The position numbers and the translations under genes are program-made. DNA of 55,634 bases from a virus. Position 1 is the first letter of the stretch. The number at the start of each line of letters is the position of its first letter. The notes under the pieces are model-generated. The model was not told the DNA's origin, did not search any database, and worked only from the letters and a program-made list of their open reading frames with translations. Shown here one piece after another: positions 1 through 55,634 of the stretch. The DNA lies in the IMG/VR virus record IMGVR_UViG_3300044796_000576, positions 1-55,634 of that record. One strand, written 5' to 3'.

Positions 1-127
1 ACGACCGTCCGGCTGCAACACTGATTACGGGGCGGTTTGCCGGATGCCGGCGGCAGTGGCAGTGGCAGAGGATTGGCCGGCATAACCGTAACGAGCTTTT
101 TCGGCGGGGGTCATTTTTTTAGCCAGC
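1..127. repeat. Terminal direct repeat (left copy) marking circular closure
   Basis: These 127 bases are repeated exactly at 55508-55634. The right copy holds the last codons of the plus-strand secreted-protein gene (ending 55531) followed by the end of the giant minus-strand gene, so the two ends join without a break. A length of 127 equals a common assembler k-mer size. This makes an assembly overlap of a circular or circularly permuted molecule more likely than a biological terminal repeat. Confidence 0.9.
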
Positions 128-3100
128 GCGTCCTTGTCGGATTGGGGCAGACGTTTGAACATATAAATGTCCATCGTTGAAGCATCGTGGGCCGCGCGTT
201 TGGCCACGTCAGTTTCGCGCGCCTCGTAGGGCTTGGTCCGTTCCCCGGTACGCTTGTGGTACAATTCGGAAATCTGGTTTTGTATGGAACTACGGGTAAT
301 GTAGGCGGGTGCGGGCATGATGCCCACATAAGGCGCGGCCACGCGTGCGGGATTAACGCCGGCTTCCGCCGTTTTACGGACGCCGCGCGTCCAGAACGGT
401 TCAAACGATTTGATGACGTATTTGGACACCTGGCCGGCCTGTGCTGCGGCGGGAGCATTGGGGTTGCGAATTTCGTATCCGTAGAAGTCCCGATTTCTGA
501 CCACATCAGTAACGACGGAGATCAAGGGATGCGACTTATGGCCGACGGTGGTCCACGGCTGTTTTGCGTAGGCAATGATGTCCTTCACATAGGAAGGCAG
601 CAAAAAGCGTTCATCGTTGCCGTCCTTGTCTTTGCGTCCGGTGCGGAAGGCGAGGTAGTCCATTCCGGTCGGGGCCTGTCCAGTGAAGGCATAAGACAAA
701 ATGGCGTTGATCGTTCCAATCGTCGCCATGAGCGATACGGTGTAGGCAACGCGGTCGGGAATGTTTTCGGGGGCCTTGCCGGTTTTAATCCATTCCTGGA
801 AAAACTTCGCGGCATCCGGGAACGCCCCGCCGAGTTCAGCGACGGTGCCGCCCGACCAGCCCGGCGCGCGAACCGCGCCTTGCACGAAATTTTTGGCTGC
901 ATTGTTTATGAACAGGCGATTGTAGCGGACCTGACCGAGCCGGGCATCCACCCGGTTCCAAGCTTGCCGGAATTGCGGCGTGAGTTCTTCCAGCGGTTTG
1001 CCGGGATTTTGTTCAATGATTCGCCAGGCCATTTCCGCGAACACGCCGGCTTTTTGGCGGGGCACGAGAAATTCCATGATGGGTTTGGCCATCAATTCAG
1101 TCAGGGCAATGGGCGAGCGCGCCGCTGCGCGCAAGCGTTGGCCAGAATACCAGTCGCGGAGCGTCTTGGCAGTTTGTTCGGTCATCAATCCATGTTCCAT
1201 TTTGAAACCGCCGCCAGCCAGTTCAGTAGCTTTAACCACTTGGGCAATTCGGGGGTCTATTACGCCGTCAGGATGACGCCAAGCGTTCAAGACGGCATCG
1301 CCGGTCATGGAAGTTTTGACGGTAGAAACCGTAAAAGTCTTGAAGGTATTGGCGAGGTCGGCGGCGGAACGGTTGCCGCGCAACACGCCGTAAACGTCTT
1401 TGATGAGATTGGCCCCGGCGGAAACCTGAACGTCACCAGTGGTAAACCCGGCGTGAAAGGCGCTGCCCATGCCCAATTGGGATTGGTTTAGCGCGTTGGC
1501 GGTGCCCATCCAGGCTTTGTAAATCGTTCCCAGCCCTGGACTGTTGTAAAGGCTGGACGAAAGGTAATTATTGACGATGTCGCCCGTGGCCTTCGGCACG
1601 ATGCGGTAGCCTTTGATGGGCAGGCCGACATATTTCTCGCTGGTGAGTTTTTCCAGTTCGATGCCGGGCTTGATGTCGGCCATGCCTTTGAGTTCGGGTT
1701 TATTGCGGATGAAGCTGTCAAACACCTTGAACACAGTAGGCGCAACTTTCCGCATTTCTTCCGGGGCATGAACGTAGGCTTCAACCATTTGGGCGATCTG
1801 TTCTTCCCGTTCGCGCGGGTCCCCGCCGCGATTGCCGGTGAGATCGGCAATATTGCGGAGTTCCTTTTTAACCAGGCCGCGCTGTTTTTGAGACGCGGCT
1901 TTGGTCTGGACGCCTTTTTTGCCCAAGCCGACAGCGTCAGTGACAAACGTTTTCCAAAAGTCGTAGCGGTAATTCAACTGGTGGCCAATTTCGTGGGCCA
2001 AAACGCTTGTCTCGGTGGCGAACCGGGTGCGAACCAAGTCTTGGCTCTGGTAGGACAGGCCCAAGGCCCGACTGCCGGGACCGGACGGGAACTTCATGGA
2101 CCGTTCGTGCCGGATGCCCAGCTTGCCAGCGAACGCAAGCAAGCCCTCATACACGGCCTTGTCAATATGTTCCGGGATGGTGACGGTAGGCGGTCCATAG
2201 ATGGTGCCGTATTTATCCGGCAACCGGACCCAACCGTCCGGGGTTTGTTTGTAGGGACTGATGACTTCCATTTCACCATCGGCCTTAAGCTGGCGGAAGT
2301 ATTCGTTGGCCATGATGGAACGGTCCATTTCGGCCAGTTTCCATTTGACCAGGTCAATGGGATTGTTCGAGATGGGGCGCAAACCAAGTTCCGCGCCGGT
2401 CATAATGTCATCGAACACCTTTTGTTTGCGGAAACTTTCCTGGCCCTTCAACGGACGGCGCGTGAAGTAGGACAGCATATCTTTGTCTGACCCCGTGCCG
2501 GCTTCCAGGAATTTATCCACGCTCGCCTTAATCCAGGCTTTTTGCGCGGGGGTGGCGGCGTTGGCGTCAAAGTTCTTGCCGATGATGCCTTGTTTTTCCG
2601 CTTCTTCCATTGCGGCGTTGAAAGCCAGCCGGGATTCGCGCGTCCACATGCCGGGGAAATAATTATCGCGGACGGACTGCAAGGCGGCACCGGCAGTTTC
2701 GAGCTTGTCCAGACGTTCCTGAAATAACTTTTTGATCTGGCTGGCAGCGGCCTGAAACCGGCCTGTGAGCGGTCGGCCTTGGGACACATCCGACATGAAC
2801 TTGATGCCGGGATTCTGGCCGGGCGGAAGTTTTTCATTATGAACACCGAGCCGGTCAAAGAATTTGGAAACGCCGCGCAAACCATACGCCGTGGCTTCTG
2901 CGCGCCGGTTCATGGCACCCAGTCTGGCCCCCAACTTTTCCGCCGCGCGCAAGTGGGCCGGGCTTTTGGCAGTGGGCAACAGCAAGGATTGAATGCCCTG
3001 CTTGACGGCGGTGGCGGTAGCCAAGCCGGGCGTCTTGGTCTTAATCAACGTGGCCAGTTGTTGCGGCGTGCTGGCCAGCGGGACCGGGCCGGGCGCGCGA

Positions 3101-6100
3101 GAGGCAGCGCCGCCGAAACCCAAAACTTTGCCTGCCCCTGCCCCGTCCGCGCGCTGATCGAGCAAGGCGATGACTTCATTAAGCCGGGCTTTTTGGACCT
3201 TGCCGTAACTTTTGTAGGATTGAGGGTCGGCCTGCATGATGGCCACTTGCCGGCGCAACATGGCGGCAGCTTTGGCCGGATTGTCACCGGCCAATTTTTC
3301 TGCGGCGTTTGCGGATTTTTCCGGGTCCACTTCCTTGACAACTTCCTGGATGCCGAACAGTTCATTTTGGGTCAATGTCTCGCCGCCAAAAGAGGTTTGC
3401 TCGGTTTTGGGTTCGACAAATTTGGCTTTCTCGCCCGTGAGGTTGAACGGCTCGTCGGCGGCGGGGAAAAGTTCGCCGGGGGCGGCGGGACCAGCGGGGC
3501 CGGGGGCAGCGGCGGTTTCTTTCTCAAATTGCGGGCGGAAAGATTCAACCTGAGATTCAGACGTAATTTTATCGGCAACAGATTGTGGCAACTTGCTTTT
3601 GGCAAAGTCCAAAAGACCTGACGTTTCGGCAGGGGCGGCGGGCGGCGGTTTGCCGCCGACTTGGGCGACGAGGTCGGGATGGAGGGACCAATTTTGCCAG
3701 CGGTCGAGGTCGGCCTTGAGTTCGCCAATGCGCTTGATGACGCCTTCCGGGTCGCGCACGTCCACGCCAAGTTTCTTGGCGAGTTCCGGGCGTTTGGCTG
3801 CGCCTTGCACGGCGCGGACTTGTTCCGCAATTTCTTTTTGCTGTTCAGAGGCACGCGCGGCCATTTCTTCGGCCTGTTTGATGGCGCTGTCGTCACGGCC
3901 AAAAAGGTCAACTTGTTCAGGTGCGCTGCCGGTCTGGGTTTGGACGGCCTTGATGAAGTTTTCAATTTCGTCAGGAGACCGTCCTTTGAACGCCTGTTTG
4001 ATGCCCAAGACTTGCAGGTCGGCATTGCCGGGCGCGGCGCGGGCGATGGCTACGGCTTCTTCGGTGGCGATTTTTTCGGCGGACCAAAGGGAATAAAGAT
4101 CATCGGCGGCATTTTTCCCCAAGTCGAAGCCGGCCTTGCCCTTAGCGCGGCTGAGTAAGCCCCCCGCTCTAGCAACTGTTTCCGTGATTTCCGGCGAGTT
4201 TTTGAAGTAATGGGCATAATCTTCTATGCTGCCTTGACCTTCGCGGATATTCGATTCGGCGTCAAATGTCAAGGCTTCGGCCAAGGTATAACCATCGGCC
4301 TCGCGCATGATTTGGGCAGGGATGGTTTTCTCACCCGTGCGCCGGGCGAGATCAAGCCGGTGGCGTCCGGTGATGACTTCTTTTTTGCCGTTGAGCCGTT
4401 CCCAAAGGACAATGGGGGCGGTGCCAACACGTTGGTATTTGCCGCCGAGTTCCTGACCGGGCACAACGCCAGTCGCAGGGTCGGCGTCGCCTTTGAAATT
4501 GGGTATGTCGGGCGAAAGAGAAATTTCCGAGAGGGGAACTTCGACAATAGGATGGCTGGCAGTGTCCGCAATCATGGCCGTAGGCGCGGGCGCGAGCGGC
4601 GGGGCGGCAGATTCCGGCACCATGCCGACCGATGAACCCAAGTTGCGTGCGGCTTCAATGGCTTCGCGCGGGAATTGTGCCATGCCCGCCATTTTAAATT
4701 CGGTGGTTGCGCCAATCTGATTTTTTTCTTCGGCGGTTTTGGCTGACCGGAATTTATCCAGTGCGCCGGTCCCGATTTGGCTGATTTGTGTGCGGGCTTT
4801 TTCCAGTGCGTCAAGGACCGGGCCGGCCTTGGGGTCGCCCAATTGTCGCAAATATAATCCGATTTGGTAGGCGGTTTCTTGCGGGTAAAAATCGTTGCGC
4901 GTGAGCCGGCGGAACATATTGACCCACCATTCGGGGTTTTGGACGACATCCCCGGCGGCGTGGAAATACCGGGCTGAAATTGACGGGCGAGTCACGCCTT
5001 TGGAAGCAAACGCTTCCTCTGGTTTGGTGAATTGTTCGGGCGTCGGCTCCGTGGGGGTTAGTGGTACTTGACCGGGCGGCGCTCCGGGTATTGGGCCGCC
5101 TCGTGTGCCAGTTGGCGGGCCTCCCGCAACGGCGGGCATTTGCCGCGCGCCTTCTTCCGGCTTTCCGGGTTGCTGCACAGTCCGAAGAATCTCTTCTGTT
5201 TCTTTGTGTATGGCATAGGGAGTCGGGGTTGTGGGTTGTGGTTCGGTTGGTTTGCCCCAAGCCAGGTCGCGTAGTTTCGCGGCCTGTTCGCGGGATAGTT
5301 CGGCTTGAGGAAAAAGTTTTTGGATTTGCTCTTTGGTCTTGGCCTGCGCGTGGCGAATGGTTTCCACGGAGGTTTCGCGTGGTTCGGCTGGCGTTTCCGG
5401 CACCGTAGGCCGGGGTAGAGTCCGACCTGGTTCGGGCAGGCGCGGGGCGGGAATGCCGCGTGCCGGCACGCCGGGGATTGGCCCCAAATCGGGTGGCGGT
5501 TCAGGTACGGCACCCGCCGGGCGTTGCAGGATTTCGCCGGTGGCGAGCGGGCCTTGGAACGGTCCTGGTTTAGCGGGAGAAAGTCCGTGGGCGGCGGCGA
5601 CGGTGGCAAAGAGCGCGCTGGCGGCACCGGAAGTGACGAGTTCGCCGATTTTGCGGTAATCGCGCTGACTGTCGGGCTTCCCGATTTCCTCCATCAATCC
5701 GCCAGCCACGGCGGGCAACTGACTGGCCATTTGCCCGGCAAACGCCAGGGAAATCCCGCGCTGTACTAGCTTGGGGAACGCACCCAGGCCCAAAGTGGCG
5801 ATGCCAGCAGGTGAGGCAAAGAACATTGCCAAATCAGCAGCGCCCTTAACTCCACCGACGGCCAATTCTTCCACCTTGCCATGCACAATCGGTTTAAGTC
5901 CCCATTTTTCGGCTTGGTCCGGTGGCAGTTTGGCCAAGGCTTCGTTGTATTGAGTTTCCGCCTGCCGTTTTGCGGCATCGGCTTTTTGTTTTTCTTCCCG
6001 CGCGCCGTACAGTCCGGGCGGAACAGTGGCGCCGCGCAAGAAATCTCCGACGACGCTGCCCACGGGCAATTCAGGTGTGAGCCGTTCGCCAACAACCCGG

Positions 6101-6399
6101 CCAAGTTGCGCTTGTTTCTCCGGTGTGGTGGCCAAAGGCGCGAGCTTCGCGGCCAAAACATCGGTGGGGCGCGGATGAGCAGCGGCGTAATCGGCGAACG
6201 GTTGGCGTGATGGGTCTGTCAGCCCGGTTTGTAGGTAAGTTTCCTGATACGGGTCAAGTTTGATTTTGGACGTGTCGAAGCGCGGTGCGGGAGCGGCAGA
6301 GGGTTTCGGGAACCGTTTGTTGAGAACAGCGGTGATTTCATCCGGTTTGGCATCGTCCGGGAAATCTACCTGACCGACATCTTGAACTTCGACCAGCAT
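25..6399 (-). CDS. Giant polyvalent/internal virion protein with ParB-like and zincin motifs
   Basis: The 2124-residue protein is the last gene of the tail operon. Its N-terminus (about 6-30) has the 'VxFPDDAKPDEITAVLNKRFP' character seen at the start of many very large phage internal proteins. Residues about 120-300 include amphipathic Ala/Gly-rich helices, followed by a Pro-rich linker. Residues about 615-760 resemble a ParB-like nuclease domain (ISLSPD, then ITGRHRLDLARR). A zinc-protease signature HEIGH lies near residue 1466 in 'LAHEIGHQLNYRYDF'. The rest is Ala-rich helical. Several enzymatic domains in one huge virion protein fit the polyvalent proteins known to be injected with phage DNA. 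The start ATG is 5 nt after the upstream gene. The ejected role is inferred; the motifs are visible. Confidence 0.75.
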   Translation of the reverse strand: MLVEVQDVGQVDFPDDAKPDEITAVLNKRFPKPSAAPAPRFDTSKIKLDPYQETYLQTGLTDPSRQPFADYAAAHPRPTDVLAAKLAPLATTPEKQAQLGRVVGERLTPELPVGSVVGDFLRGATVPPGLYGAREEKQKADAAKRQAETQYNEALAKLPPDQAEKWGLKPIVHGKVEELAVGGVKGAADLAMFFASPAGIATLGLGAFPKLVQRGISLAFAGQMASQLPAVAGGLMEEIGKPDSQRDYRKIGELVTSGAASALFATVAAAHGLSPAKPGPFQGPLATGEILQRPAGAVPEPPPDLGPIPGVPARGIPAPRLPEPGRTLPRPTVPETPAEPRETSVETIRHAQAKTKEQIQKLFPQAELSREQAAKLRDLAWGKPTEPQPTTPTPYAIHKETEEILRTVQQPGKPEEGARQMPAVAGGPPTGTRGGPIPGAPPGQVPLTPTEPTPEQFTKPEEAFASKGVTRPSISARYFHAAGDVVQNPEWWVNMFRRLTRNDFYPQETAYQIGLYLRQLGDPKAGPVLDALEKARTQISQIGTGALDKFRSAKTAEEKNQIGATTEFKMAGMAQFPREAIEAARNLGSSVGMVPESAAPPLAPAPTAMIADTASHPIVEVPLSEISLSPDIPNFKGDADPATGVVPGQELGGKYQRVGTAPIVLWERLNGKKEVITGRHRLDLARRTGEKTIPAQIMREADGYTLAEALTFDAESNIREGQGSIEDYAHYFKNSPEITETVARAGGLLSRAKGKAGFDLGKNAADDLYSLWSAEKIATEEAVAIARAAPGNADLQVLGIKQAFKGRSPDEIENFIKAVQTQTGSAPEQVDLFGRDDSAIKQAEEMAARASEQQKEIAEQVRAVQGAAKRPELAKKLGVDVRDPEGVIKRIGELKADLDRWQNWSLHPDLVAQVGGKPPPAAPAETSGLLDFAKSKLPQSVADKITSESQVESFRPQFEKETAAAPGPAGPAAPGELFPAADEPFNLTGEKAKFVEPKTEQTSFGGETLTQNELFGIQEVVKEVDPEKSANAAEKLAGDNPAKAAAMLRRQVAIMQADPQSYKSYGKVQKARLNEVIALLDQRADGAGAGKVLGFGGAASRAPGPVPLASTPQQLATLIKTKTPGLATATAVKQGIQSLLLPTAKSPAHLRAAEKLGARLGAMNRRAEATAYGLRGVSKFFDRLGVHNEKLPPGQNPGIKFMSDVSQGRPLTGRFQAAASQIKKLFQERLDKLETAGAALQSVRDNYFPGMWTRESRLAFNAAMEEAEKQGIIGKNFDANAATPAQKAWIKASVDKFLEAGTGSDKDMLSYFTRRPLKGQESFRKQKVFDDIMTGAELGLRPISNNPIDLVKWKLAEMDRSIMANEYFRQLKADGEMEVISPYKQTPDGWVRLPDKYGTIYGPPTVTIPEHIDKAVYEGLLAFAGKLGIRHERSMKFPSGPGSRALGLSYQSQDLVRTRFATETSVLAHEIGHQLNYRYDFWKTFVTDAVGLGKKGVQTKAASQKQRGLVKKELRNIADLTGNRGGDPREREEQIAQMVEAYVHAPEEMRKVAPTVFKVFDSFIRNKPELKGMADIKPGIELEKLTSEKYVGLPIKGYRIVPKATGDIVNNYLSSSLYNSPGLGTIYKAWMGTANALNQSQLGMGSAFHAGFTTGDVQVSAGANLIKDVYGVLRGNRSAADLANTFKTFTVSTVKTSMTGDAVLNAWRHPDGVIDPRIAQVVKATELAGGGFKMEHGLMTEQTAKTLRDWYSGQRLRAAARSPIALTELMAKPIMEFLVPRQKAGVFAEMAWRIIEQNPGKPLEELTPQFRQAWNRVDARLGQVRYNRLFINNAAKNFVQGAVRAPGWSGGTVAELGGAFPDAAKFFQEWIKTGKAPENIPDRVAYTVSLMATIGTINAILSYAFTGQAPTGMDYLAFRTGRKDKDGNDERFLLPSYVKDIIAYAKQPWTTVGHKSHPLISVVTDVVRNRDFYGYEIRNPNAPAAAQAGQVSKYVIKSFEPFWTRGVRKTAEAGVNPARVAAPYVGIMPAPAYITRSSIQNQISELYHKRTGERTKPYEARETDVAKRAAHDASTMDIYMFKRLPQSDKDALAKKMTPAEKARYGYAGQSSATATAAGIRQTAP

Positions 6400-6404
6400 A
6401 GATT

Positions 6405-7268
6405 TTAGGGTGTGGTCTGGTCGGCTGGAACGAGATTACCGTCTTTGTCCCGGATATATTTCAGTTGTGGTGCGGCGGTGGCTGGCGTTCCGGCTTGAGC
6501 TGATTGGAATGGCGTGGGGCTGAATTGGTTCACCCCGCCCGGTGTTCCTATGAATCCGGTGTTTCCGGCGGGTGCGGTAACAGGGGCGGTAGGTTGAGGA
6601 CCAGCCGGCGATGGTGGTTGCACCAAACCTTGGGGATTTTTCTTTTCATCGAATTCGCGCAACTGCTTGGCGGCGGGGCCAATTTTAAGCATGTCGCCAG
6701 TCTTGATTGCGTCTTTATAGGCAGTGGCAAGCGTGGAGTGTAGCGTCTTGTCATAATCGGACATCGGCGCTGGTTTGACTGGTTTTTCTTCCGTCGCTGG
6801 CAGCTTGGCCAAAGGGAATTGGGCGCGAGCTTGAAGGGGAGGCGTGCCGGTGGCAACGGCGTTGGCGTAGCCGACGGTGTCGGAAATTTCTTTGGCTCTG
6901 GTTTGGACGCCTTGATGCAATTTTTGTCCTTCGAGGTCCAGCCGGTTTTTGGCGATGCCGAGGGTGGCTTGATGATACGCCTGAGTCATTGCCGCCTGGG
7001 TCTGGGCACGTTGGAAATTGGAGAGGATGGTTTCACGGTGGATTTGGGCTTCCATCATGGCTTGACGTTCTTGGGCTGCGAGCCGTTGCCCTTCCATACC
7101 GAGTTGGGCAGTGGCTTGGCCGGCAGATTGGGCAAGACGTTCGCGTTCGAGGCCGACTCGTTCGCCTTCGAGTCCAATTTGTTCCTGGCTTTGCTGCAAG
7201 CGCCGTCCGGTTTCAGCAGCGCCGACAAAAGTCTGGGGCGAAAAATTCAACCAAGGAGGTAGTTCCAT
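6405..7268 (-). CDS. Coiled-coil virion-associated protein
   Basis: A 287-residue protein just upstream of the giant internal protein. Residues about 20-130 are rich in Gln, Glu, Arg and Ala (QQSQEQIGLEGERVGLERE and following) and predict a long coiled coil. The C-terminal third is Pro/Thr/Gly-rich and probably flexible. There are no enzymatic motifs, signal peptide or membrane segments. Position between tail-component and internal-protein genes suggests a structural or ejection protein, but I do not recognise the family. It is separated from the next gene by 3 nt, so it is in the same operon. Confidence 0.6.
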   Translation of the reverse strand: MELPPWLNFSPQTFVGAAETGRRLQQSQEQIGLEGERVGLERERLAQSAGQATAQLGMEGQRLAAQERQAMMEAQIHRETILSNFQRAQTQAAMTQAYHQATLGIAKNRLDLEGQKLHQGVQTRAKEISDTVGYANAVATGTPPLQARAQFPLAKLPATEEKPVKPAPMSDYDKTLHSTLATAYKDAIKTGDMLKIGPAAKQLREFDEKKNPQGLVQPPSPAGPQPTAPVTAPAGNTGFIGTPGGVNQFSPTPFQSAQAGTPATAAPQLKYIRDKDGNLVPADQTTP

Positions 7269-7271
7269 AAA

Positions 7272-7823
7272 TCAATAAGTTGGACTCTTGATCCCGGACA
7301 CGGAAACCGTAGTTTTTTGCGGCGCTACGGGCGTCGGATTGAGCAAGCTTTGCAGGTATGCTTCGGCCTGTTGCGGGTCGGGTGCCGCTGCCATCATCGC
7401 GTTATACTCTTGAATTTGAGATTCGAGTCCGGGTTGCAATTGCTGGCTGCCCAAGCCGGTAAGAAATTGGTTGTATTGGCCGACGCCGGTTTGCTGCAAT
7501 TGCTCGCTGGTCAGGCCAATGGTGGACAGAGCTTTATTTTGGGAAAGGCCGCTGCCGGGCATCCCGCCGGCTACACCCCAGGAAGCGGCCATGTTCTTTA
7601 TGGCATTGATGACATCGGGCGACAACTGGCCGGCCAGGTTGCTGCCGATAACTCCGGCGGTGCTGCTGGTCAGTTGCGGCAGTTGCGGCACGGCGGCGGT
7701 GGATTGTTGCAGGGTGGACGGCGGCAGTGAAAGCGCGCCGGGCACGCCGCCGAAAATGGAACTGTAATTGGTCGGTGACGGACTGACGTTGAATCCGTAA
7801 TTGGGCAAGGTAGCAGTAGCCAT
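7272..7823 (-). CDS. Small Gln/Ser/Pro-rich structural protein
   Basis: 183 residues, low in charge, with many Gln, Ser, Thr, Gly and Pro and a helical middle (SPDVINAIKNMAASWG). No recognisable domain. It sits 3 nt from the coiled-coil gene downstream and 7 nt from the tail-adaptor-like gene upstream, so it belongs to the tail operon. A structural or ejectosome role is inferred only from position. Confidence 0.55.
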   Translation of the reverse strand: MATATLPNYGFNVSPSPTNYSSIFGGVPGALSLPPSTLQQSTAAVPQLPQLTSSTAGVIGSNLAGQLSPDVINAIKNMAASWGVAGGMPGSGLSQNKALSTIGLTSEQLQQTGVGQYNQFLTGLGSQQLQPGLESQIQEYNAMMAAAPDPQQAEAYLQSLLNPTPVAPQKTTVSVSGIKSPTY

Positions 7824-7830
7824 AAAAGGA

Positions 7831-8835
7831 TTACATAAATCCAGCCGTGGTCCGGTTTAAACTGGCGGTGCCGAAGGGCTGGAAATTCACAACAAACTGA
7901 TCTTCGGGGACGCGGTTGCGTAACTGATAATTAAGTTCGCGGAAAGCGGACGCTTCGAGGGCGAGGGCGTTGGTGAGGTTGCCGGCTTCTTTCTCGCGCA
8001 AACTCATAATCATGTCGCGGATGGCATCCTCGTTGTCAATCAAGACGAGGTCGTTGTTAAAAACCACGGGGATGAATTGGAGTTTGACGAGGGCCGAGAT
8101 TTGCGAAATGCAGCAACAGGGTTGTGGCGGGCCGGCCAGCCGCAAGTGAATATATTCGGGCGTGATTTCCGTAGGCTGATATTCGCCCAAGAGGTTCATC
8201 AAAAGGGTGGTAGGGTCGAAAATGTAACCGCGAATGACGCCTGCCGTGATGTCTTTGACGATGCGTTCAATTTTGGAAAACAGAATGGGACTTTGCGTGT
8301 AGGGTTGGGCCAGGGTCAGAACGATGCCTTCCTGAACCGTGCCGTCCGGGTAAGTGGAAAAAACGATCTGGCCGTTTTCATCCAGTCCAAAAACCGTGAC
8401 GGTCTTGCCGTAGTCAGAGGGTTGGGTGACATAAAACCGGACGTAGTTGGTGCTGCCGGCGGGGATTTGGTTGATAAAGGGAGTGGTGCCATCACTGACG
8501 GCGGTAAGCGTGCTGGGCCATTTATTCCCGCGCCGGCAACAGGCGATGGCCGCGCAAGGCCATTCCCCGAACGGTTCAAAGTCGAACCAGCGGTTGGCAA
8601 CGGGAATGGGCTGGCCGCAACGATTGACGGCCAGGACAGTGCCGACCCAACGGGGCAGGACGAGGGAAGTTCCCTGGACACAAAACCGGACGGGTTGAAC
8701 GGTGGCCCACCAGTCGCCGCGATTCATCAATTGCCGGATGGCGGCATTGGCCAGGTCGAGAAAGGTCGAGGTGGACGTGCAGGTGGCGGCGATGCGTTTG
8801 CAAACACCGGCTTTAAGTTGGGCGAGGATCAGCAT
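7831..8835 (-). CDS. Tail adaptor / tubular-protein-A-like protein
   Basis: 334 residues. The N-terminal region has two helices and an aromatic stretch (LANAAIRQLMNRGDWWATV), then a beta-rich middle, and ends with a long helix rich in Glu/Arg (REKEAGNLTNALALEASAFRELNYQLRNR). Helix, beta and helix, a length near 330, and position beside a nozzle-like gene recall podovirus tail tubular A or head-tail adaptor proteins. Cys-rich patches (CAAIACC, CCCI) are unusual for such proteins. The assignment is tentative. It could instead be a different tail-hub protein. Confidence 0.45.
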   Translation of the reverse strand: MLILAQLKAGVCKRIAATCTSTSTFLDLANAAIRQLMNRGDWWATVQPVRFCVQGTSLVLPRWVGTVLAVNRCGQPIPVANRWFDFEPFGEWPCAAIACCRRGNKWPSTLTAVSDGTTPFINQIPAGSTNYVRFYVTQPSDYGKTVTVFGLDENGQIVFSTYPDGTVQEGIVLTLAQPYTQSPILFSKIERIVKDITAGVIRGYIFDPTTLLMNLLGEYQPTEITPEYIHLRLAGPPQPCCCISQISALVKLQFIPVVFNNDLVLIDNEDAIRDMIMSLREKEAGNLTNALALEASAFRELNYQLRNRVPEDQFVVNFQPFGTASLNRTTAGFM

Positions 8836-8878
8836 TTTAATTTTCTATCGTCTGGTTTGGTCGGTTTGGCAATGGGGG

Positions 8879-10141
8879 TTAAAACGGGGGAGTGCCGGGC
8901 GTATAGGGCAAGCCGGCCCCGCCGTTGTAAAGGGCTGTGATTTCAGCCAGTGTCAGGAGCCGGTCCCAAAAGCCCATTTCATCAAATCCATAATTTCCAT
9001 GCTGGCCACCACTGCCAAGTTGTAAGGCGGTCCCCACAGAAGGGGTGAAGGCCCCGGCGGTGGAAGCGACGAAGGTTCCGTCAAGATAGACGGACCACGT
9101 ATTAGCAACTAAGTCGTCAATCAGCACGATGAGATGCCAGCCCGTGGCGGGGATAGTGACATTAAGAATGGCATTGCCGTAGTCCAACGTGAAACTCAGT
9201 TGATTGCTGGGGGGATAATGGTTAACTGAAATAAACGTGCCATAGTTAGTGGCTACGTTCATAGGATTGGAATGGTTCCCAGAAGCCCCATCAACATTTA
9301 TCCAAAACGACAGGCTAAGAGGGGGTTGAAAACTCGCCGGAAATCCCACCAATGACCCCAGATAATCGGTGTTAAATATATTGACCGCCAATCCAATCTC
9401 TCCCGCCCGACTACCCACCGTGCCGGGGGCTGGCAACCCCGTACTGTCGTCATATTCCAAAAGAGGATAACTGGTGCTGACATCAAAGCGGGTGCCGTTG
9501 ACTTCATCCAGTTTGTAATAGAGGACAGGCCCTACAACGCCGCAAACCGCGCCGTGGGAAGCAAATAGTGAGGCAATCCAATTTTGGGCGTAAGCGGTGG
9601 CGATGTTGTTTGCGTCGGTTATGGAAATGGTGGAGGTAAAGATTCCGGCGGCGACAATAAAATCGTTGCCTGACACGGAAAGACCAGGAAAGAGAGCGCC
9701 GGTCACTGCCAGGTTGTTTGGCGGGGTGCAAGCCGATGGAATGGTTAATTGGTCATTGCGGTAAATCTTTTTTGGCGAACCTTGGGCAACGGCATCGCAT
9801 TGGGCTTGTTGGGCAGCGGCCAGTTGCAGCACTTGCTGGCCGATGGCGGTAATTTGGGCAGGCGTTGAACCGGGCGGGACCGGCAGGGAAATGGGGCCGG
9901 AGCAACCTTCATAGGTGATGGCGGGAATGATGGCGGGGTCCAAGACCGGGGGCAGGGGCAAGGAGAGGGTGCCACCGGGAATGGTGATGGTTTTGCCATT
10001 GATAACGGTCGTGTACGGCAGGTTTCCTAAAATGACACCTTCGAGGGAATACTGGTTCAAGTAGCCCTGAACGGCGACGTTGGGGACCGGGCAACTAAGA
10101 GTGTTGCAAAGTTCATTCATTGTTGCAAATGGGCGGTTCAA
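8879..10141 (-). CDS. LamG-type (concanavalin-fold) receptor-binding tail protein
   Basis: 420 residues. Residues about 210-420 form a LamG-like jelly-roll: 'YYKLDEVNG' opens it, 'LSFWINVDG' and 'WSVYLDGTFVAS' are typical strands, and 'GFWDRLLTLAEITALYNGG' is the common closing signature. Such domains bind carbohydrate and are frequent on phage fibres. The N-terminal half is Pro/Gly-rich and probably anchors to the tail. The start overlaps the end of the 853-residue gene by 29 nt, which suggests translational coupling. A host-surface-glycan-binding role is inferred. Confidence 0.7.
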   Translation of the reverse strand: MNRPFATMNELCNTLSCPVPNVAVQGYLNQYSLEGVILGNLPYTTVINGKTITIPGGTLSLPLPPVLDPAIIPAITYEGCSGPISLPVPPGSTPAQITAIGQQVLQLAAAQQAQCDAVAQGSPKKIYRNDQLTIPSACTPPNNLAVTGALFPGLSVSGNDFIVAAGIFTSTISITDANNIATAYAQNWIASLFASHGAVCGVVGPVLYYKLDEVNGTRFDVSTSYPLLEYDDSTGLPAPGTVGSRAGEIGLAVNIFNTDYLGSLVGFPASFQPPLSLSFWINVDGASGNHSNPMNVATNYGTFISVNHYPPSNQLSFTLDYGNAILNVTIPATGWHLIVLIDDLVANTWSVYLDGTFVASTAGAFTPSVGTALQLGSGGQHGNYGFDEMGFWDRLLTLAEITALYNGGAGLPYTPGTPPF

Positions 10142-12674
10142 ATTCCGGCTGCGGCTGGATCGAGGCGGCGGCTTTCAGGCCGTTAATGACGCAATGGCCG
10201 AGCACGGAAATGCGCAATTGAAACATGGTGCCGTACATGGGCGGCTGGTCGGTGTTGACGTTGCAATCGGCGGGGTCAATGGCCGGCTGGCCGAAGCCCA
10301 TGCGTTTGCGGTATTGGGGATGGGAAACGGTGGGGTCAGTGGTGACGGCGGCACAGACAAACCACGAGTGCCAGGGATGCCAGCAGGGGTCAAAGTCGGC
10401 GCGGTATTCGACTTTGAAATACACCTTGCCGATGATGTCGTTGACGTAAAGCTCGCCGTCCTCAAGTTTGAGCAAATCGAACACCCGCTTCCCTTTCAAG
10501 TCGCGGAACAGCATCGGCGTTTCAATGACCCAGGCAATGGGCGTGGTGCCGTTGTCGAAATGGTCACTGCCGGTGGCGAGCAATTCGTAAATCTCAAAAG
10601 TTTTGGTGATGGGATTCTCACACAGGGCAAAGGCGCGCTCGGTGTTGGCAAAGCGGAGCAATTGCAGGACGTTGAGGCCGGTCCAAAGCCCGTCATAAAT
10701 GGAATTGGATTTTTGGCCCAAGGAGGAAACCGCGTCGAAGTTCAGAGCAATCAAGCCCTGCCAGTAAACGCCATTGTTGCCGAGGATAGGATTGCTGGTC
10801 ATCAATGAGCGGTTGTCGAACTCGATGGCGGAACAAAAATTCATCAAGTCAAGATTTTCGGCTTCGAGGATGCGCAGGACTTCAAAGCTTACGGGCGTGC
10901 TGCCCCAGCGGTTGAAATCCAGCCGGGACAGGATTTCGGAACGAATCTGACCGTCCGGGCTGCGGAATAAAATGTCGGCATTGATATTGACGACGGCGGT
11001 ATGGCTGGACGCGCCCGCGCCTTTAAGGGCTTCGGTCAAAATGGGGTTGGTGACATTTTGCCAGGTGGTGCGGTCGGTAGGCGTGGCGCACGAGAATATA
11101 TTTTTATTGGTGAACACCTGCAAAGGTCCTTGGCCCAAGGAAGCGTCCAAAATGGCGCTGAAAGACATGGCGGTGATGATAGCGCCCGCGCTGGGCACGC
11201 GGAACGCGCCGCCGCCGATCAGGAAAGTATTTTCTGTGACTTTGAGCACGGCGTCACGGCCCTGGAACGCGGGGGACCCGCTGGACCCGCCGACAATGTC
11301 ACCGGCAATGAAGGTGACGCCGTCAATGCCGGATTGCCAGACGCGACCCTCGCCGTAAGTGCCCATGCGTCCGGGCGGCAGTTCGGGCAGGTTGTAAAAT
11401 GTGGAGCCGGTCAAAACGGGCAGGGGCAGGAGCGTGGTCGGGTCGAGGTCGGCAAAGTCGTTGAGATTTTCAATGAGCACGGCCACATTCGAGGCGGGCG
11501 GATTCACCTGGCTGGAAACGATCTCATATTGGTCCATGACCGCGAGTGTTGGGTCTATGGGGATGACAATGATTTGTCCGACCGGACCCAAATACTGAGT
11601 CGTGGAATAAGCGATGGCGGTTGCACCCAAGGCGGGTGCGGTAAAAGAAGATTGAAGCGAGCCAACGACGAGGTTTGAGGCGTTGGAATTTTTCAACCAG
11701 ACATTTTGATCGAAGAGGGGGGATGTTCCACCCGGACGGGTGATGACCATTGAATGCCGGTTGGCGGCGATGGAAACAATGGTCCAGGAGTTGCCGACGA
11801 TTAACAGGCCCATGCCCGCCGCCACATAAGCCGGTATGGGAACGGTGAGGGAAACAACGAAGCGATGCAGGCTGGGCGCGCCGCTGGGCGAACCGGATTG
11901 AATCTCACCCAGGTATGACGGCATGACGACGAGATTGTAGCCAGGGGCATAAATCTTGCCGGGCAAGGCAGTAAGATTTTTGAGGGTCAACTGATATTGG
12001 TCAATGTTGCCGCCAACCTGAATGACCATGTAATTGGCGATTTTGCGGACATTGCCCACAGCATCCAATTCGTTGAGATTCAAAACGGAGTTAAGCAGGC
12101 CGGTGTAGGGAGCGGCCAGGGTGGTCGTGATAACGCCGCCAACGGGTGGCACCGCAAAAGTGGCGGCGAGCGTGCCGACGGCGGCGACCGTGACCTCGGA
12201 ACGACGGGAAGAAACACCATCGTAAAAAACCGGGATGCTCAATCCGTCATCCGCAATCAGCCAGCGTTCAGCCTGCCACAGCCAGGCTTGGGACGCCGTG
12301 GCCGGGTTGGGATCACCGGGGATGGTTACTTCCGCGCCCGTGGAAACGAGGGTCGGGTCGGCGGCGGGACGGATGTCAAACAATCGGCCCGCGATGGATA
12401 GGACGATGGATTCGGAGTTGTAATCCGATTTAAAATTTCCAGCGCCTTGGAACAAACCGCTGCCAAAGGCACCTTGAATGAGGGCGTTCAGGGCCGGGTC
12501 GAGCGTGATTTTGCGGAACGGCGGGCGGTCAGTGGCGAAGTCGCCGCGAAACGTGGTGTTGACGGCAAAGGCGCACTGATTTTTAGGCAGGAGCGGCGGC
12601 GCGATGCCGGAATCTATGCCGAGGCCGAAATCAAGACAGCCGTCATAAAGCCAATTGGATTTTTCAGCAGCCAC
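10113..12674 (-). CDS. Tail nozzle-like (tubular-protein-B-like) protein
   Basis: 853 residues. The N-terminus 'GIDSGIAPPLLPKNQ' followed by 'NTTFRGDFATDRPPFRKI' resembles the conserved opening of many podovirus nozzle or tail-tube proteins, in which a loop about loaded, named ('ATDRP') sites precedes a beta-propeller-like body. The remainder is beta-rich with repeated hydrophobic strands and no signal peptide. Size (about 800 residues), position between the fibre and adaptor genes and strand bias fit a nozzle. Family membership is an inference and should be tested by profile search. Confidence 0.55.
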   Translation of the reverse strand: MAAEKSNWLYDGCLDFGLGIDSGIAPPLLPKNQCAFAVNTTFRGDFATDRPPFRKITLDPALNALIQGAFGSGLFQGAGNFKSDYNSESIVLSIAGRLFDIRPAADPTLVSTGAEVTIPGDPNPATASQAWLWQAERWLIADDGLSIPVFYDGVSSRRSEVTVAAVGTLAATFAVPPVGGVITTTLAAPYTGLLNSVLNLNELDAVGNVRKIANYMVIQVGGNIDQYQLTLKNLTALPGKIYAPGYNLVVMPSYLGEIQSGSPSGAPSLHRFVVSLTVPIPAYVAAGMGLLIVGNSWTIVSIAANRHSMVITRPGGTSPLFDQNVWLKNSNASNLVVGSLQSSFTAPALGATAIAYSTTQYLGPVGQIIVIPIDPTLAVMDQYEIVSSQVNPPASNVAVLIENLNDFADLDPTTLLPLPVLTGSTFYNLPELPPGRMGTYGEGRVWQSGIDGVTFIAGDIVGGSSGSPAFQGRDAVLKVTENTFLIGGGAFRVPSAGAIITAMSFSAILDASLGQGPLQVFTNKNIFSCATPTDRTTWQNVTNPILTEALKGAGASSHTAVVNINADILFRSPDGQIRSEILSRLDFNRWGSTPVSFEVLRILEAENLDLMNFCSAIEFDNRSLMTSNPILGNNGVYWQGLIALNFDAVSSLGQKSNSIYDGLWTGLNVLQLLRFANTERAFALCENPITKTFEIYELLATGSDHFDNGTTPIAWVIETPMLFRDLKGKRVFDLLKLEDGELYVNDIIGKVYFKVEYRADFDPCWHPWHSWFVCAAVTTDPTVSHPQYRKRMGFGQPAIDPADCNVNTDQPPMYGTMFQLRISVLGHCVINGLKAAASIQPQPEFEPPICNNE

Positions 12675-12680
12675 ATTAGA

Positions 12681-13475
12681 TTAGAAAGGCCCGAAGGCAA
12701 CCAGCGAGGCTTCAACCGTGTCCAAAGAACCGGCGGTGGGGAGAGTGGAAACGGACCCCCAAACTTCCAAAATATCACCAGCAGTGCCGGCGTAGGCGAT
12801 CAACGCCACGGCATAACCTGCCGCCGTGAAAGTCTTGGTGGTGATGATTTCGGTAAGGAATGCGCGGGTGCTGCCGGGAACATCGGTAGCGGTGTTCGTG
12901 CAGCGAATTTTAGTGGTGACGGTGCGATTGGCGGCGAAGGTGGCAGCGTTGTAATCGTACCGGACCCACGCGGCCAAAACGTAATTGCCGGTCGTCGGGA
13001 TGGTGACTTGCGGAATGGTCGTGCCGAGGGCAAGCAGGGCCGGGGTAGCGGTCAGGGAATAAACGGTGCCATTGCCAAAAGCGGAAGTGGCGGCAGGAGC
13101 AACAACGCTTTTCAAACCGGCAGGCGAAACATTCGCGCCGCTGGTGATGGCATCACCCGGAGCGCCGTCGCCCGGATAGCCCAAAAACTCAAGTTGAACG
13201 GACGTGCTGGAAATCACCGCAACGACCTGAAAATTTCCCTGCTTGATGCCATCGCTGATAAACACATTTTGGCCAATGGCCATCCAGGTAGTGTCAGCCA
13301 CCGCGACGGTGACATTGGAATTAACAGCGGGCAGGGTGAGATTGGCCGTGGTGAGAGTGAACGCATTGAGGCCGGGGGCACCGTCCGCGCCGTCCGTGCC
13401 GTTGGTTCCCGGCGGGCCGGGCGTATTAACGGTAACACTAGGGCAAGGCGGGCAACAATCGCTTAAAATGCTCAT
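12681..13475 (-). CDS. Collagen-like tail fibre protein, first gene of the tail operon
   Basis: 264 residues. Residues about 18-34 contain G-x-y triplets (GPPGTNGTDGADGAPG) that form a collagen-like trimer stalk. The C-terminal ~130 residues are beta-rich with Thr/Val strands and a final 'VEASLVAFGPF', consistent with a trimeric knob. Cys residues cluster at the N-terminus (CCPPCP). It is the first gene after the divergent promoter shared with terminase. Its start lies 13 nt from a TAACGTTA palindrome. A receptor-binding or fibre role is inferred from the architecture. Confidence 0.65.
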   Translation of the reverse strand: MSILSDCCPPCPSVTVNTPGPPGTNGTDGADGAPGLNAFTLTTANLTLPAVNSNVTVAVADTTWMAIGQNVFISDGIKQGNFQVVAVISSTSVQLEFLGYPGDGAPGDAITSGANVSPAGLKSVVAPAATSAFGNGTVYSLTATPALLALGTTIPQVTIPTTGNYVLAAWVRYDYNAATFAANRTVTTKIRCTNTATDVPGSTRAFLTEIITTKTFTAAGYAVALIAYAGTAGDILEVWGSVSTLPTAGSLDTVEASLVAFGPF

Positions 13476-13488
13476 ATTATATTACTTT

Positions 13489-13518
13489 TAACGTTACCGT
13501 TGAAGAGCGGGTTGTCTA
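13489..13518 (-). promoter_or_regulatory. Candidate promoter/operator with TAACGTTA palindrome for the tail operon
   Basis: Read on the minus strand, TAGACA (13518-13513) lies 16 nt before TAACGTTA (13496-13489), upstream of the tail-operon start at 13475. The same palindrome occurs before two other minus-strand operons (18078 and 23704). The region is also the gap to the divergent terminase gene. Confidence 0.5.
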
Positions 13519-13534
13519 GTGGCAAAGTGGGAAT

Positions 13535-15337
13535 GTGATTTACACCGATGCTTATGGCCGGGAATGGCCGCGCAATCCCGGCGCGTTGAAAGTGGAATTC
13601 AACATGATCCGGCGGAAGTGGAAGGAGCACTTGGCTGGAACGGATGCCACTGATGATTTGCTGAAACATTACCTGGCCGCGCGCAAGTTGATTTGGCCCG
13701 ACCGTTATTGCCACCGTTGGAGTGAACTGATTTACCGGGAAATTATCCGCAACAGCATCACCATTTTGATGGGGGCGGCAAGCAGCCAGAAAACCGCCCA
13801 TGCGTGTGAGTTCAGCCTGATTGATTATTGGGTTTTCCCGGAGGAAACGGCGGTGTTGGTAAGCAGCACAACCAAGGATAAGCTGGAAGATGCGGTTTTT
13901 GGCGAGATGAAAAGTTTATGGAAGGCGGGCAAGGGAAATTTCCCGTGGCTGGCGGGACACCTGATTGAATACAAACAACGCATTGCGACCGATGACCGCG
14001 CGGCGGATTCGGAAGATGCGCGCGACTTGCGCAAGGGGATTTTCTGCAAGGCATGTTATGTGGGCAAGCAATGGGTGGGGCTGGGCAACTTCGCGGGCAT
14101 CAAACAAAAACGGTTTCGCTTCCAGTGCGATGAATTGCAATTCATGGCCCCGACGTTCCTGGGTTGTTTGCCCAACATGCGGAGCAACACGGGCGCGGGC
14201 GGGTTGAAGGTGATTGGGTCCGGCAATCCGCGCCATGATCCCAACGACCAGCTTGGCATCGTGGCCGAACCGCTGGACGGCTGGCCAGCAGTGGACGGCC
14301 TGGAAAAAACAACGGTCTGGCCGATCAAGCTCATGGGCGGCGCGTGCGTGAATCTGATTGGTTTGGACAGTCCGAACTTTGACCAGGCGCAGGACCTTTA
14401 CCGGGGATTGATTGGGCACGAGTACGAAAGAATCATCGCGCATGATTACGGGAAAAACTCGCCGGAATATGAGACGCAAATCATGGGCCGGATGCGGATT
14501 GGTCTGGAACATTCGCGCGTCATCACCCGGCAACTGTGCCGACTGCATCAAGCGCACACAAAAGCGGTGTGGAGCGGCAAGCCGCGCACGCGGATTTACT
14601 CGGTGGACCCGGCCTACGGCGGCGGGGACCGCTGCGTCGGCGGCTGGATTGAGTTTGGCGAAGGGGTAGAGGGCACGCAGATTTTGCGCGTGAATCCGCC
14701 GCGCACGCTCAAAATTACCGTGAACCCGAACAATCCGCCCGAAGATCAGATTGCGGACCTGGTGAAAGCGGACCTGGAACAATACGGCATCCCGCCCGAA
14801 AATTGTTTTTACGATTCCTTCGGCAAGGGCACGGTCGGTTATGCCTTTGCGCGCAAGTTTGGGTCGAATCCGCCGGTCCCCGTGGATGCCGGGGCACGGA
14901 CAACGCAACGCCCGGTGCGGTTTGATTTGTGGGTGACAGAACGGGATGGCCGTCGCCGGCTGAAACGGTGCGAGGAACATTACAGCAAGTTCATAACCGA
15001 AATGTGGTTCTCAGTGCGGGAAACAATCGAGAGCGAACAGATGCGCGAGTTGCCAGAGGACGTGATGACAGAGGGATGTTGGCGTGAATATAAGACGGTA
15101 GCCGGTGATAAAATCGAAGTCGAACCCAAGGACGATCTCAAAGAACGCATGGGCAAATCGCCTGATCTATTTGATTGGTTAGCAATTGCGGTGGAGGGTG
15201 CGCGCCAGCGTGGTTTTAAAATACAACGTCTCGGAAGCGATGTTCCGGCTGAAAACTCAACATGGGATTGGTTTATGAAGCAACAGGACAAGCTGGGACG
15301 CCAACGCCGCGAGCATGAACTGGTGTTTGGAATTTAA
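13535..15337 (+). CDS. terL: Terminase large subunit
   Basis: 600 residues; the DNA-packaging motor. It has an ATPase domain with a deviant Walker A at 80-87 (GAASSQKT, Gln where Gly is usual), a Walker B 'FQCDELQFM' with Asp199-Glu200, and an RNase-H-like nuclease domain with Asp358 (YSVDPAYGGGD), a second Asp in 'NCFYDSFGKG' and a third in 'SPDLFDWLA'. All key acidic residues are present. I chose GTG at 13535, because an in-frame stop lies at 13517 and no ATG fits. It is the only plus-strand structural gene and its end overlaps the convergent minus-strand gene at 15334 by 4 nt. No small terminase subunit is recognisable. Confidence 0.88.
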   Translation: MIYTDAYGREWPRNPGALKVEFNMIRRKWKEHLAGTDATDDLLKHYLAARKLIWPDRYCHRWSELIYREIIRNSITILMGAASSQKTAHACEFSLIDYWVFPEETAVLVSSTTKDKLEDAVFGEMKSLWKAGKGNFPWLAGHLIEYKQRIATDDRAADSEDARDLRKGIFCKACYVGKQWVGLGNFAGIKQKRFRFQCDELQFMAPTFLGCLPNMRSNTGAGGLKVIGSGNPRHDPNDQLGIVAEPLDGWPAVDGLEKTTVWPIKLMGGACVNLIGLDSPNFDQAQDLYRGLIGHEYERIIAHDYGKNSPEYETQIMGRMRIGLEHSRVITRQLCRLHQAHTKAVWSGKPRTRIYSVDPAYGGGDRCVGGWIEFGEGVEGTQILRVNPPRTLKITVNPNNPPEDQIADLVKADLEQYGIPPENCFYDSFGKGTVGYAFARKFGSNPPVPVDAGARTTQRPVRFDLWVTERDGRRRLKRCEEHYSKFITEMWFSVRETIESEQMRELPEDVMTEGCWREYKTVAGDKIEVEPKDDLKERMGKSPDLFDWLAIAVEGARQRGFKIQRLGSDVPAENSTWDWFMKQQDKLGRQRREHELVFGI

Positions 15338-15600
15338 GGCTGACTGCCCGGTGGCACTTCCACGGCAGGATTGGCCATTTGTAATTCAATGGCGGCTAAG
15401 GCATCGGCGGCGTGGAACATCTGGCCGACATCTTGACAAGTTAATTGAATGACGCCGCCGGGGATGAGAACCGACACGTCGCAGTTGCAACTTAACCCTT
15501 CGCGCAGGTTGTGGATGGTTCCATTGACGATTTTGTTGTTGTAGTTCCGGGTGATTACCGGGTCGCCCTCGTGGGCTTCTTTTCCATTGCGATAGTGCAT
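15334..15600 (-). CDS. Small conserved-type phage protein
   Basis: 88 residues. The opening 'MHYRNGKEAHEGDPVI' and the following short beta strands suggest a small beta-barrel (SH3-like) fold of the kind found in many phage genomes with unknown function. It has two Cys in 'SCNCDVSV'. It is the last gene of the scaffold/GroES operon, 13 nt after groES, and its 3' end overlaps the terminase 3' end by 4 nt. Function unknown. Confidence 0.6.
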   Translation of the reverse strand: MHYRNGKEAHEGDPVITRNYNNKIVNGTIHNLREGLSCNCDVSVLIPGGVIQLTCQDVGQMFHAADALAAIELQMANPAVEVPPGSQP

Positions 15601-15613
15601 ATTTTTGTTTTGT

Positions 15614-15934
15614 TTATTTTTTTACGATGCAGTTGATTTCGGATTCGTGGATCATGCAAAGGTCGTGGCCGTCCACGCTGATTTTGCTGGCGGTGTATTC
15701 ATTAAAAACGACTTCGTCACCGACTTTGACGGTCAGGGGAATGCGGACGTGCATTCCGATAAGTGTTCCCTGTTCAGACACCAGCCCCGGCCCCACGGCG
15801 ACGACGATGCCCTGGGTGGATTTGGTCCGGGCCTGTTCGGGAATGATAATGCCGCCGATTTTTTCCGGGCCAACGGTTGGTTCTATAATCACCCGGTCAT
15901 TGAGGGGTATCAGTTTTTGGTAATTGAATGACAT
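15614..15934 (-). CDS. groES: Phage-encoded co-chaperonin GroES
   Basis: 106 residues, close to the size of bacterial GroES (about 97). 'PLNDRVIIEPTVGPEKIGGI' and 'STQGIVVAVGPG' match the Cpn10 fold. Residues about 22-41 correspond to the mobile loop that docks on GroEL, containing 'GGIIIP'. 'VKVGDEVVFNEY' and the closing 'CIVKK' are also family features. No groEL is present in the window, so it should work with the host GroEL, as T4 gp31 does, to fold a virion protein. Its start lies inside the upstream 81-residue gene (38-nt overlap), and the operon also encodes the putative scaffold, so capsid folding is the likely purpose. Confidence 0.85.
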   Translation of the reverse strand: MSFNYQKLIPLNDRVIIEPTVGPEKIGGIIIPEQARTKSTQGIVVAVGPGLVSEQGTLIGMHVRIPLTVKVGDEVVFNEYTASKISVDGHDLCMIHESEINCIVKK

Positions 15935-16142
15935 TGGCTGGTGGTGAATTTTTAGATTTTAGAATGGACTCGGCGGTCGCAGCAGTTTGGGCCATGCGAT
16001 TGGATTGTTTGATGGCCAGGAGCACGTCGGATTGCAGACCGCCCAAGATGGTATAGACGATGGCGGGATGGACGTTGTTCTTGGCCGCGTCGTTGACGGC
16101 GTCAATCACTGCCGTTTGGAATTGTTCGGTGGGGTTGTTCAT
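15897..16142 (-). CDS. Small helical protein of the scaffold operon
   Basis: 81 residues, mainly helical (EQFQTAVIDAVNDAAKNN; VLLAIKQSNRMAQTAATAES), with no Cys, signal or membrane segment. It lies 2 nt downstream of the scaffold gene and overlaps the start of groES. Family not recognised; it is probably a minor morphogenesis factor. Confidence 0.55.
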   Translation of the reverse strand: MNNPTEQFQTAVIDAVNDAAKNNVHPAIVYTILGGLQSDVLLAIKQSNRMAQTAATAESILKSKNSPPANVIQLPKTDTPQ

Positions 16143-16144
16143 AA

Positions 16145-17428
16145 TTATCCATTGCCGGCGGCAAGGGCATCAAAGGCGGCATCCACATCGGCGAATGTCG
16201 AGGGCACACCTTTCTTGCCAGTGGTTTCGACCTTGCGGGTCTGGCCACGACTTGGCTCGGACTTTTCGTAGCCGGCCAGTTTTTCCGATAATTCTTTCTT
16301 GTCGGCTTCGCTCTGATTCAATTTGTAAATCAAGCGGTCGTAAGCAGCGGCACGATTGCGAATGGCGCTGTGCAGCAAGGTCAGTTCAGCAGGCGGCAAC
16401 CGGCCATTGACGAGTTTGGCCTGAATGGTTTGGGGCAGTTTGGGAAAGTCTGACGGGTCGAGAACACCAAAGGCCAGGTCGGTCAAACGTGTGCCTTGTT
16501 CCAGTAGCGCGTTGCCTTTGGGATCGGCAGGGTCCGGCGCAAAGTACTGCGGATATTTTTCGGCGGCATGAGTGTTGGCAGCGTGCCAGCGGTCGCTGGT
16601 TTCCTTTTGCTGTTTGGTGAGAAAATCGCGCAGTTGGGATTCGCGTTCGCCGCCTTGCTTGCGGAAATCTTCGACGGCGGCGCGCATTTGGCCGTGCAGA
16701 TCGAGCACCTTGTCACGCAGGACGGTAATGCGGGCGGCGTTATGGCCAAAATGGTCGGCAATGAATTTGCCGGCGGCGTCCTCGTCGGTAATGGCCATGA
16801 GCGCGTCCCAATCGGCCTCGGTGCCCTTGCGTGATTTGCCCTCTTCCACGATGCCGCCAAATTCGTCTTTCTGGTCGGGTTCCTTGACGGTCAGGGCGGT
16901 AATCAATTTCTGGCCTTGCTCGTAGGCTTTGAGAAACGGTTGCTGGTACTTGTCCTTGTATTCCTGGCTGCGTTCGTAGTTGGCGAATTTGAGTTCGTTT
17001 TCCAGTTCGGCGCGGGTTTTGTTCCAGTCGTCACGGGACTTGAGCAACGATTCTTTTTCCGGGTCGGGCTTGGGTTGGGAAGTTTTGGCCACGAGTTTTT
17101 CGTATTTGCCTTTCCAATCAGCGGCCTCGGTGCGGGTGCGGTCGAGTTCTTCGCGCAACGTGGCGGCTTTTACTTTGGCCGGCGGTGTAGTTTCGCCAGG
17201 CGGTTTCGTGTCGGGTACGGGCTTGGTGTCGCCGGACGGTTTTTCATCGCCTGGTGGTTTGGTGTCAGCCGGCGGCTTGGTGTCGCCGGACGGTTTTTCT
17301 TCGGGCGGAGCGGCAACCAGAGCATCGAAACCGGCAAAGGATTCAGCCATGTTGGGACCGGGCGGAACGGGTTGGGTACTGGCCGGGGATGCGGGCGGTG
17401 GGGCGGGTGGTATTTCGGGCATAATCAA
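16145..17428 (-). CDS. Putative scaffold protein
   Basis: 427 residues. Residues about 40-85 are a charged tandem repeat of the type PSGDTKPP/PADTKPP. The rest is a highly charged, helical, Glu/Lys-rich protein (TLREELDRTRTEAADWKGKYE; ELENELKFANYERSQEYKDK) with coiled-coil character and a basic C-terminal region (SRGQTRKVETTGKKG) suited to shell binding. Composition, length and the capsid-assembly setting (GroES next door, portal and terminase nearby) fit a phage scaffold. No catalytic motif is visible. The ATG overlaps the upstream stop in an ATGA. Confidence 0.6.
   Translation of the reverse strand: MIMPEIPPAPPPASPASTQPVPPGPNMAESFAGFDALVAAPPEEKPSGDTKPPADTKPPGDEKPSGDTKPVPDTKPPGETTPPAKVKAATLREELDRTRTEAADWKGKYEKLVAKTSQPKPDPEKESLLKSRDDWNKTRAELENELKFANYERSQEYKDKYQQPFLKAYEQGQKLITALTVKEPDQKDEFGGIVEEGKSRKGTEADWDALMAITDEDAAGKFIADHFGHNAARITVLRDKVLDLHGQMRAAVEDFRKQGGERESQLRDFLTKQQKETSDRWHAANTHAAEKYPQYFAPDPADPKGNALLEQGTRLTDLAFGVLDPSDFPKLPQTIQAKLVNGRLPPAELTLLHSAIRNRAAAYDRLIYKLNQSEADKKELSEKLAGYEKSEPSRGQTRKVETTGKKGVPSTFADVDAAFDALAAGNG
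17185..17310 (-). repeat. In-frame tandem repeat encoding PxDTKPP units
   Basis: Degenerate repeats of about 18-21 bp encode GDTKPP/PADTKPP/PGDEKPS units in the scaffold N-terminal region. They form an acidic/basic, Pro-rich flexible arm. Confidence 0.6.
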
Positions 17429-17694
17429 ACTTTGTGGTCAAGTTGGCCGGTTATTGGTGGCGGGGTGGCAACGGTGGAGGCGTTCAGGTTTTCCAGGATG
17501 CGGCGGAAACTATCCGCGCCTTCCTTACGCCAGCGGTTGGCAGCGGCAGTAGTGACATCGTTGGCCGGCGCGAGGGTTAAGTCATATTCCCGCGAAGCTG
17601 CGTCCAAGGCGGCTTGCATCTGTTCGCCACCGATCAGGTCATTGTAGCCGCGCGTGAGGGACCGCTCCTGACGGAATGTGTCACGGGGCGTCAT
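17425..17694 (-). CDS. Small charged protein upstream of scaffold
   Basis: 89 residues: an N-terminal basic stretch (RDTFRQERSLTRGYND) then helices (QMQAALDAASREYDL; RWRKEGADSFRRILENL). It is linked to both neighbours by ATGA overlaps (17425-17428 and 17691-17694), which supports its start. Function unknown. Confidence 0.6.
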   Translation of the reverse strand: MTPRDTFRQERSLTRGYNDLIGGEQMQAALDAASREYDLTLAPANDVTTAAANRWRKEGADSFRRILENLNASTVATPPPITGQLDHKV

Positions 17695-17837
17695 ACAAAC
17701 TTGGGCTGGTTGCCACGGCCTTTTTTCTTGCGCGGGCGATGGACTTTAATTCTGCGGTCGTACACGGGCTGTTGGTTCACCAGTGTTTGGGGGTGACTGC
17801 ACTGGCTACAAGGTTGATTGCCGGAAGGGGCGTTCAT
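17691..17837 (-). CDS. 48-residue basic protein with CxxC
   Basis: A short gene whose ATG (17837) overlaps the upstream stop and whose stop overlaps the downstream ATG, both as ATGA. This makes it very likely real. The protein begins MNAPSGNQPCSQCSHPQTLV, has a single CSQC pair and a basic tail (RIKVHRPRKKKGRGNQ), so it may bind nucleic acid. Family unknown. Confidence 0.6.
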   Translation of the reverse strand: MNAPSGNQPCSQCSHPQTLVNQQPVYDRRIKVHRPRKKKGRGNQPKFV

Positions 17838-18073
17838 TTGCGGGATGCTACGGTTGAAGTTTTGCCCGCGCGTCCGGCACGTCCGGCGCGACCGCCGCGT
17901 TTACCACCAACTTTATCCGGGCCTTTGATTGCGGTGCTGTGCAGGTTTTGATTGGTGGCGTGGCTGCGGATCGCCTTGGTCAGAATTTTCTGCATAGCGA
18001 ACGGTGCAACCGGGATGCCTTGGCGTAAAAAAGTGGGCAAAGCTGGTGTAGTGACGATGGACGAATCGCTCAT
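17834..18073 (-). CDS. 79-residue basic protein, first gene of the scaffold operon
   Basis: It is rich in Lys/Arg/Gly at the C-terminus (KVGGKRGGRAGRAGRAGKTS), suggesting nucleic-acid binding or an unstructured tail. The N-terminal half is neutral (TPALPTFLRQGIPVAP). The ATG lies 4 nt from a TAACGTTA palindrome, so a very short or absent leader is likely. Function unknown. Confidence 0.55.
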   Translation of the reverse strand: MSDSSIVTTPALPTFLRQGIPVAPFAMQKILTKAIRSHATNQNLHSTAIKGPDKVGGKRGGRAGRAGRAGKTSTVASRK

Positions 18074-18077
18074 ACTT

Positions 18078-18116
18078 TAACGTTATCACACAAGCATCGG
18101 GTTTGGGGTTTGTCAA
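18078..18116 (-). promoter_or_regulatory. Candidate promoter/operator with TAACGTTA for the scaffold operon
   Basis: TAACGTTA (18078-18085) sits 4 nt before the start codon at 18073. A consensus TTGACA lies further upstream on the minus strand (18116-18111), but 25 nt from the palindrome. The palindrome may therefore be an operator rather than a -10 box. The region is the divergent gap to the plus-strand gene at 18194. Confidence 0.5.
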
Positions 18117-18193
18117 CCCGCCTTCGTTAAAACTACGGCGCGGTAAAATGGCTTGCGCTGGTGGTGGTGAGTTCGGTAGTGTGCCAGAAAATA

Positions 18194-18481
18194 ATGACTC
18201 CCGGCGAGCAACACGCGAAACAGACGGCAATTATGGCCCAAAATGTTCGGCATTGGCGCGCGGCCAATCCAAACCGGGAGACGGTCATTCAGTTCAATAT
18301 CCCGCCGGGGGTGCTGGTAATCAGTTCGATCAGTGATGCTGTGACGCACCATTACGTCAGCACCAACGAAGCCGGGCTGGAATTGCTGAAAGCAATGTGG
18401 CCGTGGGGTGTAGAAGATGAGCCGACCGTGTTGATGGTGCGCGTGGCTTTGGAATATGAAACAACTCACAAACGAAACTGA
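18194..18481 (+). CDS. 95-residue protein, unknown
   Basis: Starts MTPGEQHAKQTAIMAQNVRH. A more upstream in-frame ATG at 18161 would add 11 residues without improving the sequence. Beta/alpha composition with 'TVIQFNIPPGVLVISSISD' and no motif that I recognise. The last 26 nt overlap the next plus-strand gene. It is the first of three small plus-strand genes that interrupt the minus-strand block. Confidence 0.5.
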   Translation: MTPGEQHAKQTAIMAQNVRHWRAANPNRETVIQFNIPPGVLVISSISDAVTHHYVSTNEAGLELLKAMWPWGVEDEPTVLMVRVALEYETTHKRN

Positions 18482-18692
18482 ACTATGCCCGTGCGGGCGA
18501 CCGTTGCATTACACGGACCCGAAGGTCGAGTATTTAATCCGGGCAATGGTCGAAGAACTTGGGCCGGAAGTGCCGGTGCAGGTGGATGACCGTGCCTGGC
18601 TGGTGCCGCGCCATTACATTGCGTTGCACGGCTTGCGGGCACAGGAGTTGCCCACGCTGGGTTTTCGTGAAGTACCCAAATGTCCAAAATAA
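18456..18692 (+). CDS. Small CPCG zinc-knuckle-like protein
   Basis: 78 residues. 'ELCPCGRPLHYTDP' opens the protein and resembles a short zinc-knuckle. A second half-site may be the terminal 'VPKCPK'. The middle 'LIRAMVEELGP' is helical. Overlap with the preceding gene and a 4-nt gap to the next suggest a co-transcribed trio. Function unknown. Confidence 0.55.
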   Translation: MKQLTNETELCPCGRPLHYTDPKVEYLIRAMVEELGPEVPVQVDDRAWLVPRHYIALHGLRAQELPTLGFREVPKCPK

Positions 18693-18696
18693 GATT

Positions 18697-19068
18697 ATGC
18701 CAACAAAATTAAAACCAACCGCCAAACTCAAAGCTGCAAAAATAAAACTGAAACAAATCGTAGCTGCTGCCCGCGCTGCCGGGGCCGAAGTGACAATTTC
18801 TTTCGGTGACAACCAGATGCCGATGCGGATGCCCAATGACCCGCCCGACGTGACTCTATTACTGGATGAATCCGAGCGTTGTACTGTCTTGGGCAATCGC
18901 TGGCTCAAAGCACCAAAACCAAACCCGATTGCCGCCGGATTGTGCCTCAGTAACGGCTGGGCCTATGCGTTGGCTGCGGCCTGGCTCCGTTGCAAACTGC
19001 GCTGTGAATTGGAACCAGAAGAGAAGCGGCAGTGGATTCCGAATGTATCAAAATCCAAGACAAAATAA
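18697..19068 (+). CDS. 123-residue Lys/Ala-rich protein, unknown
   Basis: Starts at the ATG 4 nt after the previous stop (MPTKLKPTAKLKAAKIKLK). A basic helical N-terminus is followed by a mixed region (DVTLLLDESERC) and 'CLSNGWAYALAAAWLRCKLRC' near the end. No family recognised. Its stop codon abuts the palindromic repeat at 19069. Confidence 0.5.
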   Translation: MPTKLKPTAKLKAAKIKLKQIVAAARAAGAEVTISFGDNQMPMRMPNDPPDVTLLLDESERCTVLGNRWLKAPKPNPIAAGLCLSNGWAYALAAAWLRCKLRCELEPEEKRQWIPNVSKSKTK

Positions 19069-19110
19069 CCCCTCACCCCGGCCCTCTCCCCGTTTAGCGG
19101 GGAGAGGGAG
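19069..19110. terminator. Bidirectional hairpin made of a REP-like palindrome
   Basis: The 40-bp repeat 19069-19108 contains CTCTCCCCG - TTTAG - CGGGGAGAG, a perfect 9-bp stem. It fills exactly the gap between convergent stop codons at 19068 and 19111 and probably ends transcription from both sides. An identical 40-bp copy is at 21256-21295. Confidence 0.6.
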
Positions 19111-20424
19111 TTAATCAGCAACCGATGACGGTTCCAACACAATCTCAGGCGCCGGGATTTCGTCGTCGGTGAACTTGATGCCGGCTTCTTGCTCGACGGT
19201 GATCTCGCGCAGGATGTCGGCCAGGGCTTCAACGCTGGCTTCGGCCCCATCGGGCAGGAGGTCGGCTTGTTCGTTCATCTTGCGGGCAACTTCGGTTGGC
19301 GTGTCGCCAGTGGCCACAAGCCAACCGATTTCTTCAATGGGCGGGCCGTCCGATGGAAACCACAATTTGCCATCCAGTTCGCAACAGTCGGACACTTTCA
19401 GCCAGGGTTTGAGTTCGGGCGGACAGATAAACGAGGCCCAAGCGTCCGGTTCACCTTTGATTTTGACCATGCACTCGGCGGAAAATTTGTAACCGTAGTC
19501 AATTTCGACCAGTTCGCCATCAGCACCGTGGTACAGAACGTCAGGGACGTTTTTGGCGCACAGGAAAGAGGCGGTGGAGGGCAAGCCGCCGCGTGTGGTG
19601 GCGTCAATGAAGTAGGCTTCATCGTCGGTAACGCGGACTTCCATTGACCACTGGCCGCTATAATCAACCGAGGCGAGAAACGGCGTGAAGGCATCCAGGA
19701 TATGCGTAAGTTCATCGGGCATTTCCCGTTGGTCGGTGACGGCGGCAAAGTAGGCTTCATCTTTTTTTTCAATGCCGTGCAACATAGTGGCCGGCCAGTG
19801 GCCATGCACGCAGTAAGTGTCGCCGCCGATTTCGAGTTTGGTTTTAATCTGGTCGAACACGAGAAAGGGGACATGTTCCTTCAAGCCGCCCAACCGCACA
19901 GCCCACAGGTCCAATTTTTCGGCATCCTCTTCCCAACTGCGCCAGTGTTTGGTTTCCCAGGAGCCACGCCACAGGGACACTTTGATGTATTGGTCCTTTT
20001 GGTCTTTGAGATAGTCCGCCAACGCGGACAGGCCGCGAATGGCTTTGTAAGGCGGGACTGCCAGGCCAAGCTCGCCAAGTTTTTTCAGAAAAAATTCACG
20101 GTCGAGTTCCAGTTTCATGCCGGCGCCGGTCCCCCAGACGCGGCAGCCTTGGGCGCGCAATTCGGCCTGCAAGCCGGCGTGGTAAATGTCCGGGAACACA
20201 AACAGGTCAATGCCTTTTTTGAGTGGCCAAAAATCGTTGCAGCGGATGATGTCGCCAAAGCCAGCGCCGATGATGCCTTCGTTCAGGACCGGATAACCTT
20301 TTTCCCAGGGCGTGTAGTAGAGGACGCGGCCAAACCCACCGGGCGCGGCCAGCCGGCGGGCGAGCGGCAGGAAAAAGCCGTGGTCGAAAACCAGACAAGT
20401 TTTGTTGGAAAAATCTTCACTCAC
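19111..20424 (-). CDS. ATP-grasp superfamily ligase-like protein
   Basis: 437 residues. The N-terminal ~100 residues look like a pre-ATP-grasp Rossmann-like domain (KTCLVFDHGFFLPLARRL; DLFVFPDIYHAGLQ). A grasp-type ligase core follows, with 'LDREFFLKKLGELGLAVPPY', the nucleotide-clamping 'YIKVSLWRGSWETKHW', and the metal-binding-type strand 'DEAYFIDATTRGGLPST'. The family joins a carboxylate to an amine or thiol through an acyl phosphate; the substrate is unknown here. It is coupled by ATGA to the 125-residue gene and is the last gene of the portal operon. That placement hints at modification of a virion or surface component, but this is inference. Confidence 0.6.
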   Translation of the reverse strand: MSEDFSNKTCLVFDHGFFLPLARRLAAPGGFGRVLYYTPWEKGYPVLNEGIIGAGFGDIIRCNDFWPLKKGIDLFVFPDIYHAGLQAELRAQGCRVWGTGAGMKLELDREFFLKKLGELGLAVPPYKAIRGLSALADYLKDQKDQYIKVSLWRGSWETKHWRSWEEDAEKLDLWAVRLGGLKEHVPFLVFDQIKTKLEIGGDTYCVHGHWPATMLHGIEKKDEAYFAAVTDQREMPDELTHILDAFTPFLASVDYSGQWSMEVRVTDDEAYFIDATTRGGLPSTASFLCAKNVPDVLYHGADGELVEIDYGYKFSAECMVKIKGEPDAWASFICPPELKPWLKVSDCCELDGKLWFPSDGPPIEEIGWLVATGDTPTEVARKMNEQADLLPDGAEASVEALADILREITVEQEAGIKFTDDEIPAPEIVLEPSSVAD

Positions 20425-20798
20425 GGCAACGCTTCAATTTCATCCGCGTATTCTTCCCAATCAACGCCAAGTTCGGCGGCGAACTGGCGTTCGCTGTTGG
20501 TGGCGTGAAAATGTTGCAAGCGGTACGGGGCGGCACGGTCGTCGCCCGGCGCAGTTACATCGTCACGGTCCCGGTTGGCCTCATACGCCTTGTCGAAGTC
20601 ATCCACGGCCTGTTGGGTGACGCCGGCATGTTCGCAGAGGACGGCTTCGTGGAATTCATGGTCGGCGATGAGCATTTCGTAACGCCAGTCAGTCATTTTA
20701 GACACGCGGATTTCCAAATCTTCGCCAACGTAGAACCAGTCACCAGGAGTTGGGTACCGTTGCTCCGCGTGCGGGATGATTTTGATGGTGATGTTCAT
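20421..20798 (-). CDS. Conserved-type phage protein with HEFHE motif
   Basis: 125 residues from the ATG at 20798, chosen because it overlaps the stop of the upstream 53-residue gene (ATGA). The pattern 'PHAEQRYPTPGDW', then 'ADHEFHEAVLCEHAGV', 'VDDFDKAYE' and 'RLQHFHATNSER' belongs to a widespread phage protein type of unknown function. His-Glu-x-x-Glu resembles a degenerate zincin signature, but I see no third ligand clearly enough to call it a protease. Confidence 0.6.
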   Translation of the reverse strand: MNITIKIIPHAEQRYPTPGDWFYVGEDLEIRVSKMTDWRYEMLIADHEFHEAVLCEHAGVTQQAVDDFDKAYEANRDRDDVTAPGDDRAAPYRLQHFHATNSERQFAAELGVDWEEYADEIEALP

Positions 20799-20956
20799 GG
20801 TATTTTGAACTGGTGAAACTTTTTGTCCACTTGCTGTCTGAGCCACGCAATGTCGCGTAACCGGTTATCACCACAAATTATCCACTCGTGATCGGTGATG
20901 GGTTTGCCAAAAACAAGATCGCGGAGTTTTCTGGCTTCCTGAAGCTGGTCATTCAT
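20795..20956 (-). CDS. 53-residue protein coupled to its neighbours
   Basis: The short protein begins MNDQLQEARKLRDLVFGKPI and ends KKFHQFKIP. ATGA overlaps occur at both ends (20953-20956 and 20795-20798), which strongly supports its reality. Single Cys in 'WIICGDNRLRD'. Function unknown. Confidence 0.6.
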   Translation of the reverse strand: MNDQLQEARKLRDLVFGKPITDHEWIICGDNRLRDIAWLRQQVDKKFHQFKIP

Positions 20957-21339
20957 GGCAGGATGTGTTTTTTGCGTTTAGGGGAACGGGCCGCCGTGCT
21001 GGACCCGCCTTCGCTCGGAAGCTTCGGCGCGGCAGGAGCCGGCGTTCCGGGTTTGAGCATTTGCGTTTCGGCCTGGCGTAGTGACGCGGGCACGGGCTGG
21101 GTCACGCGGAAAATCGGCGGATGCAGGGCGAGTGCGCGTTTTTCCAGGGCGCTGGCTGCCTTTGGCGACAACATCGAGCGCCGGACTTGACGGTCAATTT
21201 CGGCGGCGGTGCGGGCCGCGTCAATTTCTTGCGGGGAAAGTTCTATAAATCCCGGCCCCTCACCCCGGCCCTCTCCCCGTTTAGCGGGGAGAGGGGGAAG
21301 AGACGCAGGGGCGTTAATTTCTTGTGGTGTCAGTTCCAT
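20953..21339 (-). CDS. 128-residue Pro/Ala-rich protein carrying a palindrome insertion
   Basis: The start overlaps the portal gene end by 26 nt. Residues about 15-28 are encoded by the 40-bp REP-like palindrome (PPLPAKRGEGRGEGPG). They are flanked by near-duplicate peptides ELTPQEINA and ELSPQEIDA, as if a repeat had been inserted with local duplication without breaking the frame. The rest is basic and Pro/Ser-rich, ending KRKKHILP. Function unknown. Confidence 0.55.
   Translation of the reverse strand: MELTPQEINAPASLPPLPAKRGEGRGEGPGFIELSPQEIDAARTAAEIDRQVRRSMLSPKAASALEKRALALHPPIFRVTQPVPASLRQAETQMLKPGTPAPAAPKLPSEGGSSTAARSPKRKKHILP
21256..21295. repeat. REP-like palindrome, second identical copy
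   Basis: The 40 bp are identical to 19069-19108, with the same 9-bp stem. This copy lies inside the coding region of the 128-residue protein. The style (CCTCACC then a CTCTCCCC/GGGGAGAG stem) is like the extragenic palindromes common in Verrucomicrobiota and other bacterial chromosomes, which suggests acquisition from a host. Confidence 0.75.
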
Positions 21340-23698
21340 ACTCGAACATTTGTTTCATGCGGTCGGCGGCAAGGTCCTGCAAATGCTTTTGGGCGTCCTG
21401 CTGCATCTGTTGCTCGAATTGAATCTGGCGCTGGGCGGTGCGCTGGGCGTGCGATTCGCGCGTGTTGTCGGCTTTGGCCTTGTTGAGCAACATCTGGCCT
21501 TGCAGTTTGGTGGCCGTTTCGGGGTCGAGTCCGCCACCGTTCTGACCTTTTTGTTTCTTGGCGGCTTCGGCGGCGCGTTGCGCAAGGGCTTTGACTTCAT
21601 TCATCAACTTGGCCAGCACGTCCTCGTACTGCTTGACCTTTTCCGCGACGGTATGGTCCGGCGGCACGCCTTTGACGTGCATGGGCTTTTCGTCCTCGGC
21701 CAAGAGGTTGATGTGATTTTTGACGCCGTTGCCTTGCACGGGCTGGCCCTGGATGGTTTCACCGGCCAGGTTTTGCAGGCCGTTAAGTTCTTCGGGCGTG
21801 ATGGGCGTGCCGCGTCCGCCAATGCGCTGGATCGTGACGGTGATGGCCAGCAACAGGCTCTCGACATACTCGGCATGATTGACGCCGTCTTTGAGCGCCA
21901 CGGGCAAACCTTGCAGCATGACGCCGGCAGCGAGTTGCGCATCGTGGATCGAATCGCTGATGACAGGCTGTTCGGGCACGGATTGCCGGGCGAGTTCGTA
22001 ATCGTCGGTGAGATTGGCAAGGCCGGCGCGCAGGAAATGGCGCTGCGCGGACGGGTCGAGCTTGTTGTAATACAGCACCATGATTTTATCCATGATGGCG
22101 GTTTGCAGCATTTTGTTGCCGGCGCCCATGACGCGCACGGGCTGGACGTTCCAGCGTTCAACGTTCAACGCCTCTTCCGGCACGCCAGCGCGCAACACAG
22201 ACAACCGGAATTTGCGCACGTCGGCATCGCGGCTGTTGCGAAGGCAAAAGCGGCGGCAGATTTCGTCGTACTGGAATTTCTGATAATTGTAAGCCTGGCT
22301 GGTCATGCCGCTGACGAGGGCGGCACTGGTATTGATCTTGGCCATCGTGCGGGTGGCGGTTTCGTCCGGGCTGTTTTCCATGTCGAAATCCTGGGTGAAG
22401 GAAGCGGAATTGTCGGCCATGATTTGCCGGTTCTTGACGAGGGCCATTTGCACGAGGGCGGCGTCCACCTGCCAGCGTTCGTCTTTCTTCACAAATTGCA
22501 GGCCATCGGGCAGGGCTTTCTTGTCGGTGAGGTCCACTTTCCAGGCGCGTTCGGCATCGGCAGGATTGGTGATGCGGAAGTACTGCATCAATTGCTCGAA
22601 GGTGGCTTCGTCAAACTTGCAGTTGAGACGGTTTTGCAGGTGACAGATGGAGTACAGCAAAAAGCCCAACGAGCGGACGCTGTGATAACGGAAGGGAGCG
22701 ACACAGGAACAATCGGCAAACTGAAAATGGACGGTCTGGTTGAGCTTGTCGCAATAGACCGGGTTGGCGCGGTCCTCGGAGTCGTAGAGGAATTCGGACT
22801 TGTCAAAGTTCCAAACGCCGTGCTTGCCCGGTTGTTTGGTCGGGCGCGAGTCAATGAGCGCGCCGCCAACACCGCCAACGCCGGGTTCGCCCCAGGCATC
22901 GAGGATGATTTTTTTGCGCCAGCCGGATTGCTTTTCCTGGTCATTCCAATAAAGAAACTCGAAACAATCCACGGTGGGGATGGCGTCGGACGAATAGAGT
23001 CCGCCGTCCTGCTTGATGCGTTCCTCCATTTTTTCAGGCGACCAGACTTCCGGCCAGGATGCGGACATGAGTTGTTTGGCCTGGTCATCCACCCATTTCA
23101 CGCACTTTTCCGCCAACGGCACATTCCAGCCGGGGTCCACTTGGGGGCGATGGGTCATTTCCCAAAGTTCGCGCCCGGTGTATTGGCGGAAGCGGGCGAG
23201 AAAGGGAAGATTTTTGAGCGAGAGCAAAGTATTGGAGGGGACAAGAATATCTTCGACGCCATCGGCTTCGGGACACCAGGCGTAGGCGTCCGGCCAACTG
23301 GCCGGGGCGATGCCATGCAGGACCAGGAGAGCAAAGACACTGCGCCGCGTTTCCATGTATGGCAATGAACCCCGAATGATTTTGTTCAGGTGCGATTGAA
23401 TGAGGCCGGCCCATTCGCGGCGTTGCCAGACGGGACCGTAATCCAACTCGACGGTGAACAGCGGGTCGGGCGTAATGAGGGCGTTGGACAATTGGCGGCG
23501 GGCATTATGCGAAATGTTGGAGAGGGAGAGGTCGTTGTAATTGACGGCGATCTGGTTGGCGGACACTTCGGGCTGCGAGTAAGGAGGCCAGCCGTTGGCC
23601 AGGTTATTGATACGAGCGCGATTTTGAGCGCGGGGCCAGTCGGCGAGCCGCATTTGCCAAACGACTTGCTCGACGGCTTGGGCATGGGTGAATTCCAT
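21314..23698 (-). CDS. Portal (head-tail connector) protein
   Basis: 794 residues. The N-terminal 'RARINNLANGWPPYS' and 'ALITPDPLFTVELD' and the following alpha/beta body fit podovirus-type portals (about 700-800 residues). The C-terminal ~150 residues are a Gln/Ala/Lys-rich coiled coil (KALAQRAAEAAKKQKGQ; HAQRTAQRQIQFEQQMQQDA), as in portal barrel helices. A Cys-rich stretch 'QFADCSCVAPF' is unusual. It is the first gene after a TAACGTTA promoter/operator candidate. Packaging genes (terminase, scaffold) are within 8 kb. Confidence 0.75.
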   Translation of the reverse strand: MEFTHAQAVEQVVWQMRLADWPRAQNRARINNLANGWPPYSQPEVSANQIAVNYNDLSLSNISHNARRQLSNALITPDPLFTVELDYGPVWQRREWAGLIQSHLNKIIRGSLPYMETRRSVFALLVLHGIAPASWPDAYAWCPEADGVEDILVPSNTLLSLKNLPFLARFRQYTGRELWEMTHRPQVDPGWNVPLAEKCVKWVDDQAKQLMSASWPEVWSPEKMEERIKQDGGLYSSDAIPTVDCFEFLYWNDQEKQSGWRKKIILDAWGEPGVGGVGGALIDSRPTKQPGKHGVWNFDKSEFLYDSEDRANPVYCDKLNQTVHFQFADCSCVAPFRYHSVRSLGFLLYSICHLQNRLNCKFDEATFEQLMQYFRITNPADAERAWKVDLTDKKALPDGLQFVKKDERWQVDAALVQMALVKNRQIMADNSASFTQDFDMENSPDETATRTMAKINTSAALVSGMTSQAYNYQKFQYDEICRRFCLRNSRDADVRKFRLSVLRAGVPEEALNVERWNVQPVRVMGAGNKMLQTAIMDKIMVLYYNKLDPSAQRHFLRAGLANLTDDYELARQSVPEQPVISDSIHDAQLAAGVMLQGLPVALKDGVNHAEYVESLLLAITVTIQRIGGRGTPITPEELNGLQNLAGETIQGQPVQGNGVKNHINLLAEDEKPMHVKGVPPDHTVAEKVKQYEDVLAKLMNEVKALAQRAAEAAKKQKGQNGGGLDPETATKLQGQMLLNKAKADNTRESHAQRTAQRQIQFEQQMQQDAQKHLQDLAADRMKQMFEYGTDTTRN

Positions 23699-23703
23699 CC
23701 CTT

Positions 23704-23733
23704 TAACGTTATCGGGGAATGGGTTTGCGTCAA
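23704..23733 (-). promoter_or_regulatory. Candidate promoter with TAACGTTA for the portal operon
   Basis: On the minus strand TTGACG (23733-23728) is followed after 16 nt by TAACGTTA (23711-23704), whose end lies 5 nt before the portal ATG at 23698. If TAACGT is the -10 box, transcription would begin at or next to the start codon. Two hairpins (23735-23749 and 23760-23778) separate it from the upstream gene. Confidence 0.55.
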
Positions 23734-23784
23734 GGCCGTGTAAAACGGCTCCGCGCCGTCACGCGGTTCAGCCGCGTGGTGCTG

Positions 23785-24117
23785 TCAGCACTTTACGCGG
23801 TCCCAACGGAAGCCGGTCAGTTGCTCGCCATCCTGAAAATCAGTGGCCGGCAGGAAGCCGTAACGGGGCAGAACGGTTTTAAGCTGGTCATTCCAAATTT
23901 CCCAAATGCAAATGATGTCGAACTCGGTTTTGGCTTGGGCAATGAACCGGCGAAACTGGCCGGTGCCGGGCTGACTGGTGCCGACAAACAAAATGTCCAA
24001 GCGGGGCGATCTGACTTTAACTAACCCGTCCACGCCGAGCGGTGAGACGAAGCGGCCAAAGCCAGTGCCGAGGGCTTCGCCAACGGGGTCAACCGTGAGC
24101 TTGCCGAGGACGGTCAT
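23785..24117 (-). CDS. 110-residue protein, possible GNAT-like
   Basis: The pattern 'AQAKTEFDIICIWEIWNDQL' then 'VLPRYGFLPATDFQDGEQLTG' recalls the final strands of GNAT acetyltransferases (helix, then 'yGF'). The acetyl-CoA P-loop is not visible, so this is weak. The start is coupled to the upstream gene (ATGA, 24114-24117). It precedes the portal operon and ends the sugar-modification operon. Confidence 0.4.
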   Translation of the reverse strand: MTVLGKLTVDPVGEALGTGFGRFVSPLGVDGLVKVRSPRLDILFVGTSQPGTGQFRRFIAQAKTEFDIICIWEIWNDQLKTVLPRYGFLPATDFQDGEQLTGFRWDRVKC

Positions 24118-24665
24118 GGGGGCAGTAAAGAAACAGTTTCGTGCGGCAGGTAATCGTCAAACTTGAGCGACATAAACTGGTCAATGTCGGCAGATGACAT
24201 GCCTATGTTCGCCCAAAATTCCGTGCGTTCCATGCTGTATTGAGCGCGGACGGTTTTGGCTCCCCGCTTGAAAAGGTCCACGGTGATGTCAGCCAGCCCA
24301 TAGGCCAGGGTGCCGAGGGTTTGAGTTGGAAAGGCAGCGTTGCTGTGCAGGCTGAACGTGGTTTCATTCTCGCCAATGTCCTTCCAGGAGCGCGCGAGTT
24401 TTTGCGGGAATAATTTTTCCTCGTGCAGTTGTTTCAAGGTGACGACATTGGACCACTCGAAACCCCGGCGAACGTCCAACGGCAGGACGGAAAAATGTTG
24501 GTGGTCCGGGGCGGGGCAACGGGATAATTGGAAGCTGAAAACCGCCCGGCCTAAAAACCAGAGTGCGCCGGTTTCAAGCCCGAAGGCAACCCAGGAAAGG
24601 GGCATTTCGGGAGAGATGGCAAAGGTGAATTTGTCCCGGACAACGGAGAAGGTGAAGTTTTCCAT
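24114..24665 (-). CDS. 183-residue protein, unknown
   Basis: A mixed alpha/beta protein with 'FWANIGMSSADIDQFMSL' near the end and 'YGLADITVDLFKRGAKTVRAQY' before it. No motif that I recognise. It lies in the glycosyltransferase/radical SAM operon, ATGA-coupled to the 110-residue gene. A role in the same pathway is only suggested by position. Confidence 0.5.
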   Translation of the reverse strand: MENFTFSVVRDKFTFAISPEMPLSWVAFGLETGALWFLGRAVFSFQLSRCPAPDHQHFSVLPLDVRRGFEWSNVVTLKQLHEEKLFPQKLARSWKDIGENETTFSLHSNAAFPTQTLGTLAYGLADITVDLFKRGAKTVRAQYSMERTEFWANIGMSSADIDQFMSLKFDDYLPHETVSLLPP

Positions 24666-24672
24666 TTATCAG

Positions 24673-24690
24673 AGCCGACTCACGTCGGCT
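24673..24690. repeat. Short palindrome AGCCGAC-TCAC-GTCGGCT
   Basis: A perfect 7-bp stem and 4-nt loop in the 34-nt gap between two operon genes. Similar AGCCGAC/GTCGGCT palindromes are frequent between genes in Verrucomicrobiota genomes as far as I know. It may limit transcription past this point. Confidence 0.45.
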
Positions 24691-24699
24691 GCTACGGGG

Positions 24700-25341
24700 T
24701 TAGATTTCAATGGTATGGAATGGCCAGTTGCTTTTGAGAATGTAGGGGTCGTCTTTGGGGAAATTCCAGTTCTGATCCTCGCGGCCTTCGTGCTGGGGAT
24801 GGAACACGACGCGGGCGGGAGTGAGGTCGTAACAATAGTTCCCGAATTCGGCCATGAAAAAGTTGAGCACCCAATTGTCCCACGCAATGCGGCCCATGCA
24901 AAAGCCTTCCGGGATTTTTTCGGCGGCGGCTTTCCAGACCGTGGGGGTGGCGGCAAAGAAGTCCAACCCCAAGTCCAGGAGCCGGGCGCCGCTGGTGTCG
25001 CCATCGGGCGGCAGGGTGTAACGCCGGCTGACCGCGCAGCCGGCGGGCCGGCTACGCAAGGCATCCTCGACGCGGCGAAAGTTTTGCGGAATGACGATGT
25101 CGGCATTGACGATGCAGGACCAGTCATTCAGCCTGCCGCAAAAGGCGGCGATTTTTTTGATGGACGGTTTGCCGTTGGTGGGCAGGAAAGCGGTGCGCGC
25201 GTCACGCATTCGCGGGTCGGAGTGGTTGAAGTAAAAAATCCGGGGAAAGAGCCGCACCCAAGAACGGTTGGCGGCAATCTGCTTGTCCCAGATACCGGGG
25301 GGACAGCCGTCAAAGGGGCGAAAGGAAGAGACGATAATCAT
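24700..25341 (-). CDS. Glycosyltransferase-like protein
   Basis: 213 residues. 'VSSFRPFDGCPPGIWDKQIAANRSWVRLF' and 'FCGRLNDWSCIVNADIVIPQNF' resemble a GT-A type nucleotide-sugar transferase, with 'NADIVI' in place of the canonical DxD strand. The C-terminal 'WDNWVLNFFMAEFGNYCYDL' is helical. The start ATG lies after 'CCACCACC' without a clear Shine-Dalgarno. It could be a decayed or divergent transferase. It is in an operon with other sugar-transfer candidates. Confidence 0.5.
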   Translation of the reverse strand: MIIVSSFRPFDGCPPGIWDKQIAANRSWVRLFPRIFYFNHSDPRMRDARTAFLPTNGKPSIKKIAAFCGRLNDWSCIVNADIVIPQNFRRVEDALRSRPAGCAVSRRYTLPPDGDTSGARLLDLGLDFFAATPTVWKAAAEKIPEGFCMGRIAWDNWVLNFFMAEFGNYCYDLTPARVVFHPQHEGREDQNWNFPKDDPYILKSNWPFHTIEI

Positions 25342-25369
25342 GGCTGTAATGGTGGTGGAATTGTCGGCT

Positions 25370-26173
25370 TCAAGTCAACCCAAGTTCAGCCAGCATTTGG
25401 AGGGGGACGATGTGTTTTTCCTCGCCAAGAACCCAGATATGCTGGGATTGATCGAGCGCGCCGTGTGACCAGAATTGTTGGACGTGGTTGGGCGGCGCCA
25501 CGCGGTTGGAAAATTGTTCAACCAAATGGTATTGTTCGCGGAATAGTTGCATGGCCACGTTGCCTAGCGTGACGAATTCGCAGAAGCCTTGGGGGTATTC
25601 GTTGCGGCAGGTGCGGACATAGTCGGGCACAGTCCGGCCTGTCTTTTCTTCCATCTGAGCACGCGCGGCGGCGTAAAGGCCGTGATGGTAAATTTCCGGG
25701 TGACACCGCATGGTTTCGTAATGGACAGGGAACGGCAGGCATTTCGTGGTGCATTCCTGCCAGCGGAGGACGCCGGGATGCCGGTAGCCGATGAAATGGA
25801 AATTCTCGAAGCGCAAAATAGGTTTGCCGTCTTTGATGTAAGTGTCGGGCGAGACGGGCGCGGTAAAAACACAGTCGGGGTCAAGGTGGGCAATAAAGTC
25901 GGCACCAGGACAGTGTTGATCGGCGTGCATGACTTGGTTCATGTGCCAAACCATGCCCAAGCTGGGCCATTCGTCGAGAGCCAAACAATGGACAGGAAGG
26001 GCGATTTCGATTCTGGCTTCATCCACCAGTTTTTGCAACAGGTCCAGGTCTTGAGTCGGCACCAAAATTGTGACGCCGGCAAAGCCGGTGGCAAATTTGC
26101 CGATGGAGCGCAGACAGTATTTCAGCCAGGGAAAATCCTTAGCACAGGTGCAGGTAAAAATTCGGGCAGTCAT
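25370..26173 (-). CDS. GT-A-type glycosyltransferase
   Basis: 267 residues from ATG 26173, 1 nt after the radical SAM stop. 'MTARIFTCTCAKDFPWLKYC' opens a GT-A-like fold. 'DFIAHLDPDCVF' is a DxD-type metal and nucleotide-sugar site. 'ENFHFIGYRHPGVLRWQECT' and the His/Cys-rich region 'HYETMRCHPEIYHHGLY' follow. Likely transfers a sugar to a phage or host-surface acceptor; the substrate is unknown. It belongs to the operon with radical SAM and tandem-GT genes. Confidence 0.6.
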   Translation of the reverse strand: MTARIFTCTCAKDFPWLKYCLRSIGKFATGFAGVTILVPTQDLDLLQKLVDEARIEIALPVHCLALDEWPSLGMVWHMNQVMHADQHCPGADFIAHLDPDCVFTAPVSPDTYIKDGKPILRFENFHFIGYRHPGVLRWQECTTKCLPFPVHYETMRCHPEIYHHGLYAAARAQMEEKTGRTVPDYVRTCRNEYPQGFCEFVTLGNVAMQLFREQYHLVEQFSNRVAPPNHVQQFWSHGALDQSQHIWVLGEEKHIVPLQMLAELGLT

Positions 26174-26174
26174 T

Positions 26175-26795
26175 TTAGATTGGTGAGGCTTGGCCAAAAA
26201 CGCATTCGGCGCACGGCAACCGAAGCGATTTAAGATTCTCATGCCAGCCGGTTTTTAAATCAATACCAATGGCACTTTTATATCCCGGCGCGGCACAACA
26301 GCCGTAAACCAAACCGTTCGTCCAATGCGCTCGTGCCTGCCGCCCGCAAGGATGTGCGCCGCGATTATCGGCGAAGGTCAAATGTTTGGCCTTCAATATC
26401 CGCAAGGCGGGATAGTCTGTTTTTAAAAGTTCAATTTTCGCTGTGTTACTCGGACAACCGGGCCAAGCGTCCGGGCCGTAAAGGGTGGCATCAATGGAAT
26501 CAAAGAACCGCAACGCCGCATTGAATTTGGGGTAAAGGGAGGCGTTGGTTTCCAGCCCAAATATGATGGAAGGGAAACGATTTCTGACCATTTCGGCAAT
26601 CTCATTAAATTGCGGGTGGCAGGTTGGTTCACCGCCGGTCAGATTTATTTTTCCAATCCCTTCAAACCAATCAAGCGCCAGTTTGATTTGCTCAAGTGCA
26701 GTGTGGCGGGCAGTGCGCCAAAACATGCCATAAACGCAATGGGGACAAGACATGGTGCAGGCCGTGGTAATAGAAAGGTGCAGTTCCTTATACAT
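26175..26795 (-). CDS. Small radical SAM enzyme
   Basis: 206 residues, shorter than most family members (about 250-400). The [4Fe-4S]-binding CxxxCxxC is C13-C17-C20 (CTMSCPHC), and 'TGGEP' at 53-57 is the SAM-amine contact motif. A second cysteine set, C150, C166/C167, C195 and C198 (AHPCGRQ; YGCCAAP; LPCAEC), may hold an auxiliary cluster, as in SPASM/Twitch enzymes. Such enzymes generate a 5'-deoxyadenosyl radical for peptide, sugar or nucleic-acid modification. The start overlaps the upstream GT gene by 8 nt. Its partners suggest sugar or peptide decoration. Confidence 0.8.
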   Translation of the reverse strand: MYKELHLSITTACTMSCPHCVYGMFWRTARHTALEQIKLALDWFEGIGKINLTGGEPTCHPQFNEIAEMVRNRFPSIIFGLETNASLYPKFNAALRFFDSIDATLYGPDAWPGCPSNTAKIELLKTDYPALRILKAKHLTFADNRGAHPCGRQARAHWTNGLVYGCCAAPGYKSAIGIDLKTGWHENLKSLRLPCAECVFGQASPI

Positions 26796-28233
26796 TATTT
26801 AGCGCGCGTTTTTTAGCACGCAGTTGGTCTATGAGCGAGCCATCTTTGCACCGATGGAAGAGCACGGCGCCCGGCGGCACCCATTGGGCAAGGGATTGGG
26901 GCGAGGAAAAATGCGGGGCGGGGCCGGCGGAAGGATGGAGCGTGCCGTTGACCATGCCCCACCGCGCGCAAAATGACCGGCTGCAATCATGGGTGCGACC
27001 AACTAGGTCCGGGGTCATGTCTGAGTCGAAGGCCGTGCCATAGCCTGCCGCCATCGCGTGTGGCGCACTGTTGGCGAAATTAGCCGGGTAAATGGCGGTG
27101 CCGTTCATGTGGCCCATGCCCGGCACGACCGGCCCCATGATGGGGTGGCCACAGTTCCGATATTCGAGCCAGAGCGAGGACAACCAGTTAGGTTGAAGGG
27201 GAACACAATCCGCCTCGAACCAAAACCAAGGCTGGTGGCAGGCCGCTTGAATATGCAGGGCGGTTGACTGAAAGGCGATGTTGGCAGCATCGGGCCAGTT
27301 TTCGCGCACGGGCCGGGGATAGACAAATTCATGGACGTGGCGGAACGCGCGTTGCGCGGCGGCGCGCAGACGCGACATCCAGGCCGGGCCGAGTGAGGGA
27401 TCATGCGAAAGGAGGCAGTCGAATTGGTTTTGACCGTCCAACTCAACCATCCAGTCCAGACATTTAAGCATCAAGTCCGCGTCTTTGACGCAAACAGGCA
27501 AAACGACCAAGAGCGGCGGCGGCGCGGACAGGCCCGCTTGGTCACGCAATAATTCAATGAGGGTGCCGTCTTTGTTGCGGTGAAAGAGGACCGCTTCCGG
27601 GTCGAACTTGGCCAGGGTGAAGGCGTGGCGGGGCGTGCCGGTTTTGGTAAACCGGAAAGTCGGCGGCAAACCTTGCTGGCCCCAAACCTGTTGAATGAGG
27701 GGAGTATGCTCAACGAAATCTATGGCCGTGCGGGACAGTTGGATGTCGAATGTTTCGGCGACGGGCTTGAAGAAGGCAAAGGCGGTGTCGGGATAAACGG
27801 CAATGCCACTCATCATCGTGGCCGGACAGTCCACGCGGTTACAGGAATAACGGCAGGCGAGAAAATCACTAACCGTGCCGGCGTAGGCTTTTTCCAAAGC
27901 ATCAAGCCAGCCGGCACGGAGCGGGACGGCGTCCGGTTCCAGCCAGAGCCAGCCGTCAATGTTCTGCGTGGAACAATGTTTGGCGGCGGTAAGCCAGAGC
28001 GAATTGCTGCCGGCTATCCAGCCGGTGACGGCCTGACCGTTGGTGATGAATTCCGTGTGGTCGAAACTTTCGCCAGCCAGGGCCACGGCAGTTTTGGCTT
28101 GGGGCCAGGACAAGTCGGCGTCGGCAACAATCAAGGCCGAATGGCCGGGACAGCCGCCGAGTTGTTTGATCCACCGAAGCAGGTTGAACAGCAAAAAAAT
28201 GTCCCCGCCGTGAACTGGTAAAACGCAGGTCAT
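26788..28233 (-). CDS. Tandem-duplicated glycosyltransferase-like protein
   Basis: 481 residues made of two related halves. Half one (1-~240) has 'WLWLEPDAVPLRAGWLDAL' at 95-113 and ends 'VLFHRNKDGTLIELLR' (215-230). Half two has 'WFWFEADCVPLQPNWLSSL' at about 336-354 and ends 'VLFHRCKDGSLIDQLR' near the C-terminus. The E-x-D motifs fit GT-A metal sites. The duplication suggests a bifunctional transferase or a polymerising enzyme. The start at 28233 is fixed by an ATGA overlap. Substrate unknown. Confidence 0.6.
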   Translation of the reverse strand: MTCVLPVHGGDIFLLFNLLRWIKQLGGCPGHSALIVADADLSWPQAKTAVALAGESFDHTEFITNGQAVTGWIAGSNSLWLTAAKHCSTQNIDGWLWLEPDAVPLRAGWLDALEKAYAGTVSDFLACRYSCNRVDCPATMMSGIAVYPDTAFAFFKPVAETFDIQLSRTAIDFVEHTPLIQQVWGQQGLPPTFRFTKTGTPRHAFTLAKFDPEAVLFHRNKDGTLIELLRDQAGLSAPPPLLVVLPVCVKDADLMLKCLDWMVELDGQNQFDCLLSHDPSLGPAWMSRLRAAAQRAFRHVHEFVYPRPVRENWPDAANIAFQSTALHIQAACHQPWFWFEADCVPLQPNWLSSLWLEYRNCGHPIMGPVVPGMGHMNGTAIYPANFANSAPHAMAAGYGTAFDSDMTPDLVGRTHDCSRSFCARWGMVNGTLHPSAGPAPHFSSPQSLAQWVPPGAVLFHRCKDGSLIDQLRAKKRALNNV

Positions 28234-28907
28234 TTGAGAATCCAACAGCGCGGATCAAGTGCTTCCAAAGATTTTGGCGTCAGGTGTTTTTTTATGATGT
28301 CCACCGGGACGTGGACTTTGAGTTTGAGGGGACACAGGCAGGCTTCGCAAATGCCCAGGTTTGCGTCGGAAGGAGTCTTTAATTCCAGTTTTTGGGCGGT
28401 TTCAATCCGGCGGCGGATTGTCTCACTGGCGAACACGGTGAACCAACGGGTCAAATCGCCCAAGCCGTTTTGCGGACAGGTGGCGCAGATGACCGCACGA
28501 GGTTCGGCTTCCGCTGCCGGCACGGTCGGGAAACCTTCGCCCTGCCATTCTTCCAGCAAGACGGCGCCGGCAGACAGTTGCCGGATTTTATCGCCCACAG
28601 CAATGAGCGGCTTTAACAGGCTGGCCGTTTTTTTTGTTTCCAAATGGGTCGGCCCTCCTTTCCGCAGGACATAAACGTCCGCGCCGGGAATGCCCAGGAC
28701 GCGGAGCGCGTTTTGTTGGTCAATGAAGTTGCCAATGGCGACGGGGTCCGTAGCCAGGCCCAGGTGCGGATTGCTGACGGCTATCCCCTGAAACCAGGTG
28801 ACAGCTTCGTTGAAAGACCAAAATTGTTTGGTTTGTTTGACGGGGGCGATGGTGACGACAAATCCGCCGGGCGGACATTCGGTGCGCGATTTTAAACGAA
28901 CAGCCAT
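28230..28907 (-). CDS. Cys-rich protein heading the sugar-modification operon
   Basis: 225 residues from ATG 28907. A more upstream ATG at 29030 would add a low-complexity extension. The C-terminal third has 'AVICATCPQNGLGDLTRWFT' and then 'LGICEACLCPLKLKVHVPVD', two CxxC sites plus a CxC consistent with a zinc site, and ends 'LDPRCWILK'. It resembles phage proteins of unknown function. ATGA-coupled to the tandem glycosyltransferase gene. Confidence 0.5.
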   Translation of the reverse strand: MAVRLKSRTECPPGGFVVTIAPVKQTKQFWSFNEAVTWFQGIAVSNPHLGLATDPVAIGNFIDQQNALRVLGIPGADVYVLRKGGPTHLETKKTASLLKPLIAVGDKIRQLSAGAVLLEEWQGEGFPTVPAAEAEPRAVICATCPQNGLGDLTRWFTVFASETIRRRIETAQKLELKTPSDANLGICEACLCPLKLKVHVPVDIIKKHLTPKSLEALDPRCWILK

Positions 28908-28938
28908 GCCAGGAAGGTGGCACGGGGACCGGGGAGTT

Positions 28939-29175
28939 TCAAGGCTTGGGGGGCAACTTAAAAAGAAAATAGTCCACGCCTTGGGGCAATCTTTGCCAAT
29001 GGGTCGGGGAATTCGGATTTGGTTTGGCAAACTGGTTTATGAGCGACACCACGCGCTGGCGGTAAGTCTTGCGGGTGAAAATTCCAATAAAGGCTGGGTG
29101 CAGGGAAAAACTCAAATGTAGGGCGCGGTCCTGATCGTCAAAACCAATGGGACTTATCCAGATAACTAGCCAGTT
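28939..29175 (-). pseudogene. Beheaded gene remnant next to the restriction-modification insertion
   Basis: An open frame of 78 codons without ATG: '...GFDDQDRALHLSFSLHPAF', 'IFTRKTYRQRVVSLINQF', ending 'YFLFKLPPKP'. It runs up to the 3' end of the restriction endonuclease gene. Its composition looks like a real protein C-terminus. I infer that the R-M/IS insertion removed the 5' part. Alternatively it starts at a TTG inside and is intact but short. Confidence 0.4.
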
Positions 29176-30164
29176 TTAAAAAGCTCGTCAGACGGCTTCC
29201 ATCCTCTGGCGTAACTGTCCGCCCGTTTAAGCCATTCCTTTATCCGATTTTCCGGCGGCACTTTCTTGCGCCAATACTCCTCAAAAAGAGATTCGTCAAG
29301 GTCGTGGGCCGCCTTGACCATTTCTTTTTCTATCGCCTTCAATGAAGTCAAAATGCGGTTTCCGCCGCGCTGTTTTCCAACCACGCTGCCCGCAGTAAAC
29401 AAGTCCCGTGTTTGCGGACAGAACACGTTTTTGTATTTGAGAAAGAAAAACGCGACATCATTGTATTTTCCCTTTTCCCTAGAACCGCTCACTACTTGGG
29501 GGCACAGCAACGCGCCCTCCGCTCGCAGCCTGGTCTTTTCCCATTTGGGCAGGCTCATATACAGCTTGATTTTGACGGGCAACCCCGGTCCGCTTTCATC
29601 CTCCAGCCACCACAGCATTTCTCCGGGCCGCAATCGCCCGCGAGAGTATTTTCGGATGTGCCACATTTTCTGCTTCGCCGACAGCTTGTAAAATTCGTCG
29701 TAGGAAACGCCCATCGTCTTGAAAAGCGATTTCTTCTTGTCGTCGTCCATTTCCAAAACGAATCGCGGCGCGTGCGAAATGCGAACATGGGTGATTTTTT
29801 CTTCGTATCTACCCCACTTCACAGAAGGCGCACCGCCCATTTTCCCAAAGACGACATAAATCTGCGTCACATCCGGGTCGCGCATTCCTTCAAAGACGCT
29901 GTTGCCGACGCTTTGCCACGAATCTTTGTTTGTGGTTTTAACCTCCACGCCAAACCCATTGGCGCGAATGTCAGGAAACGCATGAGGATTGAAAGTTGGA
30001 TTGATTTCAATGCGCTCGCCTTGGGCGACGGATTTCAGGACTTCAAAAACCCGTTTCTCAAATGCTTCCGGGGAACGGTATTGGGATTGAGGGTCTTGAA
30101 TATCCTTGCCTAACTGTGAGCACGCTTTGTCTAATAACGTCTCAAACTGCGCCAAAGTCATCAT
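29166..30164 (-). CDS. Type II restriction endonuclease (PD-(D/E)xK)
   Basis: 332 residues from the ATG that overlaps the methyltransferase stop (30161-30164). 'FPDIRANGFGVEVKTTNKDSW' holds the catalytic triad Asp65, Glu74 and Lys76 in this numbering. The rest is a Lys-rich alpha/beta protein. Next to and co-transcribed with a C5 methyltransferase, so it should cut the sequence that the methyltransferase protects. The recognition sequence is unknown. Confidence 0.75.
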   Translation of the reverse strand: MMTLAQFETLLDKACSQLGKDIQDPQSQYRSPEAFEKRVFEVLKSVAQGERIEINPTFNPHAFPDIRANGFGVEVKTTNKDSWQSVGNSVFEGMRDPDVTQIYVVFGKMGGAPSVKWGRYEEKITHVRISHAPRFVLEMDDDKKKSLFKTMGVSYDEFYKLSAKQKMWHIRKYSRGRLRPGEMLWWLEDESGPGLPVKIKLYMSLPKWEKTRLRAEGALLCPQVVSGSREKGKYNDVAFFFLKYKNVFCPQTRDLFTAGSVVGKQRGGNRILTSLKAIEKEMVKAAHDLDESLFEEYWRKKVPPENRIKEWLKRADSYARGWKPSDELFKTG

Positions 30165-31162
30165 GTCAGGCAGTCTCTTACCGCCTTCGCAATATGCCAA
30201 GCCAAAACCGGCGGCACAGCGTTCCCGACCTGCCTCTCTGTTTCCCGCAATCCGCCGCTGAAAATGAAGTTATCAGGGAAGGATTGAAATCGCGCCGCTT
30301 CCCGCATGGAGATTCGGCGGTCAAGCTCGTAGTGGAATTGAATGTTGCCGTGGCACTCTGCTCGCATCGTGTCCGCTGGCTTGTCGGCTTTAAGGGTGCG
30401 GTCGCCCTGCTCGCTACTTTTGGCGGCGCGACTCCAAATGTGATTGGTTGCCTTGTTCTCCGGCGCGTTTTTTAAATCGCCCACGGCTTCTTTCGCGGTG
30501 ATCCACGCGGCGGGTGTCACCGTCCCCATTGGCGGGACAAACTTTTTTGTGCGTCCCCGCGTTCCAATGATGAACACGCGCTCGCGCATTTGCGGCACGC
30601 CGTAGTCCGCCGCGAGATAAATATGCGGCACTGGCACATCGTAGCCCAAATCTTTGAACGCGCCAATTATCTCATCGCAAAAATCCTTGTTGACCGGCAT
30701 AAGCAAGCCTTTGACGTTCTCGGCCACAAACACGCGCGGTTGCGTCCGGCGCACGGCCTCGACCATCGCTTTGTAAAGATTCGTCCGCACGCCGTCAGAG
30801 CCTTTCAGAATGCCGTTGATTGAAACGTCCTGACATGGAAAACCGCCGATAACAACGTCGGCGGTTTTTGGCAGCGTGGAAAGAACTTCCCAAACGTCGT
30901 CACAATTTATTTCGTGCTTCAAGTTGGCTTTATACGTTTTGCACGCACTCGGTTTGATGTCGTTCGCCCACACAATGCGATACGGCAGGCGGTCATACAA
31001 CTTGCCTAGAAACTTGAAGCCGCCAAGAAACCCCATGTCCAGCCCGCCGCAACCGGAGAAAAGCGAAACGACGGAAAACTCGTTCGGAATTTTCTTTCCG
31101 GCGACAGCCGCCGCAATCTGCCCGAAACTGGCGGGCAGCGGTTGAATCAGCATCTTTGTCAT
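30161..31162 (-). CDS. DNA cytosine-5 methyltransferase (R-M system)
   Basis: 333 residues with all classical motifs: I 'SLFSGCGGLDMGF', IV 'GGFPCQDVS' with the catalytic Cys, VI 'ENVKGL', VIII 'QMRERVFIIG', IX 'RRISMREAARFQSFPDNF' and X 'QVGNAVPPVLA'. The target-recognition region lies about 215-270. It methylates cytosine in a specific site, protecting DNA from the partner nuclease. The start is overlapped by the small zinc-ribbon gene. An R-M pair carried by a phage may defend the lysogen against other phages or stabilise the element. Confidence 0.88.
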   Translation of the reverse strand: MTKMLIQPLPASFGQIAAAVAGKKIPNEFSVVSLFSGCGGLDMGFLGGFKFLGKLYDRLPYRIVWANDIKPSACKTYKANLKHEINCDDVWEVLSTLPKTADVVIGGFPCQDVSINGILKGSDGVRTNLYKAMVEAVRRTQPRVFVAENVKGLLMPVNKDFCDEIIGAFKDLGYDVPVPHIYLAADYGVPQMRERVFIIGTRGRTKKFVPPMGTVTPAAWITAKEAVGDLKNAPENKATNHIWSRAAKSSEQGDRTLKADKPADTMRAECHGNIQFHYELDRRISMREAARFQSFPDNFIFSGGLRETERQVGNAVPPVLAWHIAKAVRDCLT

Positions 31163-31347
31163 TTTGCGGGCTGCGGCAGGTTTTTGAAGCTGATTGTTTT
31201 AAGCGCGAACACTCCGCGATAACTACGGAAAAACGCGGCGGCTGCCTGTAAATGATTATTGAATTTCCGGCATTGTTCGCAGCGCGTGACATTATTTCCA
31301 ATTGCAATCCATCCGCTACCGCCACATTCCGTGCATTTTGTTTTCAT
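31159..31347 (-). CDS. Small zinc-ribbon protein of the R-M cassette
   Basis: 62 residues: 'KTKCTECGGSGWI' and 'TRCEQCRKFNN' give two CxxC pairs, as in a short zinc ribbon. Overlaps (4 nt each) with the methyltransferase start and the transposase-fragment stop. Function unknown. It could be a cassette regulator, or a fused remnant created when the element inserted. Confidence 0.5.
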   Translation of the reverse strand: MKTKCTECGGSGWIAIGNNVTRCEQCRKFNNHLQAAAAFFRSYRGVFALKTISFKNLPQPAK

Positions 31348-31748
31348 ATTTCTTGAATGAGTTTTTTGTAAGGCATCGTCCGGCCAATCGCGCCGGTCAA
31401 AGTCGCCTTGATTTGTTCCCCGGTTGTCATTGAAAGCGAGTTTTGCCGCGTGGCAAATTCGTCAACATAGCGCGGCAAATGTTTGACCGTCATGTTGTGA
31501 AATGTTCCATAGTAACCGCGCTTTAGCAACGCCCAAAACGAATCAATCCCCTGCGTGTGCGCCCGGCCATTCACATATTCACCGGCGCTATGCTTGACTG
31601 CAACGTGTGAGGCGACTTTCGCGCCGATGTATCCACGATGGTCGTCAGTGTAAAGCGTCGCGGTTGGCGCAATGCGCCGGTCAATAATTTCGTGCAATAC
31701 TTGTTTGCTGGCGACTTCGGTCATGGGGTTGCCTTCATTTGCATCCAA
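31344..31748 (-). mobile_element. C-terminal fragment of an IS1595/ISXO2-type transposase
   Basis: The frame resembles the second half of ISXO2-like transposases: 'TEVASKQVLHEIIDRR', 'TLYTDDHRGYIGAKVAS', 'VKHSAGEYVNGRAHTQGID', 'SFWALLKRGYYGTFH' and 'RYVDEFATRQN'. Roughly the N-terminal half of a full transposase is missing, and the usual Glu of 'GIESFW' is Asp here. No terminal inverted repeats were located. The frame runs into the 3' end of the 157-residue gene. It is likely the scar of a mobile element that carried, or landed beside, the R-M genes. Confidence 0.7.
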
Positions 31749-32194
31749 AAGGGCTTTCTCCTGGCAATTATCCCCAAAGCTTTTTCGCTATCCCCTTTGA
31801 AAATTAGAGCATGAACGACCGGGGGCGTGGTGATGAAAAATAATCCGGTAAGGCCGGAAAGCGAGTCAACGAGTGAAGCCACCTGCTTTTCAATAGTGGC
31901 TTCGTCGCCCGAAAGTTTTGCGGCCCACCAGGATTTTTTATCGCCACTTTCCCAAGCCTTGCCGCTGTTGTCCGCGTAGTAACGGAAGCGGTAGGTGACA
32001 ATCCATTCGGTCAGGGTGGAATCATAACGCCAGCATTGAGCGGTGATGTTGCCGCCGAATGGCCATTCTTTGCCGGGGGGGACTGCCATGAACCACATGC
32101 CCAGGTAATAACGGCCCGACACAAAAACAAAACAAGTAGTGTCCCACGGGATGGCACAAGGGTCTTTTATCTGTTTGGCTTCGGCTTCAGTCAT
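31721..32194 (-). CDS. 157-residue protein, unknown, possibly 3'-altered
   Basis: The pattern 'WFMAVPPGKEWPFGGNITAQ', 'WRYDSTLTEWIVTYRFRYYA' and 'DKKSWWAAKLSGDEATIEKQ' resembles a phage protein type of unknown function. Its last residues (FWMQMKATP) lie in the transposase overlap and may not be native. ATGA-coupled to the upstream gene (32191-32194). The mobile element may have replaced its normal end. Confidence 0.5.
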   Translation of the reverse strand: MTEAEAKQIKDPCAIPWDTTCFVFVSGRYYLGMWFMAVPPGKEWPFGGNITAQCWRYDSTLTEWIVTYRFRYYADNSGKAWESGDKKSWWAAKLSGDEATIEKQVASLVDSLSGLTGLFFITTPPVVHALIFKGDSEKALGIIARRKPFWMQMKATP

Positions 32195-32610
32195 GGCAGG
32201 GGGCCGGTGTATTTAAAAAGGGCATTGCCGATTCTTTGCTTGTCGGCAGTCAAGGTTTCCTCAATCCAACCTTTAATCAGATTTTTCTCGTCGAGTTGGA
32301 ACAGCGGAAACAGTATCCGGCGGACGATTTGCAGCGCCGGTTCAAAGCCGTCTCCATCTTTCGGCGTGACGGAAACGGACAGGTGTTCACACCAGCCGAG
32401 GGGTTCGGGCTGTTGCTCAAGGGAATAAACCAAGCGCCAACCGTCAAAAATATGAACGACAAAATTGGGGTCCCTGCCAATAGCGCGATCAAGCTGGTTC
32501 ATGCGCCTCATCAAGCCGCTCAAGGTTTCCCGATGCAATAAGGCGTGCGCTCGCACCTGCGCGACACCGGCGATGACAGTGTCGTTAATGATTAGGACTC
32601 GTGGCTTCAC
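32191..32610 (-). CDS. 139-residue protein, unknown
   Basis: Beta/alpha protein with 'MKPRVLIINDTVIAGVAQ' at the start and 'DGWRLVYSLEQQPEPLGWCE', 'HLSVSVTPKDG' in the middle. This resembles phage-encoded proteins of unknown function. ATGA overlaps with both neighbours. No catalytic motif is apparent. Confidence 0.5.
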   Translation of the reverse strand: MKPRVLIINDTVIAGVAQVRAHALLHRETLSGLMRRMNQLDRAIGRDPNFVVHIFDGWRLVYSLEQQPEPLGWCEHLSVSVTPKDGDGFEPALQIVRRILFPLFQLDEKNLIKGWIEETLTADKQRIGNALFKYTGPLP

Positions 32611-33389
32611 GCGCGGACTTGGGACAGGTTGGGGGCTTGGGCCGGGACATGAACTTGCAGGGAAGCGATGTCGCGCATTTTTTGCATTGCGGCTTCGACA
32701 TTATTATCCACGGTAAAAATGCGCTTATGAGGCCAACCCGCCATTGCCGTTTTCCAATACACGCCGCCAATGGCATTTTTCATAAAAACGACATAGTCAC
32801 AACTGACGGGGATGGCACCGCCCCGGTGTGCAATGTCCACGCCGCGAAGTTCGATCTCAATTTTGCTTCGTTCCACTTGTTCCTGAAGTTGAGAGAACAC
32901 TTTCAATTCAACGTGGCAAAAGGCGACCCGCACCAGACGTTTCTTTTCCAGGGACGCGACGGCCAGCATGGAGATTGACGCGGGGGCGGCTTTGGCCGTG
33001 GCGGAATGAACTTCGCTGCCATTGTTCACACGCAAGCCGCTAAGTCCTTTGATGATGCGGTCGGTTAATATGGCTGCCAAGGTTGGGGTGTCCAGCCGAT
33101 TGGCCAGTTCGATATAGTCAACGGGTTTTTCGACCGGGATTTCAATAATCTGCGGCGGTAGCGGTTCAGCCAGAAGCGCCTTGGCATAAAGCGCCTTGAT
33201 TCGTTCTTTCAGCAAAGGCACGACATTGACAGAAGCTAATGCCCGGTGCTTGTCATCGGTCAGACATTCTTCCTGTGATTTAGTCAACAATGGTCGGACG
33301 GTAATAAACGGGTCTTTGCTGCGAAGCCTGACAAAAGCTGCGGCCAGGCTTTCGATTTCATCTTCATTCCATTTGATTCGTGTTTTCAT
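32607..33389 (-). CDS. Protein with W-rich N-terminus and possible DUF2325-like C-terminus
   Basis: 260 residues from ATG 33389, chosen for the 4-nt overlap with fic. The N-terminal 'IKWNEDEIESLAAAFVRLR' has a SANT/Myb-like helix character. The C-terminal ~90 residues ('VRVAFCHVELKVFSQLQEQV', 'GVDIAHRGGAIPVSCDYVVF', 'VYWKTAMAGWPHKRIFTVD') recall the DUF2325 nucleotide-type fold. Both assignments are tentative. The role may be regulatory. It sits between Fic and the unknown 139-residue protein. Confidence 0.45.
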   Translation of the reverse strand: MKTRIKWNEDEIESLAAAFVRLRSKDPFITVRPLLTKSQEECLTDDKHRALASVNVVPLLKERIKALYAKALLAEPLPPQIIEIPVEKPVDYIELANRLDTPTLAAILTDRIIKGLSGLRVNNGSEVHSATAKAAPASISMLAVASLEKKRLVRVAFCHVELKVFSQLQEQVERSKIEIELRGVDIAHRGGAIPVSCDYVVFMKNAIGGVYWKTAMAGWPHKRIFTVDNNVEAAMQKMRDIASLQVHVPAQAPNLSQVRA

Positions 33390-33856
33390 AGTGGTGGTAT
33401 GTGATTCAGTGCGGAGAGGGTTTGATAGTAAAAGGTATGCAGGAAACCGAGGGGGAATTGTCTCATTTGCCAGGCCCATAACATTCGTCCTGAACGGCCA
33501 TTGCCGTCTGTAAAGGGGTGCAATAGCTCGTAGGCGATGTGAGAGGCAAAGGCGGTGTCGGTAACTACCGGGGTAATGACAAGGGGGCGTTCCAGGCGGG
33601 AAAGCAGGCCGGTGAGTTGTTCGCGGATCGCCGGCCCGCCTCTGGCGGCAATCCGCCCGCCGATGACAACGTCCAAGCCGGGTTTGTCGCGCAATCTCGC
33701 ACCGGGCTGATAAATTTTTACAAATCGTTCCAGGTCATGCACGGTGACTGTTTCCAGGCCCATGAAGCGGTGACACTCGGCAATCTCGGCGGTGGTGGGT
33801 TGGCGCAGGATGCCTTCGATGGCATTGCTTTCGGCGATAAAGGTTTTGGCGTCCAT
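33386..33856 (-). CDS. fic: Fic-domain AMP-transferase (autoinhibited type)
   Basis: 156 residues. The Fic core motif is complete at His113-Arg124 (HPFTDGNGRSGR), where His113 is the catalytic base. The N-terminal 'ESNAIEGI' matches the inhibitory helix [S/T]xxxE[G/N] (Ser10, Glu14, Gly15), so activity is probably held in check by its own Glu. The family transfers AMP (or another nucleotide part) to hydroxyls on proteins. In a phage it could target a host protein or act as a lysogen toxin. A 124-nt hairpin precedes the gene. Confidence 0.8.
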   Translation of the reverse strand: MDAKTFIAESNAIEGILRQPTTAEIAECHRFMGLETVTVHDLERFVKIYQPGARLRDKPGLDVVIGGRIAARGGPAIREQLTGLLSRLERPLVITPVVTDTAFASHIAYELLHPFTDGNGRSGRMLWAWQMRQFPLGFLHTFYYQTLSALNHIPPL

Positions 33857-33990
33857 AAAAAAGGAACAGTCAGTGGCGTGCGTGAAGGCGATGGCCCAAG
33901 CTGTAATCCACTTGTGAGAAACTCAGCTTGTAGGGGTATGGCCAATACCTTCGAGCAAAGCTACGCACGCGGCGGCTGACTGTTCCGAAA
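33857..33990 (-). ncRNA. Extended hairpin element upstream of fic (possible structured RNA or MITE)
   Basis: 33863-33986 folds on itself: GGAACAGTCAG (33863-33873) pairs with CTGACTGTTCC (33976-33986), GCGTGCGT (33876-33883) with ACGCACGC (33963-33970), a GAAGG..GGCC arm with GGCC..CCTTC, and CAAGCTG (33897-33903) with CAGCTTG (33924-33930). About 37 pairs occur in 124 nt. On the minus strand the last stem arm is followed by TTTTTT and then the fic ATG, so it could act as an attenuator, a ncRNA terminator or an inserted palindromic element. Confidence 0.5.
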
Positions 33991-34002
33991 GATTTCATGC
34001 CC

Positions 34003-34083
34003 TTAACAGAATTTAACCTTGCGCAGATCAACTCCGCATTGGGGACAAAAGTTGAAGGTCAAAATTCGGGACAGCTTTCTCAT
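34003..34083 (-). CDS. 26-residue mini zinc ribbon
   Basis: MRKLSRILTFNFCPQCGVDL and then RKVKFC: one CPQC pair plus a terminal Cys. The protein ends with a clean TAA. It is too short to be certain, but the Phe/Cys pattern looks like a zinc-ribbon tip. It lies upstream of the hairpin element and fic. Confidence 0.35.
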   Translation of the reverse strand: MRKLSRILTFNFCPQCGVDLRKVKFC

Positions 34084-34135
34084 GGGACAGACTTTATTTA
34101 ATGTTGGTGGTGGTCGTCAAGCACAATTTGGGCAC

Positions 34136-34170
34136 AAAAAAGGCGCGTTCCGTTAAGGTCGGAACGCGCC
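34136..34170 (-). terminator. Rho-independent terminator after the 34191-34883 gene
   Basis: On the minus strand GGCGCGTTCCG - ACCTTAA - CGGAACGCGCC (11-bp stem) is followed by TTTTTT, 21 nt after the stop codon at 34191. This is a classic intrinsic terminator. Confidence 0.85.
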
Positions 34171-34190
34171 GGGTTTGGTGCCTCCTGGCG

Positions 34191-34883
34191 TTATGGGCTG
34201 GTCAAATCCACCGTGCGATAAAATGCACCAGCAAAAGGCGCGTTGGTGTCAATGAAGATCATCGCCGCGTCAGCGGGGCAAGCCGAATTGGTGAATACCG
34301 GCTCCCATTGTTGGAAGTCTATTGACCGTTCAATCACTACCGAATAATAACAATTGGTGTCTGAGAGTGTTGGCCCGTCAATCGGGGTTACTTCCATGCC
34401 ATAGTCAAAAGAGTCAACATTGGTGGCAGTAAAAAGCCACCATTGCCCGTTGACTGTAAAGGTGAATGAATAGGTGTCTGCGGTGTTGGTGAGAACCACT
34501 ACTGACGGAGAGTTTGTAAATTCAGCCAGATTGTAACCGGCTCGAATCCACGGTCCCTGATCGGAAGCCATGCCGTAACTCATGCAAAATTTCGTAAAGG
34601 GTGGCGGGGGTGAGTCGTCGGCGGTCTTGGTTCTGACCACCATCGGCCCCATCGGGGGAATCATGGGCACCCAAACGATGTCTAGGTGCTCGCCGTTGGC
34701 TTGCGGGTTGAGATTGTTGGGAGGATTTTCGGGATTGATGAGCACTGCCACGGTTTCCAGATTGTAAACCACATAAGCCGTGAATGCGACAACCATGAGA
34801 ATGCCGACCCAATAAATCCAGGCGCGGGCAGCGGTTGCGGCCAACAGTATCAGGGCGACAGTTTTTGTTTTGGAATTTTTCAT
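34191..34883 (-). CDS. Membrane-anchored surface-type protein with Verrucomicrobial domain
   Basis: 230 residues. Residues about 8-42 hold one long or two short membrane segments (VALILLAATAARAWIYWVG; ILMVVAFTAYVVYN). The C-terminal end 'VVIERSIDFQQWEPVF' and 'MIFIDTNAPFAGAFYRTVD' is the type of domain found in many Verrucomicrobiota secreted proteins. The middle is Pro-rich. It probably displays its C-terminus outside the cytoplasmic membrane and may be a lysogeny factor (superinfection exclusion) or a lysis accessory. Preceded by a 48-residue membrane protein and followed by a strong terminator. Confidence 0.55.
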   Translation of the reverse strand: MKNSKTKTVALILLAATAARAWIYWVGILMVVAFTAYVVYNLETVAVLINPENPPNNLNPQANGEHLDIVWVPMIPPMGPMVVRTKTADDSPPPPFTKFCMSYGMASDQGPWIRAGYNLAEFTNSPSVVVLTNTADTYSFTFTVNGQWWLFTATNVDSFDYGMEVTPIDGPTLSDTNCYYSVVIERSIDFQQWEPVFTNSACPADAAMIFIDTNAPFAGAFYRTVDLTSP

Positions 34884-34902
34884 AGAGAGACAGGTAGAGG
34901 TT

Positions 34903-35049
34903 TTAACGGGTGAAGATTTGAATTTCTTTGACGTGGCTTAACAGCACGAGAATTACGCCGTCCGCCACCGCGATTGCAAGTAACAGCCAGCGGTATCTTT
35001 TACCAAAACCGTCGGCCCGGTTGAGAAAGGTGAGGATTTTATTATTCAT
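34903..35049 (-). CDS. 48-residue single-pass membrane protein
   Basis: MNNKILTFLNRADGFGKRYR is followed by a hydrophobic segment 'WLLLAIAVADGVILVLLS' and a short tail. It lies 19 nt from the next membrane-protein gene, so they are likely translated together. A holin-like or accessory role is possible; no family recognised. Confidence 0.45.
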   Translation of the reverse strand: MNNKILTFLNRADGFGKRYRWLLLAIAVADGVILVLLSHVKEIQIFTR

Positions 35050-35092
35050 AATTTTTGCTTTCGTTTCAGTTTCGGTCTAGCTGTGCCTCAAT

Positions 35093-35371
35093 TTAAACCC
35101 TGCTGGTGGTGGGTGTCAAGCGGGTTTTTCTATTATTAGGGACAGGGGTCGGACAGTCAATGGTGTGCCCGTCCGGGCCGATTTCATAACCCTCGGCGGC
35201 CCGGTCGGTTCGGTCCACCCTAACGGTGAATTTCCCGCCCCGGAACAGACTGGCCAGGGCCATGACCAAATCGCGGGCTTCCTCGTAAGCTTCCTGCCGG
35301 GTGCCGGCAAACGAAGCGGTCAAACCCGGCATCGGCTGGCCGGCATTTTTCAACTGGAAAACAAAGTTCAT
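35093..35371 (-). CDS. 92-residue protein, unknown
   Basis: I take ATG 35371 (MNFVFQLKNAGQPMPGLTAS). A longer frame would translate a hairpin-rich leader into improbable Gly/Arg-rich peptide. Mixed alpha/beta with 'FAGTRQEAYEEARDLVMALA' and a basic end. Family unknown. Its leader holds a three-way-junction-like RNA (35388-35458). Confidence 0.5.
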   Translation of the reverse strand: MNFVFQLKNAGQPMPGLTASFAGTRQEAYEEARDLVMALASLFRGGKFTVRVDRTDRAAEGYEIGPDGHTIDCPTPVPNNRKTRLTPTTSRV

Positions 35372-35387
35372 GTCCAATTCTTCTGAC

Positions 35388-35458
35388 GGTGGTAAGACGC
35401 CGGGACACTCGCCCCGGCGCGCACAGGGAGTGCTAGACCGTCCCTGTGCTATACCACC
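35388..35458 (-). ncRNA. Three-way-junction RNA candidate upstream of the 92-residue gene
   Basis: GGTGGTA (35388-35394) pairs with TACCACC (35452-35458). Inside are two hairpins: CGCCGGG/CCCGGCG (35398-35404 with 35413-35419) and GCACAGGGA/TCCCTGTGC (35421-35429 with 35441-35449). On the minus strand this lies 16 nt before ATG 35371. It could be a leader regulator or a ncRNA. It matches no riboswitch or ribozyme consensus that I could check by eye. Confidence 0.5.
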
Positions 35459-35640
35459 ACCACCAGCATAAGGCTGGATGGCCTGCCGGGTCAATTTAAT
35501 TTTTTGCTGACTTGGGGCGTTCATACGGCTTGGCACCGAGTCTGGCGGATAAAATAGCATTGCCCGTGCCGTCTTTTTGTTTCTCAACCGTCTAAAATCC
35601 AGGTTTGACACCACCAGTATAAGCGCGCTAAATTCCGGGC

Positions 35641-35862
35641 ATGATTGGTCCGGGCAAGTATGATTTGGAATGTGAGCACGTCCGCAAAGTCACTGCCGTG
35701 CAGGGTGTTCTCGTGCTTGTCTTGGGCGGGAACAGAGGCAGCGGCTTTTCCGCGCAGGTGCCGGCCATTGCTGTGGCCATGATCCCCGGTTTCTTGCGTG
35801 AAATGGCCACCCTAATCGAGCAAGATGCCAAGGAACAAATCGAGCTTGCGAAAGGCAATTAA
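35641..35862 (+). CDS. 73-residue widespread phage protein
   Basis: MIGPGKYDLECEHVRKVTAV, then 'VLVLVLGGNRGSGFSAQVPA' and a helical end 'FLREMATLIEQDAKEQIE' fits a short protein type present in many phages and of unknown function. It ends 1 nt before the next plus-strand gene. The two genes form a small plus-strand operon in a minus-strand region. Confidence 0.55.
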   Translation: MIGPGKYDLECEHVRKVTAVQGVLVLVLGGNRGSGFSAQVPAIAVAMIPGFLREMATLIEQDAKEQIELAKGN

Positions 35863-35863
35863 C

Positions 35864-36259
35864 ATGAGCGAACCAACTTTCACCATCAGCGATGACGGCA
35901 AAGCCATCACCTGCCACCGTTGCGGCGCGACGAGTCATAATGCAAACGATGTGGCGTTTCACTATTGCGGGCGGTGCAATCATTGGCACGAAGGGCCGAA
36001 CCTGTTGAACGCAAAAAGTGAAGCCGCATATTTGCTACACACGCAAGCGATGGGCAAACTCATTGCGCGCGTCATGCCGGGCGCGAAATTCTTTCTGACG
36101 ACATATCAGGACATCGAGGGGGGACGAGTCGGGGTTGACAAGTTTGGGGTTTCAATTGCTACCAATATTCACAAAGCCGACATGCTGAAATTGTTGAAAC
36201 TGATGGTTGCTCATGTTGAGAGCAATGCCGCGCCCGAAGTGATTGTTAAAACCGAGTGA
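35864..36259 (+). CDS. Zinc-ribbon protein of phage-wide type
   Basis: 131 residues from ATG 35864. A zinc-binding module lies near residues 14-42 ('ITCHRCGATSHNANDVAFHY' then 'CGRCNHWH'), CxxC..CxxC. Such modules appear in many phages with unknown role. The remaining ~85 residues are mixed helix and strand. It is immediately followed by the multi-hairpin region. Confidence 0.6.
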   Translation: MSEPTFTISDDGKAITCHRCGATSHNANDVAFHYCGRCNHWHEGPNLLNAKSEAAYLLHTQAMGKLIARVMPGAKFFLTTYQDIEGGRVGVDKFGVSIATNIHKADMLKLLKLMVAHVESNAAPEVIVKTE

Positions 36260-36261
36260 TT

Positions 36262-36450
36262 TTGTCCGGGCGGGACGGTCTGTAAACCCGTCCCGGACAC
36301 TGGCGCTCCCTTGGATTGAAGTGTGCGCCAGGGCCGTGCCGTCTAGGAACGCGGCACGGCTGAATTTGTCCGGCGCTGGCATTGTTGCCGGACAAACCGC
36401 GCAATGCGGGGTGCTGTGTGCCGGGACATTCCCTTCCCAGGCACGCGGCA
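36262..36450 (+). ncRNA. Multi-hairpin region, candidate structured RNA
   Basis: Six consecutive hairpins occupy this otherwise gene-free span: 36271-36295 (8 bp), 36301-36330 (6 bp, TGGCGC/GCGCCA), 36333-36360 (9 bp, GCCGTGCCG/CGGCACGGC), 36365-36396 (10 bp, TTTGTCCGGC/GCCGGACAAA), 36397-36409 (4 bp) and 36418-36444 (5+4 bp). A terminator hairpin follows. Nearly every base is in a stem or loop. The strand is uncertain; plus is favoured because it would follow the 35864 gene. Confidence 0.5.
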
Positions 36451-36496
36451 AAAAAAGCGCGCGGTGGTTGATTCCGCCGCGCGCTTTGATTTTATC
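36450..36496. terminator. Bidirectional terminator between convergent genes
   Basis: AAAGCGCGCGG (36454-36464) pairs with CCGCGCGCTTT (36477-36487). It is preceded by a run of A (seven or more) and followed by TTTGATTTTA, so it serves minus-strand transcripts (T-run) and plus-strand transcripts (weaker T-run). Confidence 0.8.
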
Positions 36497-36540
36497 CGGT
36501 CGGTTATCGTCCGGTTATCGTCCGGTTAAGTCCGGCTCTG
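36495..36540. repeat. Tandem repeat of CCGGTTATCGT
   Basis: About 3.5 near-copies of an 11-bp unit (TCCGGTCGGTTATCGT, CCGGTTATCGT, CCGGTTAAGTCCGG) at the end of the SymE-like gene. Significance unknown. Confidence 0.45.
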
Positions 36541-36943
36541 AATGTTCGCAAGGCTGAAAGTTCGTATTGTATTGCTGGCGGGATTGGCACGCCGGCCTTG
36601 CGCAGTTGCCGTTTAATTGCACGCCGTTTGCCTGCCGCCCCGCGCGGTCTGCTGCCAGTGCATGGTCAAGGCGCATGGCCGCAATTTGGAATTCTTTTGA
36701 CGGTGCCGGACTGTCACAAAGCCGGATTTCGAGCACGCCCGGACTGATTGCTGTTAACTCAACGGATTGGCCAGCATCAAAACCAAGTTTGTGAAGCCAT
36801 TGGCCTTTCAGCCGAATGGTTGACGCGGGCGCGGGGTGATATTTCGCGGCGGGATTGAATGGTTCAACTTTTAAAGTGCGCTTCGATGTGGGCTTGCCGT
36901 GGTGTGGCGCTTTGATCAGGAACGGGGCGTCTTGTATTTTCAT
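36515..36943 (-). CDS. SymE-like (AbrB-fold) protein
   Basis: 142 residues from ATG 36943. Residues about 40-80 ('STIRLKGQWLHKLGFDAGQS', then 'VELTAISPGVLEIRL') match the SymE/AbrB swapped-hairpin type, in which a toxin-like RNA-associated protein or transcription factor is encoded. The C-terminal extension is Gln/Asn-rich and may be a lineage-specific tail. It lies divergent from the integrase gene. It could be a repressor-like or toxin-like lysogeny gene. Confidence 0.6.
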   Translation of the reverse strand: MKIQDAPFLIKAPHHGKPTSKRTLKVEPFNPAAKYHPAPASTIRLKGQWLHKLGFDAGQSVELTAISPGVLEIRLCDSPAPSKEFQIAAMRLDHALAADRAGRQANGVQLNGNCARPACQSRQQYNTNFQPCEHSEPDLTGR

Positions 36944-36985
36944 GGTCTGTTTTGTCTTTCCGGTTTGTAACGTCGTTGCAACAAT

Positions 36986-37118
36986 AAAAGCGGTTTGAAG
37001 CGATAAAACCAGAGTTTTGACGGGACAAGTCAAAAGCGGGTTTGATTCAATAACTGTGCGGGTTCGCTTGTGTTTTAAGGGTTTTGTTCAAGGTTGCCAA
37101 ATGTTACAAAAGCGGTTG
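36986..37118. repeat. Three direct repeats AAAAGCGG(K)TTG between symE-like gene and int
   Basis: AAAAGCGGTTTG at 36986-36997, AAAAGCGGGTTTG at 37032-37044 and AAAAGCGGTTG at 37108-37118. They are all in the same orientation in the divergent intergenic region. They are candidate operator, arm-type integrase or excisionase sites. Confidence 0.5.
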
Positions 37119-37210
37119 CGACATCCGGTAGAACTAAAACCGGGGCGGTTTTGATTTGACCGCGTGTCTATTGGTTACAGTCCGCTTTTTGGCAAATAAA
37201 ACAGAATTTT

Positions 37211-37249
37211 GTTTGACACTTTGCAACAAGTTTGCGACATTGATTCACC
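37211..37249 (+). promoter_or_regulatory. Candidate promoter for the integrase gene
   Basis: TTGACA is followed after 17 nt by GACATT, with the ATG of the integrase close behind. The -35 is a full consensus and the -10 is weak. Confidence 0.35.
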
Positions 37250-38476
37250 ATGAAAACAGCAAAGTCGGAATGGCCGAAAACTGTCACGGTTGGCAATGCC
37301 TCCGTGAAAGTTTACCGGCGCATTACGGGTTCGGGCAACGTGGGATTTATGGTTGCCTATCGGGACACTGACGGAAAGCGAAAGTTTGAATCGTGCAGTG
37401 TCGAGGAACAAGCGATGAAGCTCGCCGAAAAAAAAGCGCAAACGCTTTCCACTTTCGGTGCGCGGGTGGCCGGCACGTCTGGCGATCAAATTGCGGAATT
37501 CGTTCGCCTGGGTGATGTGCTCAAACCGTTTGCCGTGTCGGTGGTGGCGGTGGTTGAACGTGCGGCAACGTGGTTGCAAAAGCTCGGCACGTTGGACGCA
37601 ATAGACCGCGCAATCGTTGTTTCCGGGCCTGTTGCGGGTGCGATCATCCCGCGCACAGTGGCGGCTGCGGTTGGTGAAATGCTCACGCAAAAAGAAGCCA
37701 ACAAGGTTTCCAAAAAGTATTTGCAGGACATCAAGTATCGGCTCAAAAACAAATTTGCTGTTGCGTTCAAGTGCAACGTGGACACCATAACCGCGCCGAT
37801 GATTCAAAGCTGGTTGGACGGGCGAGCGATGCCCGCGCAAACTTACATGAACTTTCACCGGCTCATAAATGTTTTTTTTGAATTCTGTGTAGCGCGGAAT
37901 TATTGCAGCGTCAATCCGATGACGGTCAACGGCAAAGCCAAAGTTGCAACGCGCAAAATTCGCGGCGGCGAAGTGGTTATTTACTCGCCGGTCGAAATGC
38001 AAAAGCTGTTGGCCAAAGCACCGGACGAATTCCGGCCAATGCTTTTAATCTCAGGCTTTGCCGGTGTGCGCACGGAAGAATTAAAACGGCTCACTTGGGC
38101 CGGCGTGGATTTCGCGGGCAAGGTCATTGTATTAGGTCTGGATGTGGTCAAGTCTCATCGCACAGCATCGCGGCGGGTTGTTCCCATGTCTGACAATCTG
38201 CGCGCGTGGCTTGAACCGTTTAAAGACAAAAAAGGTTTGGTCTGGACTGATGGCGACATTCATCACGCGCAAGAAAAGTGTGGCGTTGCGGCTGGCGTGC
38301 CGTGGAAGAAAAACGGCTTGCGTCATTCGTTTTGCTCCTACCGGCTGGCCATTACTGGTGACGCAACGAAAGTTGCTTTTGAAGCGGGCAATAGTGGCGC
38401 AATGGTTCACAGCCATTACAAAGCACTCGTCACCGAAGCACAGGCAAAAGAATGGTTTGCGATCATGCCGAATTGA
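37250..38476 (+). CDS. int: Tyrosine recombinase (phage integrase)
   Basis: 408 residues. The catalytic domain has Arg274 in 'GVRTEEL', a Lys in the following beta region, Arg358-His359 in 'NGLRHSFCSY' and Tyr390 in 'GAMVHSHY', the nucleophile. The usual first His of the HxxR box is replaced by Asn355 in this reading. Residues about 145-230 are a core-binding domain ('KVSKKYLQDIKYRL'). It catalyses site-specific integration and marks the phage as temperate. Direct repeats upstream could be arm-type sites. No attP could be identified. Confidence 0.85.
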   Translation: MKTAKSEWPKTVTVGNASVKVYRRITGSGNVGFMVAYRDTDGKRKFESCSVEEQAMKLAEKKAQTLSTFGARVAGTSGDQIAEFVRLGDVLKPFAVSVVAVVERAATWLQKLGTLDAIDRAIVVSGPVAGAIIPRTVAAAVGEMLTQKEANKVSKKYLQDIKYRLKNKFAVAFKCNVDTITAPMIQSWLDGRAMPAQTYMNFHRLINVFFEFCVARNYCSVNPMTVNGKAKVATRKIRGGEVVIYSPVEMQKLLAKAPDEFRPMLLISGFAGVRTEELKRLTWAGVDFAGKVIVLGLDVVKSHRTASRRVVPMSDNLRAWLEPFKDKKGLVWTDGDIHHAQEKCGVAAGVPWKKNGLRHSFCSYRLAITGDATKVAFEAGNSGAMVHSHYKALVTEAQAKEWFAIMPN

Positions 38477-38508
38477 TCCCATATCAACACCCCACCACCA
38501 GCAAACAA

Positions 38509-38541
38509 ACGCGCTAGCGGTCAACGTAGCGCGTTTTTTTT
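38509..38541 (+). terminator. Intrinsic terminator after int
   Basis: ACGCGCTA (38509-38516) pairs with TAGCGCGT (38527-38534), followed by a run of eight T, 33 nt after the integrase stop. Confidence 0.85.
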
Positions 38542-38605
38542 GCGTCCCGACAGGTCAAAATCGCAATATCGCGCTTTGCGGCCTGCGCGCGTCCCTGGGC
38601 GGTTT

Positions 38606-38656
38606 GACCTGGGCCGGGCCTGTCCCTGGCCAGTTCACCAGGGCCGGGCCTGCCTT
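38606..38656. repeat. Direct and inverted repeat of GGGCCGGGCCTG
   Basis: CTGGGCCGGGCCTG occurs twice in about 35 bp around a CCCTGG/CCAGGG inverted repeat. It could be a protein-binding or att-associated region downstream of int. Nothing else recognised here. Confidence 0.35.
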
Positions 38657-38689
38657 GACCTTCGCGCGGGCCTGGGCGAGCGTTCCTGA

Positions 38690-39025
38690 ATGGACACCAT
38701 CAACGGTAATGGGCATTTACCCGGCCAGTTTCTCCCGGCTCGGCAAGTCAGGTCTGGCCGGGGCGTGAAGCAAGCGAACCAAGCGGCCTACATCCAGCGG
38801 TTTGTCTTTGATTCAATCGTTGCTATGCGCACGGCCTGCACTCAGTCTGACAGCGGCAAGCTCGTGATGGATGTCAAGACAGCGGTGGCACTGCACAAGC
38901 TGGCCGGTGCTTGGGACACCATCGCGGATCGCCTGCGCGTCCTGCGCGGCAAGGGTCTGCCGGCCTCGGTGCGGTCGAAGCCGGCCAAGTCTGCGGCCTC
39001 GGTCGAGCCACTTGAGCCGGCCTGA
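38690..39025 (+). CDS. 111-residue basic protein, unknown
   Basis: The body 'AAYIQRFVFDSIVAMRTACT' and 'DVKTAVALHKLAGAWDTIAD' is helical, then a basic Lys/Arg/Ser tail. The first ~20 residues (MDTINGNGHLPGQFLPARQV) may lie before the true start. It is the last plus-strand gene before the pentamer-periodic region. Function unknown. Confidence 0.45.
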   Translation: MDTINGNGHLPGQFLPARQVRSGRGVKQANQAAYIQRFVFDSIVAMRTACTQSDSGKLVMDVKTAVALHKLAGAWDTIADRLRVLRGKGLPASVRSKPAKSAASVEPLEPA

Positions 39026-39249
39026 CGTTACAACACCGTTGCAATGCTGGTGGTGTGCGCTCATTCCCCTTTGTTTTCAATGGTTCTGACTGGATTGCCA
39101 ATCCACTACACGAAGGAATCTCTTTGCCGGCCAGACCGTCCCCGCCGGGTGCCGCCCGGTGCCCGCCCGCGCCGCGATGGGTCCCCCGATTCTATTGGAG
39201 GGGGAACGAGAGTAACCGCGCGGGCCAGGTTCGGTACCGGCCCACGCGA

Positions 39250-40200
39250 GGCGTTACTGTGCGCAACTGTGCCTTTGCCATGTTTGGTCTAACTCAGCTT
39301 TACCATTGCTATGCTGACTGCGCCCTGCCGGTGCGGAGCAAAACGGTGCTTTACAGTGCAATGCCCTGCCCATGCCAGGCGTTACTTAGCTCCGCCATTG
39401 CGGTGCCAAACAGCGCCGACCGGCGCATTGCCCAGCCATTGCTCCACTGAACTTAACTTCGCTATGCCCATGCTTTGTTTGGCGATGCAACGAAAAGCTA
39501 TGCCTTGGCCGTGCTTGGCCTCACTTGGCACTGCCCTTGCGTTGTCCGGCCATGCGTTGCCTTTGTTTTGATCCGAAATGCCTAGCACAACCCTTGCTTC
39601 GTGTCGCCAAGCGCGGCTATGCCATTGCGTGGCGTAACTGCGCCCTGCCTTTGCTGTGTCGCGCGCTGTCCTGGATATGCTGCGCCTAAGCGGTGCATTA
39701 CCTTGCCTTTGCCCTGCTGCGTTGAACAGCACAACGCCAATGCTTCGCAACACAGCGCATCGCCTTTGCCTTGCTCCACCAAGCCGTGCTCTGCCGATGC
39801 AATGACAGGCTTAACCTTGCGGCACCGGGCCGTTGCTGTGTTCTGCTTTGCTTCACCTTTGCGCAGCGGTGTATCACGGCACTTCACCTTTGCTTTGTTT
39901 TGCTCAACTTGGCATTGCCTTTGCTACGAATTACTGTGCCGTTTCTTTGCCCTCGCCATGCGACACGGAGCTTGACCCTGCCTTTGCTTGGCTTTGCTCT
40001 GACACGCTTTACAGTACCTTTACCTTGTCTTGCGTTACTACACGCAGTTGTGCTCTGCCTTTGCGTCGCGGCACGTCACACCACGGAACGCTGCTACACC
40101 TTTGCGCCGCACGGCCTAGCTTTGCGATACGCGGCCTTGCCTTTGCGAAACAGTGCTTCACTAAACGATGCTTTACTCTGGCTTTGCTATTTGACTTCTT
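39250..40200. repeat. Degenerate quasi-5-bp-periodic region (TGCCTTTGC motif)
   Basis: About 950 bp in which the word TGCCTTTGC or close variants (CCTTTGC, CCATTGC, TGCTTTG) recurs roughly every 30-60 bp, on a loose 5-bp beat (for example ACCCT GCCTT TGCTT GGCTT TGCTC). Frames on both strands give improbable proteins rich in Cys/Leu/Arg or Lys/Gln/Ala, so I assign no gene. Part of it underlies the 3' end of the RAMP-like gene's downstream sequence. The role is unknown: recombination, origin, RNA template or remnant. Confidence 0.6.
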
Positions 40201-40774
40201 TCCAACTGAACCGGCCTTTGCCGCTGTTACGCCACTGGCCCAAGCCGCGAAGTTTGCCGTAGTCGAGCCATTCATGGACAATTTTTTCATGGCCTTCATT
40301 GAGCAACATAATGTCGGCTTTAAAAGTTGTCCCTGCCGGGACCGTTTCGCTATTGGCCAGGGCGATACGTTCGCCTTGGGCGGTTTGGGCGCGCAGGGGG
40401 CGCTGACAATTCTGGCCGAGTTTGCCATCAAGAAAGATCATGCGGGGTTGAACGAAGATGGTTCCGTCAATGACCTTCTTATAGGCTTTAAGTTTATTGC
40501 TTAGGGTTCCGGGAACACGAGCGAGAGCGCCACAGGCGTCTTTGAAGAAGCCTTTGAGTTGATAATCGTAGATGAACGGTTTGCCGTTTTGTTTGGGGAA
40601 AACCGTCATGGATTTTCCTACAACGGCTTCGGTGCCGGAGGCGGCAACTTCATCCTCGATGGTTGTGGCGTCCGGTGATTTGCTGGCGATGAATTCGCGC
40701 TGGATGTCGGGGTTGGCACTGGCGGTGCCGAGCATTTCTTCGAGCAAGGTGACTTTGATTTTCAATGTTTTCAT
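40187..40774 (-). CDS. RAMP-superfamily-like (Cas7/Cas6-type fold) phage protein
   Basis: 195 residues. The C-terminal 'GLGQWRNSGKG' (Gly177-Gly187) fits the G-x-G-x5-G-x-G glycine-rich loop of RAMP RNA-binding proteins. The strand before it, 'VPAGTTFKADIMLL' (about 145-158), and the helix 'IVHEWLDYGKLR' are also typical. 'QRPLRAQTAQGERIALANSE' precedes them. Cas7/Csm3-like proteins bind repeat RNA. Here there is no CRISPR locus, only a degenerate pentamer region next door. Similar proteins of unknown role occur in mobile elements. The biochemical role is inference. Confidence 0.6.
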   Translation of the reverse strand: MKTLKIKVTLLEEMLGTASANPDIQREFIASKSPDATTIEDEVAASGTEAVVGKSMTVFPKQNGKPFIYDYQLKGFFKDACGALARVPGTLSNKLKAYKKVIDGTIFVQPRMIFLDGKLGQNCQRPLRAQTAQGERIALANSETVPAGTTFKADIMLLNEGHEKIVHEWLDYGKLRGLGQWRNSGKGRFSWKEVK

Positions 40775-40794
40775 GGTTTTAGTTGATGGTTTAT

Positions 40795-41004
40795 TTATTC
40801 CGGTATTGGTTGGGATTGGATTCTGCCGGCTTCTTTGAGAATTTTGGCGGCAAGTTCCGGCTCGTTGTAACCGGCACTGTGCAGGACCAGATCGGCGGCG
40901 TGTTTCAAGGACTCGATTTGGATTTCCCGGACCAGTAAAACTTTGGTCCGGTAAGTGTCTTGGGACAGGAATTTAAAGGCCAGTTCAGTAGCGGGTGTTA
41001 TCAT
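40795..41004 (-). CDS. 69-residue helical protein, unknown
   Basis: Start ATG 41004 is chosen because it overlaps the upstream stop (ATGA). It begins 'MITPATELAFKFLSQDTYRT', with a helical middle 'VREIQIESLKHAADLVLHSA'. Part of the early operon. Function unknown. Confidence 0.5.
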   Translation of the reverse strand: MITPATELAFKFLSQDTYRTKVLLVREIQIESLKHAADLVLHSAGYNEPELAAKILKEAGRIQSQPIPE

Positions 41005-41237
41005 AATTTTGGTTCGGTTGGGGTCCACCAAACATTCCAGTTCCAAAGCTGCACCGGACCATAGGCGGTATCAAACCGGACTTGGAGTGTATTGGCGAAA
41101 TCGTGAACAAAGCGGGTCATTTGTTCGCGTTGATCACGGATGCGTTTAGGTAGAACGCCGTGACAAAGGACATAACGTTTTTCGTGGTAGGACAGGCGGG
41201 TCCAGTCCAGAGTTCGTTGCAGTTTGGACAGGGTCAT
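41001..41237 (-). CDS. 78-residue Trp-rich protein, unknown
   Basis: The C-terminal 'GPVQLWNWNVWWTPTEPKL' is remarkably Trp-rich; the N-terminus is helical and basic (RLSYHEKRYVLCH). ATGA overlaps at both ends support it. Function unknown. Confidence 0.5.
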   Translation of the reverse strand: MTLSKLQRTLDWTRLSYHEKRYVLCHGVLPKRIRDQREQMTRFVHDFANTLQVRFDTAYGPVQLWNWNVWWTPTEPKL

Positions 41238-41512
41238 AATTTATGCCATGTTCCTTCAATCAGTTTGTATCCTTGTTGGGCAAGGAATTTGGCTGATTCG
41301 CCGAGGCAACTTTCTGCTTCAATCCATGCGCTTATCACAGAAGCGCCAAATGCCACGGGACTTTCATTTTCGCAGGCGATGGCATAACAAACTGTGCTGG
41401 CCCGGCCTTGCAGTTCGTCTCGGCATTGGATTAGGAGTTGACCGCCCATGCGTTCCTTGTGGTGTGGGGCCATTGCCGCGATGTAATTGTTCAACTTTTC
41501 GAGTAGGGTCAT
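41234..41512 (-). CDS. 92-residue protein, unknown
   Basis: Mixed alpha/beta with 'LLIQCRDELQGRASTVCYAI' and 'AFGASVISAWIEAESCLGES'. ATGA overlaps at both ends. No family recognised. Confidence 0.5.
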   Translation of the reverse strand: MTLLEKLNNYIAAMAPHHKERMGGQLLIQCRDELQGRASTVCYAIACENESPVAFGASVISAWIEAESCLGESAKFLAQQGYKLIEGTWHKL

Positions 41513-41817
41513 AATTTTGGTTTGGCTGTGTAATTATTTTCCCAGACGGGTGGTTCGATTGAGCCACGCCAGACGGTATAGGCGATGGCGGGGGCGCCGT
41601 CCGGGATGGGCTGGCCGCAATGGTCGCAAAGCAGGGTGGGCAGGTCGGAACGTTCGGTCTGGCCGGTTTTAGAATCGGTGATTTTGATGAAATGTTCGGT
41701 TGGTTTTTTAGCGATGATGTGAAGGGGACGAAAATGCCAGTGGTTGGCAATATCTTCGGGGTCAGGACCGGGCCATTTGTTGCCACAGGACTCACAATAG
41801 ATTCGGCGGATGGCCAT
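41509..41817 (-). CDS. 102-residue double-CxxC zinc-ribbon protein
   Basis: 'RRIYCESCGNKW' near the start and 'LLCDHCGQPI' at about 63-72 form CxxC pairs that could bind zinc. The middle is aromatic ('ANHWHFRPLHIIAKKP'). ATGA-coupled to the downstream gene. A DNA/RNA-binding role is possible. Confidence 0.55.
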   Translation of the reverse strand: MAIRRIYCESCGNKWPGPDPEDIANHWHFRPLHIIAKKPTEHFIKITDSKTGQTERSDLPTLLCDHCGQPIPDGAPAIAYTVWRGSIEPPVWENNYTAKPKL

Positions 41818-41821
41818 AGGT

Positions 41822-42097
41822 TCAATTTCGTTTGCCGGCGAGAACGGCTTTGGTGAGGGAATTCACGTTGCCGACAGATTCGGTGTCATGGGTTTTGACA
41901 TAATTCAACCAGCACGGGACACAGATTTTTTTCAAGTTATCCGGGACTTTATCCGAAAAGAAAATCGGGGTGCCACAGAGGGAACAAACCGACTCGGACT
42001 GGCTCACGCCGGGTATGGGATGGATGGTGCAAACATGGAATGTCGCCGTTGGGGGCAGGAAACTGCCGGGGTAGATTTTCAGGGTATGCTTGCCCAT
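41822..42097 (-). CDS. 91-residue zinc-ribbon protein
   Basis: 'SVCSLCGTPIFFSDKVPD' and 'KICVPCWLNYVKTH' give two CxxC pairs, after a Pro-rich start (YPGSFLPPTATFHVCTI). It lies 4 nt from the gene before it. Function unknown. Confidence 0.5.
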   Translation of the reverse strand: MGKHTLKIYPGSFLPPTATFHVCTIHPIPGVSQSESVCSLCGTPIFFSDKVPDNLKKICVPCWLNYVKTHDTESVGNVNSLTKAVLAGKRN

Positions 42098-42275
42098 GAC
42101 GGGATTTTGGCCGGTTATGCTGGTGGTGTCCAGACTGATTTAAATTTTAGTGCGGCGCCACTACGATAGGGCTGTAACGGCCTCAGATCGTCCAGGACGA
42201 GACTTTAACGGTAACGCGGCTCTATATTCACCGGGCTGGGCTTGGACGCGGCTGAGAGCTTTCCAGGACGATGTT
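42098..42275. other. Gap of 178 bp with a TCGTCCAGGACGA palindrome
   Basis: The perfect 13-bp palindrome at 42188-42200 is followed at 42203 by TTTAACGGTAACG, one base away from the TAACGTTA motif family. A half-copy (CCAGGACGA) lies near 42262. A GCTGGTGGTG copy is at 42119. This may be an operator within the early operon. No gene is seen. Confidence 0.4.
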
Positions 42276-42473
42276 TCATTCTTGCGAGGTTAGATGCCAC
42301 AGGCCGCAATGAATGCACGGGTAGGCGCGGAACTGGCGGGCGTAGCAATTGGGCCGGGCCATGACAACAGCAGCGCCGAGCATGGCGGCATCATGGGATT
42401 TGAACCCAACCTTGCGGGTCCGGCCACAACGGGACCGGCGGGGCTGGCGCTGGTCCTGAAAGTTTTGGGTCAT
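42276..42473 (-). CDS. 65-residue small zinc-finger-like phage protein
   Basis: Start 42473 (MTQNFQDQRQPRRSRCGRTR) is chosen because an earlier ATG adds Cys-rich low-quality sequence. The end 'YPCIHCGLWHLTSQE' has the C-x2-C plus WHLT pattern of a small phage protein type. Function unknown. Confidence 0.5.
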   Translation of the reverse strand: MTQNFQDQRQPRRSRCGRTRKVGFKSHDAAMLGAAVVMARPNCYARQFRAYPCIHCGLWHLTSQE

Positions 42474-42675
42474 TTTAAAACATTCTGCCGCACACACCAT
42501 TTCCGCACAGCAAGGCGGCTTTGGGGCCGAGCTTGTTGCAGTGGCGTGAAGCCACTGGCTGACCACTAACCCGGTTTGCGATGGTCATTCAACGGATCTC
42601 GCAGGACCACTGCGCATCTAACGGATTCGGCGTGGTTCGCCGAAGCCGGGCTGTTGCCGCGTGCGGCAGAACAAA
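42474..42675. other. Gap of 202 bp with three hairpins
   Basis: CAGTGGC/GCCACTG (42539-42545 with 42551-42557), TTCGGCG/CGCCGAA (42626-42632 with 42638-42644) and TGCCGC/GCGGCA (42653-42658 with 42661-42666). AACGGAT is also repeated. No gene is recognised; this may be a structured RNA or terminator cluster. Confidence 0.4.
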
Positions 42676-42912
42676 TTATTTTTGTGATTGAGCCTGCCAC
42701 GCCGATTCATATTTTTTAACCACTTGTTTTAATTCTGTGAGGCGGCTCAAGATACGTTCGGTTCTGTCCATGCAAAAGTGCATGTCAATTTGATTGCATT
42801 TGAGCAAGTATTCCAAGTCATTAAAGTCGGCTTCGTTAATTTTCAACAAAGGCCAGACCGGGCTTTTGTTTTGGAACGGTTTGCGGTGTTTTTTCTTTTT
42901 TAAGGACTTCAT
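42676..42912 (-). CDS. 78-residue basic/helical protein
   Basis: A Lys-rich start 'KSLKKKKHRKPFQNKSPVWP' is followed by helices ('FNDLEYLLKCNQIDMHFC', 'ERILSRLTELKQVVKKY'). It lies 1 nt from the vWA gene, so it is co-expressed. A nucleic-acid-binding partner is possible. Family unknown. Confidence 0.5.
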   Translation of the reverse strand: MKSLKKKKHRKPFQNKSPVWPLLKINEADFNDLEYLLKCNQIDMHFCMDRTERILSRLTELKQVVKKYESAWQAQSQK

Positions 42913-42913
42913 A

Positions 42914-43621
42914 TTATTTTTTGGTTTGGGCTATCGGTGTTGGTTCCTCTTCGGTGGTGGCATTCGGTCCCCACAGATTTTGCACCGAAGCGGACACGTT
43001 TTGAGTCGAACAGGCATAGGCATGGGTTACACCTGCGAACCGGGCATAAGCCTCGCCGGTATTTTGATGGGAACTGCGCAACACGTTGCTGACACCCATA
43101 GTGCCGAAGGCAATCGCCGAGGTCGCGGCCCAACCTTGAAGTCCAACGCCGATGTAGGCAAATGTCCAGTGGGCTTGACCCTCCTTGGACTTGATGAGGA
43201 CTTTGATCGAGTCACTTTTCCATTCGCGGGATGAATTTTCCAGTCCGTCTGTCAGCGTGACAAAGAGAACCTTGAACTTGCCGGTAGCTTTGGTTTCGGT
43301 GGCGCGGATGGTCCGGCCCATTGCGTCATACAGTGGCGTGCCGGCGCGCGGCGAATACGTTTCGGCAGTCAATAGTTTCACGTCCTTGAGCGGCACGGCG
43401 TCATGGACAATGTCCACGCCCTGGGTGTCAAACTGCGTGAGCGTGAACCGCATGGCACAGCCTTTATCCTTGGCGCACAGTTCCTTGATGTAGGCGTTGA
43501 AGCCCTTGATGGTTTCGTCCTTGCATTCCTCCATTGAACCGGAACGGTCCAGTAGAAAGGCAACGAGGGTGGGTTTGTTTTCAGTTTTGACTTCGGTGGT
43601 TTTCTTTTTGGTGTTTTTCAT
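42914..43621 (-). CDS. von Willebrand factor A-domain protein
   Basis: 235 residues. A full MIDAS: Asp25-x-Ser27-x-Ser29 (DRSGS), Thr95 in 'RAGTPLYDAM' and Asp125 in 'TLTDGLENSS'. Such domains bind a divalent ion and mediate protein-protein contacts, often with AAA+ or terminase-like partners. A helical C-terminus follows. No ATPase partner of a MoxR type is visible in the window. The early-operon location suggests a role in DNA metabolism or host interaction. Confidence 0.75.
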   Translation of the reverse strand: MKNTKKKTTEVKTENKPTLVAFLLDRSGSMEECKDETIKGFNAYIKELCAKDKGCAMRFTLTQFDTQGVDIVHDAVPLKDVKLLTAETYSPRAGTPLYDAMGRTIRATETKATGKFKVLFVTLTDGLENSSREWKSDSIKVLIKSKEGQAHWTFAYIGVGLQGWAATSAIAFGTMGVSNVLRSSHQNTGEAYARFAGVTHAYACSTQNVSASVQNLWGPNATTEEEPTPIAQTKK

Positions 43622-43650
43622 ATTTGTGTTGGTGGTGGATTGGACAATGG

Positions 43651-44040
43651 CTATCCAAGGTCGGACAGCACAGACAGGAATTCTTTCAGGTCATGGACGA
43701 CATAGACGGTGTGGCCGAGCTTGGCCATTTCCGCGTGCCAGCCAAGTTGAGCCAGTGAAGGTTTTTGACCGGGCCGTTTGGCTTCGACATAAAGCGTGCG
43801 GCCTTGAGGCAGAGCGATGACAAAGTCCGGTACGCCGGGTTCGTTGCGGGTCGGTTTGTCGGTGCGTGAATGAATGTATTTCCAACGGGGCCATTGTTTG
43901 TCGCAATGGTCTATGATGTCCCGGTGCAGTTTTTTTTCCAAAGGCTGACCGGCAATGGTTGCCGGACGTTCAGCAATGGTTGCCGGACGGCCAAGCCGGG
44001 CCTGCATTTGCTCGAATTGAAATTCGGTGATGTTGCTCAT
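43651..44040 (-). CDS. VRR-NUC-type nuclease
   Basis: 129 residues from ATG 44040, fixed by ATGA with the upstream gene. 'EPGVPDFVIALPQGRTLYVE' and 'AKRPGQKPSLAQLGWHAEMA' contain the PD-(D/E)xK core (Asp, Glu and Lys in 'VEAKRPG'), the VRR-NUC subtype known for structure-specific DNA cleavage and common in phages. An N-terminal in-frame duplication RPATIAE/RPATIAG reflects a 21-bp DNA repeat. It is probably a Holliday-junction or other repair nuclease. Confidence 0.75.
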   Translation of the reverse strand: MSNITEFQFEQMQARLGRPATIAERPATIAGQPLEKKLHRDIIDHCDKQWPRWKYIHSRTDKPTRNEPGVPDFVIALPQGRTLYVEAKRPGQKPSLAQLGWHAEMAKLGHTVYVVHDLKEFLSVLSDLG

Positions 44041-44330
44041 AGACGTTTTACAAATCTTTTGCAGGCTGGCCAGTTGGCGCGGTGATCGGTGCCCGGCCCG
44101 TTGGTGTCCCCGCGCAGTTCGCATTTGAAATAGGTTTTGGAGTATTGGCCCTTGCGAATAAACAGCCGGCATTGTTTGCACACGGCATTTTCCGGGCCGG
44201 GACCGTAAAGCCGGACGCAGGGGTTGGCGGTGAAGTTGCCGGAAATGGTGCCTTCAAAACCGGCTTTCTCAGCGGCTTTTTCAAACCACAGTTGCGCGTC
44301 CGGGTCAGGAATTTTGCCAGGATATTTCAT
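44037..44330 (-). CDS. 97-residue Cys-rich phage protein
   Basis: The block 'CVRLYGPGPENAVCKQCRLF' followed by 'KTYFKCELRG' and 'DHRANWPACKRF' matches a phage protein type with several Cys and a DHR, suggesting zinc binding. ATGA overlaps on both sides. Function unknown. Confidence 0.6.
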   Translation of the reverse strand: MKYPGKIPDPDAQLWFEKAAEKAGFEGTISGNFTANPCVRLYGPGPENAVCKQCRLFIRKGQYSKTYFKCELRGDTNGPGTDHRANWPACKRFVKRL

Positions 44331-45136
44331 TTCAGGCGCGGGAAGGCTTCGCCTTCATTGATCCGCACCACGGACATCCGGGAGCCGTTCAGGTAGGACC
44401 GTAACGATTTAATCAGCAGGGCCAGGACATGGCAGCGGTGCAACCGGGAACTGCCGACCTTGCTGCGGATGATGCGCTCGCGGAAATCACGGGCGGCATC
44501 CTGTTGCGATTCGCCGTCGTAGATGTTCTGAATGAACTTGTCCACCAGCCCGGCTTCGGCCTGGGGACAATCGCGCTTGGCAATGAAGGCCACGGCAGCA
44601 ACCATGCTGGGGGCCACGATATGGAACTTGCTGTTCAGGTGATAGCAGATAGAAACCAACGGCTGCAAGACGGGGTGCTGTTTTTCCGCGAATTCAATGC
44701 AAAGACTGCGCGTGCATTGTGCCTCTTCGCTGTTTTTCACGCCACTGGAACAAATGCCGTCCAGGTCGTACAAAACAATCCAACGCGCGGCGGTGGCGAT
44801 TTCTTTGCGATATTCACCGGACAGGGCATCGGCCACTGACCGTTTCTGGCCGGCATCAATGACCTTGTAGAGTTCGTCGTCGTCCGTTTCCATCAGCAAA
44901 AATTGCACGGTGGTTTTGGAACGACAAACGGCGTGCAGCCGGTGCTGGCCGTTGGCGATCCGGCCCTTGATTCTGACCAGACAATCAGGCGAAAGCCGCC
45001 AATCGCCGTTCTTCATTTCGTTGGCCAGCCGGTTGATGTAATTTTCAATCAATGGCCGCTGGCCTTCAAACAGGGTGGCCAGAAGTTTTTCCGCAATGGG
45101 CGGCGTGATGGTGATTATTTTAACGGTGGCTTTCAT
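44327..45136 (-). CDS. ParB-like domain protein
   Basis: 269 residues. 'DCLVRIKGRIANGQHRLHAV' and 'VQFLLMETDDDELYKVIDAG' resemble the ParB/sulfiredoxin-like domain of phage proteins in which 'NGQHRL' is conserved. The C-terminal half is helical with basic patches (DFRERIIRSKVGSSRLHRC). A DNA-binding or CTPase-type role is possible. Part of the early operon. The leader reads CCAACCACCAACCACCCC before ATG, with no Shine-Dalgarno. Confidence 0.6.
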   Translation of the reverse strand: MKATVKIITITPPIAEKLLATLFEGQRPLIENYINRLANEMKNGDWRLSPDCLVRIKGRIANGQHRLHAVCRSKTTVQFLLMETDDDELYKVIDAGQKRSVADALSGEYRKEIATAARWIVLYDLDGICSSGVKNSEEAQCTRSLCIEFAEKQHPVLQPLVSICYHLNSKFHIVAPSMVAAVAFIAKRDCPQAEAGLVDKFIQNIYDGESQQDAARDFRERIIRSKVGSSRLHRCHVLALLIKSLRSYLNGSRMSVVRINEGEAFPRLK

Positions 45137-45360
45137 GGGGTGGTTGGTGGTTGGTTTTTAGCGGACAGAACCAGGGCCTTGTCTATGGTTTTCATCATGC
45201 CCCGGCATTGGGCGCGGAATATCTCGGTCGTGTGATGCGGTGGCGTATGCCGGTAGGCGTTGGCCAGGAGCGCCGAGAGAATGCTGAGTTCGGCGCGACC
45301 GGCATGGAATACGAATCGTTCATGGTCGTGGCTGTTGAGTTCGATGTTTTGGATTTTCAT
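45133..45360 (-). CDS. 75-residue protein, unknown
   Basis: His-rich start 'IQNIELNSHDHERFVFHAG', a helical middle and the end 'KNQPPTTP'. ATGA overlap with the ParB-like gene. No family recognised. Confidence 0.45.
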   Translation of the reverse strand: MKIQNIELNSHDHERFVFHAGRAELSILSALLANAYRHTPPHHTTEIFRAQCRGMMKTIDKALVLSAKNQPPTTP

Positions 45361-45493
45361 AGGTTTGGGGGTTCAGGTTAATCATTTTGAACGCGGCGGT
45401 GTGGGCTTCGGCCTTGGCGATGACACTGGCCTCGACCACCCGTTTTATTTCTTCACTTAATTGGGAACTTTTTTTCGTTCCGGTTTTTTTCAT
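45320..45493 (-). CDS. 57-residue Lys/Glu-rich protein
   Basis: Start 45493 overlaps the upstream stop (ATGA). It begins 'MKKTGTKKSSQLSEEIKRVV' and is helical up to 'KAEAHTAAFKMINL'. Overlaps the next gene by 41 nt in another frame. Function unknown. Confidence 0.45.
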   Translation of the reverse strand: MKKTGTKKSSQLSEEIKRVVEASVIAKAEAHTAAFKMINLNPQTYENPKHRTQQPRP

Positions 45494-46254
45494 GGCTTGA
45501 CCTTTTGTTGTAGCTGCTGTTTGAAGCACTCGACCGCGTAGGCAGTGGCGTTCCGCGCCAGCTTGTCCACTTTGGCCGCGTGCGCCAGACGCACGGCGTT
45601 TGCCCAGCATGACATAATTTTCGGTTCTGGAAGTTGCTCGACAAAGGGAAGGATGACGGTTTGCAAACTGCGGCTTTTGAGTTTGGCCAGGTCAACTTTG
45701 CAATTGTCGTAATGCCATTCAGTTTCGTTGGCCATGATCCGGTTGGCCAGTTTTAGAGCGGTGAAGGTCGGATTCATCTTTTTTTCATCAATCAAACGCC
45801 CTCGCGCGCGCGCGCGCGTTTGATCAATCAAAGGTGATTGTGATTGTGATTGTGATTGCCATTGCGGTGGCATTGCGCGGGCATGATGCTTGGGCATTAC
45901 GGTCGCATTGCGCGGGCATCCCCACCTGCCTATCGCCCCGCGCTTGCCGTGCAGGGATTTTTCCGCATGTATTTTCCGGCACCGTTCCAGGGTTTTCAGA
46001 CAGCCTTTATGTGTAAATCGCCCGCCTTCGGCTAACCAGCCTTTGGTCATCAATTCCCGGCGCACCGATGGCCATTCATGGTGGGGAACACGGCTGATTT
46101 CGGCCAGGGTGTTGGCGTCATCCACGGGTGGAACCCCGGTGGCCCAGATGATGTCGCAGAGCCGCCGATGGGCCAACTCGGTATGCTCGCGCATTCCGAC
46201 CGTATCGGCCAGCATCACCTTGGCTTCGTAGTCAATGAAGAACAAATCGTTCAT
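45490..46254 (-). CDS. DUF1376-type replication-associated protein
   Basis: 254 residues from ATG 46254. Residues about 10-75 ('YEAKVMLADTVGMREHTELA', 'HRRLCDIIWATGVPPVDDAN') fit DUF1376, the N-terminal domain of phage replication-initiation-type proteins. The linker (about 125-160) is simple sequence: QSQSQSQS from a GATTGT microsatellite and RARARGR from a GC-repeat. The C-terminus is a basic helical region. Likely recruits host helicase or primase at the origin. Next to an HTH protein and a possible iteron region. Confidence 0.6.
   Translation of the reverse strand: MNDLFFIDYEAKVMLADTVGMREHTELAHRRLCDIIWATGVPPVDDANTLAEISRVPHHEWPSVRRELMTKGWLAEGGRFTHKGCLKTLERCRKIHAEKSLHGKRGAIGRWGCPRNATVMPKHHARAMPPQWQSQSQSQSPLIDQTRARARGRLIDEKKMNPTFTALKLANRIMANETEWHYDNCKVDLAKLKSRSLQTVILPFVEQLPEPKIMSCWANAVRLAHAAKVDKLARNATAYAVECFKQQLQQKVKP
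45804..45861. repeat. Coding microsatellites (GC-alternating and GATTGT)
   Basis: An alternating GCGCGC run at about 45804-45816 inside an ATCAAACGC/GCGTTTGAT inverted repeat, and four copies of TGATTG at 45834-45860. Both lie in the DUF1376-protein linker and encode Arg/Ala and Gln/Ser repeats. They are sites of likely slipped-strand variation. Confidence 0.6.
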
Positions 46255-46499
46255 TACCCCTCGCGCTGGCGCAAATGATTTTCTTTCAGCCAACGGTCGG
46301 CTTCCTCGACGGGAATTTTCAAATTCCGGTAACTGAATTTCATGTGAGGCATTCCGGTGGCGAGCCATTTGCAGACGGTGGTTTTTTTTACGCCCCAGCG
46401 GTTGCCAAATTCCGGCACGGTGAGGACCAGGCGCACGGTGGCGGGGTTGGTGGAAATGCTGGTGGTGGTATTTATGGTGGTTTTGAGTTTTTTGCTCAT
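46254..46499 (-). CDS. HTH (excisionase/MerR-like) regulator
   Basis: 81 residues from ATG 46499. The start 'MSKKLKTTINTTTSISTNPA' is Thr/Ser-rich and probably flexible. 'TVPEFGNRWGVKKTTVCKW' to 'LKIPVEEADRWLKENH' is a winged-HTH of the excisionase type. The ATG follows 'AGGAAA', a good Shine-Dalgarno. It is the first gene of the early operon. It may act as a control or excision factor; autoregulation is plausible. Confidence 0.6.
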   Translation of the reverse strand: MSKKLKTTINTTTSISTNPATVRLVLTVPEFGNRWGVKKTTVCKWLATGMPHMKFSYRNLKIPVEEADRWLKENHLRQREG

Positions 46500-46617
46500 A
46501 CTTTTCCTAGCGTCATCATGTTTAGCGGGTGAATGGGGATGGTCAACGGAAACTTGCGCACAGTTTATGCACCAAAAAGGCAGCATCAAAAACAGTGATG
46601 AGTTGGTATCTGGTTGT

Positions 46618-46652
46618 CCCGCTATCTCCCGCTATCTCCCGCGAGCTTCCGC
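46618..46652. repeat. Ten-bp iterons in the divergent early promoter region
   Basis: CCCGCTATCT is tandemly repeated (46618-46627 and 46628-46637), followed by degenerate CCCGCGAGCT and TCCGCTTTTT units. The 257-bp region 46500-46756 between the divergent early operons otherwise has no gene. It is a candidate replication origin or operator. Confidence 0.5.
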
Positions 46653-46756
46653 TTTTTCCCTTCGTCCCCCGGACTTATTCACCGGCAGGGAAAACGGCGG
46701 CCAAGGTTTTTCGGTTGACGAATAGTTCGTGGTGGTGGAAAATTGCCGTCACCACC

Positions 46757-47140
46757 ATGAACACCAAATTGGGCAAACCAAAAAAGTCGGAGCCGAACCC
46801 AGCCCGCCGGAATTTAAAACTGCCATCCGGCACGGTCTTGCTGGCGACCCCGAACGATCCTGGCAAAAACGATTACAAATGCGCGCGTTGCGGTTGGGAA
46901 TGGCCGGCGCGCAAGAAGGGGAGTTTGCCGGCCCGGTGCCCGCATTGTTTCAGCCCAAGCTGGAACAAAACCCGGGTGAAAGCGGCCATGAACGGGCCAC
47001 AATGCCATTGCCAGTTTTGCGGGTGGGATTGGACCGCTGTAAAAAACAAGGGCCTGCCCGCGCAATGTCCGCACTGCAATCGTTATGATTGGAACGGGAA
47101 AACTGCTTTGCCATCAGCCAAACCACCCGGATTAAAATAA
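46757..47140 (+). CDS. Tandem zinc-ribbon protein
   Basis: 127 residues from ATG 46757. Two near-identical modules: 'YKCARCGWEWPARKKGSLPA' with 'RCPHCFSPSWNK', and 'CHCQFCGWDWTAVKNKGLPA' with 'QCPHCNRYDWNG'. Each supplies CxxC + CPHC for one zinc. The N-terminus is basic. It is likely a DNA/RNA-binding early protein, 4 nt upstream of the SSB-like gene. Confidence 0.65.
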   Translation: MNTKLGKPKKSEPNPARRNLKLPSGTVLLATPNDPGKNDYKCARCGWEWPARKKGSLPARCPHCFSPSWNKTRVKAAMNGPQCHCQFCGWDWTAVKNKGLPAQCPHCNRYDWNGKTALPSAKPPGLK

Positions 47141-47144
47141 TTTT

Positions 47145-47606
47145 ATGCCTACCATACACGATTTGAAAAAGAGCCGGTTTTTAACCAAGGAAGATGTCGG
47201 ACGCGGCATGTTGCTGACCATCAAAGGCTGGCATGAGGAAAATGTCGCCATGACCGGCGAAGCGCCGGAAAACAAATACTGTCTGGATTTTGAAGAGACG
47301 GACAAGCCGCTCGTGCTCAATACCACCAAAGGTCAAATCATTGCCAAAATTTGCGGCGATGAGGATTTGGCGAATTGGGCTGGCTACCGGATTGTTGCCT
47401 ACCACGACCCGAACATTTCAATGGGCGGCAAGCTGGTCGGCGGCATTAGTGTCCGTGCGCCGCGCATTGCGTCTGTGCCCGCGCCCATGCCGGCTCCTGT
47501 GCCACGCGCGCCCGCCCCGGTGCGGCCTATGCCGGTTCCCCCATTACGCGAGCCGGTGGCGGAACTGCCGCCCGGAAGTGGCGAGGACGACGATGTCCCT
47601 TTTTAA
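47145..47606 (+). CDS. SSB-like single-stranded-DNA-binding protein
   Basis: 153 residues. The N-terminal ~105 residues ('GRGMLLTIKGWHEENVAMTG', 'KYCLDFEETDKPLVLNTTKG') could be an OB-like fold. A Pro-rich linker (PAPMPAPVPRAPAPVRPMPV) follows, and the protein ends GEDDDVPF, the acidic tip type (DDDIPF in E. coli SSB) that recruits repair partners. This is strong evidence for an SSB-type role in replication or recombination. The OB assignment itself is inference. Confidence 0.6.
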   Translation: MPTIHDLKKSRFLTKEDVGRGMLLTIKGWHEENVAMTGEAPENKYCLDFEETDKPLVLNTTKGQIIAKICGDEDLANWAGYRIVAYHDPNISMGGKLVGGISVRAPRIASVPAPMPAPVPRAPAPVRPMPVPPLREPVAELPPGSGEDDDVPF

Positions 47607-47689
47607 GATGTGAAAGGTGTGGACGGCGACGGCGCTCCGTGCGATGGTCCTACCAACGGCAAGTCAACGTGTGTTTTGATTGTCTGTGA

Positions 47690-47766
47690 CGCGGGGTAGA
47701 ACAGCCTGGCAGTTCGTCGGGTCCATAACCCGAAGGTCGCGGGTTCAAATCCCGCCCCCGCAACCA
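47690..47766 (+). tRNA. Initiator tRNA-fMet (CAU)
   Basis: 77 nt including CCA: CGCGGGG at the 5' acceptor and CCCCGCA at the 3' give the C1-A72 mismatch diagnostic of bacterial initiators. The anticodon stem has three G-C pairs (GGG/CCC) around CAT. The D arm (AGCAGCCTGGCAG-like) and T arm GGTTCAAATCC are normal. The sequence is very close to E. coli tRNA-fMet. A phage carrying its own initiator tRNA is unusual. It sits 83 nt after the SSB-like gene. Confidence 0.9.
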
Positions 47767-47771
47767 ACAGT

Positions 47772-48074
47772 TCAGCCCCGGTCCACAATTTTTCCGTCCT
47801 CAATCACTTCATCAATCAGCATGGGACTAAGAGGACTCATAGGACGAATGGGGAGAGTTTCCAGGCGCAACCGATATTTGCGCATGACCCAACGGTCGAG
47901 GACATCGCTGCGGCGAATCCGGTATTTCAATTCGGTTTGACGCGCGAGCAACGCGGCGTGTTTGACGCGGGCGTTCTGGCCGATGTGCGGATTATCAAAC
48001 CAGGATTGTTCGTAGGCCAACTGGCGGGGAATGTCCATCAATTCCCATTCATCACAAGAAAAAGAACGCGGCAT
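47772..48074 (-). CDS. 100-residue protein, unknown
   Basis: 'SCDEWELMDIPRQLAYEQSW' opens a helical, Arg-rich protein (QTELKYRIRRSDVLDRWVMR). It ends with Met/Pro-rich sequence. Convergent with the tRNA 6 nt away. The last gene of the capsid-fibre operon. No function recognised. Confidence 0.5.
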   Translation of the reverse strand: MPRSFSCDEWELMDIPRQLAYEQSWFDNPHIGQNARVKHAALLARQTELKYRIRRSDVLDRWVMRKYRLRLETLPIRPMSPLSPMLIDEVIEDGKIVDRG

Positions 48075-48209
48075 AAAGAGATTGGCGGTGCGGACAGGCT
48101 CCCGCCCAGCCTAACCTGTGAACGCCGTGTATGTAACTTCTACCCGTCGCCAGCACCCGACGTTCCCCGCGTCCGTTGCGGTCCATGAAAACGCCAGCGA
48201 CAAATTATG

Positions 48210-48839
48210 TTACGGCTTGCTGGCGGCGTCAATCGCCTGCTTGATTTCAATGACGGCACCCTTGGCTTCCGCATTGTTGATGCTGCTACCCAGGATGCCA
48301 AGCACCTGACTGGCCGTGCCGGTGGCGAGTTGGTGCGCTTGCAGCCAGGACGTGATGGCGGTGTCATATTTTGTCCCACTTGGCAGGGTCTTGATAAATT
48401 CGCGGATGGTTTCAACTTCCTGCGCGATGGCATCGGCGGTGTTGCTCTTTTTCTGGCCGCGCAACTGCGCCCAGAGTCCAAGCAGAGCGAGCACGCCCAT
48501 AGAGGCCATTGAGCCGATGCCCGGAAAGAAGGTGTTCAAGGCGGTGCCACTGGCCTGAACCGTGGCAACGGTGGTGGGGCTGGTGGTTAACGTATAGGCG
48601 GGAACCTGCACGACGGCTGAGACGATATTTGTTTGTTCCACCACAACATTCTGTGCGTTGGTGACAGTGACGACGTTGGTGTGAAGGACGGTGGCGTCCA
48701 CATAATTGGTCTGGACGACATAGACCAGGTGTTCAACGGCAGTTGGAGCACTGGGATTGGAGCCGAACATACTGCATCCGGTGATGGTTAGCAATACGGC
48801 CAGGACGAAGCCGATTTTTAACTGGGTGATTTTTCTCAT
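48210..48839 (-). CDS. Lipoprotein with a membrane segment (spanin or exclusion candidate)
   Basis: 209 residues. The signal peptide ends with a lipobox: 'GFVLAVLLTITGCSMF', giving a lipid-modified Cys. Val/Thr-rich middle; a second hydrophobic stretch 'IGSMASMGVLALLGLWAQLR' at about 110-130, then a helical C-terminal half. A lipoprotein in a late operon with a small two-helix membrane protein next door suggests a lysis accessory or superinfection exclusion. No endolysin could be identified in the window. Confidence 0.55.
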   Translation of the reverse strand: MRKITQLKIGFVLAVLLTITGCSMFGSNPSAPTAVEHLVYVVQTNYVDATVLHTNVVTVTNAQNVVVEQTNIVSAVVQVPAYTLTTSPTTVATVQASGTALNTFFPGIGSMASMGVLALLGLWAQLRGQKKSNTADAIAQEVETIREFIKTLPSGTKYDTAITSWLQAHQLATGTASQVLGILGSSINNAEAKGAVIEIKQAIDAASKP

Positions 48840-48875
48840 AGTGTTTATTAACGCTGGTGCGGGTTTGGCCGGGCG

Positions 48876-49088
48876 TCAAGGGGCGGATTTGTTTTTGTGG
48901 GCATGAAGTGATTCGGGGCAACGATTGCAGGGAAGTTGGTCGAACTGCCGGTCAATCTTGTTGAATTTGGTATTCAGCCACCAGGTGCCCGTGACCACGA
49001 GGCTGATCCACCCAAGGTCGGGCAGGCCGATGACGGTGCCGCACAGAATGATGCTGCCGAAACACAAGGGTAAAAACAGGTTGTTCAT
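48876..49088 (-). CDS. 70-residue membrane protein (holin candidate)
   Basis: Two hydrophobic segments (about 4-22 'LFLPLCFGSIILCGTVIGL' and 27-42 'ISLVVTGTWWLN') are followed by a basic, Cys-containing tail. Size and topology fit a class II holin. ATGA overlap with the fibre gene (49085-49088) ties it to the late operon. Holin function is inferred. Confidence 0.45.
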   Translation of the reverse strand: MNNLFLPLCFGSIILCGTVIGLPDLGWISLVVTGTWWLNTKFNKIDRQFDQLPCNRCPESLHAHKNKSAP

Positions 49089-51283
49089 GGGTGAATCGCC
49101 ATCCAGTCAATTGATCCGGTAGCAACGGTCATATTGAAAACGCAATTCGTGGTTGTTTTATTCGACACATAACTGCCGGCCAGAGCGAATCCGTTGCCAA
49201 TAGCAACAGCGGTGTAGTTCGTGTCCGGGAAAGCTGTGCCGGGGAAGATGGCAGTAAAGGAGGTCAGGGTGATTGCGTTGGTGGTGCCGCGCTTGATGAC
49301 GCTGGTCAGATTGGTCAGGCCGGAGCCGTTGCCAGAAGTCGGCCCCAAAAGTCGTATTCCATTAGGGGCATAAACCGTATAAGTATCACTCGTTATACTG
49401 CCAATGACGGCAGGACCAGCCGACCAGACAAACGAATTTGCATTTGTTGCGGCAGAATTGTAGCCAGAGGCACTACTCACAAAACCACTTGCGACCGTTC
49501 CCGCACCTTCGGAGTGGCTACTTTCACCACTCGCGATTGTTCCGTCACCTTCGGAGTGGCTATAACTTCCACTAGCAGTAGTCGCACTTCCTTCTGCGTG
49601 GGAAGATGAACTGGAAGCTATTGTAGAGGTTCCTTCTGCGTGAGTATCATCCGTGCTTGCGAGCGTCGCACTTCCTTCTGCATGACTATTATCACCTGAA
49701 GCAGTATTATTTAATCCCTCAGCATGAGACTGCAAGCCACTTGCTTCTGTTCCATTACCTTCTGCATGAGCGAATGGGCCATTTGCGACTGAAGCACTTC
49801 CTTCTGCATGACTAAATATCCCGCTAGCCGTTCCGCCTTGTCCTTCCGTATGGCTGGAAACCCCAGTTGCAAAAGAACCAAGAGGCGAACCCTCTATGAT
49901 TCCACCATTTGTTTTGATAATAAACACCGTCTGGCTGGCCGGATTTGTGAAAACAATTCCAAAGTTGAAGGTGTTGGTGACAATCCTTCCGACCCAATTA
50001 GTCGCTGCATTGACACCCGTCAGGCCGGCGCCATTGCCATTGATGGGGCCGTTATCGAAGAAGAAGCCGCCGTGGGCGGAGGCGCGGAATTGGTTGCTGG
50101 AAGTGTCGGATTCTCCGCCGTAGGAATCGCTCCAAACGAAGGAGCCGGGGTAGTTGGCGGTGGATTGGAGGCCGGCGGCCAGGGAGTAATGGCCGGAAAC
50201 GAGGTTGCTTTCGCCGCCGGGTATGGTGGCGTAATGGGCCGAGTTGCTGATGATATTGTAAATACCACCGCCAATAGCAGAGTTGTCAGCGCCGAACCCA
50301 TTCACGTTGTTTCCCAAGATGGCATTGTCCGCGCCGCCCGCTATGACCGTGGATTGTCCATTGCTGATGGAATTGTAATAGCCACCACTGATGATAGCGG
50401 CGATTCCGTTATGGATGTAATTGAACTGACCGCCACCGATAACCGCACTCAAGGAATTCGTATCGTCAATAAGGCAACGGTCGCCGCCAACGATGACCGC
50501 TCCTGGGGCGTAGTTCGTATTCTCTCCCCCGCCAACGATGGTTGAGACAGGGCCGAAGGTGCAGTTATATCCGCCGCCAACGATTACAGCATCAAACCCT
50601 GCGGAGAATGGCCCGTAGGCATAGTTGATGGGCGGTCCATTGCTGGAAACAACATTGTTGTTCCCGCCAACGAGGACCGACGCGAACCCTTGTGCAGAGT
50701 TTTGTGCGCCGCCGCCCAGAAAGGCATACGGCCCCATGATTGAGTTGTTAGCACCGCCGCCGAGGAATGAAAATGACCCATTGCCCGTGCCCAGCCAGGT
50801 TGTATTTGAAGTGTTGATGGAATTGCCCGCGCCGCCAACGAGGACCGACCAGGGAGCGTTGTTGGAATTATACTGACCGCCCCCGATGAAAGAACCTACC
50901 GCTGGTTTCATTATGGCGTTGTGGTATCCGCTGACGATGGCGCTTTGTCCGGCATTTGAGATCAGGCATTGTCTGCCCATTGCGATCAGGTCGTAACTAA
51001 TGCCGGTGGTTTGACCCTCGTAAATGGAATTATTGGTTCCACCAAGAATGACATCACCGCCAATTTGAGTGGATTGGAACGGAGCAGTGTTGGTCATCAA
51101 GTTCCCGCCGCCCAGCAGGATGGCGCCCCCCCCGTTATTGGGAATGGCATTGGTCAGGACGTTGAGGCTGAACACATGGAGGTCGGCATTCGGCGTGGAG
51201 TTGGTGTCGTAAGGATTCGACACGAAAGCTTTGGCGGGTGCCGGCATCAAGACGGCCAGGAATAAGGCGAGAAAAGTTTTCAT
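49085..51283 (-). CDS. Large repeat fibre with Sec signal peptide and YadA-like head repeats
   Basis: 732 residues from ATG 51283. The N-terminus 'MKTFLALFLAVLMPAPAKAF' is a clear Sec-type signal peptide with an AxA site. Residues about 60-400 are built of 14-20-residue GGG-x-N repeats ('FLGGGANNSIMGPYA', 'VLVGGAGNSINT'). From about 490, 14-residue 'SHAEGSATTASGSY' repeats follow, as in YadA-like trimeric heads. The C-terminus is a beta-rich knob ('NGFALAGSYVSNKTTTNCVF'). The repeats suggest a trimeric adhesin or fibre. The signal peptide implies passage across the membrane rather than simple cytoplasmic assembly. Confidence 0.65.
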   Translation of the reverse strand: MKTFLALFLAVLMPAPAKAFVSNPYDTNSTPNADLHVFSLNVLTNAIPNNGGGAILLGGGNLMTNTAPFQSTQIGGDVILGGTNNSIYEGQTTGISYDLIAMGRQCLISNAGQSAIVSGYHNAIMKPAVGSFIGGGQYNSNNAPWSVLVGGAGNSINTSNTTWLGTGNGSFSFLGGGANNSIMGPYAFLGGGAQNSAQGFASVLVGGNNNVVSSNGPPINYAYGPFSAGFDAVIVGGGYNCTFGPVSTIVGGGENTNYAPGAVIVGGDRCLIDDTNSLSAVIGGGQFNYIHNGIAAIISGGYYNSISNGQSTVIAGGADNAILGNNVNGFGADNSAIGGGIYNIISNSAHYATIPGGESNLVSGHYSLAAGLQSTANYPGSFVWSDSYGGESDTSSNQFRASAHGGFFFDNGPINGNGAGLTGVNAATNWVGRIVTNTFNFGIVFTNPASQTVFIIKTNGGIIEGSPLGSFATGVSSHTEGQGGTASGIFSHAEGSASVANGPFAHAEGNGTEASGLQSHAEGLNNTASGDNSHAEGSATLASTDDTHAEGTSTIASSSSSHAEGSATTASGSYSHSEGDGTIASGESSHSEGAGTVASGFVSSASGYNSAATNANSFVWSAGPAVIGSITSDTYTVYAPNGIRLLGPTSGNGSGLTNLTSVIKRGTTNAITLTSFTAIFPGTAFPDTNYTAVAIGNGFALAGSYVSNKTTTNCVFNMTVATGSIDWMAIHP
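49480..49870. repeat. Tandem 42-bp repeats encoding HAEG units
   Basis: About nine 42-bp units code for SHAEGxATxASGxx. They vary mainly at third positions, so selection keeps the protein pattern. They belong to the fibre gene and are not a CRISPR or minisatellite of another kind. Confidence 0.7.
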
Positions 51284-51284
51284 A

Positions 51285-51545
51285 TTATTGTGTCCACGTT
51301 GCACTGATGGGGTTCCATTGATATTGAATGCTGTTGGTATAATCCCAATAGGTTCCAGCACCGTTCGTCGGCACTTGGGTTGTGGGGGGACCGCTGCCGG
51401 CGAAATTGTTGATGCCGCCTGGTCCGCCGCTGGTGACGATCTGGTCAAGCAAGGCGATGAGGACGGCCAGTTGCATTCCGGGCGGGATACAGGAGTTGAT
51501 GCAGACGGCATCGGCTATCAGAGTTTCGATTTGGTCGGAGGTCAT
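51285..51545 (-). CDS. Protein with one CIPxGMQL module and Gly-rich tail
   Basis: 86 residues. The N-terminal 'TLIADAVCINSCIPPGMQLA' and 'VLIALLDQIV' form a 30-residue helical module also found twice in the next gene. The tail (SGGPGGINNFAGSGPPTTQV) is flexible. It ends 1 nt before the fibre start. Structural or adaptor role inferred. Confidence 0.55.
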   Translation of the reverse strand: MTSDQIETLIADAVCINSCIPPGMQLAVLIALLDQIVTSGGPGGINNFAGSGPPTTQVPTNGAGTYWDYTNSIQYQWNPISATWTQ

Positions 51546-51551
51546 AAATTT

Positions 51552-52079
51552 TTATGCAAGCACCGGAAGTGTAAAAATGTTGGAGTTGGCAGAAACACAG
51601 TCGTTTGAGTTCCGGGCAACCAGCAGGCCGTAAATAGGAGCGCCGAATATCCCAACGCCGCCGTCGAAAGTTGCGGCTCGGAGGTTCTTTGCCAAAACCT
51701 GTGAGTGTGTGAATGGCCCGCCAATGTTATAGCTCCAATAAAACATGAAGTCTTGGTTTGGGTCTTGTGCCGCCGTCCATGTAAGAAGAATATCGGTATT
51801 CGCCGTTCCAAATCCGGTAAGCACCGGAGCATCGGGGATCACACAGGGCGCGGGCGTGCTGACAATCTGGTCGAGCAAGGAAATGATGACCGGCAGTTGC
51901 ATACCAGGAGGGATGCAGGTTTCAATGCACCGGGCATTGTCCACGAGCGTGGCCGGGTCGGTACTGGTGCCGGCAATTTGCGCGAACAGCGCGATCAAAA
52001 CCGGCAGTTGCATTCCGGTCGGGATGCAGGTTTCAATGCACTTGGCATTATCAATCAAGGTGGCAATGTCCGTGGGCAT
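51552..52079 (-). CDS. Protein with two CIPxGMQL modules and a C-terminal beta domain
   Basis: 175 residues from ATG 52079. 'TLIDNAKCIETCIPTGMQLP' and 'TLVDNARCIETCIPPGMQLP' are two copies of the module, each followed by a helix (VLIALFAQI / VIISLLDQI). The C-terminal ~90 residues are Ig/fibronectin-like ('APVLTGFGTANTDILLTWTA', 'FYWSYNIGGPFTHSQVLA'). It may be a surface-exposed or decorating structural protein. Next to the decoration and capsid genes. Confidence 0.55.
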   Translation of the reverse strand: MPTDIATLIDNAKCIETCIPTGMQLPVLIALFAQIAGTSTDPATLVDNARCIETCIPPGMQLPVIISLLDQIVSTPAPCVIPDAPVLTGFGTANTDILLTWTAAQDPNQDFMFYWSYNIGGPFTHSQVLAKNLRAATFDGGVGIFGAPIYGLLVARNSNDCVSANSNIFTLPVLA

Positions 52080-52080
52080 C

Positions 52081-52440
52081 CTATTCCTCGGTTGCGGCGG
52101 GCGCGGCCATTTTATCAAAAGACTCGGTTGCGGTGTCCATTGAGGAACGAGACTTCGCGCCAGGCTTTTCTCCGTCTTTGCCTTCGGGAGTAAAGGAAAA
52201 CTCGACTTCGGCCTCCCAGATGTGTTCAACCGTGAATTTGCCTCCCGGCCCCGAAAACTCAGCCCCGACTTCGGGCGGCTCGCCGGGGAAAAGGGATTTG
52301 GGGAGCAAGGCGGTTTCGGCTTCCGGTCCTTTGTCCTCGCCGGGCTTGGCGTTTGGGTCTGGCGTTTTGGGTTTTGCTTCCGGGGGTGCGGCGGTGTCCG
52401 CTGCCGGGCCAGAATCGTAATAGTCAGAATCTTCGGGCAT
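52081..52440 (-). CDS. Putative head decoration or capsid-accessory protein
   Basis: 119 residues. The start 'MPEDSDYYDSGPAADTAAPP' is acidic and Pro/Ala-rich; 'ALLPKSLFPGEPPEVGAEFS' and 'GPGGKFTVEHIWEAEVEFSF' follow. Upstream AAAGGA gives a good Shine-Dalgarno. It lies directly downstream of the major capsid gene, separated by a 9-bp stem hairpin at 52515-52540. Role inferred from position. Confidence 0.5.
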   Translation of the reverse strand: MPEDSDYYDSGPAADTAAPPEAKPKTPDPNAKPGEDKGPEAETALLPKSLFPGEPPEVGAEFSGPGGKFTVEHIWEAEVEFSFTPEGKDGEKPGAKSRSSMDTATESFDKMAAPAATEE

Positions 52441-52514
52441 AATTTTGTCCTTTCATTGCCGGTGCAACCTGAGCGCGCCAGCCGACGCGCCCAGGTCTTG
52501 TCCACCGTAGTAAG

Positions 52515-52540
52515 GGCGGTCCCGTCGTGGGGGGACCGCC
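52515..52540. promoter_or_regulatory. 9-bp stem hairpin between capsid and decoration genes
   Basis: GGCGGTCCC (52515-52523) pairs with GGGACCGCC (52532-52540). There is no T-tract, so it may set RNA stability or processing between the two genes. Confidence 0.45.
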
Positions 52541-52546
52541 ACAGGG

Positions 52547-54202
52547 TTATGTCAGAATCCACGGGACCGTGACCGTGGAACAGGAGCCAACCAGGGTGAT
52601 GTTGGCACCGCTGACGGCCCAAGTGCCCAGGACGCCGACCAGGGCGTTGAGTTGTTCCACCAGCAAGGCCAGGGTGGTCGTGCCATTGATGGCTTGGTGA
52701 TCCACCGGCACGCCGTTGCACATGATGGTGTTCGCTTCGACCTGGTAGTCGGTGGTCGTGGTATTGCGTTGCGGTGTGAGGGTGAGCGTGTAGGGCGCAC
52801 TGGTGTTGGTGCAGGTGATGCGGTCGTCGGACTCGTAATTCTGGGTGGGATAGCCAGGGTCGGACGCGCAGGTGTCAATTTCCTGGATGCACTGCGGTTC
52901 GGCCTTGTGGAAAATCAATTCCAGGAATTCGGTGTAGAGCGGACGAATGGCCATTTTAAAATCGGCGATGAACATGCCCTTGTTGCGCCGTTTGTTCTCG
53001 ATGGTGTGGCCGTTTTGATCTTCGCCGAGGTTGTCCATGACGAATTGCCAGCGCCCGCCGAAGTTGCGGGAGCTAAAGGGCATTTCAGGATTGACGGGGG
53101 TGGCGTCGGCGACGAGGCATTGCAAGGATTTGCGGTGCCAAACGTAAGTCCAGCGATACAGGGCCTTGTCGTAGTCGGGATTCGGAATGTCCTTGGTGCC
53201 CGGAGCGCCGCCCGCGCCGCTGGATGGCAGGTTCTTGAACGGCAAGACAACCTGGTAGCGATAGGGCAGGCCGGGTGTGGTGCCGATGGCACCGAGATAG
53301 TTGAAGCGCAAGTTGAACGGGTCCGCGCGGACGACGTAGTTGCCGATGGCACCGGAAAAGGCGTACTTCCAATACTTGCTGGAAGCATCCCATTCGGTGA
53401 AGCGCCAGTTGCCGGTAATGGAGGGGATGCCGCCGATGCCCTGTTGACCGCCAAGATGGTCGAGTTCCCAAGTGGTGTCCATGTCCGTGACCAACTCAAT
53501 GTTGGGCGGCATGTCCTTGAACGGCTGATGGCCGAAATAACCGACACGGCACAAAGGCTGAAACCGGGATTGCAGCATTTGGGGCGTGAGTTTCTTGATG
53601 GACGTGGCAGGAATGTCGGTGTCAAGGTACCATTCCTCATCGGTGTTCGCGCCAGCGAGCACCCAAACATAATTAAACTGGCCGGACGTGGCGTTGCCGA
53701 AATACCGATTGGCAACCCATTTGAAGTTGGCGAATTGTGCCGCGCGTTTGCGCAGAAAATTCGAGTTAATGGCGCTGGTGGCGGGTTTGAGAATGTCGGT
53801 GATGATCTGACGGAAATGTTCCTTGGCGTGGGTGACGTGCATGTCCTGGTCGTAGCAAAGCAGGGGCGTGGCCCAGGATTGTTCTTCGAGGAAGTAGGTC
53901 AGCCGGGTAGCGCCCCAGGTGATGTAATTCTCGACCTTGTCGCATGGAGTTCCCAGACAGTTGCCGGCTTGGGTCGGACGCCAGGTTTTGGTGACGTTGG
54001 GCCAGACGTGATTGAAACGGTCCAGCGTATGTTGGACGCCAGAGTAAGCGGGAAATTCGCCGGTTTCGACGTGAAGTATCCAGCCATCTTCGGGCCGAAT
54101 ATCTTCAAGGATGAGCTTGTCATAGACAGGCTCTTGGGAAACGAGTTGTTGAGTAAATTGACAGCCGGTAACAATGCCGGGGGTCGGACACGGGTTTGGC
54201 AT
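52547..54202 (-). CDS. Putative major capsid protein
   Basis: 551 residues from ATG 54202 (MPNPCPTPGIVTGCQFTQQL). A longer frame upstream lacks sense. The main body ('GEFPAYSGVQHTLDRFNHVW', 'FLRKRAAQFANFKWVANRYF') is alpha/beta, as in HK97-fold capsids of large podoviruses. 'FNLRFNYLGAIG' and 'MAIRPLYTEFLELIFHKAE' follow. The last ~90 residues ('TLTLTPQRNTTTTDYQVEA') form a Thr-rich beta domain that could be an outer decoration. GroES and scaffold are elsewhere in the genome. No fold search could be run, so the call rests on size, context and composition. Confidence 0.6.
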   Translation of the reverse strand: MPNPCPTPGIVTGCQFTQQLVSQEPVYDKLILEDIRPEDGWILHVETGEFPAYSGVQHTLDRFNHVWPNVTKTWRPTQAGNCLGTPCDKVENYITWGATRLTYFLEEQSWATPLLCYDQDMHVTHAKEHFRQIITDILKPATSAINSNFLRKRAAQFANFKWVANRYFGNATSGQFNYVWVLAGANTDEEWYLDTDIPATSIKKLTPQMLQSRFQPLCRVGYFGHQPFKDMPPNIELVTDMDTTWELDHLGGQQGIGGIPSITGNWRFTEWDASSKYWKYAFSGAIGNYVVRADPFNLRFNYLGAIGTTPGLPYRYQVVLPFKNLPSSGAGGAPGTKDIPNPDYDKALYRWTYVWHRKSLQCLVADATPVNPEMPFSSRNFGGRWQFVMDNLGEDQNGHTIENKRRNKGMFIADFKMAIRPLYTEFLELIFHKAEPQCIQEIDTCASDPGYPTQNYESDDRITCTNTSAPYTLTLTPQRNTTTTDYQVEANTIMCNGVPVDHQAINGTTTLALLVEQLNALVGVLGTWAVSGANITLVGSCSTVTVPWILT

Positions 54203-54219
54203 AAAATCGTAACTACAAA

Positions 54220-54264
54220 CCGCGTAAAACGCGGCACGGTTAATTTTGTTTGCTCGTGTGCCGC
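54220..54264 (-). promoter_or_regulatory. Leader hairpins upstream of the major capsid gene
   Basis: CCGCGT/ACGCGG (54220-54234) and GCGGCAC/GTGCCGC (54231-54237 with 54258-54264) are mutually exclusive hairpins in the 5' leader of the capsid gene, 18-62 nt from its ATG. They could be a translational control or RNA-stability element. Confidence 0.4.
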
Positions 54265-54321
54265 ACAAAACGACACCGAGACTGACGATTTTATGGAGAG
54301 CGACTAACCCAGCCTCTCGGC

Positions 54322-54753
54322 TTACTCCGACGTTCCGAGTGCAAGACACCCGGCTCGGATGCTCATTTTCCTCTGTGCCAGACCCAGCACACCTTTAAGG
54401 CTGTTCTTGGCCGTGCAACCAAGATTTGTTTTTCGCACTAATTCACGATTCTCCGGGGTGGCACATCTGTCAAATTGTTTTTTTAATCTTCGCAAATCCG
54501 TCCACGAGGCTTTGCCCTTGAACAATTTATGAACCAACTCATGGTGGAAACGGCAAAGAACCAGGCAGTGGTGTGCTGTGGTGTACCAAATGTTGTGCGG
54601 GTAATAGCGGTGGTGAACATCATTATGAATGCTGAAATGTCCACAAATAAAACATTTTCCATTGAAGTTCCCTAGAACTTCCATCCTGATATTTTGCCAT
54701 TGTTCCGACTTCAAGTAACCAAATCTGTAAGTGTGTTTAGCTGATATGCTCAT
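54322..54753 (-). CDS. HNH endonuclease-like protein
   Basis: 143 residues from ATG 54753. 'KCFICGHFSIHNDVHHRYYP' provides CxxC and the HH of an HNH site. 'AHHCLVLCRFHHELVHKLFK' provides the second CxxC-type pair with a further HH. The N-terminus is Arg/aromatic. HNH proteins in phages are often homing or packaging nucleases. Being directly upstream of the capsid gene fits either. Confidence in nuclease activity is moderate. Confidence 0.6.
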   Translation of the reverse strand: MSISAKHTYRFGYLKSEQWQNIRMEVLGNFNGKCFICGHFSIHNDVHHRYYPHNIWYTTAHHCLVLCRFHHELVHKLFKGKASWTDLRRLKKQFDRCATPENRELVRKTNLGCTAKNSLKGVLGLAQRKMSIRAGCLALGTSE

Positions 54754-54800
54754 CAAAGGAACGTCTGTGAAGTGGGGAAAATTGGCAATAGACCGGAAAC

Positions 54801-54832
54801 AAAAAATGCGCGCCGGAAACAGCCGGCGCGCG
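54801..54832 (-). terminator. Intrinsic terminator of an unassigned minus-strand transcript
   Basis: On the minus strand GCGCGCCGG - CTGTTT - CCGGCGCGC (9-bp stem) is followed by ATTTTTT. No minus-strand gene ends just above it. The HNH gene starts below it, at 54753. A short RNA (within about 54832-54960) or an attenuator before the HNH gene is therefore indicated. Confidence 0.65.
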
Positions 54833-54970
54833 GGGACTCCATCCAATAGTCCGGGATAAACGGTTGCCGGACCAAGTTTTGAGTTAGCAGGACGGGTGCC
54901 AAAGGGTGTGATTGTGTTCCTATAGGTACATGTAACTGGCACGGGAAAAGCTGACAAATCACCTAAAACT

Positions 54971-55531
54971 ATGAAAATGACCTTCGCAATCATCGGCCTT
55001 TGCGTTGTTTTTTGCGGGCAGGCAGGGGCACAAACGAACCATATCGTCACCAATGAAATCGTGACCATAAGTGGCGGCGTTTACAAACAGGTTGAAATCA
55101 AAAAGGTTGATCCGTCGGGAATTGTTATCAGCTATTCCATCCCCAGCGGCGGGCTGGGAATTGCCCGTCTAAAATTCACAGACCTGCCGGAACAAACTCA
55201 AAAACGATTCGGCTATGATCCCCTAAAAGCCGAGGTGTTTGAACTATTGGAAGAAAAGTCAGTCCTCGAAATGCGGCAAAAATTAGTGGCGGATGAAATT
55301 ATCCGGCAGCAATTTGCAGCGGCCAGGGAACAGTCCGATTTTCAGGCAAGGCACCTGATAGACTTGGAACAAGAAAGCGCAAAGTTTCAACAACAGCAAA
55401 TTGAAATTCAGAGAAAGCTGGCGGAAGCGGCGATGAAACAAGCCGAAGCCGCCCAAGCCGCCGCCCAACAACCGCCAGCGCAAATCAATATGATTCAGCA
55501 ACAAAAAACGACCGTCCGGCTGCAACACTGA
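54971..55531 (+). CDS. Secreted coiled-coil protein of Verrucomicrobial type
   Basis: 186 residues with a signal peptide (MTFAIIGLCVVFCGQAGAQ). Residues about 30-85 ('GGVYKQVEIKKVDPSGIVIS', 'IARLKFTDLPEQTQKRFGYD') match a short domain common in secreted Verrucomicrobiota proteins. The rest is a Gln/Glu/Ala-rich coiled coil. Probably a periplasmic or outer-surface lysogeny (moron) protein. Its stop codon is adjacent to the end of the giant minus-strand gene across the circle join. Confidence 0.6.
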   Translation: MKMTFAIIGLCVVFCGQAGAQTNHIVTNEIVTISGGVYKQVEIKKVDPSGIVISYSIPSGGLGIARLKFTDLPEQTQKRFGYDPLKAEVFELLEEKSVLEMRQKLVADEIIRQQFAAAREQSDFQARHLIDLEQESAKFQQQQIEIQRKLAEAAMKQAEAAQAAAQQPPAQINMIQQQKTTVRLQH

Positions 55532-55634
55532 TTACGGGGCGGTTTGCCGGATGCCGGCGGCAGTGGCAGTGGCAGAGGATTGGCCGGCATAACCGTAACG
55601 AGCTTTTTCGGCGGGGGTCATTTTTTTAGCCAGC
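55508..55634. repeat. Terminal direct repeat (right copy)
   Basis: Identical to 1-127. It contains the last codons of the plus-strand secreted-protein gene and the end of the giant minus-strand gene. Remove one copy to obtain the about 55,507-bp circle. Confidence 0.9.

What the first reader, a model, noticed from the sequence alone, without database searches (positions are those of the whole stretch)
19111..28907. Glycosyltransferase, radical SAM and ATP-grasp genes grouped around the portal
One operon (23785-28907) carries two GT-A-like transferases, a tandem-duplicated transferase, a 206-residue radical SAM enzyme with extra cysteines, a Cys-rich protein and a GNAT-like protein. The next operon ends with an ATP-grasp ligase. 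This combination is reminiscent of peptide or surface-glycan decoration pathways and is not a standard phage module. It may modify a virion protein, a host surface glycan (superinfection exclusion) or a small peptide. The motifs are visible; the pathway is inference.
Basis: partly seen in the sequence, partly recalled or inferred. Interest (0 to 1): 0.78.

Follow-up and report, generated by a model that had tools for sequence, protein, structure and literature searches.

The report
Swappable sugar-coat genes in phage
An uncultured phage family carries, wedged among its head-building genes, a small set of sugar-attaching enzymes whose middle part is exchanged from phage to phage, which probably lets the phages vary a sugar decoration, most likely on their own particles; the neighbouring ATP-grasp gene is real but belongs to something else.

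Summary
The genes are there, at the stated place. On the minus strand, between a Cys-rich head-module gene (28230-28907) and the portal (21314-23698), lie a tandem-duplicated GT-A-type transferase, a 206-aa radical SAM (rSAM) enzyme with a twitch-type auxiliary four-Cys motif, two more putative transferases and two small genes. An ATP-grasp enzyme (19111-20424) follows the portal. Comparison with about 40 uncultivated relatives splits the finding in two. (1) The interval is a glycan-assembly island: its three transferases keep their order beside the portal down to 31-44% identity. The slot between them is swapped: other transferases, O-/C-methyltransferases (FkbM, TylF, rhamnosyl-MT type) and unrelated rSAMs. 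Genes downstream of the portal in the same phages show no such enzymes. (2) The ATP-grasp is well supported by a structure model but is dissociated from the island in both directions: it occurs in phages without these transferases and is missing from two phages that have them, so it is not part of the pathway. Best reading: a late, cytoplasmic pathway that builds and tailors a variable glycan, most likely on a virion protein (about 0.5); host-surface modification is the main rival. The target is inference. New variant of a known kind, with no homologue in 50,697 named phages.

The parts
28230..28907 (-). Cys-rich head-module protein (225 aa, four conserved Cys near the C-terminus); left border of the island, not part of the glycan pathway
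   Evidence: Alignment of 7 homologues, 40-81% identity; in L030 its C-terminal part is a separate gene between terminase and portal in a phage without island
26788..28245 (-). Tandem-duplicated GT-A-type glycosyltransferase (about 480 aa; start at 28245 or 28230); ExD and HRxKDGxL in both halves
   Evidence: Halves homologous, E 5e-21; invariant E98/D100 and E339/D341; Foldseek hits all GT-A, low-confidence model; in 7 of 19 records
26175..26795 (-). Short radical SAM enzyme (206 aa) with twitch-type auxiliary Cys motif; variable-slot gene
   Evidence: PF04055 E 1e-11; C13-C17-C20 plus C150/C166/C195/C198 invariant in 5 phage rSAMs; rSAM in 6 of 19 records, one copy each
25370..26173 (-). GT-A-like transferase of the DUF6492 type (267 aa)
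   Evidence: DUF6492 1.6e-4; relatives also weakly hit Stealth_CR2 and GT8; DxD invariant in 13 sequences
24700..25341 (-). Putative third transferase (213 aa), tightly conserved next to the portal
   Evidence: 78-85% identity in close relatives; in 8 of 19 records; no profile or PDB match, so transferase by context and motif only
24114..24665 (-). Unknown protein (183 aa), not conserved in the relatives examined; may be a variable-slot gene
   Evidence: No homologue in related loci, no Pfam or PHROG family
23785..24117 (-).
   Evidence: 65-76% identity in L003 and L004; no Pfam or PHROG hit
21314..23698 (-). Portal-like protein (794 aa); right border of the island
   Evidence: 48-89% identity in related phages, always downstream of the island; called portal from size, position and sequence character, no Pfam hit
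20421..20846 (-). Small protein (141 aa) that travels with the ATP-grasp gene
   Evidence: Adjacent to the ATP-grasp in many loci, including some without this portal nearby
19111..20424 (-). ATP-grasp ligase-type enzyme (437 aa), separate from the glycan cassette
   Evidence: Model and Foldseek; invariant catalytic residues; 40 viral loci; absent from G014/G015

Best explanation
Two neighbouring but independent things. (A) The interval between the Cys-rich gene and the portal is a glycan-assembly and tailoring island placed at a fixed site in the head-gene cluster. A stable core (duplicated transferase, DUF6492-type transferase, and the 213-aa putative transferase next to the portal) transfers host NDP-sugars in the cytoplasm. 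Exchangeable genes between them (here a twitch-type rSAM; elsewhere other transferases, O-/C-methyltransferases or other rSAMs) tailor the sugars by oxidation, epimerisation or methylation. Lying among head genes, with no flippase, polymerase or other multi-spanning membrane protein, it most likely decorates a virion protein during assembly, so that related phages differ in glycan type. (B) The ATP-grasp enzyme with its small partner gene is a separate insertion between portal and scaffold genes that probably ligates an amino acid or similar group onto a virion protein or small molecule. Shown: gene content, conserved order, turnover, dissociation of A and B, ATP-grasp fold, rSAM motifs. Inferred: transferase activity of 24700, sugar chemistry of the rSAM, late expression, virion target.
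For: The core keeps its order beside the portal in L002-L005 (63-85% identity) and in L056/L058 (31-44%). In 13 relatives with a Cys-rich-to-portal interval, 56 variable proteins give Methyltransf_24 in 10, Glyco_tranf_2_4 in 7, DUF5672 in 4, rSAM in 4, plus TylF, FkbM, rhamnosyl-MT, Methyltransf_13/14, PLOD-type GT, GT9 and a cytidylyltransferase. 59 proteins downstream of the portal in the same phages give none of these (at least about 25 of 56 against 0 of 59, nominal p 4e-10, sequences not independent). rSAM is in 6 of 19 records, one copy each, in the island wherever I placed it. L004's rSAM matches PDB 7wzv over its full length, E 1.4e-34. Only one or two hydrophobic peaks per protein at most, no multi-spanning protein, in 100 island proteins. 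ATP-grasp and island dissociate both ways.
Against: No acceptor site or acceptor protein was identified. The window itself lacks an island methyltransferase, and its own rSAM is only distantly related to 7wzv (E 0.97 alone). 24700 and 23785 have no profile support. Published interpretations of similar islands favour host O-chain modification. Late expression is inferred from position, not measured.
Confidence: 0.5

Rival explanations
1. The island alters the host cell-surface glycan (O-chain or capsule) to block superinfection or to help the phage, as proposed for cyanophage and pelagimyophage islands.
For: Similar mixtures of transferases, sugar enzymes and rSAM cassettes in structural-region islands of pelagimyophages are read this way (PMC7029224; PMC7824862). 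The window has a tyrosine-recombinase-like ORF on the + strand around 37250-38476, so a temperate phase is possible. Cytoplasmic transferases could act on lipid-linked host intermediates.
Against: No flippase, polymerase or multi-spanning protein in the islands; NDP-sugar epimerase genes are rare in the relatives and absent from the window; placement beside the portal suggests late expression, when exclusion is of little use; integrase in only 3 of 19 records, 2 above cut-off.
Confidence: 0.3
2. The transferases glycosylate hypermodified phage DNA bases, as in T4.
For: A phage-encoded DNA C5-methyltransferase lies nearby (30161-31162), so the phage does modify its DNA.
Against: No thymidylate-synthase-type or hydroxymethylase enzyme in any of 19 records; sugar O-methyltransferases and glycoprotein-type GTs (PLOD-type) do not fit; the island swaps content between close relatives.
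Confidence: 0.05
3. Transferases, rSAM and ATP-grasp form one peptide or small-molecule (RiPP-like) pathway.
For: rSAM and ATP-grasp enzymes both occur in peptide-modification pathways, and they lie within 8 kb here.
Against: ATP-grasp dissociates from the island in both directions; no NCBIfam peptide-maturase family reaches cut-off; no small precursor gene recognised; the slot is filled with sugar-type methyltransferases and transferases.
Confidence: 0.06
4. The island is a passive hotspot for unrelated cargo genes, and the resemblance to a pathway is accidental.
For: High turnover; several small genes of unknown function; similar insertions are common in phages.
Against: The content is strongly restricted to sugar-type enzymes compared with genes downstream of the portal, and the core transferases keep order and neighbourhood over large divergence.
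Confidence: 0.09

Closest known systems
Hypervariable 'host recognition cluster' of pelagimyophages (PMC7029224) and the GT/LPS clusters of cyanophages such as P-SSM2 (PMC7824862)
   Same: Variable island inside the structural region with several glycosyltransferases, gained or lost rSAM cassettes (pelagimyophages), and turnover between related phages
   Different: Those are T4-like with islands of about 35-45 kb next to tail fibres and often with NDP-sugar enzymes; here a 3-8 kb island between a Cys-rich head gene and the portal, with a fixed transferase core and no tail fibres, in a lineage without a named relative
Virion glycosylation by phage glycosyltransferases in mycobacteriophage Che8 and relatives (Freeman et al. 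2023, as cited in PMC11256854)
   Same: Phage-encoded transferases that put glycans on capsid proteins; the proposed function here
   Different: In the related phage Maravista the genes lie near the 3' end of the genome, and for Che8 the modification is shown experimentally; here the genes lie among head genes and nothing is shown
PDB 7wzv (listed only as '4Fe-4S cluster-binding domain-containing protein'; from memory the twitch rSAM dehydrogenase SpeY of spectinomycin biosynthesis, not verified here)
   Same: Full-length homologue of the island rSAM of L004 (E 1.4e-34), with an auxiliary-cluster Cys motif
   Different: The window's rSAM is much shorter (206 aa) and only distantly related (E 0.97 alone)
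ATP-grasp enzymes of the GAR synthetase / biotin carboxylase type
   Same: Fold and metal-binding residues of 19111-20424
   Different: No curated family matches above cut-off; nearly all relatives found are in phages, mostly beside portal or virion genes, substrate unknown

Membership tests
ATP-grasp superfamily (19111-20424) | ATP-grasp fold | tested here: met
   AF2 model pLDDT 85, pTM 0.86; the top 50 PDB matches are all ATP-grasp enzymes, E down to 1.7e-18, TM about 0.6
ATP-grasp superfamily (19111-20424) | Metal-binding acidic pair and Arg in the C-terminal subdomain, ATP-binding Lys | tested here: met
   K148, E198, E262, D274 and R278 invariant in 9 sequences of 32-100% identity; E to D spacing of 12 as in biotin carboxylase (recalled)
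ATP-grasp superfamily (19111-20424) | Curated profile match | tested here: not met
   No Pfam family; NCBIfam PurK-type only at 15 bits against a cut-off of 327
Radical SAM superfamily (26175-26795) | CxxxCxxC and Radical_SAM profile above cut-off | tested here: met
   PF04055 45.8 bits against 29.5; C13, C17, C20
Twitch/SPASM-type rSAM | Auxiliary Cys motif C-x9-15-G-x4-C followed by C-x2-C | tested here: met
   C150-x10-G161-x4-C166 ... C195-x2-C198, invariant in 5 phage rSAMs; full seven-Cys SPASM not present; cluster binding not tested
Peptide-modifying rSAM (RiPP maturases) | Match to a maturase family plus a precursor peptide | tested here: not met
   All NCBIfam matches far below cut-off; no precursor recognised, although small ORFs were not searched exhaustively
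GT-A glycosyltransferases (26788-28245 and 25370-26173) | GT-A fold | tested here: inconclusive
   All leading Foldseek hits are GT-A enzymes (LH3, COLGALT1, glycogenin), E about 1e-4, but model pLDDT is 49; 25370 not modelled
GT-A glycosyltransferases (26788-28245 and 25370-26173) | Conserved DxD/ExD motif | tested here: met
   D98/D100 invariant in 13 homologues of 25370; E98/D100 and E339/D341 invariant in 6 homologues of 26788 (duplicate shown)
GT-A glycosyltransferases (24700-25341) | Profile or fold evidence | tested here: not met
   No Pfam or PDB match; hhalign to GT families negative
Phage virion-glycosylation systems (Che8 type) | Glycans on virion proteins | not testable with these tools
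   Needs virions and mass spectrometry
Host O-antigen-modifying phage systems (Gtr type) | Membrane flippase and multi-spanning transferase | tested here: not met
   No multi-spanning protein among window or relative island proteins by a hydropathy scan

The most novel reading that the evidence does not exclude
A glycan-type switching system: a portal-linked transferase core with an exchangeable tailoring slot, in which a twitch radical SAM enzyme oxidises or epimerises sugars on the glycans of phage particles, giving each phage a different particle 'serotype'. Radical-SAM sugar tailoring of a virion glycan would be a chemistry I know of in no phage.
Probability: 0.3. Interest if true: 0.75.

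Novelty: new variant of a known kind. Interest (0 to 1): 0.52.

Why it matters
It shows that variable glycan islands, known mainly from large T4-like phages, also exist as a compact 3-8 kb cassette with a stable core at a fixed site in the head-gene cluster of mid-size phages, in a lineage with no cultured relative. If the glycans are on virions, these phages offer a natural series of decorations to test what particle glycans do for phages outside animals, and a source of small sugar-modifying radical SAM enzymes. The separate ATP-grasp family, tied to portal genes in many phages, is an unexplained virion-linked ligase that should be studied on its own.

Tried and rejected
Single pathway with the ATP-grasp: rejected by two-way dissociation. 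Cys-rich gene as pathway member: rejected, it is present next to the portal without an island. Collagen-like acceptor: suggested by PLOD-type GTs and LH3/COLGALT1 fold hits; the window has only six GXY triplets in 12681-13475, and phages without an island have such stretches too, so this was dropped. DNA glucosylation: no thymidylate-synthase-type enzyme. Direct search for the window rSAM in viral contigs found no relative; relatives appeared only through neighbourhood. Structure of the duplicated transferase was poor with 6 sequences. Profile comparison of the transferases with other island GTs was negative, perhaps because the profiles are shallow. Promoter and terminator scans were near chance. 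Named phages: no match for the four proteins tried. The genome collection gave only two ATP-grasp contigs, one in an Acidobacteria bin and one in Bradyrhizobium, so the host stays unknown and 'Verrucomicrobiota' was not tested. Literature look-ups for 7wzv failed.
Full report
WHAT IS THERE. The window is an uncultivated virus record of 55,634 bases. On the minus strand, from 28907 down to 19111, the genes are contiguous or overlap, with no gap above about 90 bases: Cys-rich protein (28230-28907), duplicated transferase (26788-28245), radical SAM enzyme (26175-26795), DUF6492-type transferase (25370-26173; the ATG follows the rSAM stop directly), 213-aa putative transferase (24700-25341), unknown (24114-24665), small conserved protein (23785-24117), portal-like protein (21314-23698), two or three small genes, and the ATP-grasp enzyme (19111-20424).

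IDENTITY OF THE GENES. The rSAM is secure by profile, and its extra cysteines follow the twitch/SPASM-half pattern, invariant in five phage rSAMs, the other four being 17-24% identical to the window's. The internal duplication of the 480-aa transferase is secure (E 5e-21); each half carries an ExD motif and a C-terminal HRxKDGxL, invariant or nearly so in relatives down to 34% identity. Its model is poor (pLDDT 49), but every leading PDB match is a GT-A enzyme; I take this as supporting, not proving. The 25370 protein belongs near DUF6492, with faint links to Stealth and GT8 families through relatives and an invariant DxD. The 24700 protein has no independent support as a transferase. The GNAT call for 23785 is not confirmed. 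The ATP-grasp call, which has no Pfam match, is confirmed by structure and conserved catalytic positions.

COMPARISON WITH RELATIVES. Portal searches gave phages at 83-89% and about 48% identity, and an ATP-grasp profile gave 40 loci. In the close relatives the three putative transferases, the Cys-rich protein, portal and ATP-grasp are all present and in order, while the window's rSAM is not conserved. The other phages carry, between the core transferases, different rSAMs, further transferases and methyltransferases; the position of the rSAM within the island also differs (between the first two core genes here, after the second in L002 and L004). Two more distant phages, L056 and L058, keep duplicated transferase, 25370-type, 24700-type and portal in that order at 31-44% identity. 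Across 19 records the duplicated transferase is in 7, the 24700 family in 8, Methyltransf_24 in 12, rSAM in 6. Proteins downstream of the portal in the same phages served as a control and contain no transferase, sugar-type methyltransferase or rSAM.

THE ATP-GRASP IS SEPARATE. In a second group of phages (for example L020, L023, L030, L044) the ATP-grasp sits beside a related portal without the island; a Pfam scan of 103 proteins around such ATP-grasp genes listed no glycosyltransferase family among the 25 best-ranked of 47, one rSAM and one methyltransferase (the lower-ranked families are not shown). G018 of this set does carry two Methyltransf_24 genes and an epimerase about 14 kb away from its ATP-grasp, so sugar genes are not wholly absent there. 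Conversely G014 and G015 (L056, L058) have the transferase core but no ATP-grasp anywhere in 56-57 kb, and their portal is followed directly by the 17425-type and scaffold-like genes. The two features are neighbours, not one pathway. The same comparison shows that the Cys-rich gene is a head-module gene, since in L030 it lies between terminase and portal with no island.

HOW IT MOST LIKELY WORKS. Inference from content and place: host NDP-sugars are transferred in the cytoplasm by the core enzymes onto an acceptor; slot enzymes then tailor the sugars. The rSAM of L004 has a full-length solved homologue, 7wzv (E 1.4e-34; also the best match of the five-rSAM profile), which from memory is SpeY, an rSAM that oxidises a sugar hydroxyl; I could not verify this in the library. 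No multi-spanning membrane protein occurs in the islands, which argues against a Gtr-like surface system, and the genes sit among head genes. This favours a virion protein as target, but no acceptor is known. Host-surface modification, the published reading for analogous islands, remains the main rival.

CAVEATS. The relatives were found by searches for genes of this window, so co-occurrence counts are not random samples, and related sequences are not independent. Gene calls in relatives are mechanical: an rSAM in the L003 record was missed by my gene picking and found. The records may be fragments of unknown completeness, so absences are weaker than presences, although for G014/G015 the exact place where the ATP-grasp should be was inspected.

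Noticed in passing
window 29166-31162, - strand: C5-cytosine DNA methyltransferase (PF00145, E 1e-63) overlapping a 344-aa gene that reads like a restriction endonuclease (EVKTT motif): probable type II restriction-modification pair carried by the phage.
   Followed up: partly
window 15614-15934, - strand: A 106-aa protein that reads like a GroES co-chaperonin, between scaffold-like gene and terminase, conserved in relatives.
   Followed up: no
window 13535-15337, + strand: Large terminase on the strand opposite to the surrounding late genes, in the window and in close relatives, while in L007, L030 and L055 it lies just before the Cys-rich gene: the terminase seems to have been relocated and inverted.
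   Followed up: partly
L020 3958-6699 (+) and L002 18374-21103 (-): Terminase genes enlarged by an insertion; L020 reads like an intein, and the control set that includes the L002 terminase gave one Intein_splicing and one Hint match.
   Followed up: partly
window 37250-38476, + strand: Tyrosine-recombinase-like ORF just above the Pfam cut-off, on the opposite strand; a similar one in the L004 record.
   Followed up: no
window 33386-33856 and 36515-37033, - strand: Fic/DOC-like and SymE-like proteins (weak Pfam matches).
   Followed up: no
window 20421-20846, - strand: Small protein with a conserved His/Glu-rich stretch (HEFHEA) that accompanies the ATP-grasp gene in many distant phages, sometimes on the opposite strand; may be its functional partner.
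   Followed up: partly
window 12681-13475, - strand: Structural-type protein with a short collagen-like stretch (GPPGTNGTDGADGAPGLN); homologues in several relatives have it too.
   Followed up: yes
L031, L036, L040 islands: More distant relatives have wholly different island contents (DUF5672 and other GTs, several methyltransferases, 356-361-aa rSAMs in L031 and L033), so the site, not the genes, is the widest conserved feature.
   Followed up: partly
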